A DNA stretch of 64,000 bases. Origin: Phragmites australis. Taxonomy: Eukaryota; Streptophyta; Magnoliopsida; Poales; Poaceae. Location of the stretch: contig NC_084937.1 in assembly GCF_958298935.1 (NCBI RefSeq), positions 29,645,568 through 29,709,567 of the forward strand, given 5' to 3'. This document shows positions 1-64,000 of the stretch, piece after piece (positions within the stretch are counted from its first letter, which is position 1; each line of letters begins with the position of its first letter). Below the pieces are notes generated by a model, which searched no databases, had not been told where the DNA came from, and saw only the letters and a program-made list of their open reading frames with translations. A program made the translations under genes and the position numbers.

Positions 1-109
1 ACATCATATGTATCTGATTTAGAAAAAAAATTTCATCGCAACGTTATGGCTTATTTAATATAATATTTTCATGTAAAATATATGTGGTGTAGAATTGGGT
101 GTAACATAA

Positions 110-545
110 AAAATAACTATGACAATAAATTTTCATAACGTCTGAAACATTAAATTTGAACATCTGAAACATTATAAATACGAAAATATATGATTAACTC
201 AAATAGATAATTTTTTCGGATTTGAATCTATAAGGAAGAGATTCCAGAATGCAGCATACGAAAATAACTATGACAAAAAAAATATAACATTTAAAATATT
301 AAATTTGAACGTCTGAAATATTAGAGATGTGAAAATATAGGAATTAACTCAAATGGATAATTTTTTCGGTCCGAATCTGTACGCAAGAGATTTCGAGATG
401 TAATATACGAAAATAACTATGACAACAAATTTTCATAACATTTGAAATATTAAATTTGAACGTCTAAAACATTAAAATTATGAAAATATAAAAATTAACT
501 CAAATAGATAATTTTTCTGCCCAAGTGTAAGCGGGTCCAGTCAAA
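110..545. repeat. About 150-bp tandem repeat, three units
   Basis: Three AT-rich units start near 110, 261 and 410, each opening with AAAATAACTATGACAA. Each then has a TTAAATTTGAACRTCTGAAA-like stretch and a TCAAATRGATAATTTTT stretch. The same array recurs in the second copy near 60702-61137. I see no coding potential. Confidence 0.8.
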
Positions 546-1242
546 ATGTCCGATGTGTCCAAGGGCCGTACCACAACATTTCCGATTCACGAAACAACAC
601 CGAAATTACAGCGCTCCTCATTTCCCCCCTCTTCTATTTTTTTTTCCAGAGTTTTCCCCAAAAGCAAATGACCGACTTACCCTTTACTGTTTCTCAGACT
701 CATTAATATGCAATCTGCTGGATCTGTTTAGGCTTACTTAAATGGAACTCGTATTTGTCCATTTATCTATTTCTGATGTCTCTTTTTTCATCTGCGTGTG
801 TTTTGTTTAGATGGGGCAATTTGTGATGTCTTTGTTTAAAATGCACAGAAGGGGCCCAAAAGGAGGCCGGTGTGCCTTGCAGGAACAATTTGGTCATTAA
901 AAGGCATAGAGAAAAATAGAAGAGTGGGAAAAGGAGGTGGGGTGCTTTTTTGAATCCATATTTGGTGCTTACAGTGCTATCTCATGAATACACCACTTTA
1001 GGATGCTATATCCATAACAGCAACAAGAAAGAGTGTTGTTTTCTGAATTACCCCCACGACACACTGGTCTTTGTTACTTTTTATTTTATTACTAAATAAT
1101 TGCTCGTATGTTGCAACGGGAATCAAAAAAATTTACGAGATAATATAATTTAATATGTATAGCTAATGCAAAATAATAGTTTAACTGACCAATGACTTAC
1201 GAATATACATAGCTCCCCAAATTCCATCAACGATCATAATCC
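546..1242. other. Non-coding flank upstream of the hAT element
   Basis: No gene is recognised. A 62-codon open frame at 553-741 is low in information, resembles no family I know, and is repeated with the duplicated block. The sequence is ordinary AT-rich intergenic DNA. Confidence 0.5.
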
Positions 1243-1610
1243 TAAAGATGTCTATATGGACCGTGCCTACTGGGCCGGCCCGAGGCACGGCACTGTAGGC
1301 ACGGTCCGGCCCGAGCCGAGATGGGTCGGGTCGGCACGGCACGAGGCCACGGGCTGTGCCTAGGCCGAGCGCGTGGTACGGCGGGCCGGCACGGTACGGC
1401 CCGGTCGAGTTGGGTCGGCACGGGCACGGCCCGGCTCGAGCACGAGCGGCCCAGGAGGCACGGCCTGGGAACGCGGCGGCCCGCACGGCACGGCACGGCC
1501 CACCGCGCGGGGCACGGCCCGGCCGGCACGTGGGGGCACGACGGGCCGGTGGGGGCACGCGAGGGCACACGGGTTAACGGGTTAAACGGGCCGGGAACAG
1601 CCCGTTTAAC
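1243..1610 (+). repeat. GC-rich hAT subterminal region
   Basis: The stretch is packed with GGCACGGC, GGCCCG and CGGCACG motifs in both orientations, sharply unlike the AT-rich DNA on either side. Dense short subterminal motifs that bind transposase are a hAT hallmark (Ac-type elements). The probable 5' end lies near TAAAGATGTCTATATGG at about 1243, but I could not find a matching inverted end on the right. Open frames on both strands here are by-products of GC skew. Confidence 0.6.
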
Positions 1611-1695
1611 CCGATATTTTTGAATTTTATAGCCGTTTTGTGACCGTTTGAGCTCAAAAAATTCGAAAAGAATTGTAAAAATCACCATTTTTCAC

Positions 1696-1704
1696 CTATA
1701 AATA
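1696..1704 (+). promoter_or_regulatory. TATA box of the hAT transposase gene
   Basis: CTATAAATA lies about 300 bp upstream of the transposase ATG, just after the GC-rich subterminal block. A pyrimidine-rich leader follows. The same box is present in the second copy near 62288-62296. Confidence 0.6.
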
Positions 1705-2005
1705 GAGGAGCACCCTGTCCTTCCATTCCACATCAGCAACACTATTTTCTCTCTTGTTTCCTCCTCTCATTCTTGTCTCAAAGTTCTTGAGAATTAGCGA
1801 TAATTTGGCAAAATTAATTTGAATTGTTGCAAAAAAATCCGAGCAATTCCAAAACCGTCATCCTGCTGACTTGCTATCTTGAAGTTGAAGAAATCTTGGT
1901 GATTTTTTTGCATCGTTGTTGAGTCTTATTTTATTATTAGTTTTATTACTTGATTATTTCTAACTCTGAATATTTGCAATTTTTTAGTGTCATTCGACAT
2001 TGATC

Positions 2006-4990
2006 ATGGATGCCGGTGATCATGATACATCCATAGATCATGATTTTTTTCTCCAAGGACTCACAGAGGACTAAGGCCCCTTTGATACCAGTGTTGCAGG
2101 TGATGATGGACCCGACGGTGAACCTCTGGTTGGTTCACATGCAGGTGATGCAGCAGCAGTTCCATCGTCAGGCTCTACAAGTGCGCACACATTAGCAAAC
2201 ACCGGGTCTAAAAGATCAAGAGCCGGTACTTCCGAAGTTTGGCAAGACTTTGAAAGGTTCTACAAAGAGGAAGATGGGGTAAGTGTCAGGTATGTTAGGT
2301 GTTTTATTTGTAAACATGAATTATCTGCAAAACCCTCGGGTGAAACGGGGCACTTGAAGAGGCACGCCACAAGTTGCAAGTGAAAGAGTGGAGCAGCCAT
2401 GAAGCAGGCGGTGTTGCAGTACAACCCTGACGGCTCTGTTCGTCATTGGGAGTACGACTCTGCCAATGCTCGAAAAGAGCTATGTCGCTTCATTAGAAGA
2501 GCGAATCTACCACTCAATATCGGTGAGTCTGCTGCATTTGAAGATTACATTAAGCAAGCTCATAATCCTAGGTTCACGCATGTTTCTAGACAGACAACTA
2601 GTAGGGATATGGTAAGATACTACAATACGTGTCGTAACAAGCTTAAAGAAATGTTGCAAATATGTACATTTTCAGTTGCTTTGACCTCGGACATATGGGC
2701 AGGTAGGGCTAGAGAGGATTATCTTAATGTAGTTGCTCATTTTGTTAATAATGATTGGGAATTAGAAAAGAGAATAATAGGTTTTCGTTTGATTGACAAC
2801 GCGCATACCGGTGAAAATATTGCTGAAAAAATATCTCAAGTAGTTGCAGACTTTGGTCTCACGAATAAAATATTTTCTATCACTTTAGATAATGCCGGTG
2901 TAAATTCTAGAGCAATGGATATTCTTACTCCATTGTTTAGTACCTATGCTGAATCTTTCTTGTTACATCAACGTTGTGCTTGTCATATTATCAATCTTAT
3001 AGTAAAATCCGTTTTGAAGAGGTTGTCACGATACTTAGACGATTTTCGTACTGCAATATCTTTTGGAAACTCCTCTAACCAACGAATTGCAGCATATAAA
3101 CAGTATTGTGTTGCAATAGGTGTGCGTCCACGTAAGTTTACTCTGGATATGCCGATGAGATAGAACTCTACTTTCTTGATGCTTAAAAATATTATACCAT
3201 ATAAGAGCACATTTGATGTGTTTATTCATACACATTACCATCAGCATGAGGGTCAAACTTTACTCACAGAAGCGCATTGGTATGTTGCTGCAAGGATACT
3301 GGAGTTTCTTGAATTTTTTTATAATTCAACTGTGAGTTTATCAGGAGTTTATTATCCAACATCTTGTTTAGTAGTGCATAATATTGTTAAAATTGCTACT
3401 CATTTAACAACTATGAAAATAACAATCTTCTAAGAGATTGTGTAGTTCCTATAAAATCTAAATTCTTAAAGTATTGGAAAGAAATTCTTTTGTTATACGC
3501 TTTTGCCTTTATTTTAGATCATAGAGCTAAAATTGTAGCTTTTTTAGAGTTCTCGCAATTCTAGGTGATGCTCTTGGCCACGATTATTCTAATTATTATA
3601 CTAATGTTCGTTCTTGATGAGGACATCCCTTCCAACGATACAACTACACCTACTGCACAACAAGGACCAATGACAAGAGCTCGGGCACGACAACTCAATT
3701 ATCAGGTAAAGTCGTTCCTCGCTCTGAAAATGAGTTCTTCTTTGAATGGGGTACTACTAAAGTCTTGTGATGATTTTCTTATGCTTAGGAACATGGGAGA
3801 AGAACCAGATGACTCAAGTGTGGACGTCCACTTCAGACATCAAGATCTTCAAGCTGCAGAAGTTTGCACATCAGGTTCGGACATCAAATTCGGACAGCCA
3901 GGCTGGCCCAAATTGCTTGGCCCATATTTCTGGACTCCGAAGGTTGTTTGAGACCCATGAGTACTTGTTGGAAAGATCTTGAAGTCTACTTTCAAATGGA
4001 TCCAACCTCATTGTAAAACTCCACCGGAGCTGCTCAGAATCGACCAGAAGACGTTTAGACCTCCAGTCTTGGGCTGAGATCCTTGTATCGAGTTCAGCCC
4101 ACTAGGGGCCCATCTTGTGTTAGGGTTTCTTCACCCCACGCCTCCTGGCTGCCTTCTACCTATAAATAGAACCTCCAGCCGCCAGGAGCAAGGTTGGATT
4201 TTGTTTAGATGCAAGTTAGCTACTGCTACTTCCTTGTAAACGCGTGTCGATCAGACCACCCGATTCCTTGTAAACGTGTGTCGATCAGACCACCCGATTT
4301 GCTTGATTCAAGACCCCAACTTGTGATTCAGATCAATCCTTTGGATTTCATTCCGTGAGTTAGTTGCTTGTTCATCTTGTTCTTGCTTGTTCTCGATTGC
4401 TAGCAGGAGCAGCGGTGTTCTTGGCACGGCAAGAACATCACCAACGAAGACGGTGTACCTGTTGCTAAGGCGCATCCCCTTGTGATCGTTGTAGTCGGAC
4501 AGCCAACGTCGAATCCATCCCAAATCGAAGTTATCCCCAACTCTCATCGAAGGATCAGGAACAAACCCTAGTGGGTTCCATTAGTTCTAAATTATTCGAA
4601 GTTTATAGTAAATATGAAATAAAGTATGGTGAAGTTCGCCTGCAACAACCTCCACTAGCACCCACAACAAGTAAGAAGACGACAACGTGGGAGAAAATAT
4701 TTGGTGCAGGTTCTTCATCAAGAAGTTCAGACTCTTCGTCACGATCGTCTACGGGCACCGGAATTCCAACATCCGGAAGGAAGCTAACTACCTTCATCGA
4801 CAGTGACGTTATCGGCCACAAACAAGAAAACTTCAACATACTGCAATGGTGGCATGAGCACAAGACGAATTATCCAGTACTTCCACTGTTAGCGCGAGAT
4901 TTGTTAACGGTTCCTGTATCTACAGTTTCTTCTGAGGCTGCCTTCAGTCTTACAAGAAGGATAATCGAAGAGAGAAGAACAAATCCGTGT
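2006..4990 (+). pseudogene. hAT transposase (zf-BED, RNase H-like, hAT dimerisation), broken, copy 1
   Basis: This is a remnant of a cut-and-paste hAT transposase. From ATG 2006 the frame has a BED zinc finger at about 2237-2383 (CFICKHELS...HLKRHATSC). The catalytic region follows (VALTSDIWAGRAREDY, FSITLDNAG, HQRCACHIINLIV). The C-terminal hAT dimerisation region lies at about 4590-4978 (YPVLPLLARDLL, VSTVSSEAAFSLTRRII). Lesions seen: in-frame TAA at 2072-2074, in-frame TGA at 2381-2383, a TAG replacing the Trp codon of MPMRWNST at 3161-3163, and a frameshift near 3420. A solo LTR is inserted at 3615-4583, and similarity is lost after about 4985. Copy 2 shares the first two stops, so the gene was dead before the duplication. 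No functional protein is expected. Confidence 0.9.
3615..4583 (+). mobile_element. Solo LTR (Ty3/gypsy type) inserted in the hAT transposase
   Basis: The hAT reading frame breaks off after ...NVRS at 3614 and resumes with KLFEVYSKYE at 4589. The 969-bp insert is flanked by a 5-bp duplication, GTTCT (3610-3614 and 4584-4588), as expected for LTR-element integration. The insert starts TGATGAGGACATCCC and encodes in its first part GPMTRARARQLNYQV, a motif I know from the C-terminus of grass gypsy polyproteins. It also has a TATAAATAG box near 4161 and a 31-bp direct duplication at about 4234-4298. Its right end (..CCATTA) lacks the usual CA, so the exact right border is uncertain. Reading it as a solo LTR whose 5' part overlaps the pol C-terminus is inference. 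Confidence 0.65.
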
Positions 4991-5590
4991 GCAATTTTTA
5001 GAAGAAAAAATATAAAAAAAAACATTAATCTTCATGGTGCACTGTCGATCTTAGTGCTTGTAATTTTCAAATGTTAGTCACTTACTGTTATATGGCAAAC
5101 CCTGAACATTGGTCTCTGCACCTCTAGTTCCATTGATCATAGAATTAAATCTAGGATGCCACTAAATTTCCCTGGTACCGAAGAACTATTCCACAGATGG
5201 TTATGGCTGGGTTTTTGCCTTTCAGTGCCATATATATTGAGAACTACTACATTTTTGCTAGGAAATGTGACTAAGGTCCAGATGAGCACAATAACACCGA
5301 TAGTGCCAAAGGGCAATTGCTGCTGTTGTACTATAAGCAATAGCAACAGTGTTCAAGAAGTAGAATGTCAGGAAGAGAGGTCCACAAAACAGGCACCCTG
5401 TCAATAGCAAATTCCTCACCTGAAAAGATGAACATAAAATGGCAACATTACTACTATAACAGTAAAGTGCATTTGAATTTGTGATCCCATACATATAAGG
5501 CAATACATACCCAGTTCGTCCCCTCCAGCTGACAATAAAAAGAGGTAGCAATGTACCTAGCAATTCCTGAAGTGAGTGCATAGATAACGA
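4991..5590. other. Intergenic, no gene recognised
   Basis: Similarity to hAT stops near 4985 and the last recognisable exon of the CID pseudogene stops near 5590. Open frames of 60-85 codons lie between them on both strands, but none resembles a known family. It may hold decayed 3' exons of the CID gene. Confidence 0.4.
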
Positions 5591-7863
5591 CCAATACATC
5601 AAACAACGCACCGCTGATGATGCTGGCAGGGGCAGCGGAATGGTTGGCTCATTCTTGAGTCTCCGTTGCATGTTGGATGCTTCGTGTACCATTGCTTCAG
5701 CCAGTTGTAAGTTGGAAGTTAAAAACATAATAATGACAAATGTTTACATCTCACGAAACACTATAAGCATGTAACAACATTTCCATGCTTTGGGATGCTT
5801 GTTTAACATTACCTGTAACTGAGTGCGGACTTTCTCCAGTTCAGATTCCTGCAAAACATATACAAGTAAAATTCCATAGTTCCTAAGCCAAAATGCAAGT
5901 AAAGCTGGGTGATGACAAGCAAATACCAATTCAAAAAAAAAAACTAAAATGCATAGCTATTTACTAATCAACAGTTGTTCTGACCTGTTCCTGCAATGCC
6001 TCCTTCAATGCAGAAACAACAGCTGCTCTATTTCCTTCAACTACTTTCAGCTTTTCGATGCATTTTTTCATGCTAGCCTCTTCATCCTTTAGTTCTGTGC
6101 AAAGAACCTAACGACGAGGATCTTCGGCTGCACAAAGAAAACATTTTAAGGATGCCTACAAAGATAGCAAAGGTGCAGAATTCAACTCAGATCAGCAACA
6201 AATACTACCTTTGCTACAGGCACTGTCAATATCCTTCTCCATCTTTCCAACATGACGCGTAGAAGTCTTACATTTTTCCAGGTCAGCGTCTTCATCTGCT
6301 TGTTCTCTGAGAACAGTGTGAAATGCAGATACAATCCTTTCTGCAGTTCCTCCAATGCCCAGTCGCTGATCAAAGATGATGATTAAAATTGAAAGAACTT
6401 CATAGCAGGTGAAAAAAGAGTCTAGCAGAAGGAGTAGAAAATCTTACAAGTTTTACAGAACGTGAATCTCTTTTAACAATCTTTATGGCTGAACTGTGAG
6501 AGCGCTTTTTTCATATCTAAAATAGGCGAGCAATCCCGAGCATCACATCCTTGATGCCCCCAGCATGTGAACTGAAAACTCTCCTTTCTTGCCATACGTC
6601 GACCTAGAACACACATTAGTACGTTGCTAAATATGTTTTGCAGCTACACGATTACACTAACAGGGTATAGGTGTATCTTCAGTATGAAACAACAATTGAC
6701 AAATAGCTTCATCACCAATTTATCCTGACAGGCTATAGCTAACAAAGTTTGCCAACTCATAGCATCGATATATGAAACTCACCAGTCTAGATGCCACCTT
6801 CTTCCCACGATCATCGCCATTCTCAGTTACATTTTTAAACGCACCAGGGAGAACCTTCCAAAATTGTTCTACAAACTCTGTACCATTGCGCTTGTTGTTC
6901 TGTAAGATGTCATTAGCAAGATAAATAAAGATCTTTTGCTCCTTTCCAGCGCTGTGGAACTGCTTATCCCATGTCTGCACGATTTGCTCTGCATTCTTTC
7001 TATGGTAAATGCACCAATGCGAAAGCGATAGTGGTCACAAAGAGCAAAAGTCAAGGCAACAACCCGAGCATAGGAATGCATGTTATGACAAAGAAAACCA
7101 TGTATTTGCATCACCTAAATAGGTCAATAGGTGTTCTATAAATTATAAAACGAAGAGAACAGAGAGCCCCCAACAAGTTAAGAACATCTCTGCCAATAGT
7201 GTAATGGGCACACAAGAATTTGCATTTCTAGGCGCCTAAAAATGCTTTCTTGCGCACTACATTCTAATCTGTTATTCAAAGATACATCCTTTGGAAGGAA
7301 GCTGACAGCAAATCAATAGACGCAAGATTAAGCGAAGAAAAGAGAAGCTCTACAGTCTAATCACATAGAAAACGCAAGACTAAGCGCAGAAATTGCATCT
7401 CCACACTAAACTTCCCGGAAGCACCACAAAACAACCAAAATATCTAAAGATTTGACCCGAGAAAAATAAAGTCCCCAACAAGTTAAGAACCTCTCTGCCA
7501 ATAGTGTAAAACGGGCACACAAGAATTTGCATTTCTAGGCGCCTAAAAATGCTTCCTTGCGCATTACCTTCTAATTTGTTATTCAAAGATACATCCTTTG
7601 GAAGGAAGCTGATAGCAAATCGATAGACGCAAGATTAAGCGAAGAAAAGAGAAGCTCTACAGTCTAATCACACAGAAAACGCAAGACTAAGCGCAGAAGT
7701 TGCACCTCCACACTAAACTTCCCGGAAGCACCACAAAACGACCAAAATATCCAAAGATTTGACCAAAGAAAAATAGGGCAAGGATACTATCGATGCATTC
7801 CTGCGTGTTGTTGAGCTTGGCAAGCTTGTCAGCGAGTATGTCCTCGCTGAATGCGCTGTTCAT
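5590..7863 (-). pseudogene. CID-domain (RPRD / pre-mRNA 3'-end regulator type) gene, broken
   Basis: The family binds the RNA polymerase II C-terminal domain through an ENTH/VHS-like CID and carries a C-terminal coiled coil. Minus-strand exons seen: ATG at 7863 (MNSAFSEDILADKLAKLN); about 7030-6783 (LSHWCIYHRKNAEQ, YLANDILQNNKR, FVEQFWKVLPGAF) ending in a canonical GTGAGT donor; about 6600-6450 (ERRVFSSHAGGIKDVMLG, KIVKRDSRSVKL); about 6369-6213 (RLGIGGTAERIVSAFHTVL); about 6125-5986 (VLCTELKDEEAS); about 5850-5815 (ESELEKVRTQLQ); about 5718-5620 (LAEAMVHEASNMQRRLKN). Breaks: two in-frame stops and a frameshift just after IARLF (about 6525), and a TAG inside the exon near 6108 where a Lys would be expected. 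No clear acceptor precedes LSHWC. The later exons are not found. Order and orientation are otherwise those of an ordinary intron-bearing gene, so it looks like an in-place or duplicated gene, not a retrocopy. Confidence 0.8.
7168..7777. repeat. 305-bp tandem duplication in intron 1 of the CID pseudogene
   Basis: Bases 7168-7472 are repeated at 7473-7777 with few differences (both begin CCCCAACAAGTTAAGAAC). The duplication lies wholly between coding exons 1 and 2. Confidence 0.9.
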
Positions 7864-8656
7864 GGCCGCCGATCAGCACGCCAAGCTCAAATCACCGTTG
7901 CGTCGCGCAAATCTTGGGGACGGGAAGGAAGCGGGACCAACGAACCCTAGATGGAAAGGGTGCAAGGAGACCACGACGGCGACGCAATTGTGCGGGGGCA
8001 GGAGGGGGTAGCCGTAGGAGGCTGGAGTGAGGCCGCCGGTGATGCGTGAGCTCGTTGATTGTCAAAACCCTAAAAAAATTTCCCATCTCCCTCTTTTTCT
8101 CTCTTCTTCCTCTCTTCAACCTCCCCACCTCCCGTCTGCCACCGCCACCTGCCGCGCCGCGCCGCGCCGCGCCGCGCTGTCGCGTCGCCGCACCAGCAGT
8201 CCTCGCGCCCCGTGCTGCTCGCGCCATCGCCTCGCGCCCCGAGCCACCTCGCCCCGCACGTCACCCGATCGCCGGCCTATATAAGGGGTCAACAGTGCCT
8301 TTCCCCCCTCACACCCCCTCTCTCTCCCCGAGCACTCCGCCGCCTCCCTCCGAGTGCTGCCGCTGGTGAGCCCCTCACGGCCCCCTTCTCTCCTTCACTC
8401 TCCCTCCTTTCCCTCCCCTGTGGGCGTACCTGGCTCCCTGCTATCGTCGGCCACCACTCTTCCTCCGTCGGCCGCCACTCTTCCTCCGTCGGCCGCCACT
8501 CTTCCTCCGCCGGCCGCCGCTCTTCCTCCGTCGGTCGAAGCCGCTTCCCCGCCGCCGGCCAGCTCCGCCCCCGCCGCCGGGCCGCCACCGCCGCCCGCGC
8601 CCCTTCTCTCTCTCCCGTTCTCTCTGCTGCCCGAGCCGCCCCTCTCTCTCTTTTAT
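7864..8656. other. GC-rich leader of the CID gene and LTR-like promoter block
   Basis: From 7864 to about 8070 is the GC-rich 5' leader of the minus-strand CID gene. The plus strand then has a TATATAAG box at 8278-8285 followed by a pyrimidine-rich leader and a repeated (G)CCGCCACTCTTCCTCCGTC unit (about 8452-8540). The DNA to the right of the MULE (17807 onward) appears to continue it, so the pair may be one LTR split by the MULE. The long open frames on both strands here are by-products of high GC. Confidence 0.45.
8648..8656. repeat. MULE target-site duplication, left
   Basis: CTCTTTTAT, identical to 17798-17806. Confidence 0.9.
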
Positions 8657-8930
8657 CGGCAAATTTGGGAATTTAGACGATATACGCGACCGTATTTGCG
8701 AAAATAGATAACATACCGACGTATTTGTAAATCTAGCACTCGTATTCGGTACCTTAAATTCCGAAATTTGGCTTTCGGTAACTCAGATTCCGAAAACACC
8801 CCGGACCCACATATTTCGGCAATTGAGGTGCCGAATACGACACTGTGCACCGTATTCGGCATACAACAGTGCCGTATTCGGCACCTCAGTTGCCGAAATA
8901 TGCCGGCCGACCGACTTTTGCTGCGTCGCA
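8657..8930 (+). repeat. MULE left terminal inverted repeat
   Basis: It matches the reverse complement of about 17465-17797: GGGAATTTAGAC, ACGCGACCGTATTTGCGAAA, TTTGTAAATCTAGCACTCGT, TTCGGTAACTCA and TTCCGAAAACAC occur in the same order. The inner part repeats the GCCGAATACG / CGTATTCGGC pair and can fold on itself. Weaker similarity continues to about 9100 (GATGCTTTCG, CAGCAAAG). Confidence 0.9.
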
Positions 8931-9225
8931 TCAATCTCTTTTCCGTCACATCAATCATTTTTCCCTTCCCTCCCATGATGCTTTCGACCGGTGCATGCAT
9001 TTGTTGTTTTGGCGCCACACGCGGAGAGATCGTTGCTCTGCTGAATAAATTGAGGTCGCAGCAGCAGCAAAGCAGAGAAGGGAGAAGAGAAGGGAGCAGA
9101 GGAACACGAGAAGCATCAGCAGAAGAGGAGCAACGCAAGCACTTAATTAGCTTTCGTACCAGTTAGTCCTTATATTACATATTTAATACTTAGGTTAGTA
9201 ATATTATTTAGAGTAATTAGTTTAT

Positions 9226-9780
9226 TTGGTTAGTCCGTTTCGAAGTAGATTGTTTAATCCGTTCAATTACATTTTTTAATTATATTAATTTGATAAATTA
9301 GAGTACTTTGATTATATAAATTAGATTATTTAATTACGTTATTAGAGTACTTAGAGTTTAATTAGAGTACTTAGTTTATTTAATTAGAGTACTTAGATTA
9401 TACAAATTAGATTATTTAATTACGTTATTAGATTACTTAGATTAATTAATTAGAGTACTTAGTTTATTTAATTAGAGTACTTAGTTTATTTAATTAGATT
9501 ATTTGGTTAGTCCGTTTCGAAGTAGATTAGTTTTTCGAGAGTAGATTGTTTAATCCGTTCAATTATATATTTTTAATTATATTAATTTGATAAATTAGAG
9601 TATTTTGATTATATAAATTAGATTATTTAATTACGTTATTATAGTACTTAGAGTTTAATTAGAGTACTTAGTTTATTTAATTATAATACTTAGATTATAC
9701 AAATTAGATTATTTAATTACGTTATTAGATTACTTAGATTAATTAATTAGAGTACTTAGTTTATTTAATTAGATTAAATG
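9226..9780. repeat. 277-bp AT-rich tandem duplication inside the MULE
   Basis: The unit starting TTGGTTAGTCCGTTTCGAAG at 9226 recurs at 9503. Both units are built from short repeats of TTAGAGTACTTAG and TTTAATTACGTTATTAG. The surrounding 9.15-10.05 kb is AT-rich with no gene and forms the leader of the PMD gene. Confidence 0.8.
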
Positions 9781-10077
9781 AATTAAATTATTTGATAAAT
9801 TAGAGTACTTAGATTAATTAATTACGATGCTTAGTTTGATTATATGAATTTGATTAGTCTATATAATTATATTATTTAATTAGTTTGATATCATGAATTT
9901 CTTTCAGCATTGTAATTAGATTGTGTCCTTAGTATAATTATATGAATGTCCTTATTCGGTAAAATTAGAAAAAATTACGTGTACCTTTGTTTAGCAGATA
10001 CAATATTATGAAGCTTGTAATATATTTTAATTTGTTGTTCACCTATTTGTTGAACCATGAAGCCTTAAATCATTATC

Positions 10078-12668
10078 ATGGCTCATGGTGGTCTTCCCGA
10101 GCTTCTTCAGCAGCGGTACGACGAGAACCATAGGGGAAGGATGATATTCACAGGACAGCAGGTACCACGTTTATATGTGCTATTTTATTGCCACGATAAT
10201 TTCGAACTAACTCTATATATGTATTGGATAACTCATGCAGTTGGGTCCGTTACGAGCCCGGAGTGTGCACAAGATTAAGGAGTTGGACCCTCGATTCCAC
10301 GAGCCACTCGCACGGGCGGGACTACTACCTTTCGCTCTCATGATGGCCGGAGCTCCCATAGAGGTCGGTGGTAGGACACCTCTGCCGGCGATTGATGAGG
10401 CACTGCTCACAGGTCTCGTCGACCGGTGGTGTCCTGAGACGCACACGTTCCACTTTCCTTTTGGTGAGATGGCTGTAACATTGAGGGACGTGGCCATGCT
10501 GACCGGGCTACCAATCAGGGGCGCCCCGTTAATAGTTTCGCGACCCGCAAGGGAGCAGTGGAAGGGTTATGTTGCGGATAGGTAATTATTTGTTATGTAA
10601 TGCACTTCAAATATTATAGTGCTATTAAAGCTTCATCTGACCATCTGCATCTTATAGGTTTGGTGTGCAATACGACGGGAAGGATGCTGGCCTCTCCATG
10701 TCCTGGGTTCATGGGCTCCCACAGTTCGGTCCATGCCCACTGGATGCGGACGAGGCTACACTTATGCAGCACTATGAGGTGTACTTGTACGTCCTGCTCG
10801 GAGGCATCATGTTCTGCAATACGGCAGGCGATTATGTCGTCCCCTATATTGTATGGTTAGCAGCCCACCTCGCGTCACATCCTTATGAGCCTACATCTTA
10901 CAGTTGGGGATCTGCAGTGTTGGCTGCAACCTACAGAGGTTTGTGTGATGCAACCCAGCGAATAAAGAGGAAGGCAACTATTACAGGGTGCATACACCTC
11001 TTACAGCTATGGAGTTGGGAGTACCTCCAGGTTTCCAGACCTTGGGTGCTTAAGTGCTACTACCCAGTCCACATCTCCGATGGCATTGCCGATGACATAA
11101 GGCCAACGATGGGGTATCGGTCGATTCATGCCAGGCTGAGATGGAGTCAGCAGCAAGACCATGGTAACTACTCCAGGGTGATCAGTGACCTGGACGTCCT
11201 CAGCACTGATCTAGTGGAGTGGGATCCATGGCGTATGGCACGAGTAGAAGAAATTGCAGATGGTGGACTCATCGCATCCTCTTGTAGCCGTGACGCAGAC
11301 TTATGGTTGACCACATGCTTCTTGTTGTACATGAACTGCGTGGAAGTATATTCTCCAGAACGTGTACAGAGGCAGTTCGGGTATCGACAGGTGGTGCCAG
11401 TACCACCACCACGAGACACCGGACGGGCGCACGAGTAAGTGTGTTATTGTATGTTGCCTTAGTACATTGGTTATCCATGTTAACAAATTATAACTGTTTA
11501 TGTCACGTACAGGAGGAGCTCACAGGGGGGTGGAGGCACGCGGAACTGGGCATCCAAAATGCCGACTACATACGGAGGTGGACAGAGTCAGCTGCGGTGG
11601 ATGTCATCATTACTGCTGGACAATACGACGAGGCCACGTACTGGGACTACCTTGCTTGGTACCGTCCGCGCACGCGTGCCACCTTACTCAGCGGACCTGT
11701 ACAGCCGGGCCCCAGACCCTTCCCCGAGGATCGTGCCCGCCTACTTCATGTTGTGGTAAGTGATGCGTTACTTATAATGGTTTTCTTTGGAAAATCTCTG
11801 TATTACTGACATGTCCCTCATCTTATACAGACTGAAGAGGCGTATGAGATGCATACGCAAGCGGATCAAGCTTGTGGGGAACCAAGCAGGTCATCATCGC
11901 AGAGGGATCGTAACCCTCTCCGGGAGTACATGAGGACAAGAGGATCCCGCTTCCTAAACGCTATATGTGGTCTAGGTGGGTGTGCCCCGCAATGGAGGGG
12001 GTACGACCAACCTGCCATGGACCCGTCTCGTGCCTCCCACAGCAGGCGGTCATCCAGTGCTCGTGAGGAACCCGTCCGGTCAGAATCACGACATACATCT
12101 TCAGCTTCGGCGCGTCATGTCTCATGTTCCGGTGCTGAGGCCGAGGAGTGCACGCAGCCTCCTGCGCCCGAGCAGTTTACGTTGGGTTCACTAGCACCTC
12201 CGGCTACGATGACACCTCCGGCTGCAGCATCTACTCATCAGGAGGACGTCGTTGACTACACGCAGCAGACCCCTTGCTGGAGCGACCCAAATGCTTTTGA
12301 CTGGGCTGCTGCAATGCATGCGACCGCCACCTTCACTGATCTACTCGGCGGACAGTCCTCCCAAGATCTCGATGAACCTGGAAGTTCACATTGGTACCAA
12401 CATGGAGCCTTCGGCACACTGGACTCCATCGGAGCACGTTCTAGGGCCATCCACACTTCCGCACGAGGATCCTTCGGCATGGTACATGCAGGGCCGAGTT
12501 AGCGGGGCGGGATACACGTTCGGTGGGGTTCCCACAGGGCAGGCAGATGATGATGAAGACGACCAAGGGCACGCAAGGCAGGGGCCTGCGCAGGCTGCTG
12601 GGATGAGAGCCACACACCCGCCAGACGCTTACACTCCTGGGGATTGTGTGAGGCATCGTCGCCGTTGA
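10078..12668 (+). CDS. Plant mobile domain (PMD) protein carried by the MULE
   Basis: PMD proteins include the plant MAIN/MAIL1 nuclear proteins (transposon silencing, genome stability) and many transposon-borne relatives. Exons: 10078-10161 (MAHGGLPELLQQRYDENH), 10241-10581, 10658-about 11434, about 11513-11755, and 11831 to 12502 or beyond. Splice sites are canonical and introns 1 and 2 join in phase. The domain runs through exons 2-3: FHEPLARAGLLPF, THTFHFPFGEMAVTLRDVAM, GLPIRGAPL, then a LLGGIMFCNTAGDYV region. The tail is Ser/Pro-rich. Oddities: the best donor at 11435 (phase 2) does not fit the best acceptor before EELTGGW (11513), although an earlier donor at 11388 would. The last frame ends at 12502, while another frame carries on plausibly to 12668 (GDCVRHRRR), suggesting a frameshift at about 12375-12500. 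The gene sits just inside the left TIR, like mudrB in MuDR. Assignment to PMD is firm; a role in transposition is inference. Confidence 0.85.
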
Positions 12669-12934
12669 GTAGCCAGGGCAATTTGTCATGACACATGTAT
12701 TATTGATTTTAATGTCGAGGTCATCCCTATTATGTCTTATTCACTGTATTGTTAATGTAAGAAATTCTCAGTACAGAGGAAACAATAGTAGTTGTAAAGC
12801 ATAAGTAGCATGGAACCCGGTACAGAGGTTACACATAAAGAGCAGACAACAACAAACATTAGCATGTATGATACGCCTAAAGAACATAATAACATGCCTT
12901 AAGGGAATAAAATATACAGGGTTACAATAGATGC
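12669..12934. other. Spacer between convergent MULE genes
   Basis: This short AT-rich spacer holds the 3' ends of the PMD gene (plus strand) and the Myb/SANT-like gene (minus strand). No other feature is seen. Confidence 0.5.
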
Positions 12935-13916
12935 TTAGGGCGAAGGAAAGTGGCGACGCAAATTAGCGTAAGAATTCCAGGTGTGATGGTCAAAGCTATC
13001 CGGGTAAGATGATTGTCGTCTCCGAGGTGGTTCTGGGAAGTTGTAAAAATGAGTACGAGCAAATCCATCATTATTTTCAGGGTCATCGGTGTCCTCCGGA
13101 GATGGAAGCCTCGGAGGGCGGGGTCGTTGTGGCATGAAATTGTCGTCGTCGTCATCATCTTGAGGTTTCTCCGAGGTGGTACCACGTCCTATTTCCCTAT
13201 CAGTTGTATGGCATCTCGATGTTGTGCGTGAACGTCCTCTTGCAGTGTTCCTAGAACCTTCTCCTGTATTTCTGTTGGAACGTCTAGGCATGGGGGGCAT
13301 GAAATCGTCATCGTCTTCGTCCTCGTCATTATCTGGATGATTCGTAGAGGTCACCTCTGTACCCCTTTGGTTCGCTGACTGTCGTCGTCTTCTACGCGAA
13401 CCAGGCATCACACCCCCGCCGAAGAGCATATACATCGCCAAGAAGTGTGAGATTTCTTTGTTGATCAACTGTTCGTCTTCCGGGAAAGCCTGACGCAGAA
13501 GAGGACCGTTCGAATCAATGGAAATAAGATAAGTAGGGTGACCAAATGTTTATATAACATACCTGAATATGGGATGCATACTGGTCCGGCGACATTACTA
13601 TCGTTCTTTGCCTCCTAGAGAAACCTATCACAGAAGGATGGTCGGCCAGTTCGCGGACCCTCAGATACATTTGACGCCGGTGATACAAGAGGGCCCTAAG
13701 GTCCTCGGTGGTTACACATTGGAGCGGCGCGGTTAACCTAGAACATATGGGTCTTGCATGCAATTTCGCCACGGCTTGGATTATGTTGTTCTCCTTTAAG
13801 GGATCATCGTTTCCTTCACGCACAACCTGTAAGGAGGCATTAAGTGCTATAACGATCGTTGAAGGTGTCCATGGAAAGCCTATACTAGAGGATCCCGCCA
13901 TAGATTTCTTGCTCAC
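12935..13916 (-). CDS. Myb/SANT-like protein with acidic low-complexity tail, in the MULE
   Basis: Two exons, 13916-13563 and 13489-12935, joined by a canonical GT-AG intron in phase 0, encode 302 residues. Residues about 12-150 (FPWTPSTIVIALNASLQVV, RALLYHRRQMYLRVRELAD, TIVMSPDQYASHIQ, then AFPEDEQLINKEISHF and a YMLFG motif) follow the plan of the Myb/SANT-like domain that accompanies Harbinger-type transposases. The rest is low-complexity: two Asp/Glu runs, each followed by FMP, amid Arg/Ser-rich stretches (GEGSRNTARGRSRTTSR). The gene lies downstream of MURA on the same strand and converges on the PMD gene. It could be a DNA-binding accessory protein of the element. Family assignment rests on motif order by eye, so it is moderate; function is unknown. 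Confidence 0.65.
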
Positions 13917-14180
13917 TGACTACAACGCTCTGTCTCTGCATCAAAACACGGATCCATGAATATTTAAGAAACACGAAATAAATAAATAAAATTATATTTA
14001 CAATACAATGGTCACTTCTTGTCTAAAGGGGTACAGTGCAAACCACATAATGCACAATAAGTAGTACAACTAACAGGTGAATAACATTTTACAATACAAA
14101 CCATTTATGCGGATAGCTTGTAAGAACAAAATAAAATGCAAAGTCTCTAAGACAGTTTAGTTCGACAGTGGGCTGATAGT
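13917..14180. other. Spacer between MURA and the Myb/SANT-like gene
   Basis: AT-rich spacer of 264 bp. It presumably holds the MURA 3' end and the leader of the next gene. No distinct signal is seen. Confidence 0.4.
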
Positions 14181-16776
14181 TTACTGACGGGTCGGGCAAG
14201 TCCTCCTGTCATGGCCAGGTTGTTTGCAAAGTTTGCACCTGCGTAGGCCATCAACAGCATCTGCTTCATCCATGTCACCTTGCAGCCTCGTAGATCTAGG
14301 CCTTCCAGGATCTGTGCGTCGTGGTCGTGGATAAGGTACCCACTTAGGCCCCTCGATCGATTTGTAGTTGGTTCCGATGTTAAAGGACCGCATCTTTGGA
14401 AGCCATGTGCTCCTCAATGCATCGATCGTGAAGTACGGTGATACGTACTGTGATCCGTCATTGCCACCTATGTCCCTGCAAGCGGCTAAGACATGCGAGC
14501 ACGGGATATGGTGCAGTTTTGGCTTATTGCATGTGCACTTCACCTCGTTAGGTCCAAGTTGACATTGCTGCACGGTGTCCCCGGAGCTATACCCTGAAGC
14601 ATACCTACGGTGGCACATGACCTCAAAGTCATTGTTGGCCAGGTCGTAGATCCTCGACCGATGAAAGTGTGCCTTGCTCCTCCTTCTTGATATGATTTGC
14701 TCCACCTTAGGTGCAAACCGTGTGCTGCACTTCATAGCAGCATTACCACGGTCTCGAAAGTAGTCCGCCGTTCTGTAGAATGTGAGCTCAATAATGGCAC
14801 ACAACGGGAGGCCCCGTACTCCCTTTAGGACATTGTTGAACGCCTCCGCTATGTTCGTTGTCATGATGGAGTACCTAACATGGGATACAATAATTTTAGA
14901 ATGGCTATTTGCATAAGAATCGGTACAATATGATCTTTACAATTCTATGCGCTAACCTAGCACCATGAGTGTCATGGATAAGGGCCCAACGCTCCGCCGG
15001 CTTCCCCGCTATCCACTGGCTAAATGTACCACGTGAACGACTAACGATAGTTTGACCCCCAACTATTTGCGCCCGCAGTTGATCCTCCCCTGCTTGCTGG
15101 TCTGCCATCATCTTGCGAGTGGTCTCATTTAACTCTCTCCATATCTCATTGAACTTCGCCTGCTGGTTCTGAAGACATAGCCCTTTGAATCTCTTTACAA
15201 GCGACTTGCTGTGGTACCTTGTGTACAGGTTCGCGCCCAAGTGTCGCATGCACCATCTTCTCTCCACATCAGGCCATGCAATGGAGCAGTTTGTGCTATC
15301 ATGCAGCACGTCCAACGCATGCAGAAGACCCTTGTTGCGGTCTGAGATGACGCAAACTCGTTCCCTATTTCCCACGACACGTGTCCTCACCAAGGTGAGG
15401 AACCACAGCCAACTATCATTGTTTTCACTCTCAACCATTGCAAAGGCGAGAGGAATGATCTGATTATTTGCATCCGCCGCCATTGCTGTCATAAGGGTAC
15501 CATGGAACTTGCCGCTCAGAAATGTGGCATCCACGCATACAACCGGCCTGCAATGCCTGAATGCTTCGATGCATTGTCCAAAGGACCAGAATTACCTAAT
15601 GAGGTATCGGTCAGTGGTGCTATATGACCCATCATCTAGCCTGATCGGCTCATCCGCCATGGCCCACTGAGTCCCTGGATTCGTCATGGCAATCTTCTGC
15701 AGCAACCTCAGAGCATTGTTATATGACTCTTCGAAGCTTCCAAATAGCATCTTCAACGCCTTCTGCTTCGCTCGCCACGCGGTGTGGTAATTGATAAGCA
15801 TGCCAGTCTTAGTGTGCACCTCCCCCATAATCGATTTTGGCGACAAACAAATTTCCGTGCCAATAAGCGTGATGAGGAGTTGGGCTACGAACCTCGCATC
15901 AACGGCGTGGCTCACATTCCTAATAGCCTCTTCGCTGCATGTATGTGGGGTGTGTCTACTGATCACAAAATAGTTCTCATATTTCGGCTGATGTGCTCGT
16001 ACGAAGTAAGGGCAATTCGGGTGCTTGGTACACCTGACCTCATACTCCGTAGGGTTAGACCGGGCGCACTTGTGGTCCCTTCTTGTTATTACAGCATAGT
16101 TGCTAATAAAGTGGATGACCTCCCCTCTGTTACGAAATTGTTGCCCGACCTGAATGTCGCTATTCTGGTATCCCCAGTTTGATAAGGTGTTATACTCAAC
16201 GACGACACACTCCAGGAGCCCAGTACCACGAAAGTACTGGATCGCCGGGACCGGGTCATCATTGTTAGTAGCTTCTTCATCCCCGCTACCACTGTCTTCA
16301 TTATCCATGCATCCTGCATCGACCTCACAAGGGTCCACTCTACCTCCCTCTCTACTGGAACTGCCCTCCCCGACATGCCCTCCATCCTCTTCATGCATCA
16401 CCTGCTGGCCTAAGCCTTCCACAGTGGTCACTGCATCACCTTGCACCAGTCGTGACACTATGTTTACGTACACCGCCATATCAAAGTTCTCCTCCAATGC
16501 CTTGCGTGAGTACAAAGCCCATGCGTTGTTCCTACTCATCTCGAACAACGTATGGACAACGACCGAGCTATTTGGAACAAGCCGCGGCCGTACACCCTCT
16601 AGGACAACAGTATGGGACTGCTGGTTCACACGCAAAAGGCGCATAATATGTGATTTCAGGCCATCTAGATCAATAGGTACCTCAACCGAACTCTCTATGT
16701 GCTGGCAGTTCTGAATTGTTACAAGTCTCCCGTGCAAAACTGTGGGACGTTCTCCATAATAAATATGGAAAATCAT
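14181..16776 (-). pseudogene. MURA-type MULE transposase, one internal stop codon
   Basis: This enzyme cuts the element out and inserts it elsewhere. Exons 16776-14957 and 14874-14181 join by a GT-AG intron in phase. The frame is 838 codons including one in-frame TAA (15592-15594, codon 395) between DRYLIR and FWSFGQCIEAF. Domains: N-terminal region with an acidic linker (about 145-190), MuDR DNA-binding region (about 210-300, FRNRGEVIHFISNYAV, CPYFVRAHQ), and a DDE catalytic core with candidate residues D416 (CVDATFLSG), D479 (VISDRNKG) and E617 (TTNIAEAFN). A SWIM zinc finger follows at about 720-734 (CTC...PCSH), and a CCHC knuckle at the end (CKLCKQPGHDRRTC). Except for the stop, the whole frame is open. 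It is transcribed inward from the right TIR. A sequencing error or read-through could rescue it, so I call it a pseudogene with reserve. Confidence 0.88.
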
Positions 16777-17340
16777 ACCGTATCTCCTAAATAAATGTAC
16801 ATGTAATAAATAATAAGTACAAAAATAATACTAATTAAATAGTGCAATATACAACTAATATGCATCTTTGTTGCTACTGGACACTATCTTCTACGGTTCT
16901 ACCAAACCTAAGTGATTAAACTAATTAATCAAGTTAATTGATTAATTATATTACTTTAATAAAACTAATTACCTAGATTAAATCACGTAAATTCATGTTA
17001 CTATATTAAGTAAAGAATCTAATCACACTTACTAATAAAAATTATATAACCCAACTAAATCAATAATTTAAATACTCTAATTTATCAAAATAATATAATT
17101 AATCAAATGTATTTGAATGAATTTAACAATATACTGACGAAAGGACTAATATACTTCTGAACGAACTAAGAAAAATCTAATTACAATTACTAATTAACTA
17201 CGTAATCTAGGAACTTACCTTAAGGAAATTGAGCACGGCTGCTGCTCGCGTTGATCCTCTCCGGCTGCCCCCTCTGCTCGAGCTGCTTCTCCTAGCGTTG
17301 CTCCGCTGCTGCTCTCTTCTCTCCACTGCTGCTCTCTTCT
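16777..17340. other. Leader region of MURA inside the MULE
   Basis: AT-rich sequence (16800-17200) followed by a CTCTTCTC-rich tract (17270-17400). The tract mirrors the AGAAGGGAGAAG tract inside the left TIR, so inverted similarity reaches about 450 bp inward. Minus-strand open frames here are not convincing genes. Confidence 0.5.
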
Positions 17341-17464
17341 CTTCTCCCTTCTCTCCTTTGCTGCTCTCTTCTCCCTTCTCCATTCTCTCTTCTGCGAGCC
17401 AGGGCTTTTTATTAAGCGCAAAAGCAGCATCCCGCTGGCACGCACACACCGAAAGCATCGACAC

Positions 17465-17797
17465 GACGTGAAAGCGACATGATGCACTGAATTCGGCAAC
17501 TGAGGTGCCGAATACGGCACTGTGGGCCGTATTCGGCACCTCAGTTGCACAGTGCCATATTCGGCACCTCAGTTGCCGAATACAGGGTGTTTTCGGCAAT
17601 TGAGGTGCCGAATATGGCCCACAGTGCCGTATTCGGCACCTCAGTTGCCGAATTCAGTGTTTTCGGAATTTCAGTTACCGCAAACCACGTTTCGGAATTT
17701 GAGTTACCGAATACGAGTGCTAGATTTACAAATACGTCGACATGTTGTCTAATTTCGCAAATACGGTCGCGTATGTTGTCTAAATTCCCAATTTGCC
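17465..17797 (-). repeat. MULE right terminal inverted repeat with internal hairpins
   Basis: Inverted partner of 8657-8930. It contains a perfect 22-bp inverted repeat (17496-17517 with 17527-17548, 9-bp loop) built on GGTGCCGAATACGG. Further copies of the same arms at about 17555-17660 allow several alternative hairpins. Confidence 0.9.
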
Positions 17798-17806
17798 CTC
17801 TTTTAT
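17798..17806. repeat. MULE target-site duplication, right
   Basis: CTCTTTTAT, identical to 8648-8656. Confidence 0.9.
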
Positions 17807-19040
17807 CTCTCTCTGTGTAGCTGATAGGTGGGCCCCGTTTTTAGCCGAGCCGAGCCACCCACCGAGCCCACCAACAGCTGAGCCAAGTTGCTTCTAGAGC
17901 CGAGCCGTGAGCCGCTGAGCCAAAAACCGAGCCGAGCTGCTGATCCCGAGCCTGAGCCGTGAAGCCGAGCCCAACCCGAGCCGGCTCAGTAGAATATTTC
18001 AGGAATATTCTCCTCTTTTCTTTTTTTCTGAATTTCTCTTCCGGCAAAACTTCCGAAGCCCGCTTCTCCTCCGTCCTAACTCTGTTTTCAACGATTCTTC
18101 CACCGATATTCATCTAAATTCGAGATCTATGCAATCATGTCAATTTCATAATTTTTGTAAATTATTTAGTCCTTATTTTAATCATTTGATTAATCGTGTA
18201 TGCCTTTATCGTTGTTGCGATTATTAGAGAAAGCAGCATTCGAGGAAGACCTCGAGGACCCAGAGTTTTAAAAAGGAGCAGACGAGGACTTCAATGAAGG
18301 CAAGTCCTACAACCGTTGATCATGTTGATCCTATGTTTTAATACAACCCATAGAGCTGTTGTTTCAAACAATAGCATTATGCATGATTAGATTAATAGTT
18401 GTGATTTTTAAGAAATGCTAGAATAGTTATGGCCCAGCTTGTTTATCCCATGCCTTGTCATTGTTACCTTTATTCCGTTGAAACCCTAGAAGGTTCCCAA
18501 CATCAACTATAATGATTGTTTGGATGAATGCTTGTTTACTAGTATGCTTAGGATTGCTTTGCTCAAAAGAAAGAACTAGATTATTTACATATGATAATCA
18601 TGCTTTTCAATGTGAAGTGATGTGTGCTTGGTGCATGTGCGTGTAAAACTTGTGTTCTTGGGAAAACTCTAGAGTAGTGTTGACGAGGGTGAGTAAGGTG
18701 CCCCACAAAGGTAGGAACTACCTTGGAGCAAGGTTCGCTTTTATGGTGTTTTTGCTGGGAGACTCTTGCCTCGGTCGTATAAGGACCGGTTCGCTGTGAC
18801 ATCTCACCTAGTATCCACTCGTACAACCACATGACCTGTATGGGCAGGACTTGACCTAACCCCTCTGACTTAGTACGGTACCCACACGGAGGGCGGTAGT
18901 GGCAATGGGGACCAGGAGAAGACTTGGGTGGTGCGTAGCCCAAGGTCCGGCTGGTGATATTGTTAAGGCTATGTCAAAGCCTTGGGATTGCTAAGTGATC
19001 ATTCCCATGAATCTTCTAAGGCCCCTGGTATCTTAGTGCC
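17807..19040 (+). mobile_element. Ty3/gypsy LTR remnant, downstream part
   Basis: No open frame of interest. The GAGCCGAGCC-rich start, the GAGGAAGACCTCGAGGACCC stretch followed by GCAAGTCC, and the long T-rich middle are the style of grass chromovirus LTR 3' halves. It is joined directly to integrase sequence at about 19040, so an internal deletion has removed the rest of the element. It may continue the LTR-like block left of the MULE (8080-8656). Confidence 0.5.
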
Positions 19041-19044
19041 CTAT

Positions 19045-19733
19045 GGGTGGATATGCCTGCCGTTCGCGGAATTTTCGTATAACAACAGTTTCCAGGCTAG
19101 TATAGAGATGGCGCCATTTGAGGCCCTTTATGGTCGGAGGTGCCGTACGCCGCTGAATTGGTCCGAATCCGGTGAGCGGGCTTTTCTAGGTCCGGATTTG
19201 GTCAAGGAGGCAGAAGACCATGTCCAGAATATCCGCAAGAGTATTCTCACGGCCCAGTCTAGGCAGAAGAGCTATGCAGATCGATGTCGCCGGGAGCTCA
19301 CATTTGAGGTGGGGGATCATGTGTACCTGAAGGTCTCACCTCTCAAAGGCGTTCGTCGATTCCAAGTCCGAGGCAAACTGGCGCCTCGGTATGTTGGACC
19401 ATTTCAGATTCTAGCTCGGCGTGGAGAGGTTGCATATCAATTGGAGTTGCCGCCGTCCCTCCCCGCGGTTCATAATGTGTTTCATGTCTCACAACTCAAG
19501 AAGTGTCTACGAGTCCCGACCGATGTCGTTGATGTTGCGCCCGAAGAATTGCAACCGGACTTGACATATTGTGAGAAACCGATGCGAGTCTTGGATGAAG
19601 CCGAGCGCAAGACACGGCGGAGTTCAATCAAATTCTTAAAGATTTAGTGGAGTAACCACTCTGAGTCCGAAGCGACTTGGGAGCGGGAAGGTCAGCTTCG
19701 TTCCGAGTATCCTGAGTTCTTTGAGAATTTGTA
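19045..19733 (+). pseudogene. Ty3/gypsy chromovirus integrase C-terminus and chromodomain, fragment
   Basis: This is the last part of a gypsy polyprotein. It shows LPFAEFSYNNSFQAS and MAPFEALYGRRCRTPL (end of the integrase core), then a GPFQILARRGEVAYQLELP region (integrase C-terminal fold), VHNVFHVSQLKKCL, and the chromodomain remnant WSNHSESEATWERE. A TAG at 19645-19647 interrupts just before the chromodomain core. The context suggests a former CAG, a C-to-T change. Upstream gag, protease and RT are absent. The 3' LTR follows about 200 bp downstream, so orientation and order are those of a genuine element tail. Confidence 0.9.
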
Positions 19734-19931
19734 ATACCAATGTAATATAGCGTATTTGGAATCTCTCACATTTATGTGTTCATCTCTATGATTGAATAAA
19801 AATCTACGTGGGATTCCATCTCTTGCGTCATGATGTCGGCTCACAACCTGCTAAGTCGTTACAGCGTGCTCATTGTCCCCTCTCCGGCTCGTACCGAATC
19901 TCGGGACGAGATTCTTTTTAGGGGGGAGGTT

Positions 19932-22620
19932 TGTCACGGCCTAGAGTTTCTAAAACCTGTAATTAAGTGCTAATGGGCATCATTAGCATCATTTGTTTTG
20001 TTTTGAGCAGTGTAGACATGTAATGTGAATTAAACCGAATTTGGTTAAACCAGGTTTAACTGATGCGTTGTAAAGCATCTCCCAAAACTTCTATGGAACA
20101 TAGGGCCGGTGACAATTTTAGAAATTAGTAGATGCCAGGAGGATAATATAAATGAATTTTCCCAAATTTTTGGGGATTATTTTAAAGGCATAAAAATCAA
20201 CACAAGTTAGAAAAGCTTGCCTCTTTGGAGAATTTTCATTTGAAATTGGTGCAAGCTTTTTGGGTCAAGCAAGGTAAAATGAATTAGTCATGATTTATAG
20301 AAGTCAACAAAATTTGTTCCACGAATTTTAGACCACAGTAAGACCTCCACTTTGATAACCAAAGTGGTGAAGATATTTCTTTGCCGGTTACTGTTCATGC
20401 GAGACCCACTCGTCATCCTCCCACCTCACCCAGCCGCGCTGCTTCCAGAGGTCGGCGCCGGCTTTGTTGACTTCCGCGGCTGGCAAACCCAACACGCCGT
20501 CGAGTCACCGGCCGAGCCTTCGAGTGGAAGCATCGTCGGCCTTACCCCCCCCCCCTGGACGCTCTCTCGTGGCTTCTCTCCTCTCTCTCCCTCCCTTGCT
20601 CTCCCTGTCGCCCAGCACACCACAGAGCAGAGCAGCATTGTGCTGCGCTGCCGGCCAAATCCGACGCGCCACCGGCAAGCTCCCTTGAGCTCGAGCCGCG
20701 AGAAGCGCTAAGGAGGATCATCGAAGCCTCTCCAACTAATCCCCGTGTGAATCCCCTCCCCTCTCGGTCGGATTTGGCGAGCTCATGTCGTCTTCCTCGG
20801 CGCCGGCGGCCTCCTTCCGCACCTCACCGTCGAGCTGCCTCGTTGCTGCTTCTTCGGCCCATTGAAGCGCTCGGTGAGCTTTCCGTCCCCCTTTTGAGTC
20901 TTGTGCGCGCGCTGGATTCTGTTTGGCCCGTCGCTGGCGTCGTTCTCCGCGGGAACCAGCCGCCGCCTTGCCATGGCGGTCGCCGTCGGCCTAATTTCCG
21001 TCGGGCCCGTCGTGAACTAGCTGCGCCCTTAGAACAGCATGCTTGCATAGAAGCTATAGGAGTCCCCGGCCGAATCAGTAGCGCCGCTGTTCGTCGTCGG
21101 CATGTTGAAACCGAGCCGCCGTCGTGCTTGCTCCGCCATGCGTCGCCGCTCGTTGTCTTCCGATCGTCTCCGGCGACCACTTGTGCCACCGAAGAGTCCC
21201 CCTAAGCGTGCTGGTGCTGTTGATGCCCTCGGCCGGCCGAAGTTCGCCGCCGATCGCCGCCGGTGAAGCCAGACCGTGCCGCCGGCACTGTGCAGCCCTG
21301 CCCCGGTCAATTTTGACCCGGGTCAAACCCGCCGGGCCCACTGTCAGCCTCAGTGGCTAGCCGGCCGGGTGTGCAAAGAGTATTGCGGGCATTTTTAATA
21401 ATCGGGAAACTCCAGAAAATACGAATTAGAATATTTGTTCAATGTTAAATCGGCTGGAATTTGTAAAATACATAGAAAATCGAATATATGTCCAAAAATT
21501 ATGAAACTAATTTTGTTGGCCTTGTATTATCATACTCTGCACATGAAAAATACTAGGTGTTATGAAATATATAATTAAATTTATTCAATTAATGAAATGT
21601 GTTTAATCTTCAATAATTCATAAACAAAATTTTGATAAGTCCAAAATTGGTAAATCCAATTTTGTTAGTCTTGTTAAATTATGCCATGTTCATTAAAAAT
21701 GCTGGGGTTTATGAAATGCTTACTGAGGATTAATGAGTTATCAAAATGGTTTCAATCTTTAAACATTTCATAATTGGTTGGTCCATAAATCGAATTGTGT
21801 AAATCCTATTAGTGGGTTCCCTGTTCACTTAAAAGAGTTACCCTCATGATAAGTATAGTTAGTTTTCTTTTAGGTTTAAGCTTAGAGTTAAGCTTAATCA
21901 ATCTAGGAAGTTGTTAAATGTTAAACAATAATTCAAATAAGGAAATCCTTAAGGCTTTTAACTCATGGCATAAGTGCATTGCATCTCCACTGTTGTCTTA
22001 CAGTGAAGCATCTTTCATTGCATGTCATTCATATTCATTACATTGCACGCGTGATTCTTTTAGGGAACTTCGACCCGGCGAACGAGGCGAACGAGTCTGT
22101 CCCCGGAGGTTCCCGCAGTGGTGATCGTGACTCAGGTAGCTGTGAGCAGCAGCTAGGGCAGCAAGGCAAGCATCGTTCATATTGCACCGTGTCTACTTTA
22201 AAATCTAATATGTTATCTACGCTTATGTATACATTGCATGTGTCGGGTACCGAGTTGGGTAGAACCTATGCCGATGCATTCTCCCATTCCGATCACATGT
22301 CATGTGTTATTCCTTGGAGCCTAGTGGTGTCGTCGCGGTCTAATTTTAGTTCGCTATGCTTAGTGGTACTTAGGCTTTCTGGTAGAAGTCGACGACGGCG
22401 TCCACCGTTGTCGCGAGCCTAGGGCTTGTTACTTGTTCACACTTGTGGTTGTGTTGATGATGAGTCGGTTGGTGAGTGGTGAGTTGAGACGAGGTGTGGG
22501 CGGTGTTAGGGGTGTCATCTGCTCACGAGGAGTCCTCAGGCAGTTCGAGGAGGGAACCCGAACACCGTAGACCGCTTGTACCGGTTAAGCACCGACCGTC
22601 GGTGTAGTCGGCTTTAGCAC
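19932..22620 (+). mobile_element. 3' LTR of the chromovirus element
   Basis: It starts TGTCACGGCC directly after a purine tract (GGGGGGAGGT), the normal order of polypurine tract and 3' LTR. It follows the integrase-chromodomain fragment. GC-rich middle (20.4-21.3 kb), AT-rich second half. The right end, about 22620, is a guess from composition and the loss of LTR-like sequence. Open frames in the GC-rich part on both strands are not genes. Confidence 0.65.
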
Positions 22621-22770
22621 TTACCTTACTCACCACATGCTGATATAATGGTAGGCGAGCTGATTACCTTCGCAGACGTGGTCATGTGGGCCTCGTCATA
22701 GACGGTGTGAGTCCGGTTTGAGTCCGGGCTTTTAGCGGTATTTTGCCCAAGAAAGAATGAAGGACAAAAC

Positions 22771-24246
22771 TTACGCGGTTGTGGGTCTTCGGTACTGCCA
22801 TCGTGCTGCCGGAATCCTGAACTCCGGGCTCGATGGCGCCGACCTGGAGTCCTCCCTCCTCCTCTTCCGCCGGGGGTTCTGCGGGGCCGCCGCCTGGTCT
22901 CCGGGCGCCGGATCGGGCCCAAGCAGAACAAGGCGCGGTTCCAGAACCGTAGATGCTGCCCCCGCCGATGGCCCCGCGCTGGGCGGCTGGCCGTCCCGGC
23001 TCTCCCCCTCGCCTGGCGATGGCGACGGTGGGGACTCCAGCATAGGAATGAAGAGCCGGGGGCGCTTCCCCCGATCCTCCGACGCCGGCGCCGCTCCGCT
23101 GCCGGCGCTGCCTCCTCCTCTGGTGCGACGGCTGCTGCTCGCAGCGGCCCCACTGCTGGCCTGCGGCTCGCCGCTCGCGGCGCCCGGGCCACCAGTCCGC
23201 GCCGGACCGCTTGTGGCCCCCTCGCCGGCCGCCTCATCCAACCCGGGGATCTCAGCGGCCTCGGGACTCCGGCACCTTGGCCGGTCGACCAACCCCTGGG
23301 AGTCGAACTCCGGCAGCTTCGCCTGGATCGCCACCCGCTCAGGATTGGTGCAGAGCACCATTTCTTTCCACGGGAGCTCCACCCGGCTCAGATCATCCAC
23401 CCCGGTCACCACCCGGAGCATGCCCCTCAACTCTGGCGTGCCCAGGTCCCAGTCCACGCCGATCTGGGTCCGGGTGATGTCCTCAGGCCCGGTGTAGATA
23501 CAGCAGGGCCGGGCCCGCTCCCGCAGGGGCGCCAAGCGGCGCCGCAGGAAATCCGCCACCACCATCACCGAGGTGAGCCCGGTGTCACGCAGGAACCCGA
23601 TGCGCTCGAAGACTGGCTCCAGCCGCGCATCCGACAGGGGCGGTACCTCCCAGGTCGCCTTCTGGGGCTCCGCCGCCACCTCCGGCAGGGTGAGACGGTC
23701 GTGGGGGTCGACGTCGACGTAGAACCAATCACGCCGTCACTCCTCCCACTTTCTTCACAGCACTTGGGGGATGTATCGCTCCCCCATGCCGTCCCACAGC
23801 CGGAAGCTGCAGCAGCCCGCGACGTCCGTGGTGGAGTAGCCCCTCTTCTTCCCGGCAGATCACAGCGCGAAGAAATGCCGAAAGAGTGTCACCGACAGCG
23901 CCACCCCCATGAACATCTCACAGAAGTGGGCGAAGACCGCCAGGATGATGACCGAGTTGGGGCTCAGGTGCACCAGCTGGATCCCATAGGTGTCGAGGAC
24001 TTGAAGGAAGAACGTGGAGAACGGCGGCACCATCCCGGCCGCCACGAAGGAGGTGAAGAGCACGATGCGCCTCGGGCGGTTGGTCGCCAACGGGAAGCTC
24101 GCCGGTGTCACCACCAGGGCCCTCTGCTGGCCCTCGGGGACCAGCAACTTCCGAATCTTCTCGGCCGCCTCCTCGTTCGACAGATGGGACTCCGGCAACA
24201 CGCTGTCTGGAGTCCTGTCGCGTCGGCTTCCTCCTGCTCTCGGCAT
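22771..24246 (-). pseudogene. Antisense extra ORF of a Tat-lineage gypsy element (Transposase_28-like)
   Basis: Two minus-strand frames, 24246-23860 and 23679-22771, read as pieces of one protein. The first has FTSFVAAGMVPPFSTFFLQ, LDTYGIQLVHLSPNSV and AVFAHFCEMFMGV, the signature of the 'putative gypsy type transposon' family (Pfam Transposase_28). The second continues with GVDWDLGTPELRGMLRV and a long Pro/Ser/Glu-rich tail. Grass Tat-lineage elements are known to carry an extra ORF between pol and the 3' LTR, often antisense. Here the LTR and PPT to the right (24778) are plus-strand, so this ORF is antisense to its element, as expected. The frame changes between the pieces, so it is probably broken, although an intron cannot be ruled out. 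Function is unknown. Confidence 0.75.
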
Positions 24247-24777
24247 TTCGTCGAGATGGGAGATGAACTGGACGGGGGGGAAGGGAAGAAGTTCTGATCG
24301 CCTGAGGAAAGTCTAAGGGCTCAAGAGCGCAAAGGAAGCAAGGGCTGGATCACGAGATGGCGTAAAGAGGAGGGCAGTTTGCTCCCCTCCTCCTTTTACA
24401 CCCCAAGGAATTCAAACGTCTCCTGCCACAGCACACTCGGTGGGACGGTTTCCTCGATCGACGCAACTGCTAGGCGGGTCTCCCACAGGTCGTGCGGTGT
24501 CAGCGGTTGCCAGGCGTATTTTTCTCGATTCGCGCGGCTGCAGCGCGTGCCGCCTACTCCGTCATCACGCACCGCCTGTCCTATTGTCATACCCTTCGGG
24601 AGTTGTGTGGACGCGCGTCCATTCGGCTCCCCGTTGGGCCGTACCAAAGGCCCAGACCAAAGGGACCACCTTCTGAAGACTCGCCATGTGGCGTCCGTGC
24701 CGGCTTTGGCCTCGTTCGCGACGAAGGGCCCATCCGCAATCTCTGGAACATTGCCTGCCAATGGGCCCGGGGGCTAC
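24247..24777 (+). other. Region between antisense ORF and PPT of the plus-strand Tat element
   Basis: No gene is seen. It ends in GGGCCCGGGGGCTAC, a polypurine-type tract touching the LTR start at 24778. Confidence 0.55.
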
Positions 24778-26207
24778 TGTCGGTGTATCAGGAACCGGGG
24801 GTCCCTGAAACTCGAGGCCGAGCCAGCCATTTGCCACATGGCACCATCCGTGGGATCTCTCCTGCAAGATGAGAAAAGATTAAGTCCCGAGAGAAGGCGC
24901 TCGGGGCCACAGTCAGTGGTCCCCAAGCACCCTAGTTTCCCGATGATCCATGGAATCCAAGTACCGGGAAGAAAGTGCTTAGGGAGGTGTACGGTCACCC
25001 CCGAGCACCCTAGTACCCCGACGACCAGAAGAGATAAGTTCCGAGAGAGAGTGCTCGGGGCTGCGTGCGGCAGCCCCTGAGCACTCGGATCCCCGAGGGT
25101 CCGTACAAGAGTGCTCGGGAGAGAGTGCTCGGGGCTGCGTGCGGCAGCCCCCGAGCACTCGGTTCCCTGAAGTTCCGTACAAGAGTACTCGGCAGCCCCC
25201 GAGTACTCGGCAGCCCCCGAGGACAAGGAAAGGCGTTCTCGGGAGAGAGTGCTCGGGGAGGTGAACAGTACACCCGAGCACTCGGTACCCCGACGACCCC
25301 GAAAGGCCCCCGAGGGGCCCGCCGATGAGGTGTCCACCAGTCAAAGGCCTGAGGCCGCATTTAATGAATATGCGTGGCCTGACACCCCCAACTGCTCCCG
25401 CCGCGCTCAGCGTCAGTTCCTGCCACGTTCTGGCAGAGAGGCGTGGGGTTATTAATTGCACAGGTCCCGTCCCGTGCTATCCGGCTTATCTTAGGATAAC
25501 GTCGTAAGGACCAAGGCACTTCGTCTGCCGCGCTGCTGTGGCAGGGGAATAAGACAGGGTGGGCACGCCGGTTGCTCTGCGGCTGCCCGGTGGGCCCTCT
25601 CCACGGCGCCCGTTACCAGGGCATTTATGGTGATGGATGACCGGGCGTGCGACGCATTTTCCACCCCCGGTCACTTCGTCCAGAGGAAATGATGACGCCC
25701 TTTCCATTTATGGTGTCTCGGAACTCGGGCCCCCTCCTTCCGTTCGGGGCATGTCGCGGCCGGCGAATACTTAAGGCAGCCGGCGGCCCAGAACCAAGGG
25801 GCAGAAAACGAATAGAGAAAGGGAGCTAGATAGAGAAAAAGACGGACGAAGAACACAGCACAAGAGAAACACGGCTAAGAAGTGAGTAGCATGAGACGGG
25901 CCGAAGAACCAGGAGCCCCAGTCTCTTAGATAGATCAAGATTCTTGTAACCAGCAACATCTTTGAGGGACTTCCTCGGGACAGTTATAGCATCCATACAG
26001 GAGTAGGGTATTGCGCCCCCGTGAGGCCCGAACCTGTCTAAATTCTGGTGCATTTACCTCTTCTTGCACTAGGTCACCACACCACCACCGGTCGTTGCAT
26101 TCATTCCCATTTATTTCTCCGACGAACTTATTCAGGATCATCCCCCCGACCGAATCTCTAAAAAGGGGTCTCTCGAGATCCCTGCGACTGGAGTTAATCC
26201 TCCGACA
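24778..26207 (+). mobile_element. LTR of Tat-lineage gypsy element, plus orientation
   Basis: It begins TGTCGGTGTATCAGGAACC and ends CCTCCGACA at 26207 (1430 bp). It belongs to the same family as the LTR at 31050-32333 but in the opposite orientation. It contains imperfect palindromic units of the GAGTGCTCGGGGCTG / CAGCCCCCGAGCACTC type at about 24890-25290. It abuts minus-strand integrase sequence on its right. Confidence 0.85.
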
Positions 26208-29200
26208 GGAGCCAAGAGTGAGCTCGGAGGTGAGGACCACCTCAACACCGTACACAAGGAAGAATGGCGTCTCCCCAGTGGCGCGGCTTGGCGTGGTCCG
26301 ATTGGCCCATAGCACAGCAGGTAGCTCGTCGATCCACCCTTTCACGTGCTTTGCGAGCACGTCGTAGGTCTGGGTTTTGAGCCCCTTTAGTATCTCAACA
26401 TTGGCACGCTCGACCTGCCCATTGCTCCGAGGATGAGCGACATAGGCGAAGCAGAGCTTGATGCCGAGGTCCTCGCAGTAGTCCCCGAACAGGGCACTTG
26501 TGAACTGAATGCCATTGTCGGTGATGATCCTGTTCGGGACGTCGAAGCGACTTGTGATACCGCGGATGAACTGAAGCGCCGTGTTCTTGGTGACCTTGAT
26601 GACTGGAACCGCCTCCGGTCACTTGGTGAATTTATCGATGGCGATGTAGAGGTACTCATAGCCCCCCGATTGCTCGGGGGAATGGACCCAGGATGTCCAG
26701 CCCCCAGACCGCGAAGGACCATGATAGGGGGATGGTGTGAAGAGATTGAGCTGGCTGGTGAATCTGCTTTGCGTGGAACTGGCACGCCCTGTAGCGCCAA
26801 ATCAACTCAGAAGCGTCCTGGAGAGCTGTAGGGTAGTAGAAACCTTGCCGAAAGGCCTTCCCGACCAGCGTGCGGAATGATGCATGGCCACCGCACTCGC
26901 CCTCATGGATCTTAGTGAGAAGCTCACCGCCTTCTGCCCGGGTGATGCATTTCAGGAGGACACCATCCGTGCCGCACCGGTAGAGACCCCCGTCTACTAT
27001 GGCATAGCGTTTGGACTGTCGTGCAATCCTCTAGGCAGAGGCATCATCCCCGGGAAGGAAATTTTCTTTCAAGTACCCTCGGATCTCATTGATCCACGAG
27101 GCATCTTGAGAACCGCCAGCAAGCGCAGCGCACTCGCCGGGTGGCGGCACCCTGACGGGGCTCCCCACTGAGGGCGCCGCCTGGGTCCCCTCAACTAGGC
27201 TCGAGGGATCCCCTTCATCCTGGTCGGTAGGCAGGATGGAAGGCCGTGTGAGCCTTTCTTCAAAGGCTCCGGCAAGGATGTGCGCACAGGAAGAGGCCAG
27301 GCGAGAAAGGTCATCGACCAGAGCGTTGTTGCGGCGAGATATGTACCGCAGCTCCAGGCTGTCAAAGTGCCTCTCCAGCCTCCTGACTTCCGCCACGTAC
27401 GCCGCCATTTGAGGATCCGTGCACTAGTACTCTTTTGACACTTGGTTGACCACCAGCTGGGAGTCTCCCTTGACCAGTAGGCGACAAATCCCGAGGCCTA
27501 CCGCAGCCCGGAGGCCAGCGATGAGGCCCTCATATTCCGCCATGTTATTGGTTGCTCGGAACTACAGCTGCACGACATATCGGAGTTCTTCACCCGTTGG
27601 GGAGGTGAGAACCACTCCGGCCCCCGTGCCTTTCAGCGTGAGGGATCCGTCGAATTGCATAACCCAGTACCCGGGCGCATCGTGCCCGGGATATGCGAAA
27701 ATCTCTTCTTGATCGACTTCGGGCACGGGCGTCCACTCCGCCACAAAGTCAGAGAGCGCCTGGCTTTTGATCGCTTGGCAGCTGACGAAGTGCAGATCAA
27801 ACTCCGCCAGCTCCACTGCCCACTTGACGATTCACCCAGTGCCTTCTCGGTTCCGGAGGATGGGCCCCAGCGGATACGTAGTAACCACCGAGACCTTGTG
27901 CACATGGAAGTAATGGCGCAGCTCCCGGGAAGCGACGAGCACGGCATAGAGCAGCTTCTGGGCTTAGGGGTACCTTGTCTTGGCATCTCAGAGGACTTCA
28001 CTGATGAAGTACACCGGTCGCTGCACACGGCGGGCTCAGATTGCGGCTTCACCCGAGGGCTTATCACAGCCGTCGAGCTCAGCGGTGTGGTCAGGGCTGG
28101 CCGAGTGCTCGGGCTCGACTCCCTGGTCGGGAGGAGCCAGGTGCTCGGGCTCAACTCCCTGCTCGGGAGGAGCCGCGAGGACTGGGGACTGCCCGGGGGC
28201 GGCCAGGAGCTGGGACCCAGCACCTTGCCCCGAGCTCTCATCACGCTCCACCACTAGTACCATGCTCACGACCTGAGGTGTGGCCGAGACGTAGAGCAGT
28301 AGAGGCTCACCCTCGGAGGGGGCCACCAGTACGGGCAGTAAGGTGAGATATTTCTTCAAGTCGCGGAAGGCCTGCTCGGCCTCCGACGTCCAGTCGAAGT
28401 GACTGGTCTTCTTTAGGAGTTTGAAGAGGGGGAGTCCTCGCTCCCCGAGCTTGGAGATGAAGCACTCGAGGGCCGCCATGCAGCCGGCGAGGCGCTGAAC
28501 TTCCTTGAGTCAAGTCGGGGGTCGCATTTGCTCGATGGCCCGGATCTTCTCTGGGTTGGCCTCGATTCCTCGGCTAGAGACCAAGAAACCGAGGAGCTTG
28601 CCCGCAGGCACCCTGAAGACACACTTCTCGGGGTTGAGCTTCAAGCGGGTAGTGTGGAGACTGTTGAAAGTCTCGGCCAGATCTTCCAGCAAGGTGGCGC
28701 GGTCTCGGGATTTAACCACGAGATCGTCGATGTAAGCCTCGATGTTGCGGCCAACCTGCAAATCAAGGGTAATACGCACGACGCGCTGGAAAGATGATCC
28801 AGTGTTGCGCAAACCAAATGGCATTGATAAATAACAATAAGTGCCCACCAGAGTGGTAAAGGAAGTTTTTTCTTCATCCTCTACGACCATGCGAATTTGG
28901 TGATAACTAGAGTTTGCATCTAAAAAACATAAAAGATCGCACCCCGCGGTTGCATCTACAATCTGATCTATGCGGGGTAAAGGAAAAAGATCTTTTGGGC
29001 AAGCCTTGTTTAAGTCGGTGTAGTTGACGCACATGCGGAGCTTGCCGTTGGCCTTCGGGACGACAACTGGGTTTGCCAGCCACTCGGGGTGGAGGACTTC
29101 TCGGACGAAGCCAGCGTCAAGGAGCTTACTTACTTGCTCCCGGATGAACTCCTGGCGCTCAGGCACCTGCCGCCGGACTTTCTGTCTCACCGTCGTGCGT

Positions 29201-29971
29201 CCAGGCGCACAGCAAGGTGGTGCTCAATCACCTCCCTAGGAATCCCGGGCATATCAGACGGCTGCCATGCAAACACGTCAATGCTAGCCTGGAGGAAGGT
29301 GACGAGAGCGCTTTCCTATTTGCCGCCCCAGGTCACAGCCGATTCGGACGACCTGGGAAGCGCCTTCGCCCACCACGACCTCCTTCATAGGAACGGAGGC
29401 GTTGGCAGTGAGTCGGGGTTTGGATGAAGAGGGTCCCGGGCCCCCTGGGTAACCTTCAACCTCAGCCCGAGTGAGACCAAGGCCGAGTATAGCTTCTCGG
29501 CGCAGGATACGGCGCTGCTGGTCTCGGTGGGCACGGAGATGGGGCCTGCTGGGCCCGGCATTTTCACCGTGAGGTATGCGTAGTGGGTGACCACCATGAA
29601 CCAAACGAGCGCCGGGCGCCCGAGGATGGCGTTGTAGGGGAGGGGGAGTTCCACAACATCGAAGATGACGTTCTCCGTCCGGAAGTTGTCCCAGCTCCTG
29701 AATGTTACGGGCAGCTCGACCTGCCCGAGGGGCAGGTAGTGCCCGGGCGTCACCCCGTAGAAGGGGAGCGACGGCTTTAGGCGAGGGGCAGGTAGTGCCC
29801 AGGCGTCACCCCGTAGAAGGGGAGCGATGGCTTTAGGCACCTCAAAGGCACCTGCAGCTTCTCGAAGGCCTCCCGAGAGAGAAGGTTTAGGCTTGCACCC
29901 CCGTCGATCAGGACCTTGCTGGCCTTTACGTTGCAGATGGTGGGGGACACTACCAGGGGTAGTCGCCCCAT
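26208..29971 (-). pseudogene. Tat-lineage gypsy pol (protease, RT, RNase H, second RNase H, integrase), broken
   Basis: Minus-strand order: protease (LIDGGASLNLL, about 29900; ILGRPALVWFM, about 29620), reverse transcriptase at 29190-28510 (PVVVPKANGKLRMCV, NYTDLNKACPKD, catalytic AYIDD), RT-linked RNase H at about 28479-28040, a second RNase H-like domain at about 27820-27300 (FDGSLTLKGTGAGVVL, ATNNMAEYEGL) and integrase (GLDILGPF, RIITDNGIQFTSALFGDY, SNGQVERANVEIL, ELPAVLWANRT). The second RNase H is a known Tat-lineage trait. Stops seen: TGA 28510-28512, TAG 27562-27564, TAG 27424-27426, TGA 26619-26621. A 56-bp tandem duplication (29727-29782/29783-29838) shifts the protease frame. The integrase is cut at 26208 where a plus-strand LTR abuts. 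Confidence 0.9.
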
Positions 29972-30153
29972 GCCTGCAATACCTGCGGGGTGGTCGGCCA
30001 GGCTGAACGTGATCGGGGAGTCCGACCACTTCAGGGGCCTTGGTTTTTATGCAGCGGCGGGAGGAGGGCGTGTACGCGCCTCCGTAGATAAAAGCGATGG
30101 TGTGCTCAAGCTCCTGAAAGCCGAGCTCTTGGTTGTCGGGGGCGGCTCTATCG

Positions 30154-31013
30154 TCACCCGATAGACTCGTCGTACTTCTCTGGCAGTTCTGGCCAGAACT
30201 TGGTGGGCCAGTTGACCCGGCGGAGCTCGCTGGTGAAGGCGTGGCAGCCTGTGCCGTACCCTGCTGCGCGGGCAATGCCTTTGGGCAGTGAACGCCAGCG
30301 AGCCGGGGAGCCCCAGGGGTCATGGGCCGGCATGGAGGAGGCCTGGTCCTCAGCTTCGACCTCATGCCGGGACTCTCGTTGGCGCTCAAGGGTGACGCGC
30401 GCATCTTCGATGGCCCTCCGCTCGTTGAGATGCAATCGGAGGTCCTGAGCCCCGGTAGTGGCCAGGGGGCCGACACTCCGCTTGGAGGCCCCCCGGCCAG
30501 TTCGGCCGCCACCTGAGGATGGACCGGCCTTGGTTGCGCCGTGGTGGGAGGTAGCCCGGAAGCTTTCGGCCAACACCTGACGATGAGCCGTGCCCACCAA
30601 GGCGGCCACCTCTGGAGCCAGCGACCCTCCGGGGTTTCCCCCGCCGTCTGGACTGGCGGGTGCCAGAGGAGAGCTTGCACCGCAAGCAGTGCGCTCCCAA
30701 GACAGGCATCGCCGAAGGCGAGCCTGCACCGTAACGACGCCCGACGCTGTCCAGATGTGGACCTCACGGCAGGAGTTTCTGCCACTTGATGAGGGTTAGG
30801 CGGCGCGCTTGCAAAGGCAGCGGTGGCCCTGCTGGGCCCAGCGTCATGGCCCTCATGAGAGGGGAGCGCCGTGCGGGCGAACTGTGGCTGCTGCAGAGGA
30901 GCAGCAGCGACTGGGGCCTCCAGTGCGAGGGGCTCCATTTCTTCACTGGAGCTGAAGTCGGTGCGTCGGAGACGATGGCCACTTGCCATTTTTTCTGTAG
31001 GAAAACAAAACAA
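30154..31013 (-). pseudogene. gag of the minus-strand Tat element, internally deleted
   Basis: Frames at 31013-29385 and 30729-30154 give pieces of a grass gypsy gag: an N-terminal Ala/Pro-rich part, then AFTSELRRVNWPTKF and PELPEKYDESIG, the start of the gag core. The core itself, normally more than 200 residues, is missing. The sequence passes quickly into the protease-proximal region (ELEHTIAFIYGG, about 30110). Frames are shifted relative to each other. It is non-functional, but its position between PBS and protease is the normal one. Confidence 0.75.
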
Positions 31014-31029
31014 ATTCAGGGATGCAACC

Positions 31030-31047
31030 CCCCTACCTGGCGCGCCA
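31030..31047 (-). other. Primer-binding site of the minus-strand Tat element
   Basis: TGGCGCGCCAGGTAGGGG on the minus strand, two bases inside the LTR end at 31050. It has the usual TGG start for pairing with a tRNA 3' end. Confidence 0.75.
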
Positions 31048-31049
31048 GC

Positions 31050-32333
31050 TGTCGGAGGGTGAACTCCTCAAGCAGGGATTCGGAGGGACCCCCTTTGAGA
31101 TTCGGCCGGGGGATGATTCTGAATCTGTTTTGCGGGTGAAATAAATGGGCGTAAATGCGAGGCAGGTGGGATGGAAGGATTGAATGCAGAATGCAGTAAA
31201 TGCACAGGAGGGATTTAGATAGGTTTGGGCTGCACTAAGCGTAATACCCTACTCCTATGTGTGTGCTATAAATGCTCTAAGAATGTCTCTCAGAGATGTT
31301 GCTGGTTACAAGAATATTTGTCTAGCCTAGAGCTTCGGGCTCCTTGTTCTTTGGTAATCTCAGCTTCTGTGCTCCAACTTGTCCAGATCTGCCTTGTCTC
31401 CGAAATCCCCCCTCTCCGGGGAGCCCGCCCTACCTTAAATACTCGCCGGCGATAGCGTGCCCAGAAAGGGAGGGCACGAGTTCCAAGGCGCCATAAATGG
31501 AAAGCAACCATCATGGGCTGCTACGCGAAGTGACGGGGAGGGTTGAAAATGCGCCCCCATCTGGTCTGTTCGTCATGATGTCGTTCTGTAACGGGCGCCA
31601 CGGGGAGGGCCCACTGGGCAGCCACTGTTTAGGCTTCGTGATGTTATCCCGAGGCACGCCGGATGACGCGGGATGGGACCTGTGCATTAAATGTCCCCAC
31701 GCCTCCCTGCCAGGCCATGACAGGGACTAACAGCAAGCGTAGCAGGAGCAGTTGGAAGTGACAGGCCATGCGCCCTCTTAAATGTGGCATCGGACCTTTC
31801 ACTGGTTGACACCTCACCGTTGGACCTCTATGGGGGCCACCGGTGAAGGACTTCTGAGGCCGTCGGGGAACCGAGTGCTCGGGGGTCACTGTTCACAGCC
31901 CTGAGCACTCTCTCCCGGATATGCCCTTTCTTGGTCCTCGGGAAACCGAGTGCTCGGGGGCCACTGTTCACGGCCCCGAGCACTCTCTCCCGGAATTGGC
32001 TGTTCGGGTCCTCGGGGAACCGAATGCTCAGGGGCCACTGCTCGTAGCCCCAAGCATCCTCTTCCCGGTACTCGACTTTTCTGGTCGTCGAGGGACTTGA
32101 GTGCTCAGGGGCCACTGTTCACAGCCCCGAGCACTCTCTTCCCAGCGCTTGGTCTTCTCGGGTCATCGGGGAACTCGGGTACTCGGGGACCACTGTTCAT
32201 GGCCCCGAGCACCCTCTCCCAGGACTTAGTCTTCTCGTACCTCACAGAGATAATCCCCTCGGGAGGGCACCACGTGGCAAACTGCTGATTTGGCCTCGAG
32301 ACTCGGGAACCCCTGGTTCCTGTGTCACCGACA
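31050..32333 (-). mobile_element. 5' LTR of the minus-strand Tat element
   Basis: On the minus strand it runs TGTCGGTGACACAGGAACC (32333) to CCCTCCGACA (31050), 1284 bp, followed by the PBS. At 31866-32222 it holds five units of about 75 bp, each an imperfect palindrome (GAGTGCTCGGGGGCCACTG ... CGGCCCCGAGCACTC). Confidence 0.88.
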
Positions 32334-32696
32334 CATGGGGTCCCTTAAGGCGATGGTACGAGAAGTGAATAAGTTGGCAACAACGTATGAAATGTCGCTT
32401 GTGCGGCGAGTTGCACAAGCACCATTCGCACGAACACTTTTTCGTTCTCGCGTGAAGGGTGATGATTGGTGTGTCATTATATGATGCTTGTGGGGAGTGA
32501 TGACTCGTGAAAGAAACGTGTAGATAGGAATGCGAACATATCCTATCTATCATGATGCACACATTTACATATCATGAGCTTTAAGGAGCCCGACCACATT
32601 CATGTTATTTTATTTGTTCCTTGTCGTCCAAATTTCCCATTTGTTATCTCCCTAATCAAGATCTTATCGTCACTAACCTTGGAATTGACAGCAGGA
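32334..32696. other. Intergenic, no gene recognised
   Basis: Nothing recognisable up to the gag pseudogene. The part just before it may be LTR or leader of that element. Confidence 0.35.
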
Positions 32697-33470
32697 TGAG
32701 GACTCGTCAGAACCTCAAAAATGATCTCCTTGAGGGTTCCAACAAGAACAATCCAGCATCGCCTCCACCGCTGAGCATGGCGGATGTCTTGATGCAAATT
32801 GAGCAAAACCGTCAAGCTCAGACTGCTCTTCTTAAAGCTCTCGTGCGCAATACGGCCCCTGAAGGAGGAGGTGGAGCCGGACGCCGCGATGACTACTCAG
32901 ATTTTCTCCGTACTAGTCCTCCCATCCACTCGCGCTGAGGATCCTCTCAATGTGGATCATTGGCTTCACACCATCGAACAAAAGCCCGCTCTTCTTCAGT
33001 GCGAGTACCATGAGAAAGCTCTCTTTCCCACCCATAAACTCTAAGGCATGGCCAGCGCGTGGTTGACCAACTATCTCACCATGCACACCGCCAACCACCG
33101 CGTGACATGGGCAGAGTTCCGACAAGCTTTCCACGACTATCACATCCCCAAGGGGATCATGGAAGTCAAAAGGTGGGAATTCCTGGACCTCCAGTAGAGA
33201 GGCAAATCTGTTATGGAGTATGTGCAGGTGTTCAACCACCTGGGCCAATATGCACCGGAAGAAATCAACACTGACGTAAGGAAGAAAGATCATTTTGTGA
33301 ACGGTCTCTCCTCCAAGATGCAAGATCGTTTATCCTCTCATGAGTTCGCTGACTTTAACAAGTTGGTGAGCACCTCCCTCTCGTACCATCGCCTCAATGG
33401 CCACCCGCGTAGAACTGGTAACTCGCCACAAAGGGCAGCAATTGCCTTGTACGTCACCGCTTGAACTATC
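32697..33470 (+). pseudogene. Ty3/gypsy gag fragment, broken
   Basis: Retrotransposon gag core on the plus strand: DPLNVDHWLHTIEQK, ASAWLTNYLTMHT, TWAEFRQAFHDYHIP, SVMEYVQVFNHLGQYAP. Breaks: a one-base frameshift near 32936 (before EDPLN), TAA at 33042-33044 and TAG at 33195-33197, both at positions where a Gln codon is usual. The N-terminus MRTRQNLKNDLLEG at 32697 is plausible. No pol follows; the sequence passes to LTR-like DNA. Confidence 0.85.
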
Positions 33471-34229
33471 ATCTCTTATGAAGTTCAAATTGCCTCAAAG
33501 TAGTGGGGGTTGGCTCCACCTTCGATGATTCGCACCCGAATGTCAACGGTCACCAAGTAGTCCACCTAGTTAGGCCCAACTTCTCAAGCGTATACTGCAT
33601 ACTCTGGCGCATAGATGAAATTTGCACGCCACAACATCTCATGGAGGAGTGCAGGAAAACCCTCCACACCCTCGGCACGAGTAGCCATCACCAAAGCAAA
33701 AAGCGGGCATCCTTAACCCATTAAGAAGGAGACGAGTTAGAGATCAGAATTAAGCAGAGTAACAACAGGCACAGGTAGCACTACTCTTGCCTATCGCCAA
33801 TGTTGACGAGCAGAAGTAGCCGAACACTAACGCTTCCTCACCTGAAAAATAAAGCAGCGTGAGTACGATGGTACTTGCAAGACTTAATCCATAATGGGTA
33901 CTTATAATAACCTGACTCCAAGGAGAATGCATTTGAGGATGCATAGCAAGGAATCAGCCATAAGAGTTAAATGAATTTCATATGCAAAGCAAACTTTTGA
34001 CTCAAGGTGTGAGCATCTACACCAAACTAGTTGTAACCGTATATCGTATGATCAACAACATAACCATATCAGTAACCTGAACATCTCAACTCGACAACAA
34101 CCATCACCACATTTCCCAACATACCAAACCATCCCAACATTAGAACTCTACGATTGATGCAAATTGATAGAAGCATGCTTATAACCGAGAGCGTGGCAAT
34201 TCGAATTGTTCTTACACCCTGCAGGGGTA
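33471..34229 (-). mobile_element. gypsy LTR fragment, minus orientation
   Basis: Bases about 33770-33960 are the reverse complement of sequence related to about 47170-47400 (shared CTTGGAGTCRGGTTATT, ATGGATTAAGTCTTGC, GTGTTYGGCTACTTC). Bases 33471-33770 have no recognisable content. It is cut at 34229 by the CACTA terminus. Confidence 0.6.
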
Positions 34230-34540
34230 CACTACAACAAATATGGCCTTCTATGACATATTTTCTGTGACAACTAAGTAATCTATCATTGATTTATGAT
34301 GTTTCTTCTCAAAAATGTCATAAGGAATAACCTACGGGATGTAGCACTACGTTTTAGTGACGAATGTGTTAGAGACGTCACTAAGGCCAATATGAAATCA
34401 TCACAAAGTAGTAGAACAATGTGTTGTGATGAAATAGTTATTGTCATAGCCAATCTGAAATCGTCACTAAGCGATAGACCAATGTGTTGTGATCTAATAT
34501 TTATTGTCATAGCATCTTCTATCATCATAAAACTTTAGGC
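34230..34540 (+). mobile_element. CACTA transposon 5' terminus and subterminal repeats
   Basis: It starts CACTACAACAAATATGGCC, a CACTA-type terminal inverted repeat. Subterminal repeats follow, notably two copies of CCAATGTGTTGTGAT-type sequence (about 34416 and 34478), each trailed by TATTGTCATAG. I could not find the matching right terminus in the window. Confidence 0.8.
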
Positions 34541-34644
34541 AAGGTTCCAACAAGCGTGTCTCGCTCGTTAGCTTGGGTCCCACATGTCAGTATGTGTCCT
34601 GTGAAATTATGAGGTGAAAAGTAGGGAGGCATAAAAAATATAAA

Positions 34645-34718
34645 AAATCCATCCCAAGGTTTGAACCTGGAACCGATCAGATGAGGAGGGTCAGCACTAC
34701 CACTGAGCTATGGAGAGA
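34645..34718 (-). ncRNA. tRNA-like sequence with Pol III boxes A and B
   Basis: On the minus strand, TAGCTCAGTGG (box A-like, 34700-34710) is followed 43 bases later by GGTTCAAACC (box B-like, 34658-34667) and then by T-runs. Spacing and order fit a tRNA or tRNA-derived promoter, but the anticodon arm does not pair well. It may be a decayed tRNA or a SINE head caught in the CACTA element. Confidence 0.4.
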
Positions 34719-35495
34719 GTTCGAGTCATTGACATCTAAAATTTTATATATACATAAATTTGTGGCCTACCTGTCAGTTGCAGCCCAGAGCAACAAGTCT
34801 GTTCTGGGAGTTGGCGCAAAAACAGATCGCGGATTCATGCCCCCGCCGCTGAGACAGTGGCGCACCCCCTCAAAAAAAAAGAGACAGCGGTGACGATGAC
34901 ACACTCCAGTGGTGCAGACTAGAGGCAATGGTGGGCACCTCACAGTGTAGATTTGCGGTGACACACGACGGTGAAGCCAGGTGATGCATCCCGGTGGAGA
35001 CGGCAGCGCACCCCGGTGGCTCTACCTTGCGGTGTAGCCGGCGCAGCAGCCATGCCTCCGAGAAAACGCAGTAGCCCTGGAAGGGCTTGTCTTCCTCGGC
35101 AACGATGTTTGCCCACGCGACCTGCCATCCGGCTACAACAGCTAGTCCAGCCAATCTTCCAACGAAGGTATGGACGCCCTCTAGTCGGTATTGGTTTCAG
35201 TAATATCCCTTGCTTCTCAGTGCCTAGATTTTGCTTGAATAATGGTGATATTATATATTGTTGCACATGTCTATACCATTTCAGATAGTACATTCTTTAT
35301 GTTGATTATATTCTAGTAAATAACTGAATTGAGAATGTGTTTGTGGATTTTATGATTTCTTCTGTCATGGAACCATTTTTTTTTTGTTGATTTATGTTGC
35401 ACGGTACAAAGATTTATAAAGGATGCACAATAATGTTGATTTATTCTAGGCACTGTAATGAGCTGTTAATTTTTTCTTATTTGAATGTTTGACAG

Positions 35496-36335
35496 ATGGA
35501 CAGAAGTTGGATAAATGCTAGACAATTTAGCAAGGCACATATTGATGGGGTCAGTGATTTCATGAAGTTTGTTAGGGAAGAAAGATTTGGTGAGAATGAA
35601 GAAATACTTTTCCCATGTCGTAAATGTCTGAATCGGATTCATCGACCTCAAGGACATGTGGAGGATCACTTATATATTCACGGGATGGCAAGCACATACA
35701 ATAGGTGGATCCATCATGGAGAACCATCTGATGCTGGAGTTCATGAAAATGCACACCATCAGGATGAACATATTAGTGGTCAAGAGGATGTTGGTTTCAA
35801 TGAGGATGAAGACACTGATGATAGAATTCCTAATATGATAGAGGAGATGTACACAGCTGAAGGCCATGGTGGCAGGGAAACAATGTTTCCAAGTGTAATA
35901 GAAGAGTTAAAGCATGAACTTTACCTTAGATGTGCTGGTTTTACTAGATTTTCATTTGTTGGGAAGTTACTTCATATCAAGTCATTCTATCGGGTCAATA
36001 ATGTTGCGTTTACTGCACCACTAAAGTTGTTATCCTCAACATTCCCGGCTTGCTCTCTTCCAGCAGATTAAAATGAAGCAAAGAACTTTCTTCGTTCCAT
36101 TGGACTTGGATATGATTAAATCCATGTGTGCAAGAATAATTGTCTTGTTTCGGAAGGAGCATGCAGAAAATGATGAGTGCCTAGTATGTGGTGCACCAAG
36201 ATGGAAAGATGCAAATGCAAGCAAGCATATTCCTGAGAAGGTATTTAGACATTTTCCATTGATTCCAAGGCTGAAGATGATGTTTGCTTCTAAAAAAATA
36301 GCAGAGGAGGCACAATGGCACAAGTGTCCTTGAAC
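35496..36335 (+). pseudogene. CACTA transposase N-terminal part (transposase-associated and Tnp2 start)
   Basis: ATG 35496 opens MDRSWINARQFSKAHIDGV ... FPCRKCLNRIHRPQGHVEDHLY, the transposase-associated domain that heads plant CACTA Tnp2 proteins. After an acidic linker the Tnp2 start follows (LLHIKSFYRVNN, NEAKNFLRSIGLGYD, CLVCGAPRWKDA, VFRHFPLIPRLKMMFAS). Two in-frame TAA codons lie at 36069 and 36117 in the original frame, then a frameshift. It stops at about 36335 (EEAQWHKC), well before the catalytic core. The start is right for the family and it lies 1.3 kb inside the CACTA terminus. It is non-functional. Confidence 0.85.
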
Positions 36336-36589
36336 ATTATGATCCCAGTTTTTCAGATGCGATCTTTATTTCAAACATGAATGCTGTTAATTTTGAATCC
36401 CATTTACTTATAGTACCATGTTCCATATTTTCCTTGTTACCCTAGTTGTCAGTAGTGGTTATGTGGGTAGCTTATGCTTAGCTTTGCACAAGAGTATGGT
36501 TGGATAGTCAATTAAACATGACTAATGAACTATGCAACTATGAAATGAGAATTCTGTTGATTGGTATAGAAACATGGAACCTTAGGCCT

Positions 36590-37799
36590 TGAACAAAGAG
36601 GTGTTGGTGATGATGATCATAGTTATGTTGTTGTTTTAGTGTTTTCTCAAGTGATCTAAGTAAGGACTAGTTTGTGGAGCGATAACCCAAGAAGTACCGT
36701 ACCAACCACGAGCCTTTATGGGAGGGCCTGGCCTATTAATTAGAGGATTCCAGATTGTGTGTGCCAAACGGTGGGAGTGGATGTGTGGGGACAGCTATAG
36801 AGCCAGAACCATTTGGCTAGTGGCAATGGTGGTGTAGGAAGGAAAGAGTGATTCTTTATAGAGCTACAAGGAGCAAGAGGGGGCTTCTGGGTGGTGTGAC
36901 TCCACTTTGACAGTGGTGAAACCTCAACGAGCATGCACATTCTGGAGGAAACTTTGTAACGGTCTTGTAGTGATCTCCTAGCCGCACACCTTGGGTAGTG
37001 TGAAATGTGCCTAATCAGCACTGGAAAAATGGAGACTTTAGTCACTTGTTTGCACGTGATGAAATCACGTCTTGTGGGGAAAATTGGACAACCTCTGCAG
37101 AGTGTAAAATCTAATATATCAGTCATGCTCACAGTCATGAGAGACTTAGATCCTCACAGGATTTGTTATTTTGGATGGCGGGTTGTTAGTGATGGGTAGA
37201 ATTTGGATGGTTGGTTACCTGTGATGGGTAATAGTAATGTTTGGTTCTTGGTTATTTGTGATGGGTATCAAGTTAGTTGGTTTGGGAACCTGATGTGGAC
37301 TTCAGGTAGTTGGGAAGCATGCGAAGATGTTTCTAGAGGTTGGTAGTTAATGATGATTCACCTAGTTAAATAGGAGGCTTTTATAACTCTTACATTAGAA
37401 TAGTTGGCATTTATGCAAATTGTACCTGCTACAGCCTGTCCCTTTTTAATAAGCTTGCATGTCATTTATTTCTCACACTTGCGGAGTACGACATGTACTC
37501 ATACTTACTATTTCCACACAAATGTACATCAAACCGCTGCTCAGACAATGAAGGAAAACCAGACTACTTCTCGAACGAAGATGAAGATTGCTAGGCTGGA
37601 GGAACCCTAGTTGTTTGTGTGTGGAAGATGGGAGCTTCGCTGTGTTTTGCTAGTGTGCTTTGTTTAAGACTTTGAAGTCCTTTCTATTTATTCATTTTAT
37701 ACGTTGTAATAATGGCATTGTGTGTGATACACTGATGAAGTCACTGCATGGAAACTTGCTACATCTAGTTTTGTTCCTTTATAAAACCGGGTGTGACAA
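36590..37799 (+). mobile_element. gypsy LTR fragment, plus orientation
   Basis: It shares phrases with LTR sequence at 46.3-46.9 kb (GGAGCGAYAACCCAAGAART, TAGTGATCTCCTAGC) and ends GGGTGTGACA, the same terminus as the solo LTR at 41541-44871. It interrupts CACTA sequence. No gene is present. 36336-36590 holds nothing recognisable. Confidence 0.6.
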
Positions 37800-37966
37800 C
37801 GCTCGACCCATTTGTGTTTCCACTCAATACTCGGAACAGGATCCGTTTTGCTCGATTCTCTTGACCGTGAGCCTGATCCACCTTACTTGACTAGGCCTAG
37901 ACTTGGAAGTAATCGATTGGGAACTTATGGAAACCCTTCCTTCCGAGCAGAGTTAGGGGGCTATTG

Positions 37967-38552
37967 TCAAATATCTAACTGTGGGGTATATGCGTATAAG
38001 GAGTATACCATACATGGACAGGGTATACCTTGCACAACTCCGGATATTACAGAACCAAATTTGCGGTACCTAATGCACCCGGACATCTAGGAGGTACGTA
38101 CTAGGAAGGTCTCGACCCCAACTCGAGAACAACTGATATCCTGGCCAGATTTATCTGCTCTTTCTTGATGGACAAGAAGAAAGACTCCCTATCGACTACC
38201 GCTAGATAGGAGGCAGGACATCACCCCTATATAAGGCAGGGACCTAGACCTCAGGGGAGAGAGAGAGGGCTTTCGGAAGAGAACAAGATGCAAGGATCAA
38301 GACCCAAGCATAGGAGATATTTAGCTACTTCATCCGCAGCTTAGCCAAGCCTAGATCCGATCTACTCCCTGTAATAGGTCTAGACATATTGCTTATACTC
38401 AAGTGAATATATATACATAATCATCCACACAGGACGTAGGGTATTACTCTGATCGGGGGGCCGAACCTGTATACATCGTGTGTGCCTCGCTTCATGTTCG
38501 ATCTCTGATTCACGAAGGCAACCCTGTCACTTACAGACATATTGTCAGGAAC
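37967..38552 (+). mobile_element. LTR, about 585 bp, probably 3' LTR of a truncated gypsy element
   Basis: It starts TGTCAAATATCTAACTGTGG after a purine tract (TTAGGGGGCTAT) and has a CTATATAAGG TATA box near 38229. It ends near CACGGTCA at about 38552, where CACTA Tnp2 sequence begins. The short stretch 37800-37966 is probably the last internal sequence of the same element. Confidence 0.6.
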
Positions 38553-40291
38553 TAAGCCTCGACAAGCACGGTCATAGGCATCAATACAGACACCGCAATA
38601 TTGGTTATTGCCCTTGTTGTCTTGTGCTCTCATATAAAATGTATAGCTGTTAATCTCATATGCTTGGAATATGCGAATCGTAGTTGGCGAGCCATTAGCC
38701 AGCAGTTCCAACAGAGCATCGTTGGTATCCTTACCCGTCATGTTTTTACGTAACCAATTACCAAAATTATCTATGTGCTCACTTGCTATCCAAACCTCTG
38801 ACTTCGTTGGATTTGTGGAGCGTAGCATGCTCACGTGCATATTGACATACGGGCCCACTACAACTGATTGTTGTAGAACTGCGAAATGTGCTTGAGTGAA
38901 TGAAACACAATCTTTGATATGGATTGAAGTATGACCTATCATCCCTTTCCCCTTTAGCCTCCTCTCATAGTGATATATAGGCATACCAATCGCGTTCAGT
39001 TTCATGTAGTCAATGCAAAACTCAATGACCTCCTCCATAGTCCACCTTTGGGCAATGCAACCTTCCGAGCGACCTCGGTTATGAACATATTTCTTCAGAA
39101 CCCCCATGAACCTTTTGAAAGGATACATCTGATGCAAAAACATGGGTCCAAGGCTCTTTATCTCACCCAGAATGTGAACAATTAGATCGGACATTATATC
39201 AAAAAATGTGGAGGGAAAATAGTCTCAAATTGACATATAGTATCGACCATGTCTTCCTGCAACTTTGTCAGTTTGTTTGGATCAATGACCTTTTGTGAAA
39301 TTGCGTTGAAGAATGAACACAGTTTCATAATTGGGTCTCAGACTTATCCAATAGAAAACCTCTAATTTCAACTGGAAGCATCCGTGTCATCATCATGTGA
39401 CAATCATGAGACTTCGTGCCGACTAACTTCTTATCTTTCATGTTTACTAAGCTACTGATGTTGGAGGAGTAACCAGTCGGAACTTTGACATAACGTAAGC
39501 AACCACACAGGCTGATCTTCTCTTCCTTTCTCATAGTGTAGCAAGCTGTAGGAAGTTTCTTTTTTCCATTGTATAATTGTATGTAATGTAAGTCCTTCCC
39601 GAGGTTCATTTCTTTCAGGTCCAACCGTGCTTTTAGTGTATCTTTTGTTTTGCCATTAATGTCTAGTAAGGTACCAATCAAGCTATCAAACACATTCTTC
39701 TCCACGTGCATGACGTCAATTGCATGTCGGACCAAAATATACATCCAATAAGGTAGCAACCAAAATATTGATCTCTTTTTCCACATAGGAGCATGTTGCC
39801 TAGCCAGGATTTTTTGTAATTCCTAGCCCATTTCCAAGTACAACTCTAAGTTTCTTTACCATCTTAAATACCTGTTCTCAAGTGCGAATCTTCAGAGCTT
39901 GACGAGTCTCCACTGTGCCGTCAAAAGCTCTTTCATTCTTGCGGTATGGGTGATCCAGACGAAGGAACCTACGGTGACCTATGAAGATCATTTTCTGACT
40001 GTTCGTCAGCCACCGCCCCCCTGTTTCCTCCAAGCACTGAACATATTCATTGTACCCTTTTACAGTATGCCCTGATAGGTTACCAAGAGTAGACCAATCT
40101 GAGATCGTTATGAACAGCATTGCGTGTAGGGTGAAATTCTCACATTTGTACTCATCTCGTACCCGTACACCATATTTCCACAGTATAAGAAGATCTTCAA
40201 CCAATGGTTTGAGATACACATCGATATCATTGCCTTGTTGATTCGGCCCACTAATCAACAAAGGCATCATAAGGTACTTCTGAGAAACCAA
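38553..40291 (-). pseudogene. CACTA transposase Tnp2 core and C-terminal domains, broken
   Basis: Minus-strand pieces in family order: Tnp2 core (YLMMPLLISGPNQQGNDIDV, DLLILWKYGVRV, FTLHAMLFITISDWSTLGNL; about 40285-39880), then WKKRSIFWLLPYW, AIDVMHVEKNVFDSLIGTLL (39786-39325). A DUF4218-like region follows at 39194-38700 (LVHILGEIKSLGPMF, MYPFKRFMGVLKKYVHN, CIDYMKLNAIGMP). It ends in the start of the DUF4216-like part (SYTFYMRAQDNKGNNQYCGV). Frameshifts separate the pieces and stops fall between them. It starts where the plus-strand fragment at 35496-36335 leaves off, less roughly 70 residues, but on the other strand. The end is cut by the LTR at 38552. Confidence 0.85.
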
Positions 40292-41252
40292 GTTGAAAAG
40301 TGCATCGGTTTACATGTGATGAGTGATTGACAAGATCGTTGCTTTTGGTTTGATGTTTTGTCGGATTGCATGAGCTTATTTATGTATTGCAATTGCGACC
40401 ATGAGTAACCAAAGTTGAAAGGAAAATGGAGTTGGCATGTTTCTGGTTCGGTGGCAGGAAAATTGCATACACCGGATGTTCCGGTGTGTGGATTTTGTCC
40501 ACACCGAATGGTCTGGTGTTCTAAAGTGGCTAACATCGGAGCATTTCAGTTCTGAAGCAAAACTGGAAGTGTGCACCAGATGGTCCAACGATGGACCTGT
40601 CTGAACGCCAGACTAATTCTTGCAAAGAAGAAATTTTTGGAGTAAAATGGAACATTGAACATCGAATGGTCCGGCGATGGGCTACTGTGCACACCAGACT
40701 ATTTTCCAGGAGAAGTGCAAGTTTCAAGAAAATGAAGATGAACACACCGGATGGTCCGGTGATGGAAGGATTGAACATCAAAGGCTTCATCGGAGGTTTT
40801 GTTCCTGAGAGGTCACAAACGGCGAGTCTGCTAAAGTTGTACTTACTGGATGGTCTAGTGTTGAGAAGTGTGAAAACCGAAGTATTCACCAAAGGGTTTT
40901 CTAGGAGGTTTCCAGCGGAGGAAGAAATGCATACACCATTCAGAGCTTGTACACACTGGAATATACGGTGTTCAAAATTTTTGTGGAATGTTCTTTGAAC
41001 TGAGAATTTTGATTTTGAACTAACTGGAGATGGAGTTGGGAAACATGTCTGCTTGTCTAATGTTGTGCATGTGATGGATGCAACTTGGCGGTCAACGGCG
41101 GGATGATCGAGGCCGAGCAGGGTGCTTGGTGCCAAACGATCAAAGAGGCCAGACGGAGTCAAGGGTGATCCTAACTGTGCACATGGTGGTCAAGCAAAGC
41201 ATGGAAGAGTGGAAGAATATGGAATGTTGACAAAGTCAAGTGAAGGGGATGC
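40292..41252. repeat. Array of degenerate palindromes around ATGGTCCGGTG
   Basis: Versions of ACACCGGATGGTCCGGTGT (near-palindromic) recur at about 40457, 40501, 40576, 40660, 40748, 40850 and 40960, spaced 45-110 bp. I recall similar motifs in panicoid repeats but cannot name the family. Open frames here on both strands are not recognisable. 41000-41252 is a unique-looking tail. Confidence 0.6.
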
Positions 41253-41540
41253 TGTAACACCCTAATTTTCAAATTTTGCAAACCTCTAAAAACTTGCTCA
41301 GATTTAAATTGAGTTTAAATAATTGGAATAGGCTAAGATCTATTTTATAAAATTAAAAAGCCAAATTGTCATAGGTTATATTTGTCTAACATGCATTCAT
41401 GCTGTTTTTAGGCATCTAGGTTTTCCTTGTTTTATTTGGATTTGATTTTGTGACTTTTGATTTGAATTTGATTGCTTGATTGAATTTCAAAAGGATTTGG
41501 ATAAAGAAAGGAAAAAGATAAAAGCAAAACTCTAACCCGG

Positions 41541-44500
41541 TGTCACACCCAATTTTAACGGACCAAACCAGATGCGGCTTATGTGTGTCCAGGATGTTTA
41601 ACACACATAAGGACGTCACAGGTGAAGTAAGAAAAGCAATATTTTTATAGAATAAATGTTAAACTTATACAAAAATTGATATATATTGTCTTCTATGAAG
41701 ATATCTGCAGCGGAACAGAAGCACTGGTGCCCAACAACACCACAGGCAACTGATTGGGAGACACGCGTCTAGGACGTCACAGCCTCATCTTGATAGCCTT
41801 CAACATCTTCACTCACTAAGCAGCACCACACATGTCGCATGGCATAGGAAAAATAGCATGAGTAAGCATATGACGCGCTCAACAAGTGTGGGAAAGATAA
41901 TGATATGAAGGCTTATATCAAGAATAGGCTAACACATGGTATATTTGCGTAAATGCGAGTAATGAAAAGATATTTGGACTCAAAAAGCATTAAACAATTA
42001 TTAAGTGAATGTAACCCATACAGTGCAACATCCAGCGTACAAGGCTTCCCACCTTGCACACCATAACCGTCTAGTACTCCCTGTACTATAACAAGAACCA
42101 TAACCAAACCTATAACCACAACCCATTAATCATGTGAGGATCTAAGTCTCCCATAACCGCGAGCACGACTGTTATAATAATTTTACACTTTGTAGAGGTT
42201 ATCTAACTTTTAGCCATGAGTCGTGATTTCAATGTTGCCATGTTCATGACACACTTAACACACGCCAGTGGTGCGTCGCCAGGAGAATCACTTCGAAGCA
42301 TGGTCCATCAATTAGGTCCTGATACTCCAACGAATGCCAGCTAGGTGTCTAATTGATATGCTAAGCCTTACCCATATCAGCCTCGTGTTTGGTACAGTAT
42401 TTCTTGTGTTGTCGCTCCACAAACCAGTCTTTATATGTGTCACTTGGGCAAAAACTATCCAACAGGAAAATAACCAACAAAACCTAACATCTCTACTTGA
42501 AACATATCCACAAGCCCACCACATAAACCACCATTATCAAACCAACAGGGAAATAACCAACAAATTTCTTGGAACGTATCCACAAGCCCACCACATGAAC
42601 CTCCATTATCAATCCAACTCCTTGCCCAACTCCTAGGGTTCCATGTTACTAAAACAAGTTCATCATCTCCGTTGCATATATCCACTAAACATGTATATGA
42701 CACTTCCCAACATCCCAAAAACATGGCTAAGCAAATGTACCCAAGAGACTCATATCAACTACCACTTAGGCTTCAAACAATGTAAAGGAAGAACTAGGTA
42801 AACCCTAACATAGGTGACTATCCATCAAGTTGGCAGACATTGTATGCAATTTTGTAAAACAAAACATTTAAAACATAGGTTTAAGATGATCAAGGACACT
42901 TGCCTTTTACCCAATGCTGCTCAGTGTTGACGAACCTTGGTCTTGAAGTCCCTCGAACTGCTCTGGAACGTTATCGACTAATCACGAGAACAGATGCAGC
43001 AATGAAGACACTCGCATTCCCAGAGATTGGCTATAAAATTTGAGAAACCATTTGAATAGAGACGTTCATATATCCTGAGAACACAACGCTACGGCATGGG
43101 TTTTGATAGATCATCCCCTGAGAGGAAGAATGATCAGTGGAGATGAGATGGGTGACGGTTGCAACTTGTTGTGGTTGGCAATCGCGTTCCGATCGTGTCG
43201 CTGCACAAACAGGGATGGGCTCCTAGGTCACATACAAAACTCGATGGGACATGCTGTGACGTGGTTGGTGCATCCATACGGCTTTTGGATTGACAGTGAA
43301 CGCAAATGCAAATCCGGTGTGTGTGCAGAACGCGTCTAGAAACCGGACAGCAGGCATGTCCACCTTGATCCTCGTGGTTTGGCTGCTCTATTGGCCGACC
43401 TGGTCGGTGAGGGTGTGGGTAACATCATGGGTCATGCACTAGTGAAAGGGCATGGCGATTTGACTTCTGGTCGGCCGGGAACGTCAATGCCAATTGGCAA
43501 TGGCGCGGCTGTCCGCGACGGCGACGACCGTGGCGATGTAGATCGGGCTTTGGCTGGAGTTAGGGCTTGGCTAAGGACTTAGTATGATAGTAAAACAATA
43601 GTAAGGGAGGAGAAGAAGGGGTCCTCACCATGCTTCGATGGTCAAGGAAGGAGGATTCATGTAGACGACGACGTAGCGCATCACAAGCGGCGGCGGCGGC
43701 GACTCTGGTAAATGACGGCGCACAGGCAGGGCAGCAGCGGCGTCTAGAGCTTGGGATGTGGAATAGGGGTAGGAGAGGGTGTGCAACTCCTATTTATAGG
43801 ACTAGGGGCGGCTGCTTAAGGTGGAGTCCAAGCCAGACACGAATTGGATTCGAGTTCAAGTCAGTTAGGATTTCCTTTTTTGTAGCTCTCTATTACGAGG
43901 ATGATATCGCCACAGTCCAGACTCCAACTTGGACGTTTTTGTACTCTAAATTGTATTACTTGAAAAGATCTACAACTTTCGAATTCATTGGAACTTCTGA
44001 AAAGGCCATATTGATTTTCAAAAATACATCACAAGATAAACTATTTGAAATCAGACTTATCTACGCAGCACTGATTTCGAGGGCCATAACTCCTAGCTCT
44101 ATTGTCCAAAAGGGGAGTTTCATAGGTTCAAATCGAATCTCTCGATGGGACCTACAACTTTTGTATTGTCAAGATTTGCATTTGAGGCCGTTTTGAACTC
44201 CGAAACTTCATGTGAAGATGAGGCTGTCCAAGACTCCACGAAAATTTGCAGATTTCGTGGATCCTTTGTGTTGGGCCTTCTAGAAGACTTGGCTAAGAGT
44301 TTGGACTTGAGCAATATTGAGCCTAAAGACACTTTAGGTATATTTAGGGTTTAGAAAAGAGACTTTCGCAGAGAAATTTGAATAGAGTTTGAATTTGAAT
44401 TGAGCTTGGAGTGAATTTAAGAGAAACAAAAAATGAGGTTGAACGAAAATAGGAGCAGATAAGGAATTTGAATTTGGATTTGAGTAGAATTTTAGAAATA

Positions 44501-44871
44501 AGGATTTGGATAAGATTTTAATTGAACTACAAAAGGATCAGGTATGATCAAGGATTGAATAGATGATGAATTCAAGGATTTTGAATTCCAACCATTAAGA
44601 TCCTTAACTAGTTTATTACAAAGTTTCGTAAAAACCTTTTTAAAATCTTTTTCACTCAAAACACCAAAGAGAAAGAGAAAGAAAAAGAAAAATAACTCTA
44701 ATGCATTTACCTAGCTCCTAACAAAACTCAGTATGCAATGCACACAAAATAATAACCTATTTTGATTGATTGATTAAGAAAATAGGTTTTAAACCTGTGC
44801 TACTGGTGAAGCTATTTAATAATCTTAGAAAATTTTAAAAAGTTGTAAATTATGAAAATCAGGGTGTTACA
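41541..44871 (-). mobile_element. 3.3-kb solo LTR, minus orientation, nested in a related LTR
   Basis: On the minus strand it runs TGTAACACCCTGATTTTC (44871) to GGGTGTGACA (41541). Flanks are CCCGG (41536-41540) and CCCGA (44872-44876), a 5-bp target duplication with one change. It has no internal coding region, so it is a solo LTR. Its 42.0-42.9 kb part is the reverse complement of sequence related to 46.2-46.9 kb, so host and guest LTR belong to related families. Open frames inside are not genes. Confidence 0.75.
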
Positions 44872-44885
44872 CCCGAGCTTTCCTC

Positions 44886-44888
<3 letters not shown>

Positions 44889-44935
<47 letters not shown>
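44889..44935. repeat. (CT)n microsatellite
   Basis: About 47 bp of almost pure CT dinucleotides in the LTR leader. Confidence 0.95.
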
Positions 44936-44937
<2 letters not shown>

Positions 44938-46942
44938 CAAACCTGAGCTGGTTCATTTCCCCTCGGCAACCTTCCGCTCACCTGCCTGGGCCTGCGCACG
45001 CGCTCCTGGCCCAGCTTGAAGTTTGCCTCGGCCTACCTCCGCGCCAGCCCACACACAAAACACGCTCGGCCGCTTTCCGCCTTTGTTCATGCCCTATGCC
45101 TTCGTCTCCGAGTCGGAGTGCGCCACCACCATGTCCAAGTCCGAGATGAATCCACCATCGCTGCCAAGGAATCCCAGTCCGCCCCGATGCCTTCCTAGCC
45201 GTCTATATAACACCAGGTCCCCCTCCCGTTCTCATCTCGTCCCAAAGTTGCCGAAACTTGAGCCCTAGTCACCAAGACCAAGCCCCACCGCCGCCATTGC
45301 AGCCGCCTCTAGCCTAGCTCACCAACGCGCCACACCATTGCCACCTAGCATTGCCTGAGCCTCCCAGCAGGAATGCCTACTCTCGCCGAAGCTTAAACCG
45401 TCGATGTCTTTGCCGTTTGACCGCCGGAGCCACTGCCCCCGAGGAGGTCCGAGCGCCTCCGCTATCGCCGTCATCGCTGACCACCCTCCAGTGTTGCACC
45501 TCCTTTTGGTAATCGCAAAATTGGGTTCCACATGAGCTTCTTGTCATGTTTCGTCGCTCACCATCACCGCTGGCGAGCCGAAGCACCATCCGACATGTTT
45601 CCCAGTCGTGTACCGCTGTCTTCCCCCTCGGCGTCGCCACTCTCTCTCTCTCCCCAGCTACTTGATCCTCTCTGCACCGTCCAATCTATAGCCAACCACC
45701 CAGATTAGAACCTTGCATACCCCTTCAGCACCCAATAGGATGTTGACACGTGTCCCTCAATTAACCCAGTCAGTAGCCCTAGCCACGTCAGCCCCGCCAT
45801 GTCAACACTACGTCAGCCGTAATTACAAATAGGTCCCTCTATTTTTACAAAAAGGTCCCTAAACTTTCTGTTATTTCAAATTAAGTCCTTTTCTTTTTCA
45901 GTTTTAAGCCTAATCTTGTTTTTAGCGTATCTTTGTCGTCCTAGCTCCGTTTTAAGAGATTTTTGCATCGTTGGATTTTTTTTCAAAGCTCTATCATTTT
46001 AGATAGATTTTGTCTTGTTGTTATTTTGTTTGTGCCTTGTTCTTAGTGTATTTTTTTGTGTGCTTTGCCAATAATTATGCGGTTAGACGTCAACGCCCCG
46101 GATCAGTTTGAGGAATGTCAAGACCAAGAGCTAGAGTACACTAAGCAGCAGGAAGGAGAAGGCAAGTGCCTTTGATCATCTTGAACCTATGTTTTTTTAA
46201 ATATTTTGTTTTACAAATTGCATGCAATGTCTATTAATCTGACAGGTAGTCACCTATGTTATGGTGCCCTAGTTTTTCCTTTACATCCCTTGAAGCCTAG
46301 ATGGCAGTTGTTATGAGTCTTTTGGGTAGAATTGCTTAGCCATACTATCAGGATGTTAGGAAGTGTCTTTTACAGGATTAGTGGACATATGCAATGGTGT
46401 TGATGAACTTGTTTTAGTAACATGGAACGCTAGGACTTGGGAAAGGAATAGGTTTGATAATGGTGGTTCATATGGTGGGCTTATGGATACTTTCCAAGCA
46501 AAAGATGTTAGGTTTTGTTGGTTATTTTCACTGTTGGATAGTCTTTGCCCAAGTGTCACATATAAAGGCCAGTTCATGGAGCGACAACCCAAGAAATACT
46601 GTAACAAACACGATGTCGATATGGGTAAGGCTTAGCATATCGATTAGACACCTGGCTGGCATTCGTTGGAGTACCAGGACCTAATTGATGGACCATGCTT
46701 TGTAGTGATCTCCTAGCGGCACACCATTGAAGTGTATTAAGTTTCTTGCAAAGATGGCAACATGGATATCACGACTCGTGGCTAAAAGTTGGATAACCTC
46801 TGCATAGTATAAAATCTATTATAACAGTCGTGCCGCGGTTATGGATGACTTGGATGCTCACGTGATTAGTTGGAGATGGTTATGGTCATAGTTTTGGTTC
46901 TAGTACATGGAGTACTAGATGGTTATAGTTTACATGATGGTT

Positions 46943-47125
46943 AGTCTCGGATGGAGTAATAGATATTATCAGTTGAAGATTCGTTTGTCAAATATACCCA
47001 AGACCGCCTTCAGTACTCGATATGGATTATATGAGTATACAGTTATGTCTTTTGGATTAACCAATGCACCAGCTTATTTCATGAATCTCATGAATAAGGT
47101 GTTTATGGTTAAGTATAGATGCTCA
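46943..47125 (+). pseudogene. Ty3/gypsy reverse transcriptase fragment
   Basis: [40 protein letters not shown] and FMNLMNKVF match the RT palm region of gypsy elements. The piece is about 60 codons long, lacks the YxDD motif that should follow, and is bounded by LTR-like DNA on both sides. Confidence 0.85.
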
Positions 47126-47640
47126 CACATTTGTGTCAAAACATGGCTTTCGCATATGAATTTACTTAACCTTTGGCCATTCCTTGCTAAATATTCGAAT
47201 GCATAATCCTTGGAGTCGGGTTATTTATATGTACCAATCATGGATTAAGTCTTGCGACTACCTTCGTACTCACGCAGCTCTTTCAGGTTATGTAGGTGAG
47301 GAGGAGCTAGTGTTTGGCTACTTCACGCCTGCCGATGTAGGTGGCGGGCATGAGTAGTGCAAACTACTCGAATGGCGAGATTTTGGGGTGGTGCCTCAGG
47401 GCAATGGCTCCACCCACCTTTTGTTGTTTATAGCTTTACTTTCCGCTGTGTAGTTTCTCTTTTGGGATAGGAGATGGATCTGTTCTTTAACCTCCTAGCT
47501 CTCTTTTGTTGTAATTGGTAATTCTCTGAAGACTTGTAATATAATTTTAATTACTCGCTCTTTATTAAGCTTTGTTGTGATGATATGTTGGAAAGGCGTG
47601 TGTTCCAATCTTAAACACAAAACACATGCCGGGACTACCG
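47126..47640. other. LTR-like sequence, no gene
   Basis: Related in inverse orientation to about 33770-33960. No open frame of interest. Confidence 0.5.
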
Positions 47641-47647
47641 GGATTGC

Positions 47648-47708
47648 ATTCTAATTAATCATTGTAGTCATGATTATATCAATGATCAACTTAATGATTA
47701 ATTAGAAT
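47648..47708. repeat. Perfect 16-bp inverted repeat (hairpin)
   Basis: ATTCTAATTAATCATT at 47648-47663 pairs with its exact complement at 47693-47708, across a 29-bp loop. It lies near the presumed 3' end of the LTR and may be an LTR structural element. Confidence 0.8.
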
Positions 47709-47818
47709 TCAATTTGGACGGTTCCTCACATGACGCATGCACACACCCAGCTGCAACAAGCCCATAGCCGCCTGAGCTAAAGCTTCTCCAGAGCAGAGAG
47801 TGAGAGTTGGGTGTGGGC

Positions 47819-47938
47819 ATGGCAAAGGACATCGCTGTGTTCATCGCCATGCTGCTCTTCCTCTACATCACGGTGGCCACTGTCATCGGGTACAAGCACC
47901 AGATGGACGCGTCGGGGCAGCCCCGACGTAGTGTGTAG
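47819..47938 (+). CDS. Small 39-residue ORF with one predicted membrane helix
   Basis: ATG 47819 lies in a good plant start context (GGGCATGGCA), after a leader rich in CA and AGAG. The product is [20 protein letters not shown] followed by [19 protein letters not shown]: a short N-terminus, about 20 hydrophobic residues (6-25), and a polar basic tail. I do not recognise the family. A GC-rich, non-conserved stretch follows it. It could be a real small membrane protein gene, the first exon of a captured gene, or chance. Confidence 0.3.
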
Positions 47939-49985
47939 CGGCGTCGGCATCCTCTGCTTCGAACGCTCCAGGCGATGCTCTGGACGGCTTCGCATGCTCC
48001 AACGCTGCTCCAGACAGCTTCACAGACTTCAGCGTCACTGGCTCTGGCTCTAGACGGCCTCTGGCTCTGGCAGGCTCCGATGTCACGGGCTCTGGCTCCG
48101 GCGTTGCGGGCTCTGTCTCCGGCGTTGCGGGCTCTGTCTCCAGCATCGAGAGCTTTGTCGGCTCCATCTGGGTCCGACCTTGTGGGCTTCAACTCTGGCC
48201 AATCTCCGCGCACCACTCCGGAGGCCGCGCGACCGCACGACGCTCATCGGCCAAAGCCCCTCCAGGATCCGCTGCCCGGAGCCCATCCGCGCACCACTCT
48301 GGAGGCTGTGACCAAGCGACCCTCATCGGCCAGAGCTCCTCCAATCTCCTCTGCCCTGGGCCCCTCTGGCTCACAGGCACTCCGAAGGCCCCCTTTGGAG
48401 GCCCCTTTGTCTACTCTCACCGGAGGCTCATCCGGCCCACTACCACTCTGGAGGCCCACTCCGCCAACTGTGGTGTCAGAGGCCTCTCCGTCCACAGCTG
48501 CTCCGGAGGCCCCTTTGGATCATAGCCGCTCCGGAGGGCCCCTCCGTCCACTGCCGCTCCAAAGGCCCCTCTGGCTCACTGACGCAACGAAGGCCCCTTT
48601 GGGTCACCTCCATACTCGGACCACCCCTCTGCATGCAAGAGGCCGTGGCTGACCTCTGCGCACGACATCCGCGGCAACCTTCACATCGGAGGCTGCTCAC
48701 CCAGAGGCCAGGCCATTCTCACCGTCCTCGTTGCGGTGGCCGCTCTGGTCCTCGTACATAATCTGGTGCAGTCGGCAATGCGTGTGAGCCACGCACATCG
48801 AGATGGCAGCACGAGCAATTTCTTGTCCTGACGGCTTCTCTACAGGATGTGCCGGAGGAGGTGCTTCACCATGTCCAACCCCTTGAGGTCCTCAATAGCG
48901 TCAAGCATCTCAATAGCCATCACGCACACCAGCACCACCACGCGGACGTCGTGCGCCCACACATCCGATGCCACAGCGATGCACTTGAGGTCCATGTGCA
49001 CTGTGAACACCTCCAATAGGATGCCTAGACAGTCCCTACCAATCAGCTCAATGATCATCTACGCCTCCTCCACTCACTCGTAGGACGAGCTCCGCGCTGA
49101 AGGCCATGCTCCAGTCCTCCTCTTCGCCGAAGATTGTTCTTCGGCCATGGGTCGTGCTCTGCGACCACCTCGCCGGAGGCCATGCTCCACGCCCACCTCG
49201 CCGGAGGACAAGCTCCATGACCACCTCCACGTTGGAGCTGTTCACAGCGGAGGTCGTGCACCTTGGAGGCTCCACGTCAGGGGTCGCCGCCACCTTCGAT
49301 GTGTTCATAACCTTGGGACGGAGCCCCCTCGAACTCACAATCTAACACTACATTAACGCACACCCTGCAACTTGCAAGAATCATGAGCCATCTTGGCAAT
49401 CCACTGCCCATGGAGGCATGGAATCCGCTACGCAAGCAACCTTCGGTCTACTTCCACGCACCAGGATGACATCGGTGGGCTGTGGGTGTTCATCATTGGC
49501 GTGGGGCTCGCAGTATGGTACCTCATGGATTTGTTCGTTGTCAACATCAGCAACATCTCCACCATGCTCACCGGCGAAAACCATGCCACCAACCTCCATC
49601 ACGCCGTAGAGGGAGGCCCCCTCTGCGCTTCAAGCTACAGCCGAGGCCCGTGGAACCGAGACCCTCCGCACCAAGAGCACAAGCCCCTTGGGTTGCTCCT
49701 CAGCGACCATGGAGCCCAGCCTCCGTGGCTCCAGACCATGCCTCCGGCCTCTATAGGTACCCACACAGTCTTTTTTATTGTTGTGCAAAAAACTAGAATG
49801 AGCTCTCAGTGAGTACTTACGTCAGCTAGATGAGAACTCATCAATGCTCCAGTCACATATTTGGCTCTCGGCGAATATTTACATAGATCGTACTCGTTGT
49901 TTACATTCTACTACAAATTAGCTATTTGCTGATAACAGTAAAGTACAAAACTTAAGTTATACCTTTACTCAAATAGTGCCTAGCA
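47939..49985. other. GC-rich region, no gene recognised
   Basis: Both strands have Pro/Ala/Ser-rich open frames, the largest at 47975-48652 plus, with short internal repeats (GCTCTGTCTCCGGCGTTGCG, CTCCGGAGGCCCCT). Codon use, low complexity and shadow frames on the other strand argue against a real protein. It may be internal sequence of a non-autonomous LTR element ending at 52.7 kb. Confidence 0.45.
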
Positions 49986-49989
49986 ATTA

Positions 49990-50252
49990 AAAACCTCCGC
50001 GTGTGGAGATGTGAGAAATCTTTACACGCGGAGATTTCTTGAAAACCCCCGCACGCAGAGATATCTTGAAAACCTCCGCATGCAAAGATGTTTTGAAAAA
50101 CCTCCGCACGTGGAGATATCTTGAAAACCTCCGCACGCGGAGATGCCTATGTACCTATGGGCATAACCCCGGTGACGGAGATGCCTACGCACCTGCGGGC
50201 ATAGCCCTAGTGACGGAGATGCCTATGCACCTGCAGGCATAGCCTCGGTGGC
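49990..50252. repeat. Two short tandem arrays (about 30 and 40 bp units)
   Basis: First, units of CCTCCGCACGCGGAGATATC type followed by TTGAAAA (about 49992-50150), each itself a small palindrome CCGCG...CGCGG. Then three units of GGTGACGGAGATGCCTAYGC followed by CACCTGCGGGCATAGCC (about 50150-50250). Confidence 0.85.
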
Positions 50253-50289
50253 GGAAGCTGTCCAAATCAGCTTATTGATTAATCTAAAA

Positions 50290-50422
50290 ATTACTTCATT
50301 TCATACATCATACATACATATACACATACATTCATGCATCATACATACATACATACATACATACTTACTTACTTACTTACTTACATGTACACATACATAC
50401 ATACATACATACATACATACAT
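50290..50422. repeat. Compound microsatellite (CATA)n (CTTA)n (CATA)n
   Basis: ACATACATACAT and CTTACTTACTTA runs, interrupted. Confidence 0.95.
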
Positions 50423-50696
50423 GTGGTATAACCTCCTTAGAAGCTTCCCTACGTTGGCTAAAACCATGACAATAGCGCAAATATAATGCGCCCTCCGCTC
50501 CCTCACGGCCGAAAAATGTTAGGGGGTCGGGGAGTCATGGAGCCAAAAGGCTTGGCCAATCCTGCACAAGTTGCAGAATTTCACTAGCTCCAAAAGGCTT
50601 GATCGATCCGGCATAAGTTGCAGAATTTCTCTAACTCTGTGAAAACACATTATTTTCAAAGAATTACAGGATCGGTGCAAGAATCAATATCCACCG

Positions 50697-52060
50697 TCTC
50701 CAGATACCGACGTGGGGGGGGGGCTCTAGACGGCCCTACCTCCGATGAGCCCCATCACGCTTACCGTTGAAGGGGTAGCGTACTGCCTCCAACAACCTTG
50801 CTGTCGACTATGTCTCTGGCTACCGACGCGGGGGGCTTCGGACGGCACCGCCTCCGATGAGTCCCGCCACGCTTACCGCTAAGGGGGTAGCATACTGCCA
50901 CTCAAAGCCTTGCCATCGACTCTGTCTCTAGATACCAACACGGGGGGCTCCAGACGGCTCTGCCTCTGATGAGGCCCGTCACGCTTACCGCTGAGGGGTG
51001 CGTATTGCACCCCTCAGCCTCACCATCGACTTCGTCTCCAGCTACTGACGCGAGGGGCTCCGAACGACCATGCCTCCGATGAGTCCCGCTACGCTTACCG
51101 TTGAGGGGGTAGCATACTGCCTCCCTTAGCCTCGCCATTGACTCCGTCTCCTGCTACCGACGCGGGGGGCTCCGGACGGCCATGCCTCCGATGAGTCCTG
51201 CCACGCGTACCGCTAAGGGGGTAGCGTACTTCCCTCCTCAGCCTTGCCATTGACTCCGTCTTCGGCTACAGACGCGGGGGGGGGGGGGGGGGGGCTCCGG
51301 ACGGCTCTGCCTCCGATGAGTCCCGCCACCCTTACCGTTAAGGGGGTAGGGTACTACCTCCCTCAGCCTCGCCATTGACTGCGTCTCTGGCTACCGATGG
51401 GGGGGGGGCTCTGGACAGCTCTGCCTTCGATGAGTTCCACCGCGCTTACCACTGAGGGGGTAGCATACTGCCCCTCTCAGCATTAGCATCGACTCTGTCT
51501 CCAGCTACCAATGTGGGGTGCTCCGGAAGGCTCTGCCTCCGATGAGTCACGCCGTGCTTACCGTTGACAGGGTAGCGTACTGCCCCCCTCAGCCTTGCCA
51601 TCGACTCTGTCTCTGGCTACCAATGTGGGGTGCTCCAGACGGCTCTGCCTCCGACGAGTCCCACCACGCTTACCACTGAGGGGGTAGCGTACTGCCTCCC
51701 TTAGCCTCGCCATCCACTCCGTCTCTAGCTACCAACGCGTGGACCTCCAGACGGCCCTGCCTCCGATGAGCCTCACCGCGCTTACCGCTAAGGGGTTAGC
51801 ATACTGCCCCCCTCAGCCTCACCATTGACTCTGTCTCTGGCTACTAACACAGGGGGCTCCGGACAGCTCTGCCTTTGTCAAGTCTCATCGCGCCCGCTAC
51901 CGAGGGGGTAGCGTACTTCCCTATTCAGCCTCACCATCGGCCTCATCTTCGGTACCACCACGAGGGGCTCCGGACGGCTCCTCCTCTGTCGAGCCCCGTC
52001 ACGTCCACCGCTGAGGGGATAGCGGACTGCATCCGTCTGCCTCGCCGTCATCCTCTCCTC
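50697..52060. repeat. Minisatellite, about 12 units of 110-124 bp
   Basis: Units start near 50697, 50813, 50925, 51033, 51146, 51259, 51383, 51498, 51610, 51722, 51833 and 51945. Each reads TCTCTGGCTACCGACGCGGG, GGCTCCGGACGGCTCTGCCT, CCGATGAGTCCCGCCACGCT, TACCGCTGAGGGGGTAGCGT, ACTGCC, then CTCAGCCTYGCCATCGACTC, with variants. One unit has a run of 19 G (about 51276-51294). Decayed units may continue to about 52150. Confidence 0.92.
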
Positions 52061-52326
52061 TGGCCCTCGCAGCCCTGTGACAGCCACGCCTCCATCGAGT
52101 CCCACCGTAGTGGCACTCCGAGTGATGCAGCTCCTTCGGGCCACGCTACCATTGCCCCTGGTGTGCAACCCCGAAGAGCTTTGCGACACTTCACTCCTTG
52201 ACCTAGACGTCCACATCAGAGCGGTAGGGAGCGATCCGGGATAGCCTGGCTTCAAAAGGGTTGGAGCTAGTTTTATATACATCCGTCCATCCCTCAGGAC
52301 CTCGGAACTAGCGGATGAGGGGGTGC

Positions 52327-52680
52327 TGCTGGGGGAATACCCCAGCCTGGAGATATTTAGACGATGCACTGTGGTATTACTATAGCTATCATAGTATCTC
52401 AGCCACCACGTCATATGTAAAGGGTGAAATACCCAAAATACCACTCTATAGATATTATTGTAACATAATATCTTAGGGGTAAACTGGTAATTTTCTCTAC
52501 CCCTTCTCTATATAAATAAGCCCTCAAAGAGCAGGAGAAGGGGATCCCAGAGGTTTTCCCCATTACACTGGCTTTATTTCTCTCTGGCTCTCTCCTTTTG
52601 ACTCATTGTTCATCTCTAAGTTTGAGCCTCCTCTTATTAGCGAGGTGAGCATGCTGTTGGGGCATATTTTCGTGCCCCAA
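52327..52680 (+). mobile_element. Short LTR (about 355 bp), probably of a non-autonomous element
   Basis: A purine tract (GATGAGGGGGTGC) leads into TGCTGGGGGAATACCCCAGC. The block has a TATATAAATA box at 52509-52518, a leader, and ends near CATATTTTCGTGCCCCAA at 52680. Terminal GGGG...CCCC pairs are noticeable. The minisatellite upstream would be its internal region. No 5' LTR was found. Confidence 0.5.
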
Positions 52681-53213
52681 CGAGTCCACACTAGGCTAAG
52701 GTTTGTTTAGGGGTGTAGTTAGAGAGTTTTTAAAGCTTCGAAATACCCAATTCACCTCCCTCACTCTGGGGTCACCTCAGTCCTACAACCAGGACATGTG
52801 TCAGGGACGACCTCCTCCGTGACGGTGGACATAGAAGAAGTTGGGAACACTGATGTCAAGCTAGTGACAGTGACACCATCACTCCCCTCCGTAGCCACGG
52901 GCTTCTGGAATGACCCATACTAAATGACCAATTGGCAACAACCATGGTACATATTTCGGCTATGCAATTCCCCAAAGGCTTCAATAGCATCATACTTTGA
53001 CTTGGATAGAAGCCGATAGTGACCTCGAGGATGCGATTTGGGGGCGTCCAGCTCTGAGATCCGCCAGTAGGCAATCCATCGAACAACTAGTAGGCGTTCT
53101 CCCCATAGGAGTTGCCCTTGCCCGAATCCGACCACAGGATGCAACAACAACAACTACTGACCTTCCACATCATCTCCTTGTTTGAATCCCGCGGATGGAA
53201 CGGCTTTGATTAC
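52681..53213. other. Unassigned retroelement-like sequence
   Basis: No clear gene. A minus-strand stretch (YWRISELDAPKSHPRGHY) is open for about 75 codons but I cannot assign it. Just left of 53214, the minus strand reads TTGGTAATCAAAGCC, similar to the TGGTATCAGAGC primer-binding site of many plant copia elements. Confidence 0.4.
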
Positions 53214-54103
53214 CAATTGTTAACCACCTCGATCACACCACCTCCATTAGCAAGCATTGATAGTAGAATTTGACACAAAATGAGAGAGATGGAATTAGGG
53301 ATAGGAACCCAAGCAAGGGGAATCGAGAATAGAAGTACAGCCAAGTTCTAGGAAGGAAGATCAGATATACATGGAAGGATATTTGGGGAAGAAAGCAAAG
53401 AGGCAGAGGTAGAAGAAGCCAGTTATCGGTTTCTTAATATTCAATCCGAAAATGCTTATTAGCACGCGCGCGCGATTTACCGCTGCCCCCCCCCCCCCCA
53501 ACAGGCCCCACTTTCATTTTTTGATTTTTTTCCAAAATCATTTCCTCAAAATGTTTTTGAGTAAACTTTTCTTATTAACTTTTTCGAATGACTTATTCAG
53601 AAATTTTTTCAAAAAATAGAAAGATGTGAGAGGGGAAAATTTTCAAAAACAGAAAGTGGAGGGGGGCTATCTGAAAAGTTGTTGGTTCCCTCCCTAACGC
53701 GCGCGCATGAATTAGAAAAGTCTAAAATTCTTTTTCACACGCGTGCGCGGTTGCCTTGCTCACGCTGCCCCCCCCCCCCCCCCTAACAGACCCACTTTCC
53801 ATTTTTGGAATTTTTTTTTCGAAATCTTTTTCTCAAAACTTTTCTTACCAAACTTTTCTTGTTAATTTTTTCTCAAAACTTTTCTCGTTAACTTTTGTTT
53901 AAAAAACTTGTTCAGATAACTTATTCAAAAAACTTTTTCAAAAATGGAAAGACACGGGACGAAAAATTGCCAGTTGGGCTCCTGGCGCGCACGCATTTTA
54001 GAAGGGCCCTCCTCAATGTTGTTACTCCTTTCTTATACTTCGCATTCAACCCGAATTCGCCAAAGCCCATGGCCCATGTGACAGGCAGCCCACTGAGTCC
54101 TAA
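53214..54103 (-). mobile_element. LTR, minus orientation, with internal tandem duplication
   Basis: On the minus strand it starts TGTTAGGACTCAGTGGGC (54103) and ends TTAACA (about 53214). A purine tract GAAGGAGGGGGAAA lies just before its start, and a degenerate PBS-like sequence just after its end. Inside, a block with CGCGCGCG, a C-run and a TTTTTC-rich stretch occurs twice (about 53466-53740 and 53741-54000). Confidence 0.6.
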
Positions 54104-55076
54104 CATTTCCCCCTCCTTCAATTTTGGCTTGCTCTCAAGCCAATGCAGAGAATTGAAAAAATATTTCCGCCTCCTTAATTTTGGCTTGATATACACATAC
54201 ATGTGCTGATGTACATCAAATTTTTTTCTCACAATCTTTGTACACAATTTGTATATAAAGGACAGCACAATAAGATGCAGAAATTTGCCATTACAATTGA
54301 CTGAACCTCTCTACAACATGTCTTTGTAAAGAAAAGATGCAGCGTCAAAGCACAAAAGGAGAAAACTTGCAGCAGCCTAGAAGCCGAGCAAAGTTCTAAA
54401 AGTTGCTGCAGTGCAGCTACTCTGGAAGCCAAGCAAAGTGCAACCACCACATGCATGTACTGCTAAATGTCATATTGATAATTTTGGCATAATTACAGAA
54501 CTCGATAAACTTTAACTATCCAGAGCAAAAATTTCGGTTCAATGCAAGAGAAATTTCAAAAGGTAGACCTGAAGTCCAATTTTAACTACATTAATTCCTG
54601 ATTCAGTAGGTTGTTCAAGTTGATCAGCTGCTCAATGAAGTCATGAAAAGCTTCCATACGGAGTTAAGATGTACTACATAATAAATAATTCAGAAACTAG
54701 AACTAAACATTCAGTCAGAAACTGGAGTCATGTACATCCTCCGCCCTCGCTTTCCCAATTCTCATCCACCTAAGATCATCAGAGAAGCCACTCTCTGGAT
54801 GTGTAGCTGGGAAATTCCTCCGTATTTTTAACCTAACCCCTGGTGCTAAAATAATGGAGAGATGAAACAAAATGTGAAACGAAACAAAATGTGAAACAAC
54901 TGCACTGCACGACTGTGGAGCATCCATGGCCTCTGAGCCGAATATGTAAGTAGATAGTACAAAGACCGACTTACTACAATAGTTTGATTACACTCCAGTT
55001 TGTCACCAGTCCGCGACTCTAGACTGCCTAAGTTCTTAGTCTCTTGGTCCACTCGTCTAGTATGGCCAGACAAACC
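54104..55076. other. 3' flank of the DUF6598 gene
   Basis: 54104-54204 holds the duplicated PPT-like stretch (CAAGCCAAAATT followed by AAGGAGG, twice). 54205-55076 is AT-rich with no recognised coding sequence and probably includes the 3' UTR of the minus-strand DUF6598 gene. Confidence 0.4.
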
Positions 55077-58000
55077 TTAGGCAGAAAAGCTACCAGGCAA
55101 AGTCGACCAAGTCACCTTCACTGAGATTAACGCAAAATCAGTCTTTATTTCTTGAGTATCATGCCCATGGGTTTTCGCCTTGAAGGAACAACAATGTTGG
55201 TCGGAACTGGATGACAGTGTGCCTACCTTGAACTTCAAATCTATCAAAGAATGCTTCACTACAGCAACCACAGACCTCTGTAAGCCACGTGACTCAGTGA
55301 TGGTGCCATCAAAGAGCCGGATTTCCTCATTCAACCCACTGGTTAAACAACCGAGAGACAAATTGAAACTGCTTTGCACTTCCGATATGAGAACCTCTAC
55401 AGTCGCCTCAACTGCATTGTTAAGACGTGATAAAGTTATGTCAACTGCGCCACAGTCGCCAGGGATGTGAAATGTGAATGGCCGATTCCATGTGCCTGCA
55501 GGGCCTATGATTGACGCACCATCGATCAGCTGTAGGTCATCTTTTTCTTGTTCACCTGTCTTGATCCTCATGTCATATTCGATTAGAGTAAAGTCCATCA
55601 TGTCTATCCCTCGCTTAGGGCCAGCCATGTTGATGAGAGAACCCTACAAAATTATTATATTTAGTAGTTCTTCATATAAAGTAGGAAATATCTAAAGCTA
55701 AATACTTCCCTTATGATGTTTCACTTGTAACAACATTTACTTCAAGGAATATTTTACAACTGATAACCAAGATCTTTGTCACGTATCAAACAAAATGGTT
55801 ACAAAGTGCATAATGGTGACAGAGAGGGAAAATTGGCCCCAGTTATTCATTTGATTTTGTTTCAAATCCCAAATATTTACATAAGCCTGTGTGAAATGAA
55901 AAGAGAAAAGAAAATGACTTTTGTAGTGATGGGATCATTAATGATATGCGTCTTCATATGCCTATAAACAAAAGGAAATCAATTTTATGTAGTGTACTAA
56001 GTAGCCACCAAGAATCCAAAACTATTCAGTTTGATTTTGTTTGGAATTCGTGTTACTCCCTTAGTTTCATAATTTAAATCTGTTCTCATAGTAAATCATC
56101 ATTTCATAATATAGTAGTGGCTTGTACAATCCAAAGTATTATACTATTATTCTGCTACTTTTGGACAGATTAATCACACGGAAGCTCTTTTTTTTTGCAG
56201 CTAAGACAAAATATTATATGGGAGCTATAACACAATAAATATCTGTGGAACAACAACAATAAACTAATCCTATTTCTAGTTATTAACGAAATCAAGAGTG
56301 AAAACTGAGCTTTATGTCTACTAAATAATTCAAGAGCACAAATAATACAACATTCACAATCTATCCCAACTTTAATGATGTAAAAGAGAGTAGTAGTTGT
56401 AGTATGCCATCGAGAGAATGTAGTGATCCAATCTCGTATGTTCTATGCATGTGATAAGTTTAGCCTTATGTTGTGAAATGAATAATGTAATTTAAAATAA
56501 GGAATAAGTCTACTTAACCCCCATCAAGTATCGAGGTTCGTCTACTTAACACACTTAAGTACAAAATCTGGTATTTGACCCCTGAAATATTCCATACCAT
56601 CTAAATATACCATCTAAATGATTCTCTAGGGCGGTTTTGCCCACGTGGCAGCGTCCACCTAACGAGCCACATGGGTGAAACAGCCTCCAAAACTGCCCCA
56701 AGGTGCGATTTAGATGGTAGTGGATACTTTTAAGTGGCAAACACCTGGTTTTATAATTAAGGGGGTTAAGCGGACAAACCTCGATACTAGGGGGTGTTAG
56801 GGTAGACTTATTCCTTGAAATAATTGCAGATAAGTATGGATGTGCACCTGCTCCACAATGATGGGATCATCCCTGCTAATATTGACGACATAATTAAGCA
56901 ATGGATCCAGATCATCCCGCATTGCTATGTATCCATACAACTCTACTAAGCCACCATCCACAGGAGTTTTAGCCAACTCTAATGAGAAAAGTTGTAGCAT
57001 GCGACGAGGATCATGTTTCATGCAAGTTCCATTGCGAATGATGCAATTTGTGGGATCTGATAACATCATTGCCTCCAACCGAGCTTCATAAAAAGTAAAG
57101 TTATATTGTAAATTTGTAGCTGGAAATTAATGCAGTAAACAAATACATGCCATTCGAAAAGTAAAAATGCTGTTTAGGATTACATGGCCCTATTGGAATT
57201 TTTCCTTTTCATCTACTAAGTAGAAACTATATATGTTCTTTTTACTAGGAATTTTTCTCCCTCGAAAAGTTCTTCTTTAGGAACACCAAAAGAAAGCATT
57301 GCCTTGAAAAGCTTATTGGTTGCTTCCAAGGAAAACATTGAGCACGGGGCTAATGAGGATTAAAGGGGATATCGACACAAATTGTATGGCCTCTTTTGTC
57401 CCAAAGCATACAACACTTGTCATCTATTTAAATGAGATTGGTGTGCTAGAAGGAGTTGACTGGGATAATTTCCAGTCCATTGGCGCTACAACTCAATACC
57501 CTCTAGTATCACTGCAGAAGAGTGAGGGAGGAGAGCAACCTCCATCCTTCTAAAGTTCTAATGGGATAAGACTCCTTGTATCACCTACAAGCATATGGCA
57601 ATAGGATTATTCCACTTAAGAGATTCCAGTGAATGGGATAAGACTAATGGGTCTCCTGTAAACTCACCTTTGTATGACAAGGCAGGTAGGTCCAGAAGGT
57701 CAAGGAAAAAGCAACCTCATGAGGTGCCAGGGAAAAACAAGATGTCCAAACAAGGAGTCACAATACACTGCAGCTATTGCAATGAACCGAACCACAACAA
57801 GAAGGGATATAAGTTCAGAAAAGCTGGTATTAAGCCTACAAAGCCAAGGAAGAGAAAAGCTACAGAGATGCTTGAAGACCAACAGGGTGAGGAGGGACCA
57901 ATAATAACTGAAGAGCAGGCTACCTCTACAGCAAACCAGGTATACTCTTTCCTTTACCAGCCTTCTAGACTATAGAACTTCACTTCTAAATGCTATTTTT

Positions 58001-59629
58001 TTCCCTTGTCACAGCTAAGGCTTCCTGTGTGCGCATTCATCACTCAAAACTACAAGCAATCAATTACTCAGAACAGCAACAAAGCACCTCTTCCATATCC
58101 CACTTTCATATCCAACATGAGGTCAGAAGCAATTGAGGTTCCACACACAACAGCAAGCAGGAAGGATAGACAAGCATTGAGGGTTAAGGTGGTGGGTTCA
58201 AAGAAGAAGACAACAACTACCAAGAAGAATTGATATCAATCAATGAGGCATGTCTCTTTTTGTGCAGGAAATACTTTTGTGCAGCAGCAAAAAAATCACT
58301 TATAATTTTGCTAGCTAGGACGTGGTACATATTTTGGGAAGTGGTATACATTTTGGAAAGTGGCAACCCAAACCTCATGCAAAACAGGGGTATTGGAAGG
58401 TTTGGTTGGCCCCTTTCATACCTAGTAGTCCTTTAGGTTATGTATATTATAGTATGTGAACTGCCTGAGGACTTATGTTATTGCTAGTATGTGGCTGCCT
58501 GCGGACTTGAAAACCTTTGTATTATTGGCGGCTTGTGGCTGCACGTATGGAGACTTTAAACCTAATTGTAACTACAGCAGTGTGACTGCCCATATTTAGA
58601 ATGTTATTTGCACTTATGTCTGTCATTTTCCTGTGTATTCTGCCGTTCAAATACACGCTCAAAGGCTGTGTCACTGTGTTGCTGCACGGTTTGATATGGA
58701 AGCAAATTTCAGGGAGAAAGCATTACTTTATTCAGCCTCACATGGGCAATTGGGCATTTATGTAATTACATAGCATGGAATAAGGTCATAGTCCATGTCA
58801 TCAAAACTCTACATGCCACCTCAGCCTCTCCTGTCAGGTAACAGCGCAAATTGCTATTTGTGCAAACGGTGCCAGGTTGAAGGGTCTGCGAAAGTGAAGT
58901 GCAGGTTTTGGGGTGCAAGTGCTACTCTCGTCCAAGTTTAAGGACTTCCAGTGCAATTCTCTCATAACTGAGAGTGCTGGCAGTGCCATAGGGCTCCATA
59001 AAAATAATATCTAGGATCACAATCAAATATGTACAGCTGTAGGATATGGAAAGAGATACGCTATGTTTAAGGAAACAGATCATATCTCTAATAATAACAA
59101 ATAAAAATAGGAAAAGAGATATTGATCACTTACTCTCATTACGGTCTGCAATACAATACTCTTTTTTCCACCATAAATCCATACCCCTGTATATAGAACC
59201 ATCACGGTGTCTGCTTTTTGCAAGTATATCATTCACAGTATATCCTTCGTCATCACTGACTTCTTCGTCCTCACTGACAACGATTTCTGCCGTATGATCC
59301 TTGGTTGCGCTCCTTCGATCTTCCTCACAACCAGTGAGGTTCACATTTTGGCCCCATGTATTACGTTTGCCATCTATAACCTCTGAGGTTGTCCTACAAG
59401 CATCTTTATCACTTCTCCTCAAATCTTCATCTATAACCTCCGAGATTGTGCCCCGCGTTTCAATGTTTTTCATTTTTTTTGAATTGTCCGTCTTAATGTT
59501 TTTCATGCCTTGGGCGATCGCAGAATGCTCGTTGCCCTGGGAAATAATAATAACCTTACCAGAAGAGATGGGCAGTCGCCTGTATGGTTTACCAGACTCA
59601 TCGCCTTGTACTCGACTGATGGTGGCCAT
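55077..59629 (-). CDS. DUF6598-domain protein gene, three coding exons, intact
   Basis: This is a grass-expanded family of unknown function. Exons: 59629-59134 (GAGA|GTAAGTG donor), 57119-56848 (TTTCCAG acceptor, GTGCAC donor) and 55643-55077. All junctions stay in frame, giving 444 residues from ATG 59629 (MATISRVQGDESGKPY). The frame is open further up to about 59690 without an ATG, so an upstream exon is possible. Residues 1-165 are polar and acidic (SEDEEVSDDEGYTVNDI). The DUF6598 region spans exons 2-3 (MLQLFSLELAKTPVDGGLVE, LYGYIAMRDDLDPLLNYVVN, GPKRGIDMMDFTLIEYDMRI, IPGDCGAVDITLS, EVQSSFNLSLGCL, TDFALISVKVTWSTLP). Intron 1 holds an antisense MULE transposase tail; intron 2 holds a MITE. 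No stop or frameshift was seen, so it is probably expressed. Family assignment is confident; function is not known. Confidence 0.85.
56499..56816. mobile_element. 318-bp MITE in intron 2 of the DUF6598 gene
   Basis: The ends are inverted repeats of about 50 bp: AAGGAATAAGTCTACTTAAC at 56499 and its near-complement ending at 56816, both followed inward by CCCC..AGTATCGAGGTT. There is no coding potential. Flanks AAAAT and GAAAT may be a degraded target duplication. The superfamily is not determined. Confidence 0.85.
57120..57594. other. Intron 1 of the DUF6598 gene, part without recognisable genes
   Basis: A plus-strand frame at 57320-57553 is open for 77 codons but unassigned. It may be an eroded part of the MULE fragment next to it. 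Confidence 0.35.
57595..58232 (+). pseudogene. MULE transposase C-terminal fragment inside intron 1
   Basis: 57595-57945 reads RSRRSRKKQPHEVPGKNKM, then a zinc knuckle VTIHCSYCNEPNHNKKGYK, then a Lys-rich tail (KPTKPRKRKATEML). This is the ending typical of MuDR-type transposases of a different family from the 8.7-17.8 kb MULE. After what looks like an intron (57945-58015), a second exon continues LRLPVCAFITQ to KKTTTTKKN, stop 58232. The DDE core is missing. It lies on the strand opposite to the DUF6598 gene. Confidence 0.75.
58233..59133. other. Remainder of intron 1, probable right part of the MULE fragment
   Basis: The stretch at about 58860-58990 (GGGGTGCAAGTGCTACTCTC, GTCCAAGTTTAAGGACTTCC) resembles MULE subterminal DNA. 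No gene is seen. Confidence 0.4.
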
Positions 59630-59668
59630 GTTCCGAGATCCATGAGGAAATCTATCACCAAAGCGCAC

Positions 59669-60592
59669 AAAAAGCCAATCTCAGCATCCGACATAAATAA
59701 GATGGTATCACCAGTAAGGATTGAAATCGTAATGTAACATTATCTAAGCCTGAAACTGATTTCTATTTTTTTTTTCCGTCTCTTTTTTCTCTGTTTTGGA
59801 GTCATATGGGATTAACTAAATGATTTTCCCCCATTTGCCTTCAAAAGCCAACATAACTAGGGTAAATCAAAACCCAAAGTTGGTCACAATCCAGATCCAA
59901 AAACTATAGCAACCAACTAAAGGCGCAAACTTTAGCATCAGAACAAGAAAACATATTTTCCCCCATTTGCTTTCAAAAATCAACATGAGAAGGGTAAATA
60001 AAAACCAAAAGTTGGTCATAATCCACATCCAAAACTATAGCAACCAAGTAAAGGCGCAAACTTTAGCAACAGAAAAAGAAAACACACCGGAAAACACGAC
60101 GGACAGGTGGATTGGGAGCCGCCGTGAGTGGGAAAACTCGTCGCGCAAGCGCTGGTGACCACCAGCGAGGCGGAGCAGATGCCATGAAAGGGAGGAGAGA
60201 TCGCGAAGGAGATGAGAGGCGGTGCATTGGGGCAGGAGAGGTGGCGACTTTAGGGCGTCGGAGGAGACGTAGAATAGAGCGGAGGATTTGCATCTGAGCG
60301 CGCGACGGCGGTGGCGGCTGGGTAGGGGAATAGTAGCTGAATAGTGCTGGATTGGGGCGGTGGGTGGTTGACTGGTTGCGCCCTGCAGGCTTGCCCTCAC
60401 GTCTCACGGTGCACGGGGAAATGCAGAAAATAATGCTATTTTCCTGTGGTGTTTAGTAAATAGCACCCCAAAGCTGTGTATTTAAGGGAGCTGCTAGTGT
60501 TCCCACGTTTGATGGATCGGAGTTCCAAGAAATAACGTCGGTAACATTGAAATCGACTGTTTACAATATCAAAAGACATATATTAAAATAGC
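59669..60592 (-). promoter_or_regulatory. Upstream region of the DUF6598 gene, possible leader exon
   Basis: AT-rich at 59700-60060, with a duplicated TTTTCCCCCATTTGCYTTCA / CCAAAAGTTGGTCA segment (about 59826 and 59958). GC-rich at 60060-60420, where a minus-strand frame from 60297 (MQILRSILRLLRRPK) looks like a basic leader. Splicing to the 59.6-kb exon is not clear. The duplication copy begins at 60593. Confidence 0.4.
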
Positions 60593-63500
60593 ACATCATA
60601 TGTATCTGATTTAGAAAAAAAATTTCATCGCAACGTTATGGCTTATTTAATATAATATTTTCATGTAAAATATATGTGGTGTAGAATTGGGTGTAACATA
60701 AAAAATAACTATGACAATAAATTTTCATAACGTCTGAAACATTAAATTTGAACATCTGAAACATTATAAATACGAAAATATATGATTAACTCAAATAGAT
60801 AATTTTTTCGGATTTGAATCTATAAGGAAGAGATTCCAGAATGCAGCATACGAAAATAACTATGACAAAAAAAATATAACATTTAAAATATTAAATTTGA
60901 ACGTCTGAAATATTAGAGATGTGAAAATATAGGAATTAACTCAAATGGATAATTTTTTCGGTCCGAATCTGTACGCAAGAGATTTCGAGATGTAATATAC
61001 GAAAATAACTATGACAACAAATTTTCATAACATTTGAAATATTAAATTTGAACGTCTAAAACATTAAAATTATGAAAATATAAAAATTAACTCAAATAGA
61101 TAATTTTTCTGCCCAAGTGTAAGCGGGTCCAGTCAAAATGTCCGATGTGTCCAAGGGCCGTACCACAACATTTCCGATTCACGAAACAACACCGAAATTA
61201 CAGCGCTCCTCATTTCCCCCCTCTTCTATTTTTTTTTCCAGAGTTTTCCCCAAAAGCAAATGACCGACTTACCCTTTACTGTTTCTCAGACTCATTAATA
61301 TGCAATCTGCTGGATCTGTTTAGGCTTACTTAAATGGAACTCGTATTTGTCCATTTATCTATTTCTGATGTCTCTTTTTTCATCTGCGTGTGTTTTGTTT
61401 AGATGGGGCAATTTGTGATGTCTTTGTTTAAAATGCACAGAAGGGGCCCAAAAGGAGGCCGGTGTGCCTTGCAGGAACAATTTGGTCATTAAAAGGCATA
61501 GAGAAAAATAGAAGAGTGGGAAAAGGAGGTGGGGTGCTTTTTTGAATCCATATTTGGTGCTTACAGTGCTATCTCATGAATACACCACTTTAGGATGCTA
61601 TATCCATAACAGCAACAAGAAAGAGTGTTGTTTTCTGAATTACCCCCACGACACACTGGTCTTTGTTACTTTTTATTTTATTACTAAATAATTGCTCGTA
61701 TGTTGCAACGGGAATCAAAAAAATTTACGAGATAATATAATTTAATATGTATAGCTAATGCAAAATAATAGTTTAACTGACCAATGACTTACGAATATAC
61801 ATAGCTCCCCAAATTCCATCAACGATCATAATCCTAAAGATGTCTATATGGACCGTGCCTACTGGGCCGGCCCGAGGCACGGCACTGTAGGCACGGCCCG
61901 GCCCGAGCCGAGATGGGTCGGGTCGGCACGGCACGAGGCCACGGGCTGTGCCTAGGCCGAGCGCGTGGCACGGCGGGCCGGCACGGTACGGCCCGGTCGA
62001 GTTGGGTCGGCACGAGCACGGCCCGGCTCGAGCACGAGCGGCCCAGGAGGCACGGCCTGGGAACGCGGCGGCCCGCACGGCACGGCACGGCCCACCGCGC
62101 GGGGCACGGCTCGGCCGGCACGTGGGGGCACGACGGGCCGGTGGGGGCACGCGAGGGCACACGGGTTAACGGGTTAAACGGGCCGGGAACAGCCCGTTTA
62201 ACCCGATATTTTTGAATTTTATAGCCGTTTTGTGACCGTTTGAGCTCAAAAAATTCGAAAAGAATTGTAAAAATCACCATTTTTCACCTATAAATAGAGG
62301 AGCACCCTGTCCTTCCATTCCACATCAGCAACACTATTTTCTCTCTTGTTTCCTCCTCTCATTCTTGTCTCAAAGTTCTTGAGAATTAGCGATAATTTGG
62401 CAAAATTAGTTTGAATTGTTGCAAAAAAATCCGAGCAATTCCAAAACCGTCATCCTGCTGACTTGCTATCTTGAAGTTGAAGAAATCTTGGTGATTTTTT
62501 TGCATCGTTGTTGAGTCTTATTTTATTATTAGTTTTATTACTTGATTATTTCTAACTCTGAATATTTGCAATTTTTGTAGTGTCATTCGACATTGATCAT
62601 GGATGCCGGTGATCATGATACATCCATAGATCATGATTTTTTTCTCCAAGGACTCACAGGGGACTAAGGCCCCTTTGATACCAGTGTTGCAGGTGATGAT
62701 GGACCCGACGGTGAACCTCCGGTTGGTTCACATGCAGGTGATGCAGCAGCAGTTCCATCGTCAGGCTCTACAAGTGCGCACACATTAGCAAACACCGGGT
62801 CTAAAAGATCAAGAGCCGGTACTTCCGAAGTTTGGCAAGACTTTGAAAGGTTCTACAAAGAGGGAGATTGGGTAAGTGTCAGGTATGTTAGGTGTTATAT
62901 TTGTAAACATGAATTATCTGCAAAGCCCTCGGGTGAAACGGGGCACTTGAAGAGGCACGCCACAAGTTGCAAGTGAAAGAGTGGAGCAGCCATGAAGCAG
63001 GCGGTGTTGCAGTACAACCCCGACGGCTCTGTTCGTCATTGGGAGTACGACTCTGCCAATGCTCGAAAAGAGCTATGTCGCTTCATTAGAAGAGCGAATC
63101 TACCACTCAATATCGGTGAGTCTGCTGCATTTGAAGATTACATTAAGCAAGCTCATAATCCTAGGTTCACGCATGTTTCTAGACAGACAACTAGTATTGA
63201 TATGGTAAGATACTACAATACGTGTCGTAACAAGCTTAAAGAAATGTTGCAAATATGTACATTTTCAGTTGCTTTGACCTCGGACATATGGGCAGGTAGG
63301 GCTAGAGAGGATTATCTTAATGTAGTTGCTCATTTTGTTAATAATGATTGGGAATTAGAAAAGAGAATAATAGGTTTTCGTTTGATTGACAACGCGCATA
63401 CCGGTGAAAATATTGCTGAAAAAATATCTCAAGTAGTTGCAGACTTTGGTCTCACGAATAAAATATTTTCTATCACTTTAGATAATGCCGGTACAAATTC

Positions 63501-64000
63501 TAGAGCAATGGATATTCTTACTCCGTTGTTTAGTACCTATGTTGAATCTTTCTTGTTACATCAACGTTGTGCTTGTCATATTATCAATCTTATAGTAAAA
63601 TCCGTTTTGAAGAGGTTGTCGCGATACTTAGACGATTTTCGTACTGCAATATCTTTTGGGAACTCCCCTAACCAACGAATTGCAGCATATAAACAGTATT
63701 GTGTTGCAATAGGTGTGCGTCCACATAAGTTTACTCTGGACATGCGGTGAGATGGAACTCTACTTTCTTGATGCTTAAAAATATTATACCATATAAGAGC
63801 ACATTTGATGTGTTTATTCATACACATTACCATCAGCATGGGGGTCAAACTTTACTCACAGAAGCGCATTGGTATGTTGCTGCAAGGATACTGGAGTTTC
63901 TTGAATTTTTTTATGATTCAACTGTGAGTTTATCAGGAGTTTATTATCCAACATCTTGTTTAGTAGTGCATAATATTGTTAAAATTGCTACTCATTTAAA
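60593..64000 (+). repeat. Long direct repeat, copy 2 (partner 1-3408)
   Basis: Near-identical to the window start, in the same orientation. It includes the 150-bp tandem repeats (about 60702-61137), the non-coding flank (61138-61834), the GC-rich hAT subterminal block (about 61835-62202) and the transposase. It runs off the right edge before the place where copy 1 carries the solo LTR, so presence or absence of that insertion cannot be compared. Confidence 0.95.
62599..64000 (+). pseudogene. hAT transposase, broken, copy 2 (truncated by window edge)
   Basis: Same gene as 2006-3408, starting at ATG 62599. It keeps the BED finger and the RNase H-like start, and shares the in-frame TAA (62665-62667) and TGA (62974-62976) of copy 1. 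Where copy 1 has a TGG-to-TAG change, this copy keeps the TGG but has a short deletion just before it (DMR then TGA at about 63748-63750), which shifts the frame. The next segment (LKNIIPYKSTFDVFIHTHYH) is present in another frame. Thus the two copies decayed separately after duplication. No product is expected. Confidence 0.9.

Follow-up and report, generated by a model that had tools for sequence, protein, structure and literature searches.

Plant mobile domain (PMD) genes in Mutator-like elements (MULEs) and three-ORF MULEs (Abermu, 2022) have already been published, and the trio of genes described here, from the reed Phragmites australis, is a variation on these. According to the accessible parts of a 2019 MULE survey (PMC6446971), PMD lies "in antisense for most" of the MUDR group. 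Its PMD-bearing groups 46–50 share with the reed family a MULE transposase with a SWIM zinc finger, TIRs, a 9–10-bp target duplication (TSD), and a PMD gene that is mostly antisense in the MUDR group; an "unknown ORF" is listed as well for group 42. Unlike our description, the survey's table, in the portion available, names no Myb/SANT-like or GRF-like third gene, and the selection test, gene-order comparison, and palindrome array presented below are additions to what that portion contains.

Abermu type I elements, in the available part of their description (Gao et al., 2022; PMC9168764), resemble the reed element in having three ORFs (ORFR lies opposite to the transposase and ORF2, which share a strand), a transposase of 826 aa (reed MURA has about 837 codons), TIRs of 138–145 bp, a 9-bp TSD, Ka/Ks below 1, and proximity to MuDR. 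Unlike the reed element, they have been reported from Triticeae and Poeae alone; ORF2 and ORFR are given no domain there, and neither "PMD" nor "mobile domain" occurs in the main text. Compared by description only, this layout is shared by the reed elements that we call type A and not by type B. In maize MuDR, compared by layout, the transposase and a second gene also occupy opposite strands, but in the reed element the second gene is a PMD by Pfam match, a third gene lies between, and the layout looks derived. VANDAL21/Hiun elements (VANA, VANB, and VANC) are likewise three-gene MULEs with motif arrays in non-coding parts; sequence-specific binding is established for VANC, whereas for the reed family it is only inferred. 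According to the relevant part of the VANC21 report, the targets of this protein are short motifs that form arrays in non-coding regions of the element encoding it (PMC5735166). The PMD domain is also common to Arabidopsis MAIN and MAIL1 (PMD-C), which are host genes.

The window element and its genes

The window, a 64,000-nt stretch of contig NC_084937.1, contains a complete type A element (Table 1). The first-pass annotation had described matching TIRs and a perfect 9-bp target duplication. The TIR arms (8662–8799 and 17657–17794, 138 nt each) are indeed 89% complementary, and the duplication is perfect; its length here is 10 bp, which can be read as 9 bp if one end is shifted by one. Long TIRs with an 8–11-bp duplication are characteristic of MULEs. 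Sister copies mostly have 9-bp TSDs: perfect TSDs flank seven of the eight complete type A copies (window copy counted), and among the 12 other complete copies of types A and B, 11 have a TSD of 9 bp or more. Because of these TSDs in sister copies and the genome-wide recurrence of the gene trio, the window element is real and not a chance arrangement.

Table 1. Features of the window element (positions in the window)
Feature	Position	Strand	Basis or remark
Complete Mutator-like element, type A	8658–17797		9,140 bp; TIRs and TSD; sister copies with their own TSDs
Left TSD CTCTTTTATC	8648–8657		Perfect 10-bp match to 17798–17807
Left TIR region	8658–8910	+	Outer ~140 bp match right end at 89%; palindromes in inner part
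Palindrome TTCGGCA-N7-TGCCGAA, left 1	8815–8835		Motif scan
Palindrome TTCGGCA-N7-TGCCGAA, left 2	8877–8897		Motif scan
AT-rich direct repeat, PMD leader	9273–9801	+	232-nt unit twice, 93%; leader with GAGTACTTAG motifs
PMD exon 1 (ATG)	10078–10161	+	Splice model
PMD exon 2	10241–10581	+	Pfam PF10536, splice model
PMD exon 3	10658–11434	+	Pfam PF10536, splice model
PMD exon 4	11536–11755	+	Inferred acceptor
PMD exon 5 with stop	11831–12502	+	Splice model
SML exon 2 with stop	12935–13489	-	Disordered acidic/basic tail; ORF, AlphaFold, splice model
SML exon 1, 113 codons	13563–13901	-	ORF, splice model; predicted fold (AlphaFold, VIA-align)
MURA exon 2 (SWIM and sub-threshold zinc knuckle)	14181–14874	-	ORF, Pfam, splice model
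MURA exon 1 (DBD_Tnp_Mut and MULE domains)	14957–16776	-	ORF, Pfam, splice model
In-frame stop in MURA	15592–15594	-	Window copy only
Four palindromes TTCGGCA-N7-TGCCGAA	17492–17512, 17560–17580, 17592–17612, 17632–17652		Right end, span 17492–17652
Right TIR	17657–17797	-	TIR comparison, TSD
Right TSD CTCTTTTATC	17798–17807		Perfect 10-bp match to 8648–8657

The TIRs hold arrays of a palindrome whose spacer is subfamily-specific. There are 5–8 palindromes in each of the eight complete type A copies and 7–12 in each of the five complete type B copies, all inside the terminal 450 bp, and none appeared when the ends of the window copy were shuffled 2,000 times. The arrays may serve as landing sites for element-encoded proteins. 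A search for comparable arrays in Mutator-like TIRs found nothing informative in the accessible portions of the literature.

Splice models with GT-AG borders, predicted from sequence alone, agree with the annotated layout of three intron-bearing genes: PMD (five exons) reads inward from the left TIR on the plus strand, MURA (two exons) lies on the minus strand, and the small gene, SML (two exons), lies between them, also on the minus strand. The predicted PMD protein has 697 aa in an open frame, and two of its exons match PF10536 with 121.1 and 76 bits (Pfam cut-off 34.9), placing it in the PMD family. The exon 4 acceptor was chosen because it preserves the reading frame; a frameshift at exon 3/4, suspected at first, is thereby ruled out. 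SML is predicted to encode 297 aa in an open frame. MURA scores above the Pfam cut-offs for PF03108 (25.3 bits), PF10551 (71.9), and PF04434 (22.8), as expected of a MULE transposase, and has an in-frame stop codon that the first-pass annotation overlooked. The corresponding codon is not a stop in any of the 16 other loci that could be read in frame at this point; L014, a 17th, is shifted out of frame here. The stop is private to the window copy, which is now defective.

Recurrence, gene order, and selection

All genome-wide searches were made in one genome, that of P. australis. We scored 144 of 3,477 candidates for PMD, 150 of 1,092 for SML, 150 of 4,697 for MURA, and 40 of 1,110 for the TIR; because these tallies cover only part of the candidates, the co-occurrence counts are lower bounds. 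For at least 53 of 79 close PMD relatives, MURA and SML both lie no farther than 8 kb away and on the other strand. Among 33 TIR-anchored elements, at least 23 carry PMD, at least 23 SML, at least 22 MURA, and at least 15 all three, and three have none of the genes among the matches listed. In this genome, then, matching TIRs repeatedly enclose all three genes, in line with the three-gene lineage that had been proposed; the contrary expectation, that elements with the same TIRs usually lack PMD and the small gene, does not hold. The identity limits of type A were set after inspection of the match lists, and the loci compared individually were chosen non-randomly, by match shape; partial loci (L007, L014, L016, L020, L022, L023, and L028) lie outside the 13 complete elements.

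PMD and SML are on opposite strands in 61 of the 62 type A pairs among the matches listed (layout counts exclude L001–L009). Two sister subfamilies, types B and B′, one of which was seen at a single locus, instead read MURA>PMD>SML> on one strand, which indicates that the trio, present in three subfamilies and two layouts, survived a rearrangement. For the same reason the mudrB-like placement of PMD looks derived within the lineage. The annotated placement of PMD in the mudrB position stands for type A, where PMD is antisense, as something that looks secondary here and is not new, to judge from the available text of the survey (PMC6446971). Of 57 proteins at E up to 1e-40, none bore an Eragrostis name; neighboring locus tags in that genus gave no lead.

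Each of the three genes is under purifying selection between subfamilies. With a custom Nei-Gojobori script applied to the longest HSP per gene and locus (other HSPs left out), four hand-chosen pairs, non-independent in that they share copies, gave dN/dS values of 0.17–0.19 for MURA, 0.14–0.15 for PMD exons 2 and 3, and 0.35–0.48 for SML; PMD exon 5 was much less constrained (0.36–0.45). Two frame-shifted control pairs, likewise picked by hand, gave 1.15–1.63. Neutral evolution of PMD, which had been named as evidence for a one-off capture, is not what we observe. Together with the trio's recurrence and the TIR-anchored counts, this selection rules out a one-off capture of PMD and SML.

As to co-divergence, which had been suggested as a check, dS is lowest between types A and B′ for MURA, PMD, and SML alike, but the ranges overlap for SML and for one PMD exon. 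In a PMD tree built from loci of this genome, types A and B cluster together (82/97), apart from types C and D, which, with the shared lowest-dS pair, disfavors the idea that types A and B each acquired PMD late and separately. The PMD dS between types A and B (0.82 in exon 2, 1.01 in exon 3) nevertheless exceeds that of MURA (0.43–0.57), and PMD may have been partly exchanged between elements.

Possible roles of PMD and SML

The literature, in the parts available, offers speculation on counter-silencing as the reason that plant MULEs keep PMD genes; anti-silencing use of a captured PMD was called "tempting to speculate" (PMC5418596). Our tentative reading, to which we give a little less than even credence, is that the window holds a defective copy of a multi-copy three-gene MULE family whose PMD and SML proteins act as accessory factors at the element's own ends. 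The autonomous form would carry MURA, PMD, and SML. SML, with its predicted Myb/SANT-like fold and charged disordered tail, or else MURA, may read the subfamily-specific palindromes, and PMD may be a chromatin or transcription effector that keeps the TIR-driven genes expressed despite host silencing, a role comparable to that of VANC. In the type A branch, PMD would have come to adjoin the other TIR in reversed orientation, giving a mudrA/mudrB-like layout by convergence. VANC anti-silencing proteins carry a VANC-type DUF domain; Pfam lists no DUF family in SML or PMD, and exon-by-exon searches (E up to 0.5) returned PMD, nothing, or CDC27 (E 0.36) for the PMD and SML pieces and no VANC-type DUF. 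The MAIN/MAIL1 DOWN motif CATGCAGTTT has no exact match in the window element. With PMD constrained as tightly as the transposase and accompanied by a third gene across a rearrangement, and with ends dense in subfamily-specific palindromes, the earlier speculation becomes a set of bench questions: is TTCGGCA-N7-TGCCGAA bound by MURA, PMD, or SML, and are methylation or expression of the ends altered by PMD? If PMD is an activator on the transposon side, the role of host MAIN and MAIL1 in TE silencing gains a counterpart.

The annotation of the small gene as Myb/SANT-like is favored by its predicted fold and lacks Pfam profile support. The best VIA-align row for the AlphaFold model is the NgTRF telomeric DNA-binding domain (79/85 residues, rmsd 2.9), followed by ISWI and SNAPc, all of them Myb/SANT domains. 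Even with E as high as 10, the Pfam matches of the six members scanned included no Myb/SANT family, though weak matches may have been filtered from that search, and the absence of a Myb match among the Foldseek matches listed carries no evidential weight. The predicted fold resembles Myb/SANT, not decisively; that SML has some other helical DNA- or protein-binding fold, with the trio working otherwise, we consider unlikely given these rows.

PMD and SML might instead help the transposition reaction (in a MURB-like way, through insertion, complex assembly, or nuclear import) and not expression. The type A PMD occupies the position of mudrB, the second, convergent gene of maize MuDR, which the accessible text of Gao (2022) reports to be needed for insertion, and constraint on PMD exons 2 and 3 as strong as that on the transposase would suit such a helper. 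We think this somewhat unlikely: PMD differs in position and strand from one subfamily to another, which makes its resemblance to mudrB look derived, and what the sections available report for host PMD proteins is a part in transcription and silencing (PMC7156037, PMC9899485). Counter-silencing by TE-encoded PMD proteins has also been proposed (PMC8616336, available portion), and an element PMD could be a decoy that pairs with or displaces host MAIN, MAIL1, or PP7L and weakens silencing genome-wide with no reading of the TIR. The concentration of constraint in the PMD domain exons fits this, but a decoy leaves SML and the subfamily-specific palindromes without a role, and PMD loci outside these elements that may be host genes (L001–L005) share just 26–54%, in matched stretches only, which makes it quite improbable. 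Gene capture by MULEs does occur, one locus (L015x) is without SML, and some TIR-anchored elements listed none of the genes; purifying selection, the same trio in different subfamilies and layouts, and the near-uniform opposite orientation of type A PMD and SML nevertheless make passive Pack-MULE cargo very improbable indeed.

A more specific form of our accessory-protein reading, itself rather doubtful, treats the palindromes as an address code: a small DNA-binding adaptor encoded by the element (SML in types A and B, a GRF-ribbon-like protein in types C and D) would recruit PMD to the termini of its element as an effector of counter-silencing or of promoter maintenance, and adaptor and address would change jointly, with MURA and PMD retained. 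If true, grass MULEs would have a modular, VANC-independent system for activating themselves in a sequence-specific way. Types C and D, distant PMD-MULEs of the same genome, have a weakly GRF-zinc-ribbon-like third gene in place of SML. PF06839 is the top match, though below its cut-off of 25.9 (21.8 bits for L027, 15.0 bits for the joined L038 exons); the other eight pieces scanned have no match, and no paper in our literature search combined a GRF zinc finger with Mutator transposons. Some ends of the PMD-MULEs with this GRF-like gene hold different palindromes.

A three-gene Mutator-like element and its copies

The first-pass annotation had claimed an element that carries a Mutator transposase gene (MURA), a plant mobile domain gene (PMD, PF10536), and a small Myb/SANT-like gene (SML; predicted fold, no Pfam match), and this three-gene element is real. 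Its terminal inverted repeats (TIRs; 138 nt, 89% alike) are bordered by a perfect 10 bp target site duplication (TSD), CTCTTTTATC. The transposase matches DBD_Tnp_Mut, MULE, and SWIM above the Pfam cut-off, with a sub-threshold zinc knuckle, and the SML protein is 95% identical to Phragmites australis LOC133906738. MURA contains a single in-frame stop (15592–15594), and because this codon is not a stop in any of the 16 other loci that are readable in frame (L014 is out of frame there), we conclude that the window copy is a defective family member, and that the defect is probably recent.

Mutator-like element and its genes, in window positions (exon borders are predictions from splice models)
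Feature	Position	Strand	Description	Basis
Mutator-like element	8658-17797		9,140 bp	TIRs + TSD
PMD gene	10078-12502	+	five exons, 697 aa, open	splice model; Pfam
SML gene	13901-12935	-	two exons, 297 aa, open	splice model
MURA gene	16776-14181	-	two exons, ~837 codons	splice model

We fetched 20 loci, picked from PMD matches, with their flanks. Nine belong to the subfamily of the window element (type A: L010-L013, L023-L025, L028, L029), nine are like its sister subfamily type B (L014-L022), and two are distant (type D: L026, L027). Eight type A elements are complete, including that of the window; all retain MURA, PMD, and SML, in whole or in part, and seven have a perfect TSD of at least 9 bp (L013 has none). 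Each of the five complete type B elements has a perfect 9–10 bp TSD, MURA, and PMD, and four have SML (L015x lacks it). The TIR ends of the two types match at 69–77%, mostly across the outer 81–96 bp. One type A copy (L023 together with contig position G000:C10:33760490) seems to be interrupted by a nested insertion: its PMD gene and SML exon 2 are separated by about 12 kb, on one contig, from its SML exon 1 and MURA gene. The AT-rich PMD leader of the window element holds a 232 nt direct repeat (9273–9801, 93%) with GAGTACTTAG motifs; in the five type A copies counted there are 5–8 such motifs in four and 16 in the fifth, and there are none in the four type B copies counted.

The first-pass annotation had also asked whether the trio recurs at many loci, and in this genome it does. 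The genome was searched with the PMD, SML, and MURA proteins as separate queries, and all co-occurrence counts are lower bounds. Among the matches listed, there were at least 79 close matches to PMD (≥87% identity), 76 to SML (≥80%), and 73 to MURA (≥92%). For at least 53 of the 79 close PMD matches, MURA and SML are both found within 8 kb on the other strand; of the remainder listed, 13 have neither gene and 13 have one only. PMD and SML lie on opposite strands in 61 of 62 pairs among the matches listed. For at least 64 of the 76 close SML matches, MURA lies on the same strand no more than 9 kb away, and in 63 of these cases the distance is 1.3–1.7 kb; about 0.3% would be expected by chance. 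When counting was anchored on the TIRs, the best 40 TIR matches gave 33 elements, with all three genes in at least 15, PMD in at least 23, SML in at least 23, and MURA in at least 22; three had none of the genes among the matches listed.

For more distant PMD matches (73–79%, 65 listed), MURA accompanies at least 28 on the same strand (and two of those on the opposite strand as well), and SML accompanies at least five on the same strand. SML matches of 63–74% identity make up 74 of the 150 listed; at least five have a same-strand PMD upstream, and 67 have no partner among the matches listed, which may reflect partners that fall outside the list. This set is likely to be a large older subfamily with the type B order.

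Constraint and gene order

Purifying selection on PMD, which the first-pass annotation had left to be checked, is evident between types A and B, where the median dN/dS is 0.15 for PMD exons 2+3 (99 pairs), 0.17 for MURA (72 pairs), 0.43 for PMD exon 5 (90 pairs), and 0.37 for SML exon 1 (45 pairs). These values indicate that the PMD domain is as tightly constrained as the transposase, and that PMD exon 5 is less so. In four chosen pairs, bootstrap ranges were below 1 for every gene, except in one short SML comparison (57 codons, 0.22–1.09), and a control using identical bases one out of frame gave 1.15–1.63 in the two pairs tested. Medians within type A were 0.45 (MURA), 0.31 (PMD exons 2+3), 0.65 (PMD exon 5), and 0.39 (SML); within type B, SML gave 1.54 pooled, from very few changes. 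The trio is both widespread in the reed genome and selected.

The type A layout is TIR PMD> <SML <MURA TIR, and that of type B is TIR MURA> PMD> SML> TIR, on a single strand. The sister subfamily B', represented by a single fetched locus (L040), is ordered like type B, and among the matches listed SML lies downstream on the same strand at four additional PMD matches. By dS, B' is the subfamily closest to A for all three genes: A–B' compared with A–B is 0.17–0.26 against 0.48–0.57 for MURA (matching exons), 0.37–0.47 against 0.82–1.01 for PMD exons 2 and 3 (ranges overlap for exon 2), and 0.30 against 0.52 for SML (ranges overlap). As A is nearest to B', which shares the type B order, parsimony over three subfamilies, one of which is a single copy, favours the one-strand order as the ancestral state and places the origin of the window element's MuDR-like layout in branch A. 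Between A and B, PMD dS exceeds MURA dS.

Trees were built from one MURA exon and from PMD, and both support types B and C (distant PMD-MULEs) well. In the PMD tree, A and B form a group separate from C and D (support 82/97); the MURA-exon tree has unsettled bootstrap values, does not resolve the type A rows, and does not group A with B apart from C and D.

A varying third gene and palindrome arrays in the TIRs

The third slot of PMD-MULEs varies, being filled by SML or by a gene weakly resembling a GRF zinc ribbon. The three type C loci (L037-L039, ~45–50% in the MURA core) have the order MURA> PMD> and then a short same-strand gene, modelled with two exons, whose cysteine pattern is GRF-like; its best Pfam match is PF06839 with the exons joined (15.0 bits, below cut-off), and single pieces had no Pfam match. 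This gene lies inside an inverted-repeat pair in L037; in L038 and L039 the stretches examined around it showed no inverted-repeat pair. Type D loci carry an opposite-strand gene with several GRF-like cysteine motifs. In L027, a piece of it, inside inverted repeats, scores 21.8 bits to the GRF zinc ribbon, below cut-off; in the stretch examined of L026, the gene had no Pfam match and no inverted repeats were found.

The TIRs of types A and B contain repeats of TTCGGCA-N7-TGCCGAA, all within 450 bp of an element end. Each of the eight complete type A copies has 5–8, in which the spacer is ACTGAGG, its complement, or a variant; each of the five complete type B copies has 7–12, in which it is CACCGTG, its complement, or a variant. 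The number differs among copies and between the two ends. This palindrome did not occur in 2,000 shuffles of the window element's ends, nor in the stretches examined of three type C and two type D loci. L037 and L038 have palindromes resembling CCGCCCTCTGAGAGGGCGG close to their ends, and GTCACGCCA-N7-TGGCGTGAC-like palindromes lie close to one end of L027 (L027:7225-7368), the element with the opposite-strand multi-GRF-like gene. No array was seen in the part of L039 scanned, and no palindromes in the fetched part of L040, where the TIR was also unrecognised.

The TIR arrays look like candidate arrayed sites for a dimeric DNA-binding protein; the palindromes may instead have a hairpin or small-RNA role. 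VANC21 of VANDAL21 is reported to bind arrayed motifs in its own noncoding DNA, and tandem repetition is given as the way in which these motifs evolve (PMC5735166). Motif arrays are common to both elements; binding is reported for VANC21 and is a prediction for the reed arrays. If the arrays are protein-binding sites, SML or MURA could be the reader of the element ends, and PMD could be an effector that sustains expression against silencing.

Relation to known elements and other features of the window

According to a 2019 survey (PMC6446971), most elements of plant MULE groups 47–50 carry PMD, sometimes to mostly antisense. A 2017 study (PMC5418596) describes MULEs that have captured PMD-C, in Amborella as well as in several grasses, and calls its anti-silencing use "tempting to speculate". 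Our PMD protein search also returned grass proteins joining PMD with MULE or MuDR domains, such as the rice 'Transposable element protein, putative, MuDR'. Abermu type I elements (Triticeae, Poeae) have three ORFs arranged like reed type A; no domain is named for the two extra ORFs in the sections consulted. In the reed the two extra genes are PMD and SML. As far as the literature was searched, the new points are which three genes make up the trio, the fact that they stayed together through a layout change, the equal constraint on PMD and MURA, the variation of the third gene, and the arrays of palindromes.

Elsewhere in the window, positions 1–3407 and 60593–64000 are direct repeats 60,592–60,593 bp apart, with three long pieces 98–100% identical; they could stem from a recent duplication, from one element or LTR that inserted twice, or from the assembly itself. 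A second long inverted-repeat set, which covers 4.4 kb (42287–46709) and comprises repeats of 184 nt (90%) and 234 nt (85%), is possibly another TIR element, and a tandem array with a unit of ~112 bp (60–86% similarity to reference copies) occupies 50660–52064.
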